Source: Allobosea sp.
GTDB taxonomy: Bacteria; Pseudomonadota; Alphaproteobacteria; Rhizobiales; Beijerinckiaceae
Length of the DNA stretch: 38,491 bases
Assembly: GCF_030694325.1 (NCBI RefSeq)
Contig: NZ_JAUXYO010000302.1
Location: 1-38,491 of the forward strand
Direction: 5' to 3'
The notes beneath the pieces were generated by a model. That model did no database searches. It saw only the letters and a list, made by a program, of their open reading frames with translations, and was not told where the DNA came from. Of the stretch, positions 1 to 38,491 are shown piece after piece. Every line of letters begins with the position of its first letter. Positions within the stretch are counted from its first letter, which is position 1. A program made the position numbers and the translations under genes.

Positions 1-3000
1 GGGCTCGGCCGCCTCCGGTGCCGCGTCGAGCGAGGGCCGCAGCAGGGGCTCCGCCACGGGCAGGCGGGCCTGCGTCACGGTGGTGTAGGCCGGCTCCTGC
101 CGGGGCAGGGTGGCCGCGGGGGCCGAACGACGGCTCTGGCCGGCATCGACCGGCAGCGCGACGTCGCTGCGGCGGCCGGAGCGGGTGACGATCTCCGTCA
201 GCTCGTTCAGGGCCTTGATCTGCTCGGCGACGACGCGGCGCATGGCCGAGGTCGATTCCTGCGTCTCGCGCGGCAGGTCGAGCACGCCGCGCTTCAGCTC
301 GGCCCGCGTCTCCTCCAGCTCGCGCTGGATCTCGGCGGAAACACCGCGCATGTCCTGCGCCGCGACCTGGAACCGCTCTGTCACCTTGGCGAGCTCGCCG
401 CCGACCTCGGCGGTGACCTGCTCATAAGCCTGGCGCAGCGCCTGGGCGGTCCGGTCGCGCTCCTTGCCGGTCGCGGCCCGGATCAGCTCGAACTGCTGGG
501 CGATGGCGCCGGTCGTCGTCTCGGCCGAGTCGCTGAGGACGGCGCCGATCTGGCGCGCGCGGCCTTCGGCCGTGCTGAGCGACTCGTCCATCAGCGCGGC
601 GAAGGAGCGCGTGATCGATTCGACGTCGTCCGTCCGCGTCGCGATCAGGCCGTGCAACTCCTCGAGCGACTGCTTGCGATCGGCCAGCGCCTTGCCGACG
701 CGGGCCTCGACCTGCTCCAGGCGGCTCGTGACCGAATGAAGGGCAGCAGCGCTCGTCTGGGTGACCTCGCCGAGCGCATGCCCCTTGTCGTCGAGCTGGC
801 CGATCAGCACGGCCGTCTCCCGCAGCGTGCCCTCGGAGAAAGCCTTCAGCTCGCCGATCTGGGTCGCGATCTGCTGCGAGGCCTTGCCGGTCTCGTCCAT
901 CACGGTCGAGATGACGCTCTGCAGGTCGCCGACGCGGGCCGACAGCCCGCCCTCGACGGCGGCGAGGTTCTTGTTCGCGCCGTTGACGATCTGCTGCATC
1001 AGCTTGTTGGCCTCGCCGAGGCGCCCGAGCATGCCGCCGAGCTCGCCGCGAAGCTGCTCGTTGGTCGCGACCAGCGCTTCCACCGACTGGCGGGTGCCGT
1101 TCTCCAGCGTGTCGCGCAGTGCGCTCGACGAGCTGTCGAGCGCCGTCGTGATCGCGGTGCCGCGCTCGCGCAGGCCCTCGATGATCGAGGAGCCACGGGT
1201 TTCGATGGCGCGCACGACCGTTTCGCCGATATTGGCGACCTCGTTGGCGATCGACTCGCCACGCTGGCCCAGCGCCGCGACCATGCCGCCGCCCTTGTCG
1301 TCGAACAGCACGCGCAGTTCCTCGGCGCGCTCGCCGAGCGAAGCCGAGATCGCGTCCGACTTGGATTGAAGTGTCTCCGCGATCTGCTGACCGCGCGTAT
1401 CGAGCGTGCCCGACACCGTGTCGAGACGATTGACGACGCGCTCCTCGAAGCGCGCGACGCTGCGGTCGAGCGTGTCGGCGATCTGGAGTGCCCGCCCGCC
1501 GAGTGTGGCGTTGATCGTGTCGGCCTTCTCGCTGAGCGTGCGCGTGAGCGACTCGCTCTTCGAGGTCACGACCTCGCCGATCTCGTCCGCCTTGGCGGCG
1601 AGCGCGCGGGTGACCTCGCGGCCACCCTCCGCCAGGACGCGGGCGATGTCGACGGTGCGCTCGACGAGCGCCTCGTTCAGTGCCGTCGCACGAGAGCCGA
1701 GATTCCCGTCGATGCGTGCGATCAGGCTGTCGAGCGAGGTGGCGATCTCGGCGCTCTTGGCGCCCGAGCGCTCCTCGAACAGCTTGATCTGGCTTTCCAT
1801 CGCATCGGTGGCTTCGCGGGTCCGCTCGGCCAGGATCGCCGCCGCCTCGGCGGCGCGCGTTCCGACCCGGTCGGCCAAGGCCATGCCGTCCTGCCCGATC
1901 AGCTTCTCGACGCCTTCGATGCCGCTGGTGACCGCGAGCGTCAGCGCGCGCGTATCGTCGGAGAGGCGACCCGTGAGTTCTCCACCCTTGTGGACGATGA
2001 CGTCCTCGAACGCCGCCAGCCTGTCGCCGAGCGCGGCTTCGACCTGCCGACCCTCGGTCTCGAAGAGCCTGGCGAAGGCGCTGAGGCGCGCGCCCATCGT
2101 CGTCTCGATTTCGCGGCCCTGCTCGTCGAACAGGCGGGTCAGCGCGTCGTGGCGGCCCGCCAGGGCCTCCGTCAGCGCCTGGGCGCGGCTCTCGACCGAG
2201 CGCAGCATCGATTCCGCATTGGCCGACAGGGCCTCGTTGACGCGGCCACCCTGCTGCGTCAGCGCCAGCACGATCTCCTTGCCGGTGCCGGCCAGCAGCG
2301 TGCGGGCCTCTTCGGCATGGACGGTGAAGGTCTCGCGCAGCCCGCGCGTCGCCTCGGTGACGCGGTCGGCGACGTCGCGACCGTCGACATTGATGGTTTC
2401 GGTCAGGGCGCGGGTGGCATCGCCCATGCGGCGCGCCAGCTCCTCGCTCTGCTCGCCGAGCAGCGTATGGACCTCGTGGCCAGCGCTGACCAGATCGCGC
2501 AGCAGGCTCTCGCGCTGGTCGCCGAGCAGCGTGCCGACCTGCTCGCCGGCTTCCGTCAGCCGCAGCAGGAAGCCTCTCTGCTGCCGGTCGAGGGCGCCCT
2601 GCGCGGTCTCGGCGGCCTCCGTGAGGCGCGCGGCCAGGGCTGTGCCGCGCTCGTCGAGCCGCTGGTCGAGGCTGTCGCCGGTCTCCGCCAGACGCGCGAT
2701 CAGGGCGCCGCTGCGCTCGGCCAGCACGCTGTGGACCGAGCGGCCGACATCGGCGACGCGCGTCACCAGCGCCTGGCTTTCATTGCCGAGCAGGTCCTTC
2801 ACCTCGAGCCCGGCCTGCGAGAGCTTCACCGTCAAGGCGGCGGCCTGCTCGTCGAGCAGCGCGCCGACCCGCGTGCCGGTCTCGGACAGGCTGCCGGCCA
2901 GCGCATCGCTCTGCAGGCCGATCAGCGCGTTGACCTGCTCGCCGGCCTCTCCGAGGCGCATGACGAGGGCTTCGCTCTGGTTGTCGAGCAGTTTGGCGAC

Positions 3001-5193
3001 CTCGGCGCCCGCACCGGATACGCGCGACACCAGCGTCTCGCTCTGGCCCGCCAGCAGGCTGGCGACGTTCGTGCCCGTGCCGGACACGCGGGAGACGAGG
3101 GTCTCGCTCTGCTCTTCGAGCAGCTTAGCGACATCCGCGCCCGTGCCGGAGACGCGAGCGACCACGGTCTCGCTCTGCTCCTCGAGAAGCCTGGCGACAT
3201 CGGCGCCCGTGCCGGAGACACGTGCGACCACGGTTTCGCTTTGCTGTTCCAGAAGCTTGGCAACGTCCGACCCCGTCCCGGAGACCCGGGCAACCAGGGC
3301 TTCGCTCTGATCTTCCAAGAGCTTCGCCACGCTCGTGCCGGTGCCCGACACCTGGGACACCAGGTTCTCGGCCTGCCGGCCGAGCATCGCCTGAACCGTC
3401 TCGCCGGTGTCCGACAGCCGCGTCACGAGCTGGCCGCCGCGCTCGTCGATCACGCTCTGCAGGCCGTCCGTCACCGAGGCGACACGCGTCGCCAGTTCCT
3501 CGCCGCGACGTCCGACCGTGTCGCCGAGCGACTGGCCGGCCTCGTCGACACGCAGGATGATGGCGTCGCTGCGCTCGCGCAGGATGTCGTCGACCGTGCG
3601 GGCCGTATCGTTCAGTCGTGTCACCAGGCTTTCGCTCTGCGAGCCGATCAGCGTGTTGACGCTCTCGCCGACCTCGAGAAGGCGCGAGGCGATCAGCTCG
3701 TTCTGGCGGGCCAGCAGGCCGTTCACGCCGCGGCCGACCTCGGCGAGGCGGGTCGTGACGCTGTCGCCTTCCTCCGCGAGCGAAGCCCGCAGGCTCTCTC
3801 CGGTCTCGGCCAGCCGCACCCGCAGCGCCTCGCTCTGCTCGTCGATCAGCGCCACCATGCCGCGGCTGCTCGTCTCGAAGCGCTCGGCCGCCTCGGTCCC
3901 GCGGGCGGCGATGTCCTGCGCCAGCGTTTCGCCGGTCGCACGCAGCGTCTGGTTCACGGTGTCGACGCGGGCGGTCAGCGTGTCGACCACCTGCGCACCG
4001 GTCTCGCTGATGGCGCGGGTAACGTCATGCGCTCCCGTGGCGAGGCCTTCGGCGAGGGCGGCGCCGGTGCGCTCCAGCGAGGAAGCGATATCGCGCGCGC
4101 GGCCGTCCAGCAGGGTGGAGAGGCTGTCGCTGGCGCCCGACAGCCTTTCACTGACCTCGCCGGAGGTGACCTGCAGGCGTTCTACAAGGTCGCTGCCGCG
4201 GCCGCTGATCTCATCGATCATGCGTTCGCCGGCTCGGCCCAGCGCGAGCGTGATCTGGTCACCCTTCTCGCCGAGCGAGCCGGTGACCCGGTCGCCGGCC
4301 TGGGCGACAGCCTCGGCGATGGTGCGGCTGGCGTTGTCGAGGTCCTTGGACAGGTTCTCATGGGCGCCGCTGATCGCGAACTTGACCCGCTCGGCATTGC
4401 CGACGACAGCCTCGCGCTGCGTCACGAGTTCGTCGATCAGGGCCCGCAGGCGGATTTCGTTGTCGGCATAGGCACGCTCGAGCGTGGCGATTTCACCGCG
4501 CACGATCGTCTCCAGCTCGCCGGCACGGGCGACGGCCCGTTCGATGCCATCCCCCATCGCCGCGACCTCGCGGCGGATGGTCTGGCTCAGCGAGAGCACG
4601 GAATCGGCCCCGACGACCTCGGGCTCGGCCAGTCGCAAGGCGACCTCGGTCATCGCCCGCGAGACCAGGCGCATCTCCTGCGTGCGGCGATAGAGCGCCG
4701 CCAGCACGAAGAAGAACACGACGGGCGCGCCGATCGCCAGCGCCAGCAGCGTCCATTCTCCGACCCCGAAGGCCGCGAGACGGTCCGGCACGCCACCCTC
4801 GGTGGCGCCGAAGCGGTTGTTGAGCACGAAGGCGGCGCCGCCGAGCCAGGTCAGCGAAGCCAGCGCGGCGAACCAGTAGGGCTTGGCGGAGGGCCGGACC
4901 GAAAAGGCCTGGACCAGCGAGGTGGAATCGCGGCGGTCGTCATTGGCGACCCGGCTTGTGTCGGGAGCGATCGCGGGCCGGGGCGGCGGCGCGGCTGCGG
5001 CAGCCGGCTGCGGCGCGGGCTGCTCGATGCGCGGCAGATCGAGCTTCAGGTCGTTCTCGGTGGTGGCGGGAAGCTTGGGCTCGGCGGCCGGCTCGCTCTC
5101 GGAGCCCGTCTTCGGCTGGTCGAGCCGGAGAGCCTCCTCGATCGCGGACATCGCGGCTTCCGTCGGATCCTGGAGCTTCTTTTGCCGATTCAT
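1..5193 (-). CDS. Giant membrane-anchored coiled-coil repeat protein, GPR/RgsE-like (growth pole ring family), C-terminus missing
   Basis: The frame is open from an ATG at 5193 (GAGGCGG upstream) through base 1, giving at least 1731 residues and no stop in the window. Residues 1-100 are a polar, Pro/Ala-rich cytoplasmic-looking segment. Two hydrophobic helices follow at about 105-123 and 147-166. From about 170 to 1690 the protein is continuous charged amphipathic helix. Residues 462-1143 are 31 consecutive 22-residue units without a single insertion or deletion, the periodicity of apolipoprotein A/E. A Pro-rich segment begins near 1690. Size, two N-terminal membrane helices and apolipoprotein-like repeats match the Growth Pole Ring protein of Agrobacterium (RgsE in Sinorhizobium), which organises unipolar growth; this assignment is by architecture, not alignment. 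A generic apolipoprotein-like coiled-coil protein is the alternative. A long antisense open frame over this gene is a composition artefact. Confidence 0.85.
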   Translation of the reverse strand, partial: MNRQKKLQDPTEAAMSAIEEALRLDQPKTGSESEPAAEPKLPATTENDLKLDLPRIEQPAPQPAAAAAPPPRPAIAPDTSRVANDDRRDSTSLVQAFSVRPSAKPYWFAALASLTWLGGAAFVLNNRFGATEGGVPDRLAAFGVGEWTLLALAIGAPVVFFFVLAALYRRTQEMRLVSRAMTEVALRLAEPEVVGADSVLSLSQTIRREVAAMGDGIERAVARAGELETIVRGEIATLERAYADNEIRLRALIDELVTQREAVVGNAERVKFAISGAHENLSKDLDNASRTIAEAVAQAGDRVTGSLGEKGDQITLALGRAGERMIDEISGRGSDLVERLQVTSGEVSERLSGASDSLSTLLDGRARDIASSLERTGAALAEGLATGAHDVTRAISETGAQVVDTLTARVDTVNQTLRATGETLAQDIAARGTEAAERFETSSRGMVALIDEQSEALRVRLAETGESLRASLAEEGDSVTTRLAEVGRGVNGLLARQNELIASRLLEVGESVNTLIGSQSESLVTRLNDTARTVDDILRERSDAIILRVDEAGQSLGDTVGRRGEELATRVASVTDGLQSVIDERGGQLVTRLSDTGETVQAMLGRQAENLVSQVSGTGTSVAKLLEDQSEALVARVSGTGSDVAKLLEQQSETVVARVSGTGADVARLLEEQSETVVARVSGTGADVAKLLEEQSETLVSRVSGTGTNVASLLAGQSETLVSRVSGAGAEVAKLLDNQSEALVMRLGEAGEQVNALIGLQSDALAGSLSETGTRVGALLDEQAAALTVKLSQAGLEVKDLLGNESQALVTRVADVGRSVHSVLAERSGALIARLAETGDSLDQRLDERGTALAARLTEAAETAQGALDRQQRGFLLRLTEAGEQVGTLLGDQRESLLRDLVSAGHEVHTLLGEQSEELARRMGDATRALTETINVDGRDVADRVTEATRGLRETFTVHAEEARTLLAGTGKEIVLALTQQGGRVNEALSANAESMLRSVESRAQALTEALAGRHDALTRLFDEQGREIETTMGARLSAFARLFETEGRQVEAALGDRLAAFEDVIVHKGGELTGRLSDDTRALTLAVTSGIEGVEKLIGQDGMALADRVGTRAAEAAAILAERTREATDAMESQIKLFEERSGAKSAEIATSLDSLIARIDGNLGSRATALNEALVERTVDIARVLAEGGREVTRALAAKADEIGEVVTSKSESLTRTLSEKADTINATLGGRALQIADTLDRSVARFEERVVNRLDTVSGTLDTRGQQIAETLQSKSDAISASLGERAEELRVLFDDKGGGMVAALGQRGESIANEVANIGETVVRAIETRGSSIIEGLRERGTAITTALDSSSSALRDTLENGTRQSVEALVATNEQLRGELGGMLGRLGEANKLMQQIVNGANKNLAAVEGGLSARVGDLQSVISTVMDETGKASQQIATQIGELKAFSEGTLRETAVLIGQLDDKGHALGEVTQTSAAALHSVTSRLEQVEARVGKALADRKQSLEELHGLIATRTDDVESITRSFAALMDESLSTAEGRARQIGAVLSDSAETTTGAIAQQFELIRAATGKERDRTAQALRQAYEQVTAEVGGELAKVTERFQVAAQDMRGVSAEIQRELEETRAELKRGVLDLPRETQESTSAMRRVVAEQIKALNELTEIVTRSGRRSDVALPVDAGQSRRSAPAATLPRQEPAYTTVTQARLPVAEPLLRPSLDAAPEAAEP
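1765..3810 (-). repeat. 31 in-register 22-residue (66-bp) repeats within the giant coiled-coil gene
   Basis: Residues 462-1143 divide exactly into 31 units of 22 residues. Most units start with a small/acidic-x-(T/A)-G or similar, carry a leucine pair near position 10 and end in an Arg/Lys-Leu or Arg-Val pair. Six neighbouring units (DNA 2953-3348, residues 616-747) are nearly identical: they begin SGTG or SGAG, continue xxVAxLL, and end QSExxVxRV. They are also similar at the DNA level with a 66-bp period, which suggests recent tandem duplication. The outer units are diverged. Confidence 0.85.
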
Positions 5194-5369
5194 GCTGTGC
5201 CGCCTCGCCACGCTACTCGAGGAACGCCTGATCGCGTTTCACCTCATGGCCAGGGACCGCCTCTGGTCCGGCAAGGGGAGAAACACTGCGCCCATCATTT
5301 ACCAATTGGAAGGGTAGTTGACGCTCATAGCGTTGGGAACCCATTTGCCGTGCCGATTCACAAACGTCG

Positions 5370-5384
5370 TTAACGCCTCGTTCA
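5370..5384 (+). promoter_or_regulatory. Possible CtrA-type box upstream of the Hpt gene
   Basis: The sequence is TTAA, seven bases, then TTCA, one mismatch from the alphaproteobacterial CtrA consensus TTAA-N7-TTAA. It lies in the divergent gap between the coiled-coil gene and the Hpt gene, 73 bases before the Hpt start. Such short motifs arise by chance, though TTAA is rare in DNA this GC-rich. Confidence 0.25.
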
Positions 5385-5457
5385 CCATGACGGCGCTTTC
5401 TGAAGCTTGCGCGGCCCGTCGCCGCGAACCGGCGGAACCGCCATTGTCGAGCCTCTG

Positions 5458-5796
5458 ATGCCCCAGACCGCCATCGATCTCGCCCATCTCGCCCGCCAGA
5501 CCGGCGGCGACCACGAACTCGAGCGAGAGCTTCTCGCTCTCTTCGCCCAGCAATGCGTGCGTCATCTGCGCACGATCCACCAGGCCGAGGATTCGCGCGC
5601 CCGGATGGACGCCGCCCACACTCTCAAGGGGGCGGCACGCGCGGTCGGAGCCTGGCAGGTCGCCGAGGCGGCGGACGCCATCGAACAGCGCATCGCGGAG
5701 GCGGATGCACGCCGCACCGAGGCGGCCATGGACACGCTCGCCTTGGCCGCCGCCGAGGCGCGTGCGGTCATCGGACGCTTCGACAGCGCCGCCTGA
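5458..5796 (+). CDS. Hpt (histidine phosphotransfer) domain protein
   Basis: This 113-residue all-helical protein is a single Hpt domain. The motif [12 protein letters not shown] places the phospho-accepting histidine at residue 54, with the Lys-Gly that typically follows it. It has no kinase, receiver or output domain, so it should shuttle phosphate between a hybrid kinase and a response regulator encoded elsewhere. A longer frame begins with TTG at 5407, but the added residues look non-domain and neither start has a strong ribosome-binding site. ATG 5458 puts the Hpt fold at the N-terminus. It is divergent from the giant coiled-coil gene. No partner kinase is visible in the window, so the pathway is unknown. 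Confidence 0.85.
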
Positions 5797-5909
5797 GTGT
5801 CGCGTCCGCCCGCACCGATCCGCCGCAGGGCCAGATCGCGGAAAGGGCTTCCCCCGCCGGTTGGAAATGCTCTAAGGCGTGCGCGTCCCCTCGCATGCTG
5901 GAGTTCGAG

Positions 5910-6230
5910 ATGCCGCAGGTCACCTTCATCGACGCGCACGGAGAAAGCCGGACGGTCGAGGGCGAATCCGGTGCCACGGTGATGGAAGTCGCCATCCGCA
6001 ACGGCGTTCCGGGCATCGAGGCCGAATGCGGCGGCGCCTGCGCCTGCGCGACCTGTCATGTCTATGTCGACGAGGCCTGGGCCACCAAGACCGGCAGCCC
6101 CGAGCCGATGGAGGAGGACATGCTGGACTTCGCCTTCGAGGTGAAGCCGACCTCGCGCCTCTCCTGCCAGATCAAGCTGCGCGACGATCTCGACGGGCTC
6201 GTGGTCCGCACGCCGTCGCGTCAGGGCTGA
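5910..6230 (+). CDS. 2Fe-2S ferredoxin, adrenodoxin/putidaredoxin type
   Basis: This 106-residue protein carries the adrenodoxin-type ligand pattern C-x5-C-x2-C-x36-C at Cys40, Cys46, Cys49 and Cys86. An additional Cys44 sits within the loop. The surrounding [15 protein letters not shown] and the LSCQI near the C-terminus are typical of vertebrate-type ferredoxins that serve P450s, ring hydroxylases or Fe-S assembly. ATG 5910 is chosen because GGAG lies six bases upstream; an in-frame ATG at 5895 would add five residues. There is no reductase, P450 or isc gene beside it, so the electron partner is unknown. The gene stands alone, 113 bases after the Hpt gene and convergent with the MFS gene 25 bases downstream. 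Confidence 0.9.
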
Positions 6231-6255
6231 GGGCGGGCGCCCGGTCCGGCCGCCG

Positions 6256-7494
6256 TCACTCTGCTGCGGCGGGCAGGGCGGGGGACAGGGTCGTTTCCGC
6301 CCCCGGAGCCGGATGCCGCGGAACGAGGAACGCCAGGCTCAGCGAGACGATCGCCACGCCCGAGCCGATATAGAACACGATCGCCGGGTCACGCAGCCAG
6401 ATCAGGCCGAAGGTCACCGGCAGGAACACGGCCGCGATGTGGTTGATGGTGAAGGCGACCGCCGAGGTCGGTGCGATGTCGGCCGGGTCGGCGATCTTCT
6501 GGAAATAGGTGCGCTGCGCCAGGGTGAGCGTGAAGAACACCCCGTCGACGATGAAGAGCGCGCCCGCGACGAAGACGCCCCAGCCGGCGAAATGGCCGTG
6601 GCTGGCCAGTGCATAACCCAGGAAGACGACGACCAGCGAGACATTCTCGAGCTGGATCGTAGCGCGCTCGCCGACGCGGCCGACGAGATGCCCCAGGGCA
6701 GGACCCATGAAGGTGTTGATGCCATAGGTCGCGAGCAGCAGCATCGCAGTCGCCGAGACGTCGTAGCCGAAGCGCTCGACCAGCAGGAAACCGCCGAAGG
6801 CCATGAAGATCTGACGCCGCGCGCCCGACATGAAGGTCAGCGCGTAGTAGAGCCAGTAGCGTCTGCGCAGCACGAAGCCCTTGTTCTGCGGCACGTCGCC
6901 CTCGAACCGCGGAAACACCAGCCAGGCCAGCAGCGCCAGCGCCACGACCAGCCCGCCGGCGACGAGAAAGACCACGACATAGCCCGGCTGGAACACACGC
7001 CAGATCACCGCGATCGACCCGAAGGCCAGAAGCTGTGCCGTCGCCGAGGCTCCGGCAATGCGGCCGAGCAGGCGCGGCGCCTCCTTTTTCGGCAGCAGCT
7101 GGAGCTGCAGCGACTGCTGCGCCGTCTCGTAATAGTGGAAGCCGATCGACATGATCGTCGTCGTCAGCAGCAGCCCGCCGAGCGTGGGATGGTAGCCGGT
7201 GACCGCGACGCCGATGCCCAGCGTCACGAGGCTGATATAGGCGAGCATCTGCTCGCGCATGAACCAGAACAGGATGATCGCTGTAAAGGCGAGGAAGCCC
7301 GGAATCTCGCGGACCGACTGCAATATGCCGATATCGGCGCCGGAGAAGCCGGCTGCCTCCTTGGCGAAGTTGTTCAGCAGCGCGCTCCAGCTGGCGAAGC
7401 CGAGCCAGTTGATGAAGGCCAGCGTCATCAGGAAGACGGCGGGCGATCTCAGGAAGGCGGCGGGGCGGCGCGGCCCGGAGGCGGTGTCGGACAT
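6256..7494 (-). CDS. MFS transporter
   Basis: This 412-residue protein has about twelve hydrophobic helices arranged as two six-helix halves with a central polar region near residues 190-215, as in the major facilitator superfamily. The first helix starts near residue 18 and the polypeptide ends in a short Ala/Pro-rich cytoplasmic tail. An N-terminal-half segment reads GADIGILQSVREIPG, the usual helix 2 substrate-side loop position. No motif that I can see names the substrate. It is divergent from the universal stress protein gene and stands alone, so context does not help. The start at 7494 has only a weak ribosome-binding site but gives the normal family length. Confidence 0.85.
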   Translation of the reverse strand: MSDTASGPRRPAAFLRSPAVFLMTLAFINWLGFASWSALLNNFAKEAAGFSGADIGILQSVREIPGFLAFTAIILFWFMREQMLAYISLVTLGIGVAVTGYHPTLGGLLLTTTIMSIGFHYYETAQQSLQLQLLPKKEAPRLLGRIAGASATAQLLAFGSIAVIWRVFQPGYVVVFLVAGGLVVALALLAWLVFPRFEGDVPQNKGFVLRRRYWLYYALTFMSGARRQIFMAFGGFLLVERFGYDVSATAMLLLATYGINTFMGPALGHLVGRVGERATIQLENVSLVVVFLGYALASHGHFAGWGVFVAGALFIVDGVFFTLTLAQRTYFQKIADPADIAPTSAVAFTINHIAAVFLPVTFGLIWLRDPAIVFYIGSGVAIVSLSLAFLVPRHPAPGAETTLSPALPAAAE

Positions 7495-7723
7495 CGCAGG
7501 GCCCGTTCGGCAAAGGCGGAGGAGATCGCCGCGGCAGCGCGGGGCCGATCCCCGCGGGCTGTCTCTTCTAGAACTGCCGGACGACCTTGGGTAGCTTGGT
7601 TGCGTGCATGGCGCGCCAGCGCCGCAAAGAGGGTAGAGTCCGAGGCGAACCTTTGCGCTGGATCATCGCACAGATCCCCGAAGACACCCTAAGGATGGCC
7701 TCCGCAGCAGGCAGGAGAGTGAA

Positions 7724-8146
7724 ATGTACAAGTCGATCCTGGTTCCCGTCGACATCGCCGAGCCGGAGATGGCCGAGCCCGCCATCGCGGCCGCGACCTC
7801 CTTCGCCAAGGCGTCGGGTGGCGCCGTCAGGCTGGTCTATGTCCGCTCGCTCGTGCCGGTGACCTATATGGAGTTCGTGCCGGCGGGGTTTGATGCCGAG
7901 CAGCAGGAGGATGCCGAGGCGAAGCTCGCCGCCATCGCCGCCAAGATCGACCTGCCCGAGGCGCAGGTGTCGGCCAAGGTGCTGACCGGCTCGGTGCATG
8001 GCGAGGTTTTGGCCGAGGCCGATGCGAGCGGCGCCGATCTCGTCGTGATCGGTTCGCATGAGCCCGGCATTCTGGCCTATGTCATCGGCTCCAACGCCTC
8101 GTCGATCGTGAGACGGGCCAAATGCTCGGTGCTCGTGGTCCGCTGA
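7724..8146 (+). CDS. Universal stress protein (UspA family)
   Basis: This 140-residue single Usp domain begins MYKSILVPVDIAEP, the standard first beta strand with the Asp of the nucleotide site. It ends with the ATP-loop region GSH-x2-G, IGSNASSIV and the last strand CSVLVVR. This corresponds to the G-x2-G-x9-G-S/T ATP-binding type, so it probably binds ATP. GGAG seven bases before ATG 7724 supports the start. Such proteins are usually induced by stress or growth arrest; no regulator is seen. It is convergent with the next gene, with only six bases between the two stop codons. Confidence 0.92.
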   Translation: MYKSILVPVDIAEPEMAEPAIAAATSFAKASGGAVRLVYVRSLVPVTYMEFVPAGFDAEQQEDAEAKLAAIAAKIDLPEAQVSAKVLTGSVHGEVLAEADASGADLVVIGSHEPGILAYVIGSNASSIVRRAKCSVLVVR

Positions 8147-8152
8147 GAGCCG

Positions 8153-8767
8153 TCAGGCGCGCCGGCCGGGCACGAGGTCGTCCGGCACCTCGCCGGGCGC
8201 GAGCTGCCGCGGCTTGTTGAGCGTCACCATGGGCATGACCTGCCAATAGGACGCCGCAGCCAGCAGCAGGCCGAGCAGGGCGGTCGAATAGGCGCCCTGC
8301 AGCAGCGCGCGGCCGGTGAAGAAGGCGAGCATCAGCAGGGACAGGGTGCTGACCGTCGCCAGCGCCCCCCACAGCAGCGGCGGCTTGCCGGCGACGAAGC
8401 GCACACGTGGATTGGCCCGTGCGATCGCAGCCGCGAGCGCGCCGACGAAGGCGTGGTAGCCGGCATCGTCGCGGTCCATGTCGGTGAGCGAGCGCCAGGA
8501 CAGATTGCCGAAGGTGATGGTCCTGCCGTCCGACAGGCGCAGCTGCGTCTTGAAGCCCTTCGAGCTGAGATTGCTCGGCGCATAGACGAACCGGACCTGT
8601 TCGACCGCGGAAAGCCTCACGCGATCCACCTTGCGGGTCGAGTCGACGACCAGCGTGTCGCCCTCCAGCCGGTAGGTGATCTCGAAACCCACGGGTCTCG
8701 CGCGCTGGCGCCAGGATGGGGCAGGGGTGTCGTCGTCTTCGGCGGTGATGTTCATGATCGCTGCCAT
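8153..8767 (-). CDS. Hypothetical membrane protein with N-terminal soluble domain and two C-terminal helices
   Basis: I do not recognise this 204-residue protein. Residues 1-25 are acidic and then basic and probably flexible. Residues 26-128 form a beta-rich stretch (alternating strands such as FEITYRLEGDTLVVDST) that could be a PH-like fold, a guess from pattern only. Two hydrophobic helices lie at about 131-150 and 159-175, followed by a charged tail. There is no signal peptide. An alternative ATG four codons downstream (8755) is possible; neither has a strong ribosome-binding site. It follows the LysE-type gene on the same strand after 20 bases, so the two may be co-transcribed. Confidence 0.6.
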   Translation of the reverse strand: MAAIMNITAEDDDTPAPSWRQRARPVGFEITYRLEGDTLVVDSTRKVDRVRLSAVEQVRFVYAPSNLSSKGFKTQLRLSDGRTITFGNLSWRSLTDMDRDDAGYHAFVGALAAAIARANPRVRFVAGKPPLLWGALATVSTLSLLMLAFFTGRALLQGAYSTALLGLLLAAASYWQVMPMVTLNKPRQLAPGEVPDDLVPGRRA

Positions 8768-8787
8768 AGCCGGTCGGCCGCGGCTTG

Positions 8788-9405
8788 TCAGGACGGCGTG
8801 AAGGCGAGCTTTCCGCCGAAGCCGACGAAGATGACGCCGGTGGCGCGGTCCAGCCCGCGGCGCATCCGACGATAGGCCCGCAGCACCGGCGCCTGTGACA
8901 GCGCCAGCGCCACGACGGCGTACCAGATCCCGGAAATCGCCACCATGGTGACCACGGCCGAGGCGCCATAGTGCCAGGAGGCTGCGGGCGGCAGCGTGGC
9001 GGCAAAGAGGCTCGAGACGAAGATGGCCGATTTGGGGTTGGCCAGATTGGCGACAAGTCCGGTCCGGAAAGCCTTTGCGGGGGTGAGGCTCGTCTGGCCG
9101 TCCGCATCATCGGAGGCGCCGATGGGGTGCGCTTTCGGCCAGACCATGCGCAGGCCGAGCACGATCAGATAGATCCCGCCGGCGATCTTGAGGACGAGAT
9201 ACGCCGCCGGTGCCGCGCGGAAGAGCAGGCCGATACCCAGCCAGCCCGCGAGGCCCCAGCAGGCCGTGCCGGCAATCGTGCCGAGAATGGCGCTGAGGAC
9301 GATCCTCCGCGAGCCGGTCAGCGCGGCGCGAACCACGAAGAGGAAGTTGGGGCCGGGCGTTATCGCAGCCAGAGCCCAGATCGTGGCGACGGTCAGCAGG
9401 AACAT
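8788..9405 (-). CDS. LysE/RhtB family amino-acid exporter
   Basis: This 205-residue membrane protein has about six hydrophobic segments. The first helix carries ITPGPNFLFVVRAAL, the hallmark of the LysE/RhtB family; a second family-like segment reads FRTGLVANLANPKSAIFV. The family exports amino acids or related metabolites; the substrate cannot be read from the sequence. An open frame extends upstream to 9483, but the added residues are arginine-rich and unlike the family. ATG 9405 places the first helix at the N-terminus and gives the normal length. It probably heads a two-gene unit with the hypothetical membrane protein downstream. Confidence 0.9.
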   Translation of the reverse strand: MFLLTVATIWALAAITPGPNFLFVVRAALTGSRRIVLSAILGTIAGTACWGLAGWLGIGLLFRAAPAAYLVLKIAGGIYLIVLGLRMVWPKAHPIGASDDADGQTSLTPAKAFRTGLVANLANPKSAIFVSSLFAATLPPAASWHYGASAVVTMVAISGIWYAVVALALSQAPVLRAYRRMRRGLDRATGVIFVGFGGKLAFTPS

Positions 9406-9502
9406 GGGATTTCGCTCGCGCTCGCATCGCCGGACCGGAATGGGCGGCGCAGTCCAAGAGCCGCGGAGCAAGAGCTGCGCCACGACCCGCCATGGCGTGG
9501 TC

Positions 9503-10678
9503 TCAGCGCGCCAGCACCTTCATCGCGGCATCGAGCCCGTCCAGAGTCAGCGGAAACATCCGCCCACCCATCAGCGAGCCGATCTGCCGGATCGACTGGG
9601 TGTAGCTCCACAGGTGCTGCTGGACGGGATTGAGCCAGACCGATTTCGGGAAACGCCCGGTGATCCGCTCCATCCAGACCGCCCCTGCCTCCTCGTTCCA
9701 GTGCTCCACCGAACCACCCGGCATCGCGATCTCATAGGGGCTCATCGAGGCGTCGCCGACGAAGACGACGCGGTAATCGGCCGGATAGGTCCGCAGCAGC
9801 TCGAAAGTCGGGATCGTCTGGTCGTGCCGACGCCGGTTCTCGCGCCAGACCCGCTCATAGGGGCAGTTGTGGAAGTAGAAATGCTCGAAATGCTTGAACT
9901 CGGCACGGGCGGCAGAGAACAGCTCCTCGGCCAGCTCGACATGCCAGTCCATCGAACCGCCGACATCGAGAAAGAGCAGGACCTTGACCGCGTTGCGCCG
10001 CTCGGGCCGCAGCTTCACGTCGAGATAGCCATGGCGCGCCGTCTCGCTGATCGTCGAATCGAGATCGAGTTCCTCGGCCGCTCCCGTGCGGGCGAATTTG
10101 CGTAAGCGGCGCAGCGCGATGCGCAGGTTGCGCACGCCGAGCTCGCGCGTGTCGTCGAAATCCTTGAACTCGCGCTTGTCCCAGACCTTCACCGCCCGGA
10201 AATTGCGGTTGCCGTCCTGCCCGATGCGGACGCCCTCGGGGTTGTAGCCATAGGCGCCGTAAGGCGAGGTGCCGGCCGTGCCGATCCATTTCGAGCCACC
10301 CTGGTGGCGGCCCTTCTGTTCGGCGAGGCGCTGTTTCAGCGTCTCGAAGAGCTTGTCCCAGCCGAGCGCCTCGATCTGCGCCTTCTCGGCCTCGGTCAGG
10401 TATTTCTCGGCCAGCTTGTGCAGCCACTCGTCGGGGATGGCCTGCTGCTCGACCGCCTGGCCCAGCGTCTCCAGGCCCTTGAAGACCTGTCCAAAGACCT
10501 GGTCGAACCGATCGAGATGGCGTTCGTCCTTCACCAGGCAGCAGCGGGCGAGATGATAGAAATCCTCGACCCGGTGCTCGGCCAGATCGGCCTCGACGCC
10601 CTCGAGCAGTGCGAGATATTCGCGCAGCGTCACGGGGACCTTCGCGGTCCGCAGGTCGGTGAAGAGTCGCAGGAACAT
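9503..10678 (-). CDS. VWA domain-containing protein, CoxE-like family
   Basis: This 391-residue soluble protein has a helical N-terminal half (residues 1-220) and a von Willebrand A domain from about 228. The metal-ion site reads FLDVGGSM (Asp238, Gly240, Ser242), so the first serine of the usual D-x-S-x-S motif is glycine. A later VFVGDASMSP supplies another acidic position. The layout matches the CoxE-like VWA proteins that act with MoxR-type AAA+ ATPases in metal-centre maturation or protein remodelling. No MoxR gene lies beside it here; it may be elsewhere. The protein lacks a signal peptide and should be cytoplasmic. The gene appears monocistronic, with HU upstream on the same strand after a 95-base gap. 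Confidence 0.88.
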   Translation of the reverse strand: MFLRLFTDLRTAKVPVTLREYLALLEGVEADLAEHRVEDFYHLARCCLVKDERHLDRFDQVFGQVFKGLETLGQAVEQQAIPDEWLHKLAEKYLTEAEKAQIEALGWDKLFETLKQRLAEQKGRHQGGSKWIGTAGTSPYGAYGYNPEGVRIGQDGNRNFRAVKVWDKREFKDFDDTRELGVRNLRIALRRLRKFARTGAAEELDLDSTISETARHGYLDVKLRPERRNAVKVLLFLDVGGSMDWHVELAEELFSAARAEFKHFEHFYFHNCPYERVWRENRRRHDQTIPTFELLRTYPADYRVVFVGDASMSPYEIAMPGGSVEHWNEEAGAVWMERITGRFPKSVWLNPVQQHLWSYTQSIRQIGSLMGGRMFPLTLDGLDAAMKVLAR

Positions 10679-10773
10679 GGCGCTACTCTGGCGCGCCCCG
10701 CGCCGCGGTCAAGCCGGACCCCGCCGTGGTCCCGACCGATGAGCGGCGCGGAACGACGGCAGGGCTGGGGGGA

Positions 10774-11046
10774 TCACGCCACGGCTTCGGCGAGATCCTT
10801 GGTGACCTTGAACTTCACCACCGTCTTGGCCGGGACCTTGATGGTGGCGCCGGTCGAGGGGTTGCGGGCCTCGCGGGCTTCGCGCTTGGCGGCCGACAGC
10901 TTGCCGACGCCGCCGAGCGTGATGTCGTCGCCAGCCTTCAGCGTCTTCGCGACGACGGTGCCCAGCGAGGCGAGGATGGCGGAGACGTCCGCCTTCGACT
11001 TGCCGGTCTCATCGGCGATGGCGGCGATCAGTTCGTTCTTGGTCAT
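10774..11046 (-). CDS. HU family DNA-binding protein
   Basis: This 90-residue protein has the complete HU/IHF fold: MTKNELIAAIADETGKSKAD at the N-terminus, the GVGKLSAAKREAREARNPSTG arm and the IKVPAKTVVKFKVTKDL end. It should bend DNA as a dimer and compact the nucleoid. ATG 11046 has a strong GGAGG five bases upstream; an upstream in-frame ATG would only read through that ribosome-binding site. The arm holds the conserved RNP-S/A-TG tip with the DNA-intercalating proline. It is divergent from the FAD monooxygenase across 282 bases. Confidence 0.95.
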   Translation of the reverse strand: MTKNELIAAIADETGKSKADVSAILASLGTVVAKTLKAGDDITLGGVGKLSAAKREAREARNPSTGATIKVPAKTVVKFKVTKDLAEAVA

Positions 11047-11270
11047 GAAATCCTCCATGGGGAGCGTTGTGGGGCATCACGCGACGCGAAGGGTCGGCAG
11101 ACCCGTCCGAAAACACGGCGCGAAAGCCGCAGGCCACACGATGCGGCTGGGGCAGTTGCCACGACCATCGGCGAAAGGCGATGCCCGCGCCGCTAGATAC
11201 GCACAGAAATCGCGTTCGTTCCGCGAATCGAAGCCGCATCTCAACCAAAGGGAGGCCCGATCGAGCGCAA

Positions 11271-11276
11271 TTGACA
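11271..11276 (+). promoter_or_regulatory. Perfect TTGACA -35-like element of the monooxygenase promoter
   Basis: TTGACA lies 52 bases before the FAD monooxygenase start and 12 bases before the 20-bp palindrome. The -10 position expected from it falls inside the palindrome, where no good TATAAT match is visible. The arrangement fits a repressor-controlled promoter, but the -10 is not established. Confidence 0.4.
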
Positions 11277-11288
11277 AGGCTGCGGCTG

Positions 11289-11308
11289 TTATTTCAAGCT
11301 TGAAATAA
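11289..11308 (+). promoter_or_regulatory. Perfect 20-bp palindromic operator before the FAD monooxygenase
   Basis: TTATTTCAAGCTTGAAATAA is its own reverse complement over all 20 bases and is AT-rich in a GC-rich region. It ends 20 bases before the ATG at 11329. The same motif with three differences is at 18716-18735 in the promoter of the HAAT importer operon. Length and symmetry suit a dimeric repressor such as a MarR-type protein; the regulator itself is not encoded in the window. Confidence 0.75.
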
Positions 11309-11328
11309 TTGAGGGCTGGGGAAGCGGC

Positions 11329-12573
11329 ATGAAGGTCATCATCGTCGGAGGCGGCATCGGCGGCCTGACGCTCGCGCTGATGCTGCACGCGCGCGGCATC
11401 GGCGCGACCGTTTACGAACAGGCCAGCGAAATCCGCGAGGTCGGCGTCGGCATCAACACGCTGCCTCATGCCATCCGCGAACTGGCGGATCTCGGCCTGC
11501 TGCCGGCGCTCGACGCCGTTGCGATCCGCACCCGCGAACTGGTCTACATGAACCGCTTCGGCCAGACGGTCTGGCGCGAGCCGCGCGGCCTGCATGCGGG
11601 CGCGCCGACGCCTCAGTTCTCGATCCACCGCGGTCGCCTTCAGGCCGTGATCCGCGACGCCGTCGTGGCGCGGCTGGGCGAGGGCGCGGTCCGGACCGGC
11701 CGCCGGCTGCAGGGCTTCATCCAGGACGAGGGCGGCGTCACCGCTCATTTCGCCGATTCGCGCCGGGGCGAGACGGGCGAGACCGCGCGCGGCGATATCC
11801 TCGTCGCGGCCGATGGCATCCATTCGATGGTGCGCGCCCATTACTTCCCCGACCAGGGGGCGCCGCGTTGGAACGGCGTCCAGATGTGGCGCGGCGCCTG
11901 CGACTGGCCGGTCTTCCTCGATGGGGAAAGCATGATCGTCGCCGGCGGCATGGCCGGCAAGCTGGTGCTCTACCCGATCGCCAAGGGAAAGACGGCCCAA
12001 ACCCGGCTCACCAACTGGGTCGTCAACATCCGCACCGGCGATCCCGCCAGGCCGCCGCCGAAGGAGGCCTGGTCGAAGCCGGGCCGGCTCGAGGACGTGC
12101 TGCCCTTCGCGCGCCGCTTCACCGTGCCCGGCGTGGACATTCTCGGGCTGATCCAGGCCAGCCCCGGCTTCTGGGACTACCCGATGTGCGACCGGGACCC
12201 GTTGCCGCGCTGGACCCATGGCCGCGTCACGCTGCTCGGCGACGCCGCCCACCCGATGTATCCGGTCGGCTCGAACGGGGCGTCCCAGGCGATCCTCGAC
12301 GCGCGCTGCCTGGCCGATACGCTGGTCCGTTCCGAGCATCCGCGCCACGCGCTTGCAGCCTATGAGGCACAGCGCCTGCCGGCGACGGCGGAGATCGTGG
12401 CGCTGAACCGCAAGGGCGGGCCCGAGCGCGTCATCGACGCCGTCGAGCAGCTGGCGCCGAACGGCTTCGACGATGTCGAGCGCGTCCTGAGCTATGCCAA
12501 GCGCGAGGCGATCGTGAAGTCCTATGCCGGCAAGGCCGGGTTCTCGCAGGAGCAGCTTGCCCGGCGGGCGTGA
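11329..12573 (+). CDS. FAD-dependent monooxygenase, PhzS-like (group A aromatic hydroxylase)
   Basis: This 414-residue flavoprotein has all three marks of group A flavin hydroxylases: GGGIGG at residues 7-12 with Glu30 ending the second strand, ADGIHSMVRAH around residues 161-171, and GDAAHPMYPVGSNG around 304-317. Stretches such as TVWREPRG, QFSIHRGRLQ, MWRG and GRLEDVLPF strongly recall PhzS, the phenazine-carboxylate monooxygenase, from memory of that protein. It would therefore use NAD(P)H, FAD and O2 to hydroxylate an aromatic, perhaps with decarboxylation. There is no signal peptide, so it is cytoplasmic. The start has GGGGAAG nearby. The perfect palindrome directly upstream, shared with the HAAT importer promoter, suggests substrate-controlled expression. 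No phenazine genes are present, so phenazine itself is unlikely to be the substrate. Confidence 0.88.
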   Translation: MKVIIVGGGIGGLTLALMLHARGIGATVYEQASEIREVGVGINTLPHAIRELADLGLLPALDAVAIRTRELVYMNRFGQTVWREPRGLHAGAPTPQFSIHRGRLQAVIRDAVVARLGEGAVRTGRRLQGFIQDEGGVTAHFADSRRGETGETARGDILVAADGIHSMVRAHYFPDQGAPRWNGVQMWRGACDWPVFLDGESMIVAGGMAGKLVLYPIAKGKTAQTRLTNWVVNIRTGDPARPPPKEAWSKPGRLEDVLPFARRFTVPGVDILGLIQASPGFWDYPMCDRDPLPRWTHGRVTLLGDAAHPMYPVGSNGASQAILDARCLADTLVRSEHPRHALAAYEAQRLPATAEIVALNRKGGPERVIDAVEQLAPNGFDDVERVLSYAKREAIVKSYAGKAGFSQEQLARRA

Positions 12574-12578
12574 CCGGC

Positions 12579-12947
12579 TTAGCCGGCCTCGGTCAGCTGC
12601 TGGATGCGGCTCTTCATGCGGGCATTGTCCCGCTCGGCCATGCGCAGCCGCATCGCGACATCGGTTTCCGTAGGGTTTGCGGTCTCCGGAACCCTCTCGG
12701 CCTCGAAGGAGACGCCGATGCGCGTGCCCGTCCGCCAACGGACATGGGCACGGTAGCAGCACTGGCGCTGGGCGATCTCGAGCTCAAAATCGGAGGGCAG
12801 GAGCACCGTGTCCGGCACCACGATGAGGGCGCCCCCATCCGAGATGTTGCGAACGACGCAATCCAAGGTCGCACGCTTCTGGTTGTAGCGCGCTCGCGCG
12901 CCCAGAAGAGAGCGCAACCGTGGCGTCTGGCGCCGCTCCGTGGTCAT
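12579..12947 (-). CDS. PilZ domain protein (c-di-GMP binding candidate)
   Basis: This 122-residue protein is a single PilZ domain with a short helical tail. The c-di-GMP motif RxxxR is present at Arg6-Arg10, and the second motif reads NISDGG, which fits (D/N)xSxxG. Both key motifs are thus intact and binding is plausible. The central segment alternates beta strands (FELEIAQRQCCYRAHVRWR, RIGVSFEAE), as in the PilZ barrel. Residues 90-122 are predicted helix and might mediate partner contact. It is convergent with the monooxygenase gene, with five bases between the ends, and lies downstream of a second PilZ gene. No cyclase or phosphodiesterase is nearby. Confidence 0.88.
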   Translation of the reverse strand: MTTERRQTPRLRSLLGARARYNQKRATLDCVVRNISDGGALIVVPDTVLLPSDFELEIAQRQCCYRAHVRWRTGTRIGVSFEAERVPETANPTETDVAMRLRMAERDNARMKSRIQQLTEAG

Positions 12948-13034
12948 GGCTCGATCCCGGCAGTCTTCAGCAGGCGGCCCCCTGCCGCCTCGATGAGACC
13001 ATGCCAGAGGTGCGGGTGCCGCGCAGCAACCGAA

Positions 13035-13050
13035 ACGTTAAGTGTTTAAC
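13035..13050. promoter_or_regulatory. CGTTAA-N4-TTAACG inverted repeat upstream of the first PilZ gene
   Basis: Two perfect 6-base arms with a 4-base spacer lie 88 bases before the PilZ start at 12947, in the gap between the two PilZ genes. TTAA is rare in this DNA. The spacing does not fit a CtrA box; the binding protein, if any, is unknown. Confidence 0.35.
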
Positions 13051-13082
13051 GATCCGTCGCCCGGATGCGCGAAAGAACGGGC

Positions 13083-13409
13083 TCAGTCCGCATCCCGGAC
13101 GCCAGCCCGCCGGGCTCGCGCCTCGGCCAGCGAGACGACGGGGGAGGGGGTGGCCTCTTCGAGGGTCAGGAAGGCGACGCCGACATCGTCGCCGCGCCGC
13201 CAGCACTGCCGGACGCGACGCCGGTCTCCCGCTGGGATGTCGAGTTCGAAAGTGTCCGGCAGCTCGATCCAGTCCGCCATCCGGATCATCGCGCCGGTCT
13301 GCGAATGATTGCGCACGGTGCAGGCCAGCACGGACTGCTCGCCGTTGAACACGAGTCGAGCCGGCTGGTGCAGGCGGTCGCGCGTCTGGAGGCGGCGATC
13401 GGCGATCAT
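13083..13409 (-). CDS. Second PilZ domain protein
   Basis: This 108-residue PilZ domain starts at ATG 13409, where GGGAG lies seven bases upstream. A longer frame from 13472 lacks a ribosome-binding site and adds non-domain residues. RxxxR is present at Arg6-Arg10 and the second motif is NHSQTG, so both c-di-GMP contacts are kept. The barrel strands include FELDIPAGDRRRVRQCWRRGDDVGVAFL. The C-terminus is short and basic. It resembles the neighbouring PilZ protein in layout (MIADRR against MTTERR starts, equal motif spacing to the barrel), suggesting an old duplication, though the sequences differ widely. Its target is unknown. Confidence 0.88.
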   Translation of the reverse strand: MIADRRLQTRDRLHQPARLVFNGEQSVLACTVRNHSQTGAMIRMADWIELPDTFELDIPAGDRRRVRQCWRRGDDVGVAFLTLEEATPSPVVSLAEARARRAGVRDAD

Positions 13410-13491
13410 CGGCAGACTCCCGCAAAAGGCCTCCGAAAGGATCGAAGGCTCCTGCCATTGAAGTTGCCGCAAAAGGGCCGCCCGCGCAGCC

Positions 13492-13506
13492 TTTACCCGC
13501 GCTTAA
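13492..13506. promoter_or_regulatory. Possible CtrA-type box upstream of the second PilZ gene
   Basis: TTTA, seven bases, then TTAA (followed by CC) is one mismatch from TTAA-N7-TTAA. It lies about 85 bases before the PilZ start at 13409, at the end of the cupin gene. It is a weak motif match only. Confidence 0.25.
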
Positions 13507-13522
13507 CCTTACCCGGCAGGCG

Positions 13523-13981
13523 TCAGGCGCCGTCGGGGGGCGGCGGCAGGAAGTCGACCTCGTGCTTGGCCGAGAGCGCCACGACATCGGCCGGATTCTG
13601 CTCGGCCATCGAGTGGATGCCCCAGAACAGATCGTAGAGGCGCCCCGTCGGGGCCACCCAGAACAGGCACTTCACGGGGGCATCGCTCTTGTTGAAGAGA
13701 CCGTGGGGCACATTGCGCGGCAGGCGGATCAGGTCGCCGGGCAGGGCATGGCTCTCGGCCCCGTCGAGGACGAGGTCGAGCCGTCCCTCCAGCATGTAGA
13801 TGAACTCGTCCTGCGTGGTGTGGATGTGGGGCGGCACGAAGGTGCCGGGCGGGAAGGTGGCGTGCCAGGAAAAGGAGTCCTCGCTGAGCGACTTCGGCAC
13901 ATAGGTCTGGCCGAGGATGTTCCAGGAGATCGCATCGAGCCCCTCATTGGCCCGGGTGACGCCGGCGGTCAGTGGCTTCAT
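13523..13981 (-). CDS. Cupin domain protein, putative metal-dependent (quercetinase-like) enzyme
   Basis: This 152-residue monocupin has both cupin motifs. Motif 1 is PPHIHTTQDEFIYMLEG, giving His52, His54 and Glu59. Motif 2 is LPGDLIRLPRNVPHGLFN, giving His93. All four classic metal ligands are present, so an enzyme rather than a pure binding protein is plausible. The layout suits small cupins annotated as quercetin-dioxygenase-like, but the substrate cannot be read. It lies 18 bases after the stop of the LivF-type ATPase on the same strand, so it is very probably the last gene of the importer operon and acts on the imported compound. This link is inference from gene order. Confidence 0.85.
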   Translation of the reverse strand: MKPLTAGVTRANEGLDAISWNILGQTYVPKSLSEDSFSWHATFPPGTFVPPHIHTTQDEFIYMLEGRLDLVLDGAESHALPGDLIRLPRNVPHGLFNKSDAPVKCLFWVAPTGRLYDLFWGIHSMAEQNPADVVALSAKHEVDFLPPPPDGA

Positions 13982-13999
13982 GGCAGATATCCTCGCTCG

Positions 14000-14698
14000 T
14001 CAGAAATGCAGGAAGCGGTCCTTGACCGCGCTGTCGCTGCGCAGATCGTCGCTGCTGCCGCGCCAGACGACGCGCCCCTTCTCCAGGACGACATGGCGGT
14101 CGGCGATCTTGGCCAGCGCATCGACGTTCTTGTCGATCACCAGGATCGACTCGCCCTCGGCCTTCAGCGCCGAAAGGCAGGCCCAGATCTCCTGGCGGAT
14201 GATCGGCGCCAGCCCCTCCGTCGCCTCGTCGAGGATGATCAGGCGGGGATTGGTCATCAGCGCCCGGCCGATGGCGAGCATCTGCTGCTCGCCGCCTGAG
14301 AGCTGGTTGCCGCGGTTGGCACGGCGCTCCTTCAGGCGCGGGAAGAAGGCGTAGATCCGCTCGATGTCCCAGCGGGCCTTGCCGAAGCGGCTGGCGGCGG
14401 TCGCGATCAGGTTCTCCTCGACGGAGAGCGTCGGGAAGATCATGCGCCCCTCGGGCACCAGGCCGATGCCGGCCTGCGCGATCCGGAACGCGGGCGCACC
14501 CGTGAGATCGCGCCCACCGACGCTGACGCGGCCGGATTTCGGCGGGATCAGCCCCATGATCGCGCGAATGGTCGTGGTCTTGCCCATACCGTTGCGGCCG
14601 AGCAGTGTCACCACCTCGCCTTCGCCGATCGCAAGATCGACCCCGAACAGGATCTGAGCCTCGCCATAGCCGGCATCGAGCCCCTCGACGACGAGCAT
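14000..14698 (-). CDS. livF: HAAT-family ABC transporter ATP-binding protein, LivF type
   Basis: This 232-residue ABC ATPase has Walker A GRNGMGKT near residue 33, signature LSGGEQQMLAIGRAL and Walker B LIILDEATEGLAP, all typical of LivF. ATG 14698 is chosen because GGAGG ends within the upstream LivG-type gene just before it. The longer open frame to 14857 only reads the livG gene in another frame. Its start lies one base past the preceding stop, so translation is coupled. It works with the LivG-type ATPase on the cytoplasmic face of the permease pair. The liv name states the family; the substrate need not be an amino acid. Confidence 0.92.
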   Translation of the reverse strand: MLVVEGLDAGYGEAQILFGVDLAIGEGEVVTLLGRNGMGKTTTIRAIMGLIPPKSGRVSVGGRDLTGAPAFRIAQAGIGLVPEGRMIFPTLSVEENLIATAASRFGKARWDIERIYAFFPRLKERRANRGNQLSGGEQQMLAIGRALMTNPRLIILDEATEGLAPIIRQEIWACLSALKAEGESILVIDKNVDALAKIADRHVVLEKGRVVWRGSSDDLRSDSAVKDRFLHF

Positions 14699-14699
14699 C

Positions 14700-15449
14700 C
14701 TACCCCTCCTCGCCGAGATAGGCTTCGCGCACCGCCGGGTCGGCCCGCACCGTGGCGGGATCGCCCGAGGCGATAACGCGGCCATAGACCAGCACGCTGA
14801 CGCTGTCGGCGAGCGCGAACACCGCCTCCATGTCATGCTCGACCAGCAGCATGGCATAGCGGCCCTTCAGGCTGGCGAGCAGCGCGATCAGCCGCTCTCC
14901 CTCCTCGCGGCCGACGCCGGCGAGCGGCTCGTCCAGCAGGATCGCGGCCGGTTCCAGCGTCAGCGCCATCGCGATCTCGAGCGCGCGCTTCTCGCCATGC
15001 GACAGCCGCCCGGCCAGGACATGGGCGCGTTCGGTAAGGCCGACGGCCTCGAGCGCCGCCCAGGCCGGCGCATTCAGGGCCTCGTCCCGGGCTGCGTTCC
15101 GAAACAGCGCCAGCGGATGGGCCGCCCGGGCCTGCGCCCCGAGCGCAACATTTTCCAGCACCGAGAGAGACGGGATCGTCGAGGTGATCTGGAAGGTCCG
15201 GGCGAGGCCTGCTCGTGCCCGTCGTTCCGGCGAGAGACCGGTGATGTCCTGCCCTCGGAAGCGGATGCTCCCGGTATCGGGCCGCAGCATGCCGGAGATC
15301 TGGTGGACCAGTGTCGTCTTGCCCGCTCCATTCGGGCCGATCAGGGCGTGGAGTTGCCCAGGCGCGACCGACAGGCTGACGCCGTCGGTCACCTTGAGGG
15401 CGCCAAACGCCTTCTGGACGCCGGAAAGAACGAGCACGGGCTCAGTCAT
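14700..15449 (-). CDS. livG: HAAT-family ABC transporter ATP-binding protein, LivG type
   Basis: This 249-residue ATPase has Walker A GPNGAGKT near residue 38, signature LSHGEKRALEIAMAL and Walker B AILLDEPLAGVG, followed by the switch histidine in LLVEHDMEAV. In the signature, the second Gly of LSGG is His, which is usual in LivG proteins. It overlaps the end of the LivM-type permease gene by eight bases, so translation is coupled. It pairs with the LivF-type ATPase immediately downstream. Confidence 0.92.
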   Translation of the reverse strand: MTEPVLVLSGVQKAFGALKVTDGVSLSVAPGQLHALIGPNGAGKTTLVHQISGMLRPDTGSIRFRGQDITGLSPERRARAGLARTFQITSTIPSLSVLENVALGAQARAAHPLALFRNAARDEALNAPAWAALEAVGLTERAHVLAGRLSHGEKRALEIAMALTLEPAAILLDEPLAGVGREEGERLIALLASLKGRYAMLLVEHDMEAVFALADSVSVLVYGRVIASGDPATVRADPAVREAYLGEEG

Positions 15450-16443
15450 CGCGTCCGGCCCCGAGCTTGCGCATCAGCCCGACGATCCCGCCGCGGGTGA
15501 ACAGCACGAAGAGCACGATCATCGGCCCGAAGATGGCCTTCCAGTGCTCGGTCCAACCAGCGAGGACGTCCTCGGCGAAGAGGAAGGCGAGCGCCCCGAT
15601 GATGGCGCCGTGCAGCGAGCCGACGCCGCCGAGCACGACCATGAAGATGAGCTCGCCCGAGCGCGGCCAGGACATGAAGGCCGGGCTGACGAACTCCGTC
15701 TGGTTGGCGAGCAGGAATCCGGAAAGCCCCGCGATCAGCCCGCTGATCACATAGGCGACGAGCCGCACTTGCGAGACCTGGAACCCGGTGACGGAGACGC
15801 GCGTGGCGTTCTCGCGCGCAGCCCTCAGCACGCGACCGAAGCGCGAGGCGACGATCACGCGGACGAGGAGGTAGCACGCCAGAAGCACGCCGAGCACGAC
15901 ATAGAAGAAGCCGATGCGGTTGCCGAAGGCGTCGAAGCCCAGCAGCGTGCTGCGCTGATAGAGCGTCAGCCCGTCGTCGCCGCCATAGGCCGAAAGCGCC
16001 TGCGCCAGGAAATAGACCATCTGCCCGAAGGCGAGCGTGATCATGATGAAGGTGACGCCGCGCGTGCGCAGCGAGACATAGCCCGTGACCAGCCCGAAGA
16101 GACCGCACACCGCCAGCACCACGGGCAGGATCAGCAGCGTCTCCGCCAGCCCCTCCGTGATCATGATGCCGGTCGCATAGGCGCCGATTCCGACGAAGGC
16201 GGCATGGCCGAACGAGACCAGCCCGCCGACGCCGAGGATGAGATCGAGCGAGAGCGCCGCGATGGCGAAGATCATCGCCCGCGTCACCAGCGTCAGCCAG
16301 TGCGAGGGCAGGCCGAGAGAGACCGCGAGCGGCAGCAGCGCCAGCAGGCCGAAGAGCAGGACCGGAACCAGCAGCACGCGCCGCGCTGGCAGGGGTATCG
16401 CCCGTGCGGTTGGCGCGGGCACTGTCGTGGTCGCCTCGCTCAT
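15442..16443 (-). CDS. livM: HAAT-family ABC transporter permease, LivM type
   Basis: This 333-residue membrane protein has about nine or ten hydrophobic helices after a short Pro/Ala-rich cytoplasmic N-terminus. LDLILGVGGLVSFGHAAFVGIGAY is the conserved LivM start of the permease core, and the segment NATRVSVTGFQVSQVRLVAYVISG is the cytoplasmic coupling loop that meets the ATPases. It overlaps the LivH-type gene by four bases (ATGA). With LivH it forms the membrane channel of the importer. Confidence 0.92.
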   Translation of the reverse strand: MSEATTTVPAPTARAIPLPARRVLLVPVLLFGLLALLPLAVSLGLPSHWLTLVTRAMIFAIAALSLDLILGVGGLVSFGHAAFVGIGAYATGIMITEGLAETLLILPVVLAVCGLFGLVTGYVSLRTRGVTFIMITLAFGQMVYFLAQALSAYGGDDGLTLYQRSTLLGFDAFGNRIGFFYVVLGVLLACYLLVRVIVASRFGRVLRAARENATRVSVTGFQVSQVRLVAYVISGLIAGLSGFLLANQTEFVSPAFMSWPRSGELIFMVVLGGVGSLHGAIIGALAFLFAEDVLAGWTEHWKAIFGPMIVLFVLFTRGGIVGLMRKLGAGRDD

Positions 16444-17366
16444 GCCCTGCCCTTCGAGGGCAGCAATCCCTCGGGCCGGACGAACAGCACGATCGCCATG
16501 ACGAGATAGATCAGCATCGAGGACAGCGCGGCACCCGCTGCCCGGGCCGAAGGGGCGCTCATGAACAACCGCAGCAGGTCGTTCATGAAGGAGCGGCCGA
16601 GCGTGTCGACGAGGCCGACGATCAGTGCCCCGACGAAGGCGCCTCGGATCGAGCCGATGCCGCCGACGACGATCACGACGAAGGCGAGGATCAGGATGTT
16701 GTCACCCATGCCGGGCTCGACCGAGAGGATCGGCGCCGCCATCGCGCCGGCGAAGGCCGCCAGCATCGTGCCGAAGGCGAAGACGATCATGAACAGCTTG
16801 TTGATGTCGACGCCGAGCGCTGAAACCATGGGCGCATTCGAGGCGCCGGCCCGCAGCAGCATGCCCGTGCGCGTCTTCTCGACGACGAACCACAGCAGAG
16901 CACCGACGGCGAGGCCGGAACCGATTAGCGCGAAGCGGTAGGTCGGGTAGAGGATACCGTCGAGCAGCGCGACATTGCCCGACAGGAAGGCCGGGACCGG
17001 AACCGAGAGCGGCGCCGCGCCCCAGAGCATCTTCACACCCTGGTTCAGCAGCAGGATCAGACCGAAGGTCGCCAGCACCTGGTCGAGATGGTCTCGCGCG
17101 TAGAGATGTCGAAAGACCAGGAACTCGAGCGCCAGCCCGATCACCAGCGCGCAGGCGAGCGCCAGCACGAGCCCGAGCACGAAGCTGCCGGTGATGCCGA
17201 CGAAGGTCACGGCGAGATAGGCGCCGAGCATGTACTGCACGCCATGCGCCAGGTTGATGAAGTCCATCACGCCGAAGACGAGCGTCAGCCCGGCGGCGAC
17301 CAGGAACAGCAGGATGCCGAGCTGGAGGCCGTTCAGGATCTGGACGATGAGGAGGCCGGTGGTCAT
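16440..17366 (-). CDS. livH: HAAT-family ABC transporter permease, LivH type
   Basis: This 308-residue membrane protein has about eight hydrophobic helices. The N-terminus reads QILNGLQLGILLFLVAAGLTLVFGVMDFINLAHG, the conserved LivH opening. The coupling region near residue 180 (RAGASNAPMVSALGVDINKLFM) also fits. It follows the binding-protein gene after 95 bases that hold a palindromic element. The start at 17366 has only a weak ribosome-binding site, but the downstream reading is normal for the family. Confidence 0.92.
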   Translation of the reverse strand: MTTGLLIVQILNGLQLGILLFLVAAGLTLVFGVMDFINLAHGVQYMLGAYLAVTFVGITGSFVLGLVLALACALVIGLALEFLVFRHLYARDHLDQVLATFGLILLLNQGVKMLWGAAPLSVPVPAFLSGNVALLDGILYPTYRFALIGSGLAVGALLWFVVEKTRTGMLLRAGASNAPMVSALGVDINKLFMIVFAFGTMLAAFAGAMAAPILSVEPGMGDNILILAFVVIVVGGIGSIRGAFVGALIVGLVDTLGRSFMNDLLRLFMSAPSARAAGAALSSMLIYLVMAIVLFVRPEGLLPSKGRA

Positions 17367-17377
17367 GTCGTGTCGCC

Positions 17378-17454
17378 CGTCATGCTCGGGCTTGACCCGA
17401 GCATCTCAGGAAAGAGATTCTCGGGTCTGCGCTGCGCTTCGCCCGAGAATGACG
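17378..17454. repeat. Palindromic intergenic element inside the HAAT importer operon
   Basis: The element begins CGTCATGCTCGGG and ends CCCGAGAATGACG. It contains a short strong hairpin GCTCGGGCTTGACCCGAGC near its left end and an internal GCTGCGCTTCGCC. It lies between the binding-protein stop and the LivH-type start. A stable hairpin here would be expected to favour the binding protein over the permeases in the transcript; this is inference. It resembles the dispersed elements at 18788, 28892 and 30465. Confidence 0.75.
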
Positions 17455-17461
17455 AAGAGGC

Positions 17462-18631
17462 TTACTTCAGCGCACAGTCCTTCGCATGCGGGTCGGCGTA
17501 GTCCGTGAACACCTTCGAGACGATCTCGGTCTGGAACTTGCCGTCGGCGCGCTTGGCGGCCTTGACCAGGTAGAAGTCCTGGATCGGGTAGCCGTTGGTG
17601 TTGAACTTGAACTTGCCGCGCAGCGAGGTGAAGTCGGCCTTCTTGAGCGCCGCGCGCAGCTTGTCCTTGTCGGCCGTTCCGCCGGCCGCCTTGACCGCCG
17701 AGTCGATCAGCATCGCGGCGTCATAGGCCTGCTGGGCGTAGGAGCCCGGCACGATCTTGTAGGCGGCCTCATAGGCGCTGACGAAGGCCTTGGTCTGCGG
17801 GTTGTCCATGTTCGGCGCCCAGGTCATGCCGCCGAACAGGCCCACCGCCGCATCCTGCTGCGCCGGCAGCGTCGACTCGTCGACCGTGAAGGCCGAGAGG
17901 AACGGGATCTTGCCCTGCAGGCCGGCCTGCGACCACTGCTTGACGAAGTTGACGCCCAGGCCCCCCGGCAGGAAGGCGAAGACCACATCCGGCTTGGTCG
18001 AGGCGATCTTGGCGAGGTCGGAGGCGAAGTCCATCGAGGTCAGCGGCGCATAGACCTCGTCGACGATCTCGCCCTTGAAATAGCGCTTGAAGCCGGCGAG
18101 CGAGTCCTTACCCGCCTGATAGTTCGGCGCGATGATGTAGGCGCGCTTGTAGCCCTGGTCCTGCGCATGCTTGCCGAGCACCTCGTGGACCTGGTCGTTC
18201 TGGTAGGAGGTCACGAAGAAGTTCTGGTGGCAGCCCTTGCCGGCCATGGTCGAGGGGCCGGCATTGGGCGAGATCAGGAAGGCGCCGGAGTCCAGCACCG
18301 GCTTGGCGATCGCGCCGAGGATGTTCGAGAACACCGGGCCGACGACGAAGTCCGCCTTGGCGCTCTCGACATAGGCCCTGACCTTGCCGACGGCGACGTC
18401 GGGCTTGAGTTCGTCGTCGATCACCGTGATCTGCACCGGCACGCCGCCGAGCTTGCCGCCGTTCTGGTCGACCGCGAGTTGGAAGCCGTCGCGGACCTGC
18501 TGGCCGAGCGCGGCCGCCGGACCTGTCAGCACGCTGACGACGCCGATCTTGAGCGGCTCCTGCGCCTGGGCGGAGGCGATGCCGAGGGCGAGGACGCCGG
18601 CACCGAGCGAAAGCGAGAATTTGAGCGTCAT
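17462..18631 (-). CDS. HAAT-family ABC transporter substrate-binding protein
   Basis: This 389-residue periplasmic protein starts at ATG 18631, with GGGAGGA eight bases upstream. It has a signal peptide of about 23 residues ending AQA. The mature part opens EPLKIGVVSVLTGPAAALGQQVRDG, the standard type I periplasmic-binding fold of the LivJ/LivK family, and contains GKGCHQNFFVTSYQNDQ in the hinge region. Many members bind aromatic acids rather than branched-chain amino acids. The palindrome in its promoter, shared with the PhzS-like monooxygenase, favours an aromatic ligand; this is inference. The longer open frame to 18799 runs through the promoter and is rejected. Confidence 0.92.
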   Translation of the reverse strand: MTLKFSLSLGAGVLALGIASAQAQEPLKIGVVSVLTGPAAALGQQVRDGFQLAVDQNGGKLGGVPVQITVIDDELKPDVAVGKVRAYVESAKADFVVGPVFSNILGAIAKPVLDSGAFLISPNAGPSTMAGKGCHQNFFVTSYQNDQVHEVLGKHAQDQGYKRAYIIAPNYQAGKDSLAGFKRYFKGEIVDEVYAPLTSMDFASDLAKIASTKPDVVFAFLPGGLGVNFVKQWSQAGLQGKIPFLSAFTVDESTLPAQQDAAVGLFGGMTWAPNMDNPQTKAFVSAYEAAYKIVPGSYAQQAYDAAMLIDSAVKAAGGTADKDKLRAALKKADFTSLRGKFKFNTNGYPIQDFYLVKAAKRADGKFQTEIVSKVFTDYADPHAKDCALK

Positions 18632-18712
18632 GTCGAATGTCCTCCCGGGACGAGCGAGAAAGCGACAGCGCGACAGGGGTCCCCTCGACCTCCTTGATCG
18701 CACGATGGGGGC

Positions 18713-18741
18713 ATATTGTTTCAAGCTTAAAATATCTGCAA
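18713..18741 (-). promoter_or_regulatory. Candidate promoter of the HAAT importer operon
   Basis: Read on the minus strand, TTGCAG (18736-18741) and CAATAT (18713-18718) are spaced by exactly 17 bases. Both are only partial matches to -35 and -10 consensus. The operator-like palindrome fills the spacer, the usual place for a repressor site. The -10 lies about 82 bases before the binding-protein start. Confidence 0.4.
18716..18735. promoter_or_regulatory. Operator-like palindrome before the HAAT importer, matching the monooxygenase operator
   Basis: TTGTTTCAAGCTTAAAATAT matches the perfect palindrome at 11289-11308 at 17 of 20 positions, with the central TTTCAAGCTT identical. It is an imperfect palindrome itself. 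It lies 85-104 bases before the binding-protein ATG. I found no third copy in the window. Confidence 0.7.
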
Positions 18742-18787
18742 GGGGTTCTTGCCGGAGAATCTTTGACTGCCCGGTGAACCTCCAGGC

Positions 18788-18888
18788 CATCCCGGACAAG
18801 CGGCGAAGCCGCTGATCCGAGATCCATCGTAGAGCGCAATTCCCTACGATGGATCCCGGAGCTCCGCTTCGCTACGTCCGGGATGACG
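18788..18888. repeat. Palindromic intergenic element, CATCCCGGAC family, copy 1
   Basis: The ends are CATCCCGGAC and GTCCGGGATG. Inside are AAGCGGCGAAGCCGC and a paired GATCCATCGTAG / CTACGATGGATCC hairpin. Related copies lie at 28892-28998 and 30465-30579. It lies between the importer promoter and the stop of the BMP binding protein. Confidence 0.8.
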
Positions 18889-18917
18889 CCGAGGAAGTCG
18901 TCACCGTCACGGCGATC

Positions 18918-20000
18918 TCAGGCCTGCACGCCGTCGACATACCAGTCCATCTTGGACAGGATCGCGTCCGATGCGGTCTCGCCGGCCTTCAGCCGCACCT
19001 CGCCCTTCTGGTCCTTCAGCTCGCCCGTGAAGGGGTGGAGCGTGCCGGCGACGATGCCCTTCGTGACCTCGTCTGCGGCGGCGCGCGCAGCCGGTGTCAC
19101 GGCGTCGTTATAGGGTGCGATCTTGACCATGCCGTCCTTGATGCCACCCCAGACGTCACCGCTCTTCCAGGTGCCGTCCATCACCTCCTTGACGCGCTTG
19201 ATGTAGTAGCCGGACCAGTCGTCGACGATCGCGGTCAAATGCGCCTTGGGGGCGAAAGCCTTCATGTCGGAGGCCTGGCCGAAGGCGAAGACGCCGCGTT
19301 GCTCGGCCGCCTGGAGAGCCGCCGCCGAGTCGGTGTGCTGGGTGATGATATCGCAGCCCTGGTCGATCAACGCCTTGGCGGCGTCGGCTTCCTTGGCCGG
19401 ATCGTACCAGGTCGAGGCCCAGATCACCTTGGTCCTGAAGTTCGGGTTCACCTTGCGGGCGGCGATCGTGAAGGCGTTGATGCCCATCACCACCTCGGGA
19501 ATTGGGAAGGAGGCGATATAGCCGGCCTGGCCGGACTTCGACATGTGCCCGGCAATGGTGCCGATGACCGCGCGGCCTTCATAAAAGCGGGCATTGTAGG
19601 TCGCGACGTTCTCGGCGCGCTGATAGCCGGTGGCGTGCTCGAATTTCAGCTTCGGGAACTGCTTGGCGACCTGGATCGTCGGGTTCATGAAGCCGAACGA
19701 GGTCGTGAAGATGAGCTGGTTGCCGGCCTGGGCGAGCTGGCGGATCGCGCGCGCCGCATCGGGGCCCTCCGCCACCTTCTCGATGAAGCTCGTCTTGATC
19801 TTCGCGCCGTACTCCTTCTCGATCGCCAGACGACCCTGATCATGGGTCCAGGTCCAGCCATGGTCGCCGATCGGGCCGACATAGATGAAGCCGACGCCCA
19901 ACGGCGCCTGGGCACGGGCGCCCGTTCCGATCAGCGGGAGAGCCGCGGCGCTGGCGCCGGCTCCGAAATTGAACCGGCGGCGGGTGATGATCGAGGTCAT
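18918..20000 (-). CDS. BMP-family ABC transporter substrate-binding protein (purine/nucleoside type)
   Basis: This 360-residue protein belongs to the basic membrane protein (BMP/PnrA) family of purine nucleoside-binding proteins. It opens GVGFIYVGPIGDHGWTWTHDQG after the signal and contains FTTSFGFMNP, a family-typical strand and loop. The N-terminus TRRRFN at residues 6-11, then a hydrophobic stretch and ARA before Gln31, looks like a twin-arginine (Tat) signal. ATG 20000 is chosen because upstream frame residues are arginine-rich and GGAG lies ahead. It is the last gene of the purine block, 28 bases after the permease stop, and probably captures a purine base or nucleoside. Confidence 0.9.
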   Translation of the reverse strand: MTSIITRRRFNFGAGASAAALPLIGTGARAQAPLGVGFIYVGPIGDHGWTWTHDQGRLAIEKEYGAKIKTSFIEKVAEGPDAARAIRQLAQAGNQLIFTTSFGFMNPTIQVAKQFPKLKFEHATGYQRAENVATYNARFYEGRAVIGTIAGHMSKSGQAGYIASFPIPEVVMGINAFTIAARKVNPNFRTKVIWASTWYDPAKEADAAKALIDQGCDIITQHTDSAAALQAAEQRGVFAFGQASDMKAFAPKAHLTAIVDDWSGYYIKRVKEVMDGTWKSGDVWGGIKDGMVKIAPYNDAVTPAARAAADEVTKGIVAGTLHPFTGELKDQKGEVRLKAGETASDAILSKMDWYVDGVQA

Positions 20001-20028
20001 GAGGGGAGTCTCCGGTTGCGGGGCGGCG

Positions 20029-20952
20029 TCAGGACGCCGAGAACGGCTTGCCGAGGCAGGCCGGCGCATTGAGCCGGCCCGTCTTGCGGCCTAGCGACAT
20101 CATGGTCAGAACCGCGATTGTCGCAAGATAGGGCGTCATCGCGAGGAGTTCCGGTGCGAGCCAGGTGATGCCGGCCGCCTTGGCCTGGAGCTCGAGCGTC
20201 ATGACCGAGCCGAAGAGATAGGCGCCGAGCAGCAGCCGGCCCGGGCGCCAAGCGGCGAAGACGACGAGCGCGAGCGCGATCCAGCCACGTCCCGCGGTCA
20301 GCCCCTCGGCCCACATCGGCGTGAGCGCCAGCGAGAAATAGGCCCCGCCCAGCCCCGCCAATGCCCCGCCGAAGGCGATCGCCGCATAGCGTATGGCGAT
20401 GACGGGGTAGCCGATGGCATGGGCCGAAGCGTCGTTCTCGCCGACCGCGCGCAGGATCAGGCCCGGCCGCGTGCGTCTCAGGAACAGGCTGACGCCGAGC
20501 ACCAGCGCGAGCGAGAGATAGACGACGATGTCGTGGCCGAAGATCGCGCGCAGCAGGGGATGCTCCGAGAGTGCGGCCGGCAACACCGGGTCGAGCCGCG
20601 TGATCGTGCGGCCGACGAAGCCCGCGCCGATCAGCGAGGAGGCGCCGATGCCGAAGATCGTCAAAGCAAGCCCGGTGGCGACTTGGTTGGCGGTCAGCGA
20701 CAGCGTCAAGACAGCAAACACCATCGCCGTCGCCACGCCCGCCACCATCGCGGCCAGAAGGCCGAGCATCGTGCTGCCGGTGCTGAACGCGACCGCGAAG
20801 CCCGCGACGGCCCCGCACAGCATCATGCCCTCGACGCCGAGATTGAGCACGCCGGCCTTCTCCGTGACGAGTTCCCCCAGCGCCGCCAGCAGGATCGGCG
20901 TCGAGGCGGCAATGAGGGTCATCAGGATCGAGACGAGGATGGCGGTGGTCAT
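20029..20952 (-). CDS. BMP-type ABC transporter permease (second, NupQ-like)
   Basis: This 307-residue membrane protein has about eight to nine hydrophobic helices. The N-terminal half contains LGELVTEKAGVLNLGVEGMM, the conserved motif of the short permease that accompanies BMP-binding proteins and nucleoside importers. It pairs with the longer permease upstream on the same strand, from which it is separated by 169 bases holding a palindromic element. The ribosome-binding site is not strong but the family-typical N-terminus supports the start. Confidence 0.9.
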   Translation of the reverse strand: MTTAILVSILMTLIAASTPILLAALGELVTEKAGVLNLGVEGMMLCGAVAGFAVAFSTGSTMLGLLAAMVAGVATAMVFAVLTLSLTANQVATGLALTIFGIGASSLIGAGFVGRTITRLDPVLPAALSEHPLLRAIFGHDIVVYLSLALVLGVSLFLRRTRPGLILRAVGENDASAHAIGYPVIAIRYAAIAFGGALAGLGGAYFSLALTPMWAEGLTAGRGWIALALVVFAAWRPGRLLLGAYLFGSVMTLELQAKAAGITWLAPELLAMTPYLATIAVLTMMSLGRKTGRLNAPACLGKPFSAS

Positions 20953-20963
20953 AACGCAACCCC

Positions 20964-21102
20964 TGTCATTCCGGGGCGCGCCAGTGGCGCGAACCCGGAA
21001 CCCACGACCGGGTGAGCGTTTCGTCCTTCGTCCCGCCCAGCCGTGTGGTCTCGCCCGGTCGTGGGTTCCGGGTTCTTCGCTGCGCGAAGCCCCGGAATGA
21101 CA
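20964..21102. repeat. Palindromic intergenic element between the two BMP permease genes
   Basis: The outer arms TGTCATTCCGGGG and CCCCGGAATGACA are perfect reverse complements. An inner pair of 22 bases (starting GAACCCGGAACCC at 20991 and ending at 21075) is also perfectly complementary. The whole 139 bases could fold as a long two-part stem. It is unrelated in detail to the CATCCCGGAC family but has the same architecture. Confidence 0.85.
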
Positions 21103-21121
21103 AGCGTGCGTGCCCGCCCCC

Positions 21122-22186
21122 TCATGCCGCCCGCGCCTTCCAGCCGATGCGGTATTTCACCAGCACGTCGGTCGCCAGCAGCACGAAGAGCAGCAGCGCC
21201 TGGAACATGCCGGTCGCGGCCTGAGGCAGCCGCACGGTCGTCTGCGCGATCTCGCCGCCGACATAGGTCGCTGCCAGCACGACACCGCCAAAGACGATGC
21301 CGAGCGGGTTCAGTCGGCCGAGGAAGGCCACGATGATCGCGGTGAAGCCATAGCCGGTCGGGAATTGGGGCGTGAGCTGCCCGAAGGGGCCGGCCGCCTC
21401 GAAGAGCCCGGCCAGGCCGGCGAGCCCGCCGCTGGCGAGCAGCGTCGCCCAGGTCACCCGGTCGGCGCTGAAGCCGCCGTGGCGCGCGGCGGCGGGCGCC
21501 AGCCCCACGACCCTGACTGCGTAGCCGGCGGTCGTCTTCTCCATCAGCAGCCAGGCGACGAGCGCGATCACGAGCGCTGCGGGGATGCCGAGATGGACGA
21601 GCGAGCCCTCCATCATCGCCGGCAAGGTCTGGTCGGCCCCGAACATCCGCGTCTGCGGAAAGTTGAAGCCGTCAGGGTCCTTCCAGGGCCCGCGCACCAG
21701 GTAATAGAGGCCCTGAACCGCGACATAGGTCAGCATCAGGCTCGTCAGGATCTCGCTGACCTGCAGCCGCACACGCAGGAAGGCCGGCACGGCCGCCCAG
21801 GCCATGCCGCCGAGCACCCCTGCAAATGCCATCGCGGGCAGGATCCACCAGCCGGTCATCTCATGCGTCACCAGGGCCACGCCGGTGCCGGCGATGGCGC
21901 CCATGATGTATTGGCCCTCGGCGCCGATGTTCCAGACATTGGCGCGGAAGCCGATGGCGAGCCCGAGCGCGATCATCACCAGCGGCGCCGCCTTGACGCC
22001 GAGATCGGGCCAGCGCTGTGGCTCGATGAAGGGCGTCACGAAGATGCTCTCGACCGCATGAAAGCCGTCATAGCCCATCGCCGTGAAGACGATCATGCCC
22101 AGCAGCATCGTCAGCCCGATCGCGATCAGCGGGCTGAGCCAGAGCATCAGCATGCTCGGCTCGCGGCGGCGGCGCCATTCAAGCAT
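21122..22186 (-). CDS. BMP-type ABC transporter permease (first, NupP-like)
   Basis: This 354-residue membrane protein has about nine to ten hydrophobic helices after a short basic N-terminus MLEWRRRREPS. It contains GFRANVWNIGAEGQYIMGAI, the conserved motif of this permease family (the paired permease has NLGVEGMM). ATG 22186 is chosen because the longer frame to 22405 translates a palindromic repeat element. GAGG lies nine bases before the start. It forms the channel with the second permease. Confidence 0.9.
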   Translation of the reverse strand: MLEWRRRREPSMLMLWLSPLIAIGLTMLLGMIVFTAMGYDGFHAVESIFVTPFIEPQRWPDLGVKAAPLVMIALGLAIGFRANVWNIGAEGQYIMGAIAGTGVALVTHEMTGWWILPAMAFAGVLGGMAWAAVPAFLRVRLQVSEILTSLMLTYVAVQGLYYLVRGPWKDPDGFNFPQTRMFGADQTLPAMMEGSLVHLGIPAALVIALVAWLLMEKTTAGYAVRVVGLAPAAARHGGFSADRVTWATLLASGGLAGLAGLFEAAGPFGQLTPQFPTGYGFTAIIVAFLGRLNPLGIVFGGVVLAATYVGGEIAQTTVRLPQAATGMFQALLLFVLLATDVLVKYRIGWKARAA

Positions 22187-22220
22187 GGGCGTTGCCTCTG
22201 TCGCTGGCCGGCGAGGGCGC

Positions 22221-22370
22221 CTCCCTTCCCCCTTGTGGGGAAGGGTAGGGGGATGGGGGTGGTCCCGCTTGGCGAGCGGGAGCCGGTATGGGCGCCGCGC
22301 CGCGTAGCCGGGGCCGCGCGCTTTGACTTTGCGACCGCCACCCCTGCCCCTCCCCACAAGGGGGAGGGGT
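22221..22370. repeat. Palindromic CCCCTTGTGGGG element between the BMP ATPase and permease genes
   Basis: The left arm holds CCTTCCCCCTTGTGGGGAAG and the right arm CCTCCCCACAAGGGGGAGG, an imperfect inverted repeat. Its middle has GCTTGGCGAGCGGGA. A second element of this pyrimidine/purine-rich type lies at 24812-24975. Reading frames across it explain several spurious long N-termini. Confidence 0.75.
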
Positions 22371-22401
22371 TTCCGTCGAGGCGAGCGGCAAGGTGAAAGC
22401 C

Positions 22402-23949
22402 TCAAGCATGGGCGACCTCGCTCTCGCCATGCACCCCGCCCATCATCAGGCCGATCTCGTCGATGCCGAGGCTGGCGACAGCGCGCGGGGCCGACAGCCG
22501 CCCCTCATTGATGACACAGAGCCGGTCGGCCAGCTCGAGCAGTTCGTCGAGATCCTGCGAGATCACCACCACGGCCGAGCCCTTTTCGGCGAGATCGACG
22601 AGTTCCTGCCGGATTGCCGCCGCGGCCCCGGCATCCACGCCCCAGGTCGGCTGGCAGACGACGAGCACGCCCGGTGTCTGGCCGATCTCCCGGCCCATGA
22701 TGAACTTCTGGAGATTGCCGCCCGACAGCGAGCGGGCGAGCGCTGCCGTCCCGGTGGTGCGGACGTCGAAGCGCTTGATCACGGAATCGGCGAAGCGCTT
22801 GACGTCTCCCGTGCTGATCATCCCGAGCGGGGTCAGCGGCAGGCGGTGGCGCGCGGTCAGCACCGCATTATCGGCGAGCGAGAAATCGGGCACCGCGGCA
22901 TGGCCGTTGCGCTCTTCCGGCACGCAGCAGAGCCCGAGCGCCCGGCGCGCGCCCGCATCCAGCCGCCCCACCGGTTTCCCGTCTAGTGTGACCGCATCGG
23001 CCGTGTTCGCCGGCCGCTCGCCGGACAGGGCGGTCAGCAGTTCCGACTGGCCGTTGCCCGCGACGCCGGCGATGCCGAGGATTTCGCCGGCCCGCGCCTC
23101 GAAGGCCACCGCACGCAGATCGGTGCCGAAGGGCGGCTCGCCGGGAAGCGTCAGCGCGGAGACCGACAGCCGCACGGGCCCGGCGCCGGCGCTTCCGCCA
23201 TGCTCGATCTGGCGCAGTTCGGCGCCGATCATCAGCTCGGCCATGCGCTTCGTGCTCTCGACGCGCGGGTCGCAGGTGGCGACGACCCGGCCAGCCCGCA
23301 GGATCGTGGCGGCCTCGCACAGAGCCTTGATCTCATGCAGCTTGTGCGAAATGTAGAGGATCGCGCAGCCCTGCGACGCGATCTGGCGCAGCGTGCCGAA
23401 GAGCTTGTCCACCTCCTGCGGCGTCAGCACCGAGGTCGGCTCGTCCATGATCAGCAGCCGGGGATTCTGCAGCAGGCAGCGCACGATCTCGATGCGCTGC
23501 CGCTCGCCGACCGACAGCGTATGGACCTCGCGCTCGGGGTCGAGCGGCAGCGAGTAGCTTTCCAGGATCGCCGCGACGCGGCCCTTGAGTTCGTTCGTGT
23601 CGCAGGCCTCGTCGAGACCGAGCGCGATGTTCTCGATCACCGTCATCGCGTCGAAGAGCGAGAAGTGCTGGAAGACCATGCCGATGCCCAGCCGCCGCGC
23701 GGCCTTGGGCGAGGGGATCGAGACCGGCGCACCGTCCCAGGCGATGGTCCCGGCATCGGCCTGCTGCACGCCATAGATGATCTTGACCAGGGTCGACTTG
23801 CCCGCCCCGTTCTCGCCCAGCAAAGCGTGGATCTCGCCCGGCGCAACGCCGAGGCTGATGTCCTCGTTCGCCTTCACGCCGGGAAAGCTCTTGGAGATGC
23901 CCGACAGGGCGAGCCGGGGGCGAACCGTCTGGTCAGGCGGTTGCGTCAT
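22402..23949 (-). CDS. BMP-type ABC transporter ATP-binding protein with two ATPase domains (NupO-like)
   Basis: This 515-residue protein has two ABC domains. Domain 1 has Walker A GENGAGKS at residues 45-52, signature LSVGERQRIEIVR and Walker B LLIMDEPTSVLTP. Domain 2 has the family's altered P-loop GVAGNGQSE, signature LSGGNLQKFIMGRE and a degenerate Walker B VLVVCQPTWGVD, as usual for the sugar/purine-type twin ATPase. It powers the two downstream permeases. Its first 17 bases overlap the end of xdhC, so translation of the importer is tied to the xanthine dehydrogenase maturation gene. The purine substrate is inferred from this context. Confidence 0.92.
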   Translation of the reverse strand: MTQPPDQTVRPRLALSGISKSFPGVKANEDISLGVAPGEIHALLGENGAGKSTLVKIIYGVQQADAGTIAWDGAPVSIPSPKAARRLGIGMVFQHFSLFDAMTVIENIALGLDEACDTNELKGRVAAILESYSLPLDPEREVHTLSVGERQRIEIVRCLLQNPRLLIMDEPTSVLTPQEVDKLFGTLRQIASQGCAILYISHKLHEIKALCEAATILRAGRVVATCDPRVESTKRMAELMIGAELRQIEHGGSAGAGPVRLSVSALTLPGEPPFGTDLRAVAFEARAGEILGIAGVAGNGQSELLTALSGERPANTADAVTLDGKPVGRLDAGARRALGLCCVPEERNGHAAVPDFSLADNAVLTARHRLPLTPLGMISTGDVKRFADSVIKRFDVRTTGTAALARSLSGGNLQKFIMGREIGQTPGVLVVCQPTWGVDAGAAAAIRQELVDLAEKGSAVVVISQDLDELLELADRLCVINEGRLSAPRAVASLGIDEIGLMMGGVHGESEVAHA

Positions 23950-24787
23950 GGCCGGCTCGTTCCTCCGCTCCGGCTCCGCGGGAAGCCTCTGGTTTCCGAA
24001 GCAAACTCCGCACCAGTTCGGCGGCCGTCAAGGCCGCGATCACCTCGGGGCGCTTGTCGTCCACATCGCCGCCGCCGATCGGGCAGGTGAGGCGCGACAG
24101 CGCCTCGCGTCGCCCCCCACTGCGCAGGAAGCCGGCCTCGAAGCGCGCTCGCTTGGTCGCCGAGCCGATCATGCCGACATAGGCCGCATCGCCCCGCTGC
24201 AGCACGGCCTCGGCCAAGCGGTAGTCGAGCGCGTGGCTATGCGTGAGAACGACATGGGCGGCGCCGGCCGGCGCCGTGGCGATGACCGCGACGGGATCGG
24301 CCACGCGGATGCAGGTCACCGCGGCCGGCAGCCCGTCCATGACGCCATCGCGATCGTCGATCAGCGTCACCCGGAAAGGTAAGGGGGCCAGCGCTTGAAC
24401 GAGGGCGCGCCCGGTATGCCCGGCTCCGAACACCAGCACGGTCGGGCGCGTCTCGGCCTCGGCCCGCTCTCGCGCGACCTGCATCGCGATGTCGGCCGAT
24501 ATGGCCCGCCGCAGTGAGACCTGCACCCGTCCGCCGCAGCACTGGCCCATCTGCGGGCCGAGCGGGATGTCGAGGCTTCGTTCGCGCTCGCCGCTGGCGA
24601 GCATCGCCCGGGCAATGTCGAGGCAATGGAATTCGAGCTGCCCGCCGCCGATTGTCCCGGCCGCGCCGGTTGCGCTCACCGCCATCGCCGTGCCGGCCTC
24701 GCGCGGAGTCGAGCCCGCGGCGTCGGTGAGGGTAACGAGGATGGCGCCGTCTGAGCGGTGGCGGGCGAGAAAGGCGGCGGGGGTCAT
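23933..24787 (-). CDS. xdhC: Xanthine dehydrogenase accessory protein XdhC
   Basis: This 284-residue protein has the XdhC/CoxI N-terminal domain and a C-terminal Rossmann-like domain beginning VLVFGAGHTGRALVQAL at about residue 117 (G121, G123, G126). The QCCGG motif has cysteines at 83 and 84, and AGTIGGGQLEFH is family-typical. XdhC binds and sulfurates the molybdenum cofactor and hands it to XdhB. It follows xdhB after 226 bases that hold a palindromic element and overlaps the transporter ATPase gene by 17 bases. Confidence 0.93.
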   Translation of the reverse strand: MTPAAFLARHRSDGAILVTLTDAAGSTPREAGTAMAVSATGAAGTIGGGQLEFHCLDIARAMLASGERERSLDIPLGPQMGQCCGGRVQVSLRRAISADIAMQVARERAEAETRPTVLVFGAGHTGRALVQALAPLPFRVTLIDDRDGVMDGLPAAVTCIRVADPVAVIATAPAGAAHVVLTHSHALDYRLAEAVLQRGDAAYVGMIGSATKRARFEAGFLRSGGRREALSRLTCPIGGGDVDDKRPEVIAALTAAELVRSLLRKPEASRGAGAEERAGHDATA

Positions 24788-24811
24788 GACCTGCCACCTT
24801 CATCCAGAAGG

Positions 24812-24975
24812 CGCGGGGAACCCCTCTCCTGTAAGGAGAGGGGCAGGGGTGAGGTGTAGGCCCCTGGACCAGCCAAGCTCATGCATTTCGGCGAAACGGC
24901 GGTGAGGTTCTGCCTCAAGCGTCCAACGGCCGACCTCTCACCCTGCCCTCTCCCTACGGGAGAGGGTTCCCCGCG
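24812..24975. repeat. Palindromic CCCCTCTCC element between xdhB and xdhC
   Basis: The outer arms CGCGGGGAA and TTCCCCGCG are exact complements. Next to them are CCCCTCTCCTGTAAGGAGAGG on the left and CCCTCTCCCTACGGGAGAGGG on the right, each a hairpin in itself. The inner GGGGTGAGGT pairs with ACCTCTCACCC imperfectly. It fills most of the gap in the xdh operon. Confidence 0.8.
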
Positions 24976-25013
24976 GTGGGTTCGCGTAGCGTGGGGATGC
25001 AATGGAGCACCGG

Positions 25014-27368
25014 TCATGAGGCCGCCTCCGCCCGAACCCGCTCCACCGCCGCCAGCACCCGCTCGGGCGTCGCGGGCGCATCGAGCCTCGGACAGACCTT
25101 GTGCCCGCCGACGCTCGCCACCGCGTCCGACAGCGCATGCAGCACGCTGATCGCCAGCATCAGCGGCGGCTCGCCGACCGCCTTCGAGCGGTGGATCGTC
25201 GCTTCGCGATTGGGGGCGTTCTCCAGCAGCGCGACGTTGAAGATGCGTGGCCGGTCGGAGGCGACGGGGATCTTGTAGGTCGAGGGTGCATGCGTCTTCA
25301 GCACGCCCTTGGCATCCCAGACCAGTTCCTCGGTCGTCAGCCAGCCCATGCCCTGGATGAAGCCACCCTCGATCTGGCCCTTGTCGATGGCGGGGTTCAG
25401 CGAGGCCCCGCAATCATGCAGGATGTCGACGCGCTCGACCTTGTATTCCCCGGTCAGCGTATCGACCGCGACTTCGGCCGCCGCCGCCCCATAGGCGAAA
25501 TAATAGAAGGGCTGGCCGCGCCCAGCCTTGCGGTCCCAATGGATCTTCGGCGTCGCGTAGAAGCCCGTGGCCGAAAGCTGGACCCGACCCATATAGGCCG
25601 CCTTGACGAGATCGGCGAAGGCGATCTCGCGGGCGCCGACCTGCACGAAGCCCGGCCGGAAGACGATTGCCTCCGGGCTTTCCTGCCAGTGCCGGGCGGC
25701 GAATTCGGTCAGCCGCGCCTTGATCGTCTCGCAGGCGTCGAGCGCCGCCATGCCGTTGAGATCCGAGCCGGAGGAGGCGGCGGTGGCGGAGGTGTTGGGC
25801 ACCTTCCCGGTCGTCGTCGCGGTGATCTTGACCTGGTCGAGGCCGATGCCGAAGGCCTGCGCGACCACCTGCGCCACCTTGACGTAGAGCCCCTGGCCCA
25901 TCTCGGTGCCGCCATGGTTCAGCATCACCGAACCGTCGGTGTAGACATGCACCAAGGCGCCGGCCTGATTGTACCAGGTCGCCGTGAAGGAGATGCCGAA
26001 CTTGACCGGCGTCAGCGCGATGCCGCGTTTCACGATGGGGCTTGTGGCATTGGCCTCCCGGATCGCCGCCTGCCTTGCGCGATAGTCGCAGGAGCGCTCC
26101 AGCCGCTCGATCACCTCGCCCGCGATGTTGTCGGTCACGGTTTGGTGATAGGGCGTCAGATCGCGGCCGGGCCCCTCGCCGGGCCTGCCGCCATAGAGGT
26201 TGCGCCGGCGCACCTCCAGCGGGTCGAGCCCGGTCGCGAAGGCGACCTCCTCGATAAAGCGCTCCGCCCCGACCATGCCCTGCGGCCCGCCGAAGCCGCG
26301 AAAGGCCGTGTTCGAGACGGTGTGGGTCAAAAGCGGCTCGGAGCGGGCGCGCACCGCCGGGTAGAAATAGCAATTGTCCATGTGGAACAACGCCCGGTCC
26401 GTCACCGGCCCCGACAGATCCGCGTTCCAGCCGCAGCGCGCTGCATAGACCGCGTCGACCGCATGGATGCGTCCCTCGTCGTCGAAGCCGATCTCGTAAT
26501 CGACGACGAAGTCGTGCCGCTTGCCGGTGACGATCATGTCGTCGTCGCGGTTGGGCCGCAGCTTCACCGGCCGCTTCAGCTTGCGGGCGGCGAGTGCCGC
26601 GACGCAGGCGAAGAGGTTGGACTGCGTCTCCTTGCCGCCGAAGCCGCCGCCCATGCGCCTGACCTCGACGGTGACGGCATGGGAGGCGACGCCCAGCACC
26701 TGCGCCACCATGTGCTGCACCTCGCTCGGGTGCTGCGTCGAGGAGAAGACCTGCATGTCCTCCTCCTCGCCGGGAATGGCGATCGCGATCTGGCTTTCGA
26801 GATAGAAATGATCCTGCCCACCGATCGTCATCGAGCCCTTCAGCCGGCGCGGGCTTTCCGCCAGCGCGGCCGCGACATCGCCGCGCTCGAGCTTGAGCGG
26901 GTCGGTCACCAGGGTGCCGCCGGCTGCGCGCGCCGCCGCGACATCGAGCACGGGCGGGGCCTCCACATAGACCGCCTGCGCCAGAGCAGCCGCCTCCCGT
27001 GCCGCCTGGCGCGTCTGCGCCACCACGGCGAAGAGCGGCTGGCCGTGATGCAGGATCGTCTGCGTCGCGAAGACCGGCTCGTCATGGCGATGCGTCGAGG
27101 AGATGTCGTTGACGCCGGGAATGTCGGCCGCCGTCAGCACCGCGACCACGCCGGGCGCCGCCAGCACGGGCGCGAGATCGAGCGAAACGAGCCGGCCATG
27201 GGCGATGCGGCTGAGACCAAGATAAGCATGCAACAGCCCCTCGGGCGCGGCGATGTCATCGATATAGACGGCTTCGCCCGCGACATGGCGGGCGGCGGAA
27301 TCGTGGATGCGCGGCGCTCCGACCATTGCGGAGGTGTCGCTTTCGAGCCGGCGGCGCGCATCAGCCAT
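25014..27368 (-). CDS. xdhB: Xanthine dehydrogenase molybdopterin-binding (large) subunit
   Basis: This 784-residue protein is the molybdenum subunit of bacterial xanthine dehydrogenase, which oxidises hypoxanthine and xanthine to urate. It contains GGQDHFYLESQ, RMGGGFGGKE and NTAFRGFGGPQG, the last with the substrate-binding arginine. GGTEMGQGLY and KAVGEPP near the C-terminus follow, the latter with the catalytic Glu733. Length matches the family. Its start overlaps the end of xdhA by eight bases, so the subunits are translationally coupled. It acts in the cytoplasm as part of an (XdhAB)2 complex that needs XdhC. A long plus-strand open frame over it is a shadow. Confidence 0.95.
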   Translation of the reverse strand: MADARRRLESDTSAMVGAPRIHDSAARHVAGEAVYIDDIAAPEGLLHAYLGLSRIAHGRLVSLDLAPVLAAPGVVAVLTAADIPGVNDISSTHRHDEPVFATQTILHHGQPLFAVVAQTRQAAREAAALAQAVYVEAPPVLDVAAARAAGGTLVTDPLKLERGDVAAALAESPRRLKGSMTIGGQDHFYLESQIAIAIPGEEEDMQVFSSTQHPSEVQHMVAQVLGVASHAVTVEVRRMGGGFGGKETQSNLFACVAALAARKLKRPVKLRPNRDDDMIVTGKRHDFVVDYEIGFDDEGRIHAVDAVYAARCGWNADLSGPVTDRALFHMDNCYFYPAVRARSEPLLTHTVSNTAFRGFGGPQGMVGAERFIEEVAFATGLDPLEVRRRNLYGGRPGEGPGRDLTPYHQTVTDNIAGEVIERLERSCDYRARQAAIREANATSPIVKRGIALTPVKFGISFTATWYNQAGALVHVYTDGSVMLNHGGTEMGQGLYVKVAQVVAQAFGIGLDQVKITATTTGKVPNTSATAASSGSDLNGMAALDACETIKARLTEFAARHWQESPEAIVFRPGFVQVGAREIAFADLVKAAYMGRVQLSATGFYATPKIHWDRKAGRGQPFYYFAYGAAAAEVAVDTLTGEYKVERVDILHDCGASLNPAIDKGQIEGGFIQGMGWLTTEELVWDAKGVLKTHAPSTYKIPVASDRPRIFNVALLENAPNREATIHRSKAVGEPPLMLAISVLHALSDAVASVGGHKVCPRLDAPATPERVLAAVERVRAEAAS

Positions 27369-28836
27369 GGGCGGCCTCCGCGAGCGGGCCGGCGACGCGG
27401 GTCTCGATCTCGGGCTGCGTCGTCTCGATCAGGAACCGCCGCAGCAGGTTTCCTGCGACCGTCAGCCGGTAGCCGGCCGAGGCGCGCATGTCGCTCAGCG
27501 GCGTGAAGTCGCTCGCCAGTGCGGCGATAGCAGAAGCGACGGCGGCCTCGTCCCAGTGCTGGCCAATCAGCGCCGCCTCCGCCGCGGCGGCGCGCTTGGG
27601 CGTGCCTGCCATGCCGCCATAGGCCAGCCGAGCCTCCGCGATGCGGCCGGCGGAATCGCGCCGCAGCAGGAAGGCGCCGCAGACGGCGGAGATGTCCTCG
27701 TCGAAACGCTTCGAGATCTTCGAGACGTGGATGAGCGCATCCGGCCCCGGCCTGGGCACGATCACCGCCTCGACGAACTCGCCCTCGCGCCTGTCCTGCT
27801 TGCGGTAGTCGAGGAAGAAGTCTTCCAGCGGGATGTCGCGGCGCGCCAATCCGTCAGGCGCCGCCTTCGCCAGCACCAGCCTCGCCCCCAGCGCGATCAG
27901 CGCCGGCGGCAGGTCGCCGATCGGCGAGCCATTGGCGATGTTGCCGCCGATCGTGCCGGCGTTGCGGACCTGCTCGCCGCCGAAGCGGCGCATCAGCTCG
28001 TCGAGCTGCGGCGAGAGCGACGCCAGCAAGGGGCGGACCTCCGCGTGGGTCGCCATCGCGCCAAAGACGAGGTGGTCGCCCCGATCCGCGATCTCCTGCA
28101 GCGCCGCGATCCGCCCGAGCGAGATGACAGGATCGAGCCGCCGCATGCCCTTCGTCACCCAGAGCCCGACATCGGTCGCGCCCGCGACCAGCGTCGCCTG
28201 CGGATGGGCGGCCACCAGATCCGCCAGCCCCGCAACGGTCGCCGGCGCGAGGAAGCGCCCGCCGGGTCCGGAGAGGGCGAGCGTCTCCTCGTCGGCGAGA
28301 TCGTGCAGCCACGCCGCAACCGCCTTGCGGTCCGGCCGGTCGCCGCCACCAGCCGACATCCGCTGCGCCGCCGCGATGATCGGCTCGTAGCCGGTGCAGC
28401 GGCAGAGATTGCCCGCCAGCGCATCCTCGGTGCGCGCAACCGATGGCGCATCCTCGTTCAGCCAGAGCGCGAAGAGCGACATCACGATGCCCGGCGTGCA
28501 GAAGCCGCATTGCGAGCCATGGCAATCGACCATCGCCTGCTGCACGGGGTGCAGGCTGCCGTCTGGACGTTTCAGATGCTCGACCGTCAGCAGCTGGCAG
28601 CCGTCCAGCGTCGGCAGGAAGCGGATGCAGGCATTGATCGCCTCATAGCGCAGCCGGCCGCGATCGAGCCGTCCGACGACGACGGTGCAGGCGCCGCAGT
28701 CGCCCTCGGCGCAGCCTTCCTTGCTGCCGGTCAGGCGCCGCTCCAGCCGCAGCCAGTCGAGCACCGTCAGCGTCGGTTCGCAGGCCACGATCTCGATCAG
28801 CTCGTCGCCGAGGAGGAAGCGGAGCGTGCTACGCAT
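27361..28836 (-). CDS. xdhA: Xanthine dehydrogenase Fe-S/FAD (small) subunit
   Basis: This 491-residue protein has two 2Fe-2S clusters and an FAD domain in the order of XdhA. The N-terminal cluster is bound by Cys42, Cys47, Cys50 and Cys70; the second by Cys110, Cys113, Cys145 and Cys147 (QCGFC and LCRCTG). The FAD domain starts near residue 194, with LVAGATDVG and NAGTIGGNIANGSPIGD as flavin-binding signatures. Electrons pass from XdhB through the clusters to FAD and then NAD+. ATG 28836 matches known XdhA N-termini; an in-frame ATG at 28875 has GGAG ten bases upstream and is the alternative. It is divergent from guaD across a 294-base gap that holds a repeat and an inverted repeat. Confidence 0.94.
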   Translation of the reverse strand: MRSTLRFLLGDELIEIVACEPTLTVLDWLRLERRLTGSKEGCAEGDCGACTVVVGRLDRGRLRYEAINACIRFLPTLDGCQLLTVEHLKRPDGSLHPVQQAMVDCHGSQCGFCTPGIVMSLFALWLNEDAPSVARTEDALAGNLCRCTGYEPIIAAAQRMSAGGGDRPDRKAVAAWLHDLADEETLALSGPGGRFLAPATVAGLADLVAAHPQATLVAGATDVGLWVTKGMRRLDPVISLGRIAALQEIADRGDHLVFGAMATHAEVRPLLASLSPQLDELMRRFGGEQVRNAGTIGGNIANGSPIGDLPPALIALGARLVLAKAAPDGLARRDIPLEDFFLDYRKQDRREGEFVEAVIVPRPGPDALIHVSKISKRFDEDISAVCGAFLLRRDSAGRIAEARLAYGGMAGTPKRAAAAEAALIGQHWDEAAVASAIAALASDFTPLSDMRASAGYRLTVAGNLLRRFLIETTQPEIETRVAGPLAEAAHG

Positions 28837-28891
28837 GACGCTGCACCGGCTGCTTGTGCCAAGAGTGCGACGCATGATCCCACATCTCCGC

Positions 28892-28998
28892 CGTCATCCC
28901 GGACAAGCGGCGAAGCCGCGCAGCTCCGGGATCCATCGGAGGGCTCCGGTGCTCTACGATGGATCCCGGATCTCCGCTTCGCTGCGTCCGGGATGACG
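28892..28998. repeat. Palindromic intergenic element, CATCCCGGAC family, copy 2
   Basis: It begins CGTCATCCCGGAC, contains AAGCGGCGAAGCCGC, GGGATCCATCG and CGATGGATCCC, and ends GTCCGGGATGACG; the outer 13 bases are exact reverse complements. It lies in the divergent gap between xdhA and guaD. Confidence 0.85.
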
Positions 28999-29039
28999 GT
29001 GCGGTTGAAGCAGGCGATGTCTCGTCAGCGGCTTCGCAA

Positions 29040-29064
29040 ATCATGCTCTCAGATTAGGCATGAT
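29040..29064. promoter_or_regulatory. Inverted repeat upstream of guanine deaminase, possible operator
   Basis: ATCATGC and GCATGAT are exact reverse complements separated by 11 bases. The element lies 66 bases before the guaD start, in the gap shared with xdhA, where a purine-responsive regulator would be expected. No regulator gene is nearby, so its function is inferred. Confidence 0.4.
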
Positions 29065-29130
29065 CATCGCTTGGCCGGAAGCTTTGATTTGGTGCAGATG
29101 TGATGTGAAATTGAGCCGGAGTTTGAGCCT

Positions 29131-30441
29131 GTGACGGAAAATCCCGCCTCTCGCGCCCTGCGCGGCCGCCTTTTGTGGTTCGTGGCCGATCCGCACGACG
29201 TCGGCGAGGCGGCGCATCGTTATGTCGCGGATGGGGTGCTGGTGATCGAGGGCGGCGTCATCCGCGCGGTCGGCCCGGCGCAGGACATCCTGCCGACCCT
29301 GCCGGCGGGGACACAGGTCACCGACCATCGCCCCCACCTGATCATGCCCGGCTTCATCGACGCCCATCTGCACATGCCGCAGACGCAGGTGATCGCCTCC
29401 TATGGCGCCCAGCTGATGGACTGGCTCAACCGCTACACCTTCGTCGAGGAGCAGCGTCTGGCGCAGCAGGGCCACCCGGAGAAGCTCGCGACCTTCCTGC
29501 TCGACGAGCTGCTTAGCCATGGCACCACGACGGCGGTGATCTACTGCTCGGTCCATCCGCAGTCGGCGGAAGCGCTGTTTGCCGAATCCGAGCGCCGCAA
29601 CACACGCATGATCGCCGGCAAGGTGATGATGGACCGCAACGCGCCCGAAGCGCTCACCGACACGGCCGAGAGCAGCTATGCCGACTCCAAGGCGCTGATC
29701 GAGCGCTGGCACGGCAGGGGCCGCCAACTCTACGCCATCACGCCCCGCTTCGTCGTGACCTCGACGCCGGAGCAGATGCAAGCCGCCGGGCGACTCGCCG
29801 CCGAGCATCCCGACTGCCATGTCCAGACGCATATCAACGAGAACCGAGCCGAGATCGCGCTCGCCAACGAGCTCTATCCCGAGCCCGGCGACTATGCCGG
29901 CATCTACCAGCATTACGGCCTGCTCGGCCCCAACAGCCTGCTCGGCCACTGCATCCACATGACCGACCGCGAATGGCGGCGTTTTGCCGAGAGCGGCACG
30001 GTCGCCGTCTTCTGCCCGACCTCGAACCTCTTCCTGGGATCGGGGCTGTTCGACTGGGCCCGCGCCCGTGCGGAGGGCGTGCCGGTCGCGGTCGCGACCG
30101 ATATCGGCGGCGGCACCTCCTATTCGATGCTCAGGACGATGTCGGAGGCGTACAAGGTGCTGCAGTTGCAGGGGCAGTCGCTTTCGGCCTTCGCGGCGCT
30201 CCACGCCGTCACGCTCGGCAACGCCAAGGCGCTGAAGCTCGACCATCTGATCGGCTCGCTAGAGCCCGGCCACGAGGCCGATGTCGTCGTGCTCGACCCT
30301 GCCGCCCAGCGCGCCATGGCGCACCGGCTGGAGAGCGCACGCGATCTGGCGGAGGAGCTGTTCGTGCTGATCACGCTCGGCGACGAGCGCAACGTGGTCG
30401 CGACCTATGTGATGGGGGAGCGGGTGGCTGGTCCGGTCTAG
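29131..30441 (+). CDS. guaD: Guanine deaminase
   Basis: This 436-residue amidohydrolase converts guanine to xanthine, which XdhAB can then oxidise. The metal site includes PGFIDAHLHMPQ (His79, His81), HINEN (His234, Glu237), LGHCIHM (His273) and ATDIGGGTSYSMLRTMSEAYK with Asp324. This last segment is strongly typical of guanine deaminase rather than other amidohydrolases. The start is a GTG, with GGAG nine bases upstream. It is divergent from xdhABC, giving a complete guanine-to-urate route. It is cytoplasmic with no signal peptide. Confidence 0.94.
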   Translation: MTENPASRALRGRLLWFVADPHDVGEAAHRYVADGVLVIEGGVIRAVGPAQDILPTLPAGTQVTDHRPHLIMPGFIDAHLHMPQTQVIASYGAQLMDWLNRYTFVEEQRLAQQGHPEKLATFLLDELLSHGTTTAVIYCSVHPQSAEALFAESERRNTRMIAGKVMMDRNAPEALTDTAESSYADSKALIERWHGRGRQLYAITPRFVVTSTPEQMQAAGRLAAEHPDCHVQTHINENRAEIALANELYPEPGDYAGIYQHYGLLGPNSLLGHCIHMTDREWRRFAESGTVAVFCPTSNLFLGSGLFDWARARAEGVPVAVATDIGGGTSYSMLRTMSEAYKVLQLQGQSLSAFAALHAVTLGNAKALKLDHLIGSLEPGHEADVVVLDPAAQRAMAHRLESARDLAEELFVLITLGDERNVVATYVMGERVAGPV

Positions 30442-30464
30442 CCGCCTTTGCGAGCCAACCACGC

Positions 30465-30579
30465 CGTCATCCCGGACAAGCGGCGAATGCCGCGCCGATC
30501 CGGGACCCATTCCGGAGCGTTTCCAGGAGAGGTACAGGCATGGATCCCGGGTCTCCGCTTCGCTCCACCGGGGATGACG
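30465..30579. repeat. Palindromic intergenic element, CATCCCGGAC family, copy 3
   Basis: It begins CGTCATCCCGGAC, has AAGCGGCGAATGCCGC (a variant of the sister copies' AAGCGGCGAAGCCGC) and GGATCCCGG, and ends CCGGGGATGACG. It lies between the convergent guaD and aminotransferase genes, where it could also help end transcription. Confidence 0.8.
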
Positions 30580-30610
30580 GCGGAGGTTCTGGAGAGCGGC
30601 TGGGAAAACC

Positions 30611-31468
30611 TCACCCCAGCACGCCGCCCTTGCGCGCGAAATCAATGTAGATTTCGCGCAAGCGCAGCGCGGTCGGCCCTGGAGCGCCGTTGTGGATGCT
30701 GTGGCCGTCGATCGTCGTCACCGGCATGACGAGGCTGGTCGCCGACGTGATGAAGGCCTCCTCGGCGTCCAGCGCCTCGGCGAGCGTGAATTCGCGTTCC
30801 TCGAAGGCGAAGCCCGTCTCTTCGAGATAGGCCAGCACCGCCTTGCGGGTAATGCCGGGCAGGACCTTGTGCGAGAGCGGCCGCGAGATCAGCGTCTTGC
30901 CCTTGACGATCCAGGCGGTGGAGGAGGCGCCCTCGGTCACCACGCCGTCCTCGATCATCCAGGCTTCCTGCGCGCCGCTTTCGGCCGCGAACTGCTTGGC
31001 CAGCACCGGAGCGAGCAGGTTGACGCTCTTGATGTCGCGCCGGGCCCAGCGCAGATCCGGGGTGGAGACCACCTTGATGCCGGTCTTCGCCGCCGGGGCG
31101 TCCACGAAATTGCGGGCCTGGGTGAACATCACCAGCGTCGGCGTCACATCCTTCGGGAAGGGGAAGTCGCGATCAGCCGCGCCGCGGGTCACCTCGAGAT
31201 AGATGCCGCCCTCGTCGAGGCTGTTGCGCCTGATCAGTTCCTCGTGGATCGCCACCAGTTCGGCCTTGGACCACGGTAAGGACAGCCTGATCTCGCCGCA
31301 GGAGCGTTCGAGCCGGGCCAGATGCGCCTCGCAATCGACCAGCTTGCCGCCGATAACCGCCGAGACCTCGTAGATGCCGTCGCCGAAGATGAAGCCGCGA
31401 TCGAAGATCGAGATCTTGGCGTCCTCCTCAGGAAGATAGGCGCCGTTCACATAGACAATGCGGGACAT
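30611..31468 (-). CDS. D-amino-acid aminotransferase-like class IV aminotransferase
   Basis: This 285-residue PLP enzyme of fold type IV opens MSRIVYVNGAYLPEEDAKISIFDRGFIFGDGIYE, the characteristic start of D-alanine aminotransferases. The PLP lysine is Lys147 in RRDIKSVNLL, and the later EDGVVTEGASST provides the conserved Glu and phosphate-binding region. Length matches Dat (about 280). It interconverts D-amino acids and 2-oxo acids in the cytoplasm. 4-amino-4-deoxychorismate lyase and branched-chain aminotransferase share the fold, so the substrate is probable, not proven. It lies 107 bases after the peptide-binding protein gene on the same strand. Confidence 0.85.
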   Translation of the reverse strand: MSRIVYVNGAYLPEEDAKISIFDRGFIFGDGIYEVSAVIGGKLVDCEAHLARLERSCGEIRLSLPWSKAELVAIHEELIRRNSLDEGGIYLEVTRGAADRDFPFPKDVTPTLVMFTQARNFVDAPAAKTGIKVVSTPDLRWARRDIKSVNLLAPVLAKQFAAESGAQEAWMIEDGVVTEGASSTAWIVKGKTLISRPLSHKVLPGITRKAVLAYLEETGFAFEEREFTLAEALDAEEAFITSATSLVMPVTTIDGHSIHNGAPGPTALRLREIYIDFARKGGVLG

Positions 31469-31575
31469 CGGTCGGCTCTCGTCAGCGGGTTTCCAACAGC
31501 ATCGCTCCTAGCCGAGACGCGGGCCGGGCGCGAGGGGCGAATGCCGGCGTCGATGCAGGGGCAGCCCCGCTTCCG

Positions 31576-33165
31576 TCAGGGGCGAAAGCTCAGGAAGCGC
31601 GACGGAATCGCGCCCTGCGGGTTCGGCGCGAAGCCGGCGAGGCGGTTCGAAACGAGGTTCCTGTGAGAATAGTGCAGCACCGGGATCCAGGGCTGTTCGC
31701 GCACGATCAGGCTGTCGGCCTCGCGCAGGATCGCGGCGCGCCTAGCAAGATCGGCTTCGCCGGCCGCGAGCGTCATCAGCGCGTCGAATTGCGGGTCGGC
31801 ATAGCGACCGACATTGAAGCCGGTGTTGTCGCTGCGGAACAGGAAGAGGAAGCTCTGCGGATCGGAATAGTCGCCGATCCAGCCATAACGGGCGACGTCG
31901 AAATCGCCGCCCTCGCGCAGATGCGCGAAATGCGCGGCGCTGTCGGTCTCGATCAGGGAGGTCTCGACGCCGATCGCCGCCCATTGTTCCGCGATGGCCG
32001 CGATGGTGCGCCGGTTGTTGTCGCTGCGATTGTAGCGCAGTTCGAGCCGCAGCGGCACGCCGGGGCCATAGCCCGCAGCCGCCATGAGGCGCTTCGCCTC
32101 GTCTTCGCGCTCGAGCGGCGAGGCGGCCTTGAAGTCGAGTTCGGCGCGTTCGCCATAATTGCCGGTATGGGGCGGGATCACGCCATAGGCCGGCAGCATG
32201 GTACCGGCCCAGACGCGTTCGGCGATGAACTCCCGGTCGATCGCCAGCGACAGCGCCCGGCGCAGCCGCGCATCGGAGAACGGGGCCTTGGCCGTGTTGA
32301 GCACCAGGAAATAGGTGCCGAGCGCCGGCGAGATGCGCAGCTGCGCGCCCAGCCGCCCGCGCAGGGCAGCGATCTCGTCGGTGGGGATGTCGGTGGTCAG
32401 GTGCAGTTCGCCCGCCAGGAAGCGCCGCGCCGCGACCGCCGCATCGGCGATGGGGTAGGACATCACCGTCTCGATGCGGACATCGGCGGCGGCGTGGAAA
32501 GCAGGGTTGCGGTCCAGCCGGATATGCGAGCTGGGCACGAATTCCTTCAGTACATAGGGGCCGTTCGAAACCCAATCCGCCACGCGCGCAGCCATCCGGC
32601 CGGGGCGGTCAGCGGTCGCCGGGTGGACCGGCAGGGCGGCCTGATGGGCCAGCAGCTCGAGCAGATGGGGTGTCGGGCGCTCCAGCCGGATTTCGAGCAA
32701 CCCGGGCTCCGGAGCCGACGCGCCGAGATCCTCCACCCGCGCGCCCTCGGCCGCCTTATGGATCCGCTCGGCGTTCAGGATCGGGTAAAGCAGAGGTGCA
32801 TAGGGAGCGCTCTGCCGCGGATCGACCATGCGCCGCAGCGAAAACACGAAATCGGACGCCGTCACCGGCTCGCCATTCGACCAGCGCGCCTGCGGCCGGA
32901 GCCTGAAGCGCCAGACCAGTCCGTCCTCGCTGGTGGTCCAGCTTTCGGCCACGCCCGGCGCGATCTCGCCTGTCATCGTATGGATGACGAGGCCCTCATA
33001 GAGATCGCGCAGCAGATGCGCTTCGGCGACACTCGTCGTCCGCAGCGGATCGAGACTGCCGGGGTCGCCGTCATGGCTGCGGTGAAGAACGCCCTGGGCC
33101 AGCGCCATCCCTGCCGTTGCAAGGACGAGACCCATCGCGAGCACGAGGCTCCGAAATCCCGGCAT
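31576..33165 (-). CDS. Peptide-type ABC transporter substrate-binding protein (SBP family 5), orphan
   Basis: This 529-residue periplasmic protein has a signal peptide ending near residue 23 (ALA before Q). The mature part contains SLDPLRTTSVAEAHLLRDLYEGLV, the family 5 (OppA/DppA) signature, and the usual late segment RYGWIGDYSDPQSFLFLF. ATG 33165 is chosen because GGGAGAG lies upstream; the open frame to 33246 adds no domain. No opp/dpp permease or ATPase genes are in the window, so it either serves a distant transporter or acts as a stand-alone binding protein. The aminotransferase downstream hints at D-amino-acid or murein-peptide use, which is speculation. Confidence 0.9.
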   Translation of the reverse strand: MPGFRSLVLAMGLVLATAGMALAQGVLHRSHDGDPGSLDPLRTTSVAEAHLLRDLYEGLVIHTMTGEIAPGVAESWTTSEDGLVWRFRLRPQARWSNGEPVTASDFVFSLRRMVDPRQSAPYAPLLYPILNAERIHKAAEGARVEDLGASAPEPGLLEIRLERPTPHLLELLAHQAALPVHPATADRPGRMAARVADWVSNGPYVLKEFVPSSHIRLDRNPAFHAAADVRIETVMSYPIADAAVAARRFLAGELHLTTDIPTDEIAALRGRLGAQLRISPALGTYFLVLNTAKAPFSDARLRRALSLAIDREFIAERVWAGTMLPAYGVIPPHTGNYGERAELDFKAASPLEREDEAKRLMAAAGYGPGVPLRLELRYNRSDNNRRTIAAIAEQWAAIGVETSLIETDSAAHFAHLREGGDFDVARYGWIGDYSDPQSFLFLFRSDNTGFNVGRYADPQFDALMTLAAGEADLARRAAILREADSLIVREQPWIPVLHYSHRNLVSNRLAGFAPNPQGAIPSRFLSFRP

Positions 33166-33289
33166 CAGACGCTCTCCCTGCTGCGACGGGCGAGACGAGC
33201 ACGGCTCGCCGGACTGCAGTAGAGCCCGGCTCGTCTGCGCCGCCAAGAGGGCGGACGGATCGGCGCGTGGCCACCTCCCCGCCGCTCCG

Positions 33290-34423
33290 TCACTCCAGCA
33301 TGAACCGATCGTTCTCGAAGGCGATCACGCAGTCGGGAGCCACAGCCCCGCAGTCGCGCAGCGCGTTGGCCTTGGCGGTTTCGAGATCCGCGGTGCCGAA
33401 CCAGTAGCGAAATTGCTTCTTGCCACGGCTCAACGCCATCGCCCGCTCGCCGGGCCCGGAGAAATAGCGCTCGAAGGCGTCGAGCCGCGTCGTCAGGCCG
33501 AGCTTGGCATGGAACGAGCGGCCGCGATCGCTGGGCAGGGTCGGCAGGCCCCAGGCACGCAGCGAGGCGTCCATCTCGCGCAGCCAGAGATGCCGCGCCT
33601 GTCCGTGAAGGAAGGCTATGTGGCCGCGCGGCTTGAGCTCCGGCAGGTCGATGAAACGGACATCGGCCCCGGCATCGAGCGCCGCCTTGCGCATCCGTGC
33701 GACGAGGGGCGGCGGGAAGAGTTCATCGTTGCGGGCATAGATCCAGAGCTGCGGCACCGTATCCGGCCCCTGCCACGCGGTCATGGCAGCGACCAGGGCG
33801 TCCTGTCCGCGCTCGGTGCAGCCTTCCAGATTGAGCCCGCCGGCGACGTTGATGATGCCGCGCAGGCCCGGCGGCTTGCGCCGAATCAGCGCCATGGCGG
33901 TGGCACCTCCGGCCGATTCCCCGAGCAAGATCACCCGCTGCCCGTCGACATCCGGCCGCGCCTGGAGGATGCGCAGCGCGCCTTCGATGTCGTCGGCGTC
34001 GTCGCCGAAGGAGCCGGCGATGTCGGGAGCCGGGCAGGAGGTCAGAGACGGCAGCGGCCCGTCCGACTGGCCGGCGCCGCGGCGCATCACCACGGCGGCG
34101 AGCCAGCCCCGGCGGGCGAGATCACGCGCCAGTGTGGCGTAGCGGGTCGCACGAAGGTCGCCCATGCTGAGCGAGCTGCTGTTGCGGCCATGGGTGATGA
34201 TCGCCAGCGGCAGCCGCCCCGCCACACCCTCGGGCCGGACGATCAGGCTTTCGAGCCGGACCTCGCGTCCCTTCGCCTGGACGCGGAGGAAGCCATTCTC
34301 CTGCCGCAGCGTGGCGCCCAGCGGCGCGTCCTGTGCCGAGGCCAAGGGCGCCGGCCATGCCACGGCAATCGTTCCCATCAGACAGAGCGCACGCAGAATC
34401 GTCGCGATGTTCAAGGCCCGCAT
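33290..34423 (-). CDS. Secreted alpha/beta hydrolase (dienelactone hydrolase-like)
   Basis: This 377-residue protein has a signal peptide ending ASA at about residue 30. The alpha/beta hydrolase core shows THGRNSSSL as the oxyanion strand, the nucleophile elbow GESAGG with Ser170, Asp233 in YARNDELFP and His268 in PRGHIAFLH. The last 60 residues (FERYFSGPG to ENDRFMLE) form an extra module with two cysteines. ATG 34423 is chosen because the frame to 34495 adds only basic residues. It is probably a periplasmic esterase; the substrate is unknown. It is on the same strand as, and downstream of, the malic enzyme gene (88 bases), but this does not imply a shared function. Confidence 0.82.
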   Translation of the reverse strand: MRALNIATILRALCLMGTIAVAWPAPLASAQDAPLGATLRQENGFLRVQAKGREVRLESLIVRPEGVAGRLPLAIITHGRNSSSLSMGDLRATRYATLARDLARRGWLAAVVMRRGAGQSDGPLPSLTSCPAPDIAGSFGDDADDIEGALRILQARPDVDGQRVILLGESAGGATAMALIRRKPPGLRGIINVAGGLNLEGCTERGQDALVAAMTAWQGPDTVPQLWIYARNDELFPPPLVARMRKAALDAGADVRFIDLPELKPRGHIAFLHGQARHLWLREMDASLRAWGLPTLPSDRGRSFHAKLGLTTRLDAFERYFSGPGERAMALSRGKKQFRYWFGTADLETAKANALRDCGAVAPDCVIAFENDRFMLE

Positions 34424-34511
34424 CCCCCGACCGGCACGACGCCCACCGGGGCGGGCGTGCCAGCGATCATGGCAGAGCCGGTGGCTCCGCCGCAACGCTG
34501 GCAGCCGAGTG

Positions 34512-36803
34512 TCAGCCGGCCGTTGCGCGCTCCTGCGCTTCCACGACCGCCACCGCCGTCATGTTGACGACGCCGCGCGCGGTCACCGAGCCGGTGAGGA
34601 TATGCACGGGCCTGGCCGCGCCGATCAGGATCGGCCCTACGGGCAGCGCATCCGCCAGCACCTTGGCGAACTGATAGGCGATGTTGGCGGCGTCGAGGTT
34701 CGGGAAGATCAGCACGTTGGCGACGCCCTTGAGCCGCGAAGAGGGCAGCACGCGCTCGCGCACCATCGCCACCAGCGCGGTGTCGGCCTCCATCTCGCCG
34801 TCGCATTCCAGATCCGGCGCGCGCTCGCGGATCAGCCCGAGCGCCTTGCGCATCTTGAGCGCCGAGGGCGTGTCGGCCGCGCCGAAATCCGAGTGCGACA
34901 GCAGCGCGATCTTGGGCTCGATGCCGAAGCGGGCGACGTGGCTCGCCGCCAGCACCGTCATGTCGGCGATCTCCTCGGCGCTGGGATCGTGCTTCACATG
35001 GGTGTCGGCGAGGAAGAAGGCGCCCTTGTTGGTGATGATCAGCGTCATCGCAGAGATGTCGCAGACGCCAGGCGCCAGCCCGATGATGTCCTTGATGTGC
35101 CGCAGCCGCGACATGAACCGGCCTTCGAGGCCGGTGATCATCGCATCCGCCTCGCCGCGCGCCACCGCGAGCGCGGCGATCACCGTGTTGTTGGTGCGGA
35201 CCAGCGAGCGGGCGGCTTCCGGCGTGATGCCGCGCCGGCCGGCGATGTCGAGATAGGTCTGGACGTAATCGCGATAGCGCGGGTCGTCTTCGGGATTGAC
35301 CACTTCGCAATCGATGCCGGGGCGAATCGACAGGCCGAAGCGCTGCACGCGGCTCTCGATCACGCTCGGGCGGCCGATCAGGATCGGCACGGCGAGCCCT
35401 TCCTCCAGCGCCACCTGCGCGGCCCGCAGCACGCGCTCGTCCTCGCCTTCGGCATAGATCACGCGCTTGGGGTCGGCCTTCGCCTGGGCGAAGAGCGGCT
35501 TCATGATGAAGCCGGAGCGGAAGACGAAGCGCGACAGCTCCTCGCGATAGGCCTCGATGTCGGCGAGCGGCTTGCGCGCCACGCCGGTCGCCATCGCCGC
35601 CTGGGCGACCGCCGGTGCGATCCGGATGATCAGCCGAGGATCGAAGGGGTTGGGGATCAGCGAGGTCGCCCCGAAGGTCGAGGATTCGCCGCCATAGGCG
35701 CGCGCCGCGATGTCCGACGTCGCCTCCCGTGCCAGGGCCGCAATGGCGCGGACCGCGGCGAGCTTCATCGCCTCGTTGATCGTCGTCGCCTGCACGTCGA
35801 GCGCGCCGCGGAAGATGTAAGGGAAGCACAGGACGTTGTTGACCTGGTTGGGATAGTCCGAGCGCCCGGTGCAGATCATCGCGTCGGGCCGCACCGCCAG
35901 CGCGTCCTCCGGCGTGATTTCGGGATTGGGGTTGGCCAGCGCCAGGATCAGCGGCTTCTCGCCCATCGCCTTGGCCATCTCGGGCTTGAGCACGCCGGCG
36001 GCCGAGAGGCCGAGGAACACGTCCGCGCCGGGAATCACCTCGGCGAGCGTGCGCGCGTCGGTCTCCTGCGCATAAATCTCCTTCCAGCGGTCCATCAGGG
36101 TGTTGCGGCCCTTGTGGACGACGCCTTCCAGGTCGGTGACCCAGATGTTCTTGCGCTGGGCGCCGAGCTCGACCAGCAGGTTGAGGCAGGCCAGCGCCGC
36201 CGCGCCCGCGCCCGAGACGACGATCTTGACGTCGCCGATCTTCTTGCCTGCGAGATCGAGCCCGTTGAGGATCGCGGCGGAGACGATGATCGCCGTGCCG
36301 TGCTGGTCGTCATGGAAGACCGGGATGTTCATCCGGGCCTTGAGCTGCTCCTCGATCTCGAAGCATTCCGGGCCCTTGATGTCCTCGAGATTGATGCCGC
36401 CGAAGGTCGGCTCCAGCGCCGCGACGACCTCGACGAATTTCTCGATGTTCTTTTGCTCGACCTCGATGTCGAAGCAGTCGATCCCGGCGAATTTCTTGAA
36501 GAGGACGGCCTTGCCCTCCATCACTGGCTTGGAGGCGAGCGGGCCGATGTCGCCGAGTCCGAGCACCGCTGTGCCGTTGGTGATGACGGCGACGAGGTTC
36601 TGCCGCGAGGTCAGCTCCGCGGCCTGGGCGGGATCGTCGACGATCGCCTCGCAGGCGGCGGCGACGCCGGGCGAATAGGCCAGCGCCAGGTCGCGCTGAT
36701 TGCCGAGCGGCTTGGTCGCCTGGATCTCGATCTTACCCGGCCGGGGCTGGCGGTGATAGACGAGCGCGCCGGAGCGGAGATCGGGGGACAGGTTGCTCTT
36801 CAT
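34512..36803 (-). CDS. maeB: NADP-dependent malic enzyme, MaeB type with C-terminal phosphotransacetylase-like domain
   Basis: This 763-residue protein decarboxylates malate to pyruvate. The malic-enzyme half (residues 1-430) has AYSPGVA with Tyr43, [13 protein letters not shown] with Lys98, [10 protein letters not shown] and [11 protein letters not shown] for metal binding, and [13 protein letters not shown] for the nucleotide. The C-terminal half from about 440 is a phosphotransacetylase (PTA)-like domain ([30 protein letters not shown]), which in MaeB enzymes is usually regulatory and not catalytic. Length matches the family. NADP rather than NAD use is assumed from the MaeB type. Upstream, on the same strand, lies a small RAM-domain protein. 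The opposite-strand 906-residue open frame is a shadow. Confidence 0.95.
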
Positions 36804-36994
36804 CGCGGCGGCTCCGGCGGCGCAGGCTCAATGTCAGGAGCAGCCGAGGTCGCGCGAATGAGGCGAGGTCGTCAAGCGCGGTGAATGCATTAATCGCAAG
36901 CAGGTATCGCCCCTGCGGCGCAGGCGGGATGCAGGCTTGGGGGCAGCGCCGTTGAATCAGGCTGTGAAGATCCTTGCACGCCGGATGAGACGAT

Positions 36995-37019
36995 CGATTC
37001 AAGCCCTTGGCCCGAATCG
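36995..37019. other. Inverted repeat between malic enzyme and the small RAM protein
   Basis: CGATTC and GAATCG flank 13 bases; with inner partial pairing (8 of 10 bases) it could form a hairpin. It lies 46-70 bases past the stop of the RAM-domain gene and about 190 bases before maeB. No T-run follows, so a Rho-independent terminator is unlikely; an operator or chance pairing is also possible. Confidence 0.25.
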
Positions 37020-37064
37020 TCTTTCGCGCATTCGCCCGTCGCGCGGTGGTGCCCCAGCTTCGGT

Positions 37065-37301
37065 TCAGAAGGCCTTGAAGGTGATGATCGTGTGGGTGTC
37101 GGCGATCTCGGGGATCGACTGCACCTTCTGGGCGACGAAATGGCCGATATCGACATCCGCCGCGACATGGAACTTCGCCAGAATGTCGTAATTGCCCGCC
37201 GTCGAGTAGATCTCGGAGGCGATCTCGCGGTCGGCGAGTTCGCTGGCGACCTCGTAGGTCTTGCCGAGCTTGCACTTGATCTCGACGAAGAAGGTCTGCA
37301 T
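37065..37301 (-). CDS. Stand-alone Lrp/AsnC-type ligand-binding (RAM) domain protein
   Basis: This 78-residue protein corresponds to the C-terminal ligand-binding domain of Lrp/AsnC regulators without the DNA-binding part. It opens MQTFFVEIKCKLGKTYEVASELAD, contains AGNYDILAKFHVA, the most conserved RAM segment, and ends IPEIADTHTIITFKAF. GGGAG eight bases before ATG 37301 supports this start; the longer frame to 37541 runs across a palindromic repeat. Such small proteins assemble into rings and bind amino acids, or modulate full-length Lrp proteins. It is the first gene upstream of maeB on the same strand, separated by 261 bases, so co-regulation is unproven. Confidence 0.88.
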   Translation of the reverse strand: MQTFFVEIKCKLGKTYEVASELADREIASEIYSTAGNYDILAKFHVAADVDIGHFVAQKVQSIPEIADTHTIITFKAF

Positions 37302-37345
37302 CGCGGACTCCCGAGTTGCTGAGACTTTGGCGGGGGGTTCCATAG

Positions 37346-37461
37346 CCCTCATCCTGAGGAGCGAGCCCGCAGGAATCGCGTCTCGAAGGATGCTCCAGGA
37401 GGCTCCTGAACGAACTGGAGCATCCTTCGAGACGCCGCTGCGCGGCTCCTCAGGATGAGGG
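37346..37461. repeat. Palindromic CCTCATCCTGAGGA element
   Basis: The outer arms CCCTCATCCTGAGGA and TCCTCAGGATGAGGG are exact 15-base complements. A second exact pair of 21 bases occupies 37378-37398 and 37415-37435 (core TCGAAGGATGCTCCAG). It is a third sequence family of the same two-stem architecture and lies between the RAM protein and the hydrolase chimera. Confidence 0.85.
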
Positions 37462-37518
37462 CTGAAGTCCCCCCGGCGGACTCTCTGATGTCTCGATAGA
37501 GCCTCACGGCCTGTCAGA

Positions 37519-38491
37519 TCAAGCGCCGGCGAGTTCGGCAATGCGGCGCGTCATGGCGTTCTCGGGATCGGCGAGGCCTCCGATCACCGTGAAGTGGTTG
37601 GCGCCGACGATCTCCTCATAGCGCGTCTGGACACCCGACAGGCCCCAGACATCGACGATGCGACGGCTCTGCTTGAAGTACTCCTCGCTCTCCTCGCCGC
37701 CGACCACCGCGTCCATGACCAGGCCGGAGGGCGCGGGCCAGAACAAGGGGCTCTCGCGCTCGGCCGCCTCGAAGCTGAGCTTGAGCGCGCCGTTGATGCT
37801 GGTCTCCGTCAGCGGCTTGAGGTTGTAGAGGCCGGAGATGCCATAGGCGGCCGGCACCAGATGCTCCGGCAGGCCCTCCTCGACATTGGCCCAGTTGGTC
37901 GCGAGCAGGCAGGCGGCCAGGTGGCCCCCCGCCGAGTGGCCGCTGGCGACCACGGGCAGGCTGTAGCGCTGCCACAGGGCCGCGGCCGCCTGCTGGATCT
38001 CCCAGACGATGTGGCCGAGCTCGACCTGCGGGCAGAGATCATAGCCGACGACCGCCACAGGAATGCCGCGCCGGTTAAGCCCGCGCGCCATATGCGAGAA
38101 AAAGCTGCGGTCGAGCGCCTGCCAGTAGCCGCCATGGATGAACAGGACGATGGCGTTGCCGCGCATCGTCTCGGGCTTGAACAGGTCATAGCGCTGGCGC
38201 TCGCTCTCGCCATAGGAAACGCCCAATTCGCACAGGGCCTCGGCGCGATAGGCCTCGGCATCCATCTCCCGCATCAGCCCGGCATCGCCGGCCGCCCGGC
38301 TGGCGCGGCCCATCACGGCGGGGCCGAGCAACTCGCCGGTCAGGTTCCCGGACGGATCGCGCAGCAGCCCGTCGATGTTGCTGTCGCGGGTGAAGCCGCA
38401 GGCGGCCAGGACCGGGGTGTTGACGTTCTGGATATGGCCGGAGACATGGGCGACGACGATCATGCGGGTGGACGACACCGCATCGAGATCG
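37519..38491 (-). CDS. Amidohydrolase fragment fused in frame to an alpha/beta hydrolase; 5' end outside the window
   Basis: The frame is open to the right edge. The hydrolase part, from about 38274 down to 37519, has FIHGGYWQ (oxyanion strand), ASGHSAGGHLA (nucleophile Ser) and ANHFTV (His). It resembles the small esterase family that includes N-formylkynurenine formamidase-like proteins. Upstream in the same frame, 38491 to about 38300 reads LDAVSSTRMIVVAHVSGHIQ followed by CGFTRD and SGNLTGELLG. This is the family-typical segment of Amidohydro_3 (YtcJ-like) enzymes near their middle. Those enzymes are about 550 residues, so this is a truncated piece. No strong ribosome-binding site precedes the possible internal starts at 38313, 38274 or 38265. 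A true fusion, or an old gene remnant running into a functional hydrolase, are both possible. Confidence 0.65.
   Translation of the reverse strand, partial: DLDAVSSTRMIVVAHVSGHIQNVNTPVLAACGFTRDSNIDGLLRDPSGNLTGELLGPAVMGRASRAAGDAGLMREMDAEAYRAEALCELGVSYGESERQRYDLFKPETMRGNAIVLFIHGGYWQALDRSFFSHMARGLNRRGIPVAVVGYDLCPQVELGHIVWEIQQAAAALWQRYSLPVVASGHSAGGHLAACLLATNWANVEEGLPEHLVPAAYGISGLYNLKPLTETSINGALKLSFEAAERESPLFWPAPSGLVMDAVVGGEESEEYFKQSRRIVDVWGLSGVQTRYEEIVGANHFTVIGGLADPENAMTRRIAELAGA

Follow-up and report, generated by a model that had tools for sequence, protein, structure and literature searches.

Which regulator reads a pair of near-identical palindromes that lie before two separate gene units in an Allobosea genome, and to which pathway do these units belong? 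The window (the whole stretch of DNA analysed, 38,491 nucleotides) carries the following features at this locus.

11289..11308, no strand: operator site 1, a perfect 20-bp palindrome that precedes the FAD monooxygenase gene
11329..12573, plus strand: PhzS-like FAD monooxygenase, 414 aa, NF005720/PRK07538 subfamily (alignment A1)
13523..13981, minus strand: single-domain cupin (Cupin_2), 152 aa, with ligands H52, H54, E59 and H93
14000..14698, minus strand: LivF-type ATPase of a HAAT importer, start codon picked by eye
14700..15449, minus strand: LivG-type ATPase of the HAAT importer
15442..16443, minus strand: LivM-type permease of the HAAT importer
16440..17366, minus strand: LivH-type permease of the HAAT importer
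17462..18631, minus strand: HAAT periplasmic binding protein (SBP), Peripla_BP_6, nearest solved relative 4evq/4evr
18716..18735, no strand: operator site 2, sharing 17/20 bases with site 1 and preceding the importer operon

Two operator sites and the genes they precede

The genes are arranged as originally predicted, with the order SBP-livH-livM-livG-livF-cupin on the minus strand and the FAD monooxygenase on the plus strand. Two small PilZ genes sit between the monooxygenase and the cupin. The importer is a Liv-type operon with a Peripla_BP_6 binding protein, which scores 200 bits against its nearest solved relative, 4evq. 4evq binds benzoates, and the window's SBP may bind aromatic acids.

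Both sites were found where the original prediction had placed them. Site 1 (TTATTTCAAGCTTGAAATAA) is followed by the ATG of the monooxygenase at 11329, 20 bp past the end of the palindrome, and 17 of its 20 bases recur in site 2 (TTGTTTCAAGCTTAAAATAT), which precedes the SBP gene on the minus strand. The promoter-like frame ascribed to site 2 fared less well, as TTGCAG-17-CAATAT can be read there with 3/6 consensus bases in either hexamer, and a promoter consensus scan reported no promoter at site 1 or site 2.

Allowing up to 3 mismatches, the 20-mer matches sites 1 and 2 alone in the 4.63-Mb genome, hence the scan for further copies that could have undone the prediction returned none. The reversed-pattern control gave 0 matches under the same settings, and 0.0017 chance matches are expected per 4.63 Mb under a first-order Markov model built from the window's composition. 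A chance likeness between two AT-rich palindromes, for which we found no supporting point, is rejected on this match count and expectation; relatives also keep the sites at the same genes, making such an origin vanishingly improbable. A Pfam scan of 35 open frames (27 + 8), part of all frames in the window, detected no helix-turn-helix repressor, of the MarR, GntR or any other family. Only two of these 35 gave regulator-type matches: the frame at 10774-11058, an HU protein, and that at 37065-37541, which has an Lrp/AsnC ligand-binding domain alone. A regulator encoded inside the window was rejected on these grounds.

A candidate repressor within an abm-type operon

The MarR- or GntR-type gene with the same site that the original prediction called for has a candidate on another contig, C132, where a MarR gene adjoins a site with 4 mismatches to the window palindrome. 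The relevant features are as follows.

C132:15635-17956: fused 2-aminobenzoyl-CoA monooxygenase/reductase (ACMR), 774 aa, FAD-monooxygenase/old-yellow-enzyme type, with NCBIfam matches to both halves
C132:19111-19281: MarR winged-helix domain, PF12802 over its cut-off, with solved MarR relatives found
L081 10167-15927: abm-type operon, with SDR, ECH, acyl-CoA dehydrogenase and L-PSP/RidA assigned by Pfam and the ligase by family model

The C132 operon (SDR, MarR, enoyl-CoA hydratase, acyl-CoA dehydrogenase, benzoate-type CoA ligase and RidA-type protein) is divergent from the ACMR gene, which NCBIfam names as salicylyl-CoA 5-hydroxylase/oxidoreductase, and the family model for benzoate-CoA ligases accepts the operon's ligase. 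We class this system as abm-type, as the genome holds a fused ACMR-type protein, the ligase, beta-oxidation, RidA-type and MarR genes share one operon, and the window units carry the operator of that operon, by a degenerate consensus. Judging from sequence, anthranilate is most likely the substrate of the ligase and ACMR. The consensus (TTATTTYARRYYTRAAATAA), written post hoc after the sites were seen, matches with up to 3 mismatches at exactly three places in the genome (monooxygenase, SBP and ACMR), with 0 matches for its control.

The genome contains 34 MarR_2 matches, 23 of which exceed the family cut-off. In a comparison covering 30 of the 34, the C132 MarR showed 46% identity to the MarR divergent from a site-bearing ACMR in genome G113, the next being 32%; within 2–3 kb, no other MarR locus had a site closer than 8 mismatches. 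The MarR stretch MVSNGNVT is at least 90% conserved in 71 sequences, some of them from overlapping loci. We therefore favour, at roughly 80%, a single MarR-family repressor, likeliest the one from C132, that would govern both window sites and the abm-type operon.

Sites and gene neighbourhoods in relatives

The palindrome is kept in relatives, as the original prediction required. We scanned upstream of the best 30 loci for each gene, out of 65 (SBP), 51 (ACMR) and 45 (monooxygenase) genomes with a match, scoring with a consensus that was itself drawn from such sites, and detected the site at 30/30 ACMR, 23/30 SBP and 8/30 monooxygenase genes. Twenty-seven of the ACMR loci were beaten by 0/100 shuffles. 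The remaining 7 SBP loci showed no clear site and 22 monooxygenase loci had no site of their own, which for the latter is expected only where a neighbouring promoter reads the gene; the G074 monooxygenase locus was beaten by 0/100 shuffles with 12/20 positions matching and was left uncounted. An AAGCTT core is common to the SBP and ACMR sites in G070, G075 and G084, the last belonging to the window's own genus.

The site precedes the monooxygenase in other Bosea too. A degenerate-consensus scan covering 61 Bosea genomes yielded 27 new best-site loci, at the monooxygenase (n = 13), at ACMR/SDR/MarR (n = 12), beside 3-hydroxyanthranilate dioxygenase (n = 1) and without a reference gene (n = 1). 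Matches occurred in 60/61 genomes and reversed-pattern matches in 30/61 (0–3 per genome), hence the former figure includes chance matches. Three consensus matches were present in G141, where the examined locus has no reference gene. Further sites in other Bosea lie before genes of the tryptophan dioxygenase family (L304-L307) and before an importer paralogue adjoining 3-hydroxyanthranilate 3,4-dioxygenase (L308, L309), the dioxygenase genes of these two loci matching PF06052/TIGR03037. Anthranilate is a tryptophan breakdown product. Of the 17 loci with a site that were examined from the first scan of the family (L034-L050), 7 had it at other genes (L035, L038, L039, L040, L042, L043, L044), with the matching loci L012-L014, L018, L021 and L022 left out of examination. 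In genus g43 and elsewhere, palindromes of this kind are also found where the locus has no recognised abm genes.

Monooxygenase, cupin, importer and abm genes adjoin one another in many Alphaproteobacteria. Within ~10 kb of the monooxygenase in 80 named loci we found the cupin 71 times, SBP 67, abm MarR 55, ligase 54 and ACMR 48, counting matches of at least 40% identity (cupin excepted). Across 119 family genomes, the cupin was present in 34/39 with the monooxygenase versus 2/80 without it; Fisher tests on such counts ignore the genomes' shared ancestry. This count required at least 50% identity for the monooxygenase (39 of 45 genomes) and at least 60% for SBP (44 of 65), with one copy per genome, G073 with its three monooxygenase copies being represented by the C179 copy. 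ACMR was absent at cut-off from 4/39 family genomes with the monooxygenase and from 3/21 named genomes tested. Of the 32 named loci that lack a nearby ACMR, 19 are among these 21, and in 16 of the 19 cases the gene is present elsewhere in the genome; the other two, L206 and L262, have it nearby. In several Bradyrhizobium this distant ACMR is just ~53% identical.

An alpha/beta hydrolase was detected in 25/80 monooxygenase loci and also adjoins ACMR in L050, which belongs to G117, a genome where the monooxygenase is absent at cut-off, hence it was rejected as a fixed partner and its tie to the cupin is suggestive only. Kynurenine-pathway genes inside monooxygenase clusters were likewise rejected: Bosea tryptophan dioxygenase, kynureninase-like and 3-hydroxyanthranilate dioxygenase queries at E 1e-30 gave one match in 121 loci plus the window, kynureninase-like and in L045, a locus chosen for its operator site, although the search had low sensitivity, the tryptophan dioxygenase of that same locus having escaped it.

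Taken with the C132 MarR/ACMR site, the family-wide sites, the sites at tryptophan and 3-hydroxyanthranilate genes and the gene neighbourhoods suggest that the supposed undescribed regulon is most likely a detached arm of the anthranilate regulon. The prediction of one aromatic-acid regulon, probably MarR-controlled and with importer and monooxygenase as members, thus stands in part, but its free-standing, undescribed character does not, the core being a 2-aminobenzoyl-CoA anthranilate pathway of known type on another contig, with a MarR gene and a site of its own.

Two alternatives touch on regulator and substrate. The site centres differ between the window (AAGCTT at both sites) and the genome's own ACMR gene (AGGTCT), hence a second related regulator is possible, and a different MarR-type protein with a similar motif could bind the window sites in place of the abm MarR. 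The many MarR_2 matches and the palindromes away from abm genes agree with this, but among the 30 MarR loci compared only the C132 protein is both close to an ACMR-linked MarR and next to a 4-mismatch site, and the AAGCTT core shared by SBP and ACMR in three relatives bridges the difference; we judge a different MarR unlikely. The regulated pathway could also be that of salicylate via salicylyl-CoA, as ACMR scores 1130.7 against a cut-off of 1078 bits for NCBIfam PRK08255 (bifunctional salicylyl-CoA 5-hydroxylase/oxidoreductase). This is highly unlikely given the same operator at tryptophan-dioxygenase genes and beside 3-hydroxyanthranilate dioxygenase in other Bosea, and the operon's gene content agrees with that of the anthranilate cluster in Azoarcus evansii.

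Possible roles of the monooxygenase and cupin, and known systems

The control scheme itself is ordinary. By analogy with other MarR repressors, the C132 protein would sit on the window sites and the ACMR site until released by an anthranilate-pathway compound, presumably anthranilate or its CoA ester, and release would switch on the catabolic operon, HAAT importer, cupin and PhzS-like monooxygenase together.

The monooxygenase and cupin are unexplained partners of the anthranilate pathway. In the former, the FAD fold is of group A and both GxGxxG and GDAAH motifs are present, which marks it as PhzS-like. Its best solved relative is PDB 3c96/2rgj (315 bits over residues 3-366), PhzS, which hydroxylates a phenazine carboxylate with loss of the carboxyl group; whether by a like reaction or not, the window's enzyme is a putative hydroxylase. 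The cupin has all four predicted metal ligands, and none of them varies across an alignment of 32 sequences that includes the window's own. Flavonol (quercetin) 2,4-dioxygenases, enzymes that cleave a 3-hydroxy-4-oxo ring and release CO, form the top rows among the structural matches listed for the cupin model, and the fold and three-His, one-Glu metal site are of quercetinase type, a shared cupin fold alone being no proof of quercetinase membership. The cupin matches neither PF06052 nor TIGR03037 and was rejected as a 3-hydroxyanthranilate dioxygenase on the lack of a PF06052 match; no such enzyme appears among the 50 structural matches listed, which excludes nothing.

Tentatively, we propose that these enzymes feed the pathway. 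An imported quinolone- or indole-type acid would be hydroxylated by the PhzS-like monooxygenase, its N-ring opened by the quercetinase-like cupin to N-acyl- or N-formyl-anthranilate, and anthranilate freed for the CoA pathway by a kynurenine-formamidase-like hydrolase. That this constitutes an undescribed, Alphaproteobacteria-wide route from an N-heteroaromatic acid (4-quinolone/indole carboxylate type) to anthranilate by monooxygenase, metal cupin and hydrolase, under a MarR switch also governing tryptophan/kynurenine breakdown, is a more doubtful proposition.

Within the same regulon, the two enzymes might instead consume anthranilate or a dead-end product, for example by decarboxylative hydroxylation to 2-aminophenol and ring opening, or by clearing 5-hydroxyanthranilate released from an ACMR side product. 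They do co-occur inside abm clusters, and decarboxylative enzymes are known among PhzS and the salicylate hydroxylases. Moreover, 5-hydroxyanthraniloyl-CoA is a reported ACMR product when NADH is limiting (PMC3534580). Against this, the cupin does not belong with the 3-hydroxyanthranilate dioxygenases, inspection of 11 loci by eye showed no 2-aminomuconate genes, and a second anthranilate route under one switch would be uneconomical, and we regard consumption as rather unlikely.

The unexplained pair of sites can now be read as a regulon open to testing, with a specific MarR gene as candidate regulator, and the orphan monooxygenase-cupin pair of many Alphaproteobacteria, Bradyrhizobium included, is now tied to anthranilate catabolism. 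If the two enzymes do feed anthranilate into the pathway, they would form a metal-cupin counterpart to the cofactor-free quinolone ring cleavage of Arthrobacter and bear on soil and root bacteria consuming tryptophan-derived, indole or quinolone signal compounds.

The main text of PMC6449761 contains neither "MarR" nor "abm". Literature searches with the operator motif strings gave no matches, and no abm-type MarR operator or monooxygenase-cupin pair of this kind was found among the open-literature titles and abstract starts listed, a scope that leaves most subscription papers outside.

The abm cluster of Azoarcus/Aromatoleum evansii, reportedly described by Schuehle et al. in 2001, is said to encode a CoA ligase, fused monooxygenase/reductase, beta-oxidation enzymes, MarR, a RidA-type protein and an ABC binding protein. 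By this list, its gene kinds are those of the C132 locus plus the importer SBP. In Bosea, the importer sits on a different contig together with the PhzS-like monooxygenase and the cupin, and the shared operator joins it to the abm genes; neither enzyme is known from the evansii cluster. PhzS, the best solved relative of the Bosea monooxygenase, belongs to phenazine synthesis and not to anthranilate catabolism, and flavonol 2,4-dioxygenases share just 17–21% sequence identity with the window cupin.

The quinaldine pathway of Arthrobacter sp. Rue61a proceeds through a 3-monooxygenase and a 2,4-dioxygenase to anthranilate and a proposed CoA ligase/ACMR pathway (PMC3534580). The reference list of that paper names an alpha/beta-hydrolase amidase of the pathway and, in a title, a cofactor-independent ring-cleaving enzyme, in contrast to the cupin in Bosea. 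The iad indole-3-acetate (IAA) loci of Variovorax and Bradyrhizobium, described in a paper whose main text does not use the word "cupin", run through isatin with regulators that bind IAA, but are MarR-controlled and end in anthranilate, features they have in common with Bosea (PMC9613470).

Probable operator sites and genes of the window

The original prediction placed a perfect palindrome at the gene for a PhzS-like monooxygenase and a 17/20 copy of it at an importer operon, and both were confirmed among the following features:

11289–11308: palindrome TTATTTCAAGCTTGAAATAA
11329–12573 (+): FAD monooxygenase, 414 aa, PhzS-like PRK07538 subfamily
12579–12947 and 13083–13409 (-): two PilZ-domain genes, between monooxygenase and cupin
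13523–13981 (-): cupin, 152 aa, last gene of the importer operon, which also encodes two permeases and two ATPases
17462–18631 (-): HAAT importer binding protein (SBP), same operon
18716–18735: 17/20 copy TTGTTTCAAGCTTAAAATAT
18918–28875 (-): BMP-type (nucleoside/purine-like) ABC transporter with XdhC and xanthine-dehydrogenase-type genes
37519–38478 (-): alpha/beta hydrolase, at the contig end

A search of the genome's 4.63 Mb with up to 3 mismatches returned only the two window sites and the reversed control none, the expected number of matches being 0.0017 under a first-order Markov model built on the window. The promoter frame drawn around the second site proved weak, and a consensus scan found no promoter at either site. 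The window monooxygenase shares 91% identity with that of B. lathyri. The BMP transporter also adjoins the HAAT importer genes at L196, L197 and L199, all three of them named Bosea loci.

A probable shared operator at three units

Matches to the 20-mer were found in 24 of the 119 genomes of the family. At some of the relatives’ loci a similar palindrome lies upstream of a gene whose ~770-aa product joins a monooxygenase to an old-yellow-enzyme-type reductase, and at one of them (L048) a MarR gene is divergent from this fusion gene. Across 17 site-bearing loci (L034–L050; six further matching loci are outside this count), ten carried the site at the fusion gene, the SBP gene or a tryptophan dioxygenase gene and seven at other genes. 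The Allobosea genome has a single copy of the fusion gene on another contig (C132:15635–17956), adjoined by a MarR gene whose product is 46% identical to that of L048. Divergent from the fusion gene is an operon encoding an SDR, this MarR protein, enoyl-CoA hydratase, acyl-CoA dehydrogenase, a benzoate-type CoA ligase and a RidA-type protein, which we take to be the layout of the Azoarcus evansii anthranilate (2-aminobenzoate) CoA pathway (abm). The fusion gene was named 2-aminobenzoyl-CoA monooxygenase/reductase (ACMR) because of this match in layout; the NCBIfam model it passes carries the name salicylyl-CoA 5-hydroxylase/oxidoreductase. The MarR stretch MVSNGNVT shows at least 90% conservation across 71 sequences (70 loci, some overlapping, plus the genome’s own gene).

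The sequence TTATTTTAGGTCTGAAATAA, with 4 mismatches to the window palindrome, lies 31 bp upstream of ACMR, at C132:17988. When searched with up to 3 mismatches, the consensus TTATTTYARRYYTRAAATAA matched the genome at exactly three places, the monooxygenase, SBP and ACMR genes (control 0); as this consensus was composed after the sites were known, the emptiness of the rest of the genome is the informative part. The core difference between these sites is bridged by three relatives, G084 (same genus), G070 and G075, which carry AAGCTT at both their SBP and ACMR sites. When the region upstream of each gene was scanned at its 30 best loci, the site was detected at 30/30 for ACMR (27 beaten by 0/100 shuffles, three by 2–4), 23/30 for SBP and 8/30 for the monooxygenase. 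These eight comprise four Bosea genomes, including our own, and four of genus g15; outside them the monooxygenase is often downstream of a co-oriented ACMR or RidA gene.

The consensus matched 60 of 61 Bosea genomes, but the reversed control also matched in 30 of the 61 (0–3 each), hence gene context is what counts. Among the 27 best-site Bosea loci examined, the monooxygenase accounted for 13 and the ACMR/SDR/MarR divergon for 12; one site adjoined a 3-hydroxyanthranilate 3,4-dioxygenase gene, and one (L280, genome G141) was at none of the reference genes. Similar palindromes also occur in genus g43 (L035 at 5915 and 13963, L039 at 1225, L040 at 5550), at loci with luciferase-type monooxygenase and flavin reductase genes (scanned in L035) and importer genes; these perhaps belong to another MarR regulon with a similar operator.

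While our genome has three operator sites only, additional copies were present in other Bosea. Four of these loci (L304–L307) carry the operator upstream of a tryptophan 2,3-dioxygenase family gene (PF03301), followed by a further enzyme which in L304 has a weak class-V PLP match and is probably kynureninase-like. The L304 dioxygenase falls under the cut-off of the NCBIfam bacterial tryptophan dioxygenase model, and one at a site in another relative (G091, L045) exceeds it. At L308 and L309, the additional copy is upstream of an SBP paralogue adjoining 3-hydroxyanthranilate 3,4-dioxygenase. The theme shared by the operator-bearing genes is the path from tryptophan via kynurenine to anthranilate. 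At L304 (6528–9486), the dioxygenase gene is downstream of ABC importer genes whose binding protein belongs to the Peripla_BP_2 family. Heme and siderophore binders are among the members of this family, and tryptophan dioxygenase itself contains heme.

Linkage to the abm genes in relatives

The best 80 of 593 named monooxygenase loci came from Bosea, Bradyrhizobium, Methylobacterium, Aurantimonas, rhodobacterial genera and others. Within ~10 kb of the monooxygenase, these contained the cupin (71/80), SBP (67/80), abm MarR (55/80), ligase (54/80) and ACMR (48/80), with 16 of the 80 loci no longer than 19 kb. Across the 119 family genomes, ACMR was present in 35/39 with the monooxygenase versus 16/80 without, and the cupin in 34/39 versus 2/80, associations whose P values ignore ancestry. 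Bosea thus has in separate pieces a cluster that many relatives keep in one stretch, Rhabdaerophilum (L200) and Methylobacterium crusticola (L201) among them.

ACMR was detected in 18 of 21 named genomes tested, the exceptions being Jannaschia marina and the MAGs of L261 and L274. In L274, a Rhodobiaceae MAG, the cupin and monooxygenase are beside TRAP transporter genes (DctM family) in place of the HAAT importer, with the alpha/beta hydrolase nearby. One monooxygenase match (G059:C27:38172–39328) falls in two frames and is apparently a broken copy.

The window’s alpha/beta hydrolase shares 52% identity with a hydrolase within the abm cluster of Bradyrhizobium sp. NFR13 (L243), and could supply the deacylation step, but no third operator match lies within the window. 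A second cupin, ~50% identical to that of the window, was represented by 11 sequences from the best 80 of 593 loci (L214, L216, L227, L264 and others), and in the first three adjoins the hydrolase and first cupin.

Comparison with known systems

Neither the shared operator across split units nor the PhzS-like/quercetinase-like pair as standing abm partners was found in a search of the open literature, most subscription papers being outside its scope. Both MarR regulation of aromatic-compound breakdown and the abm pathway itself are of known kinds.
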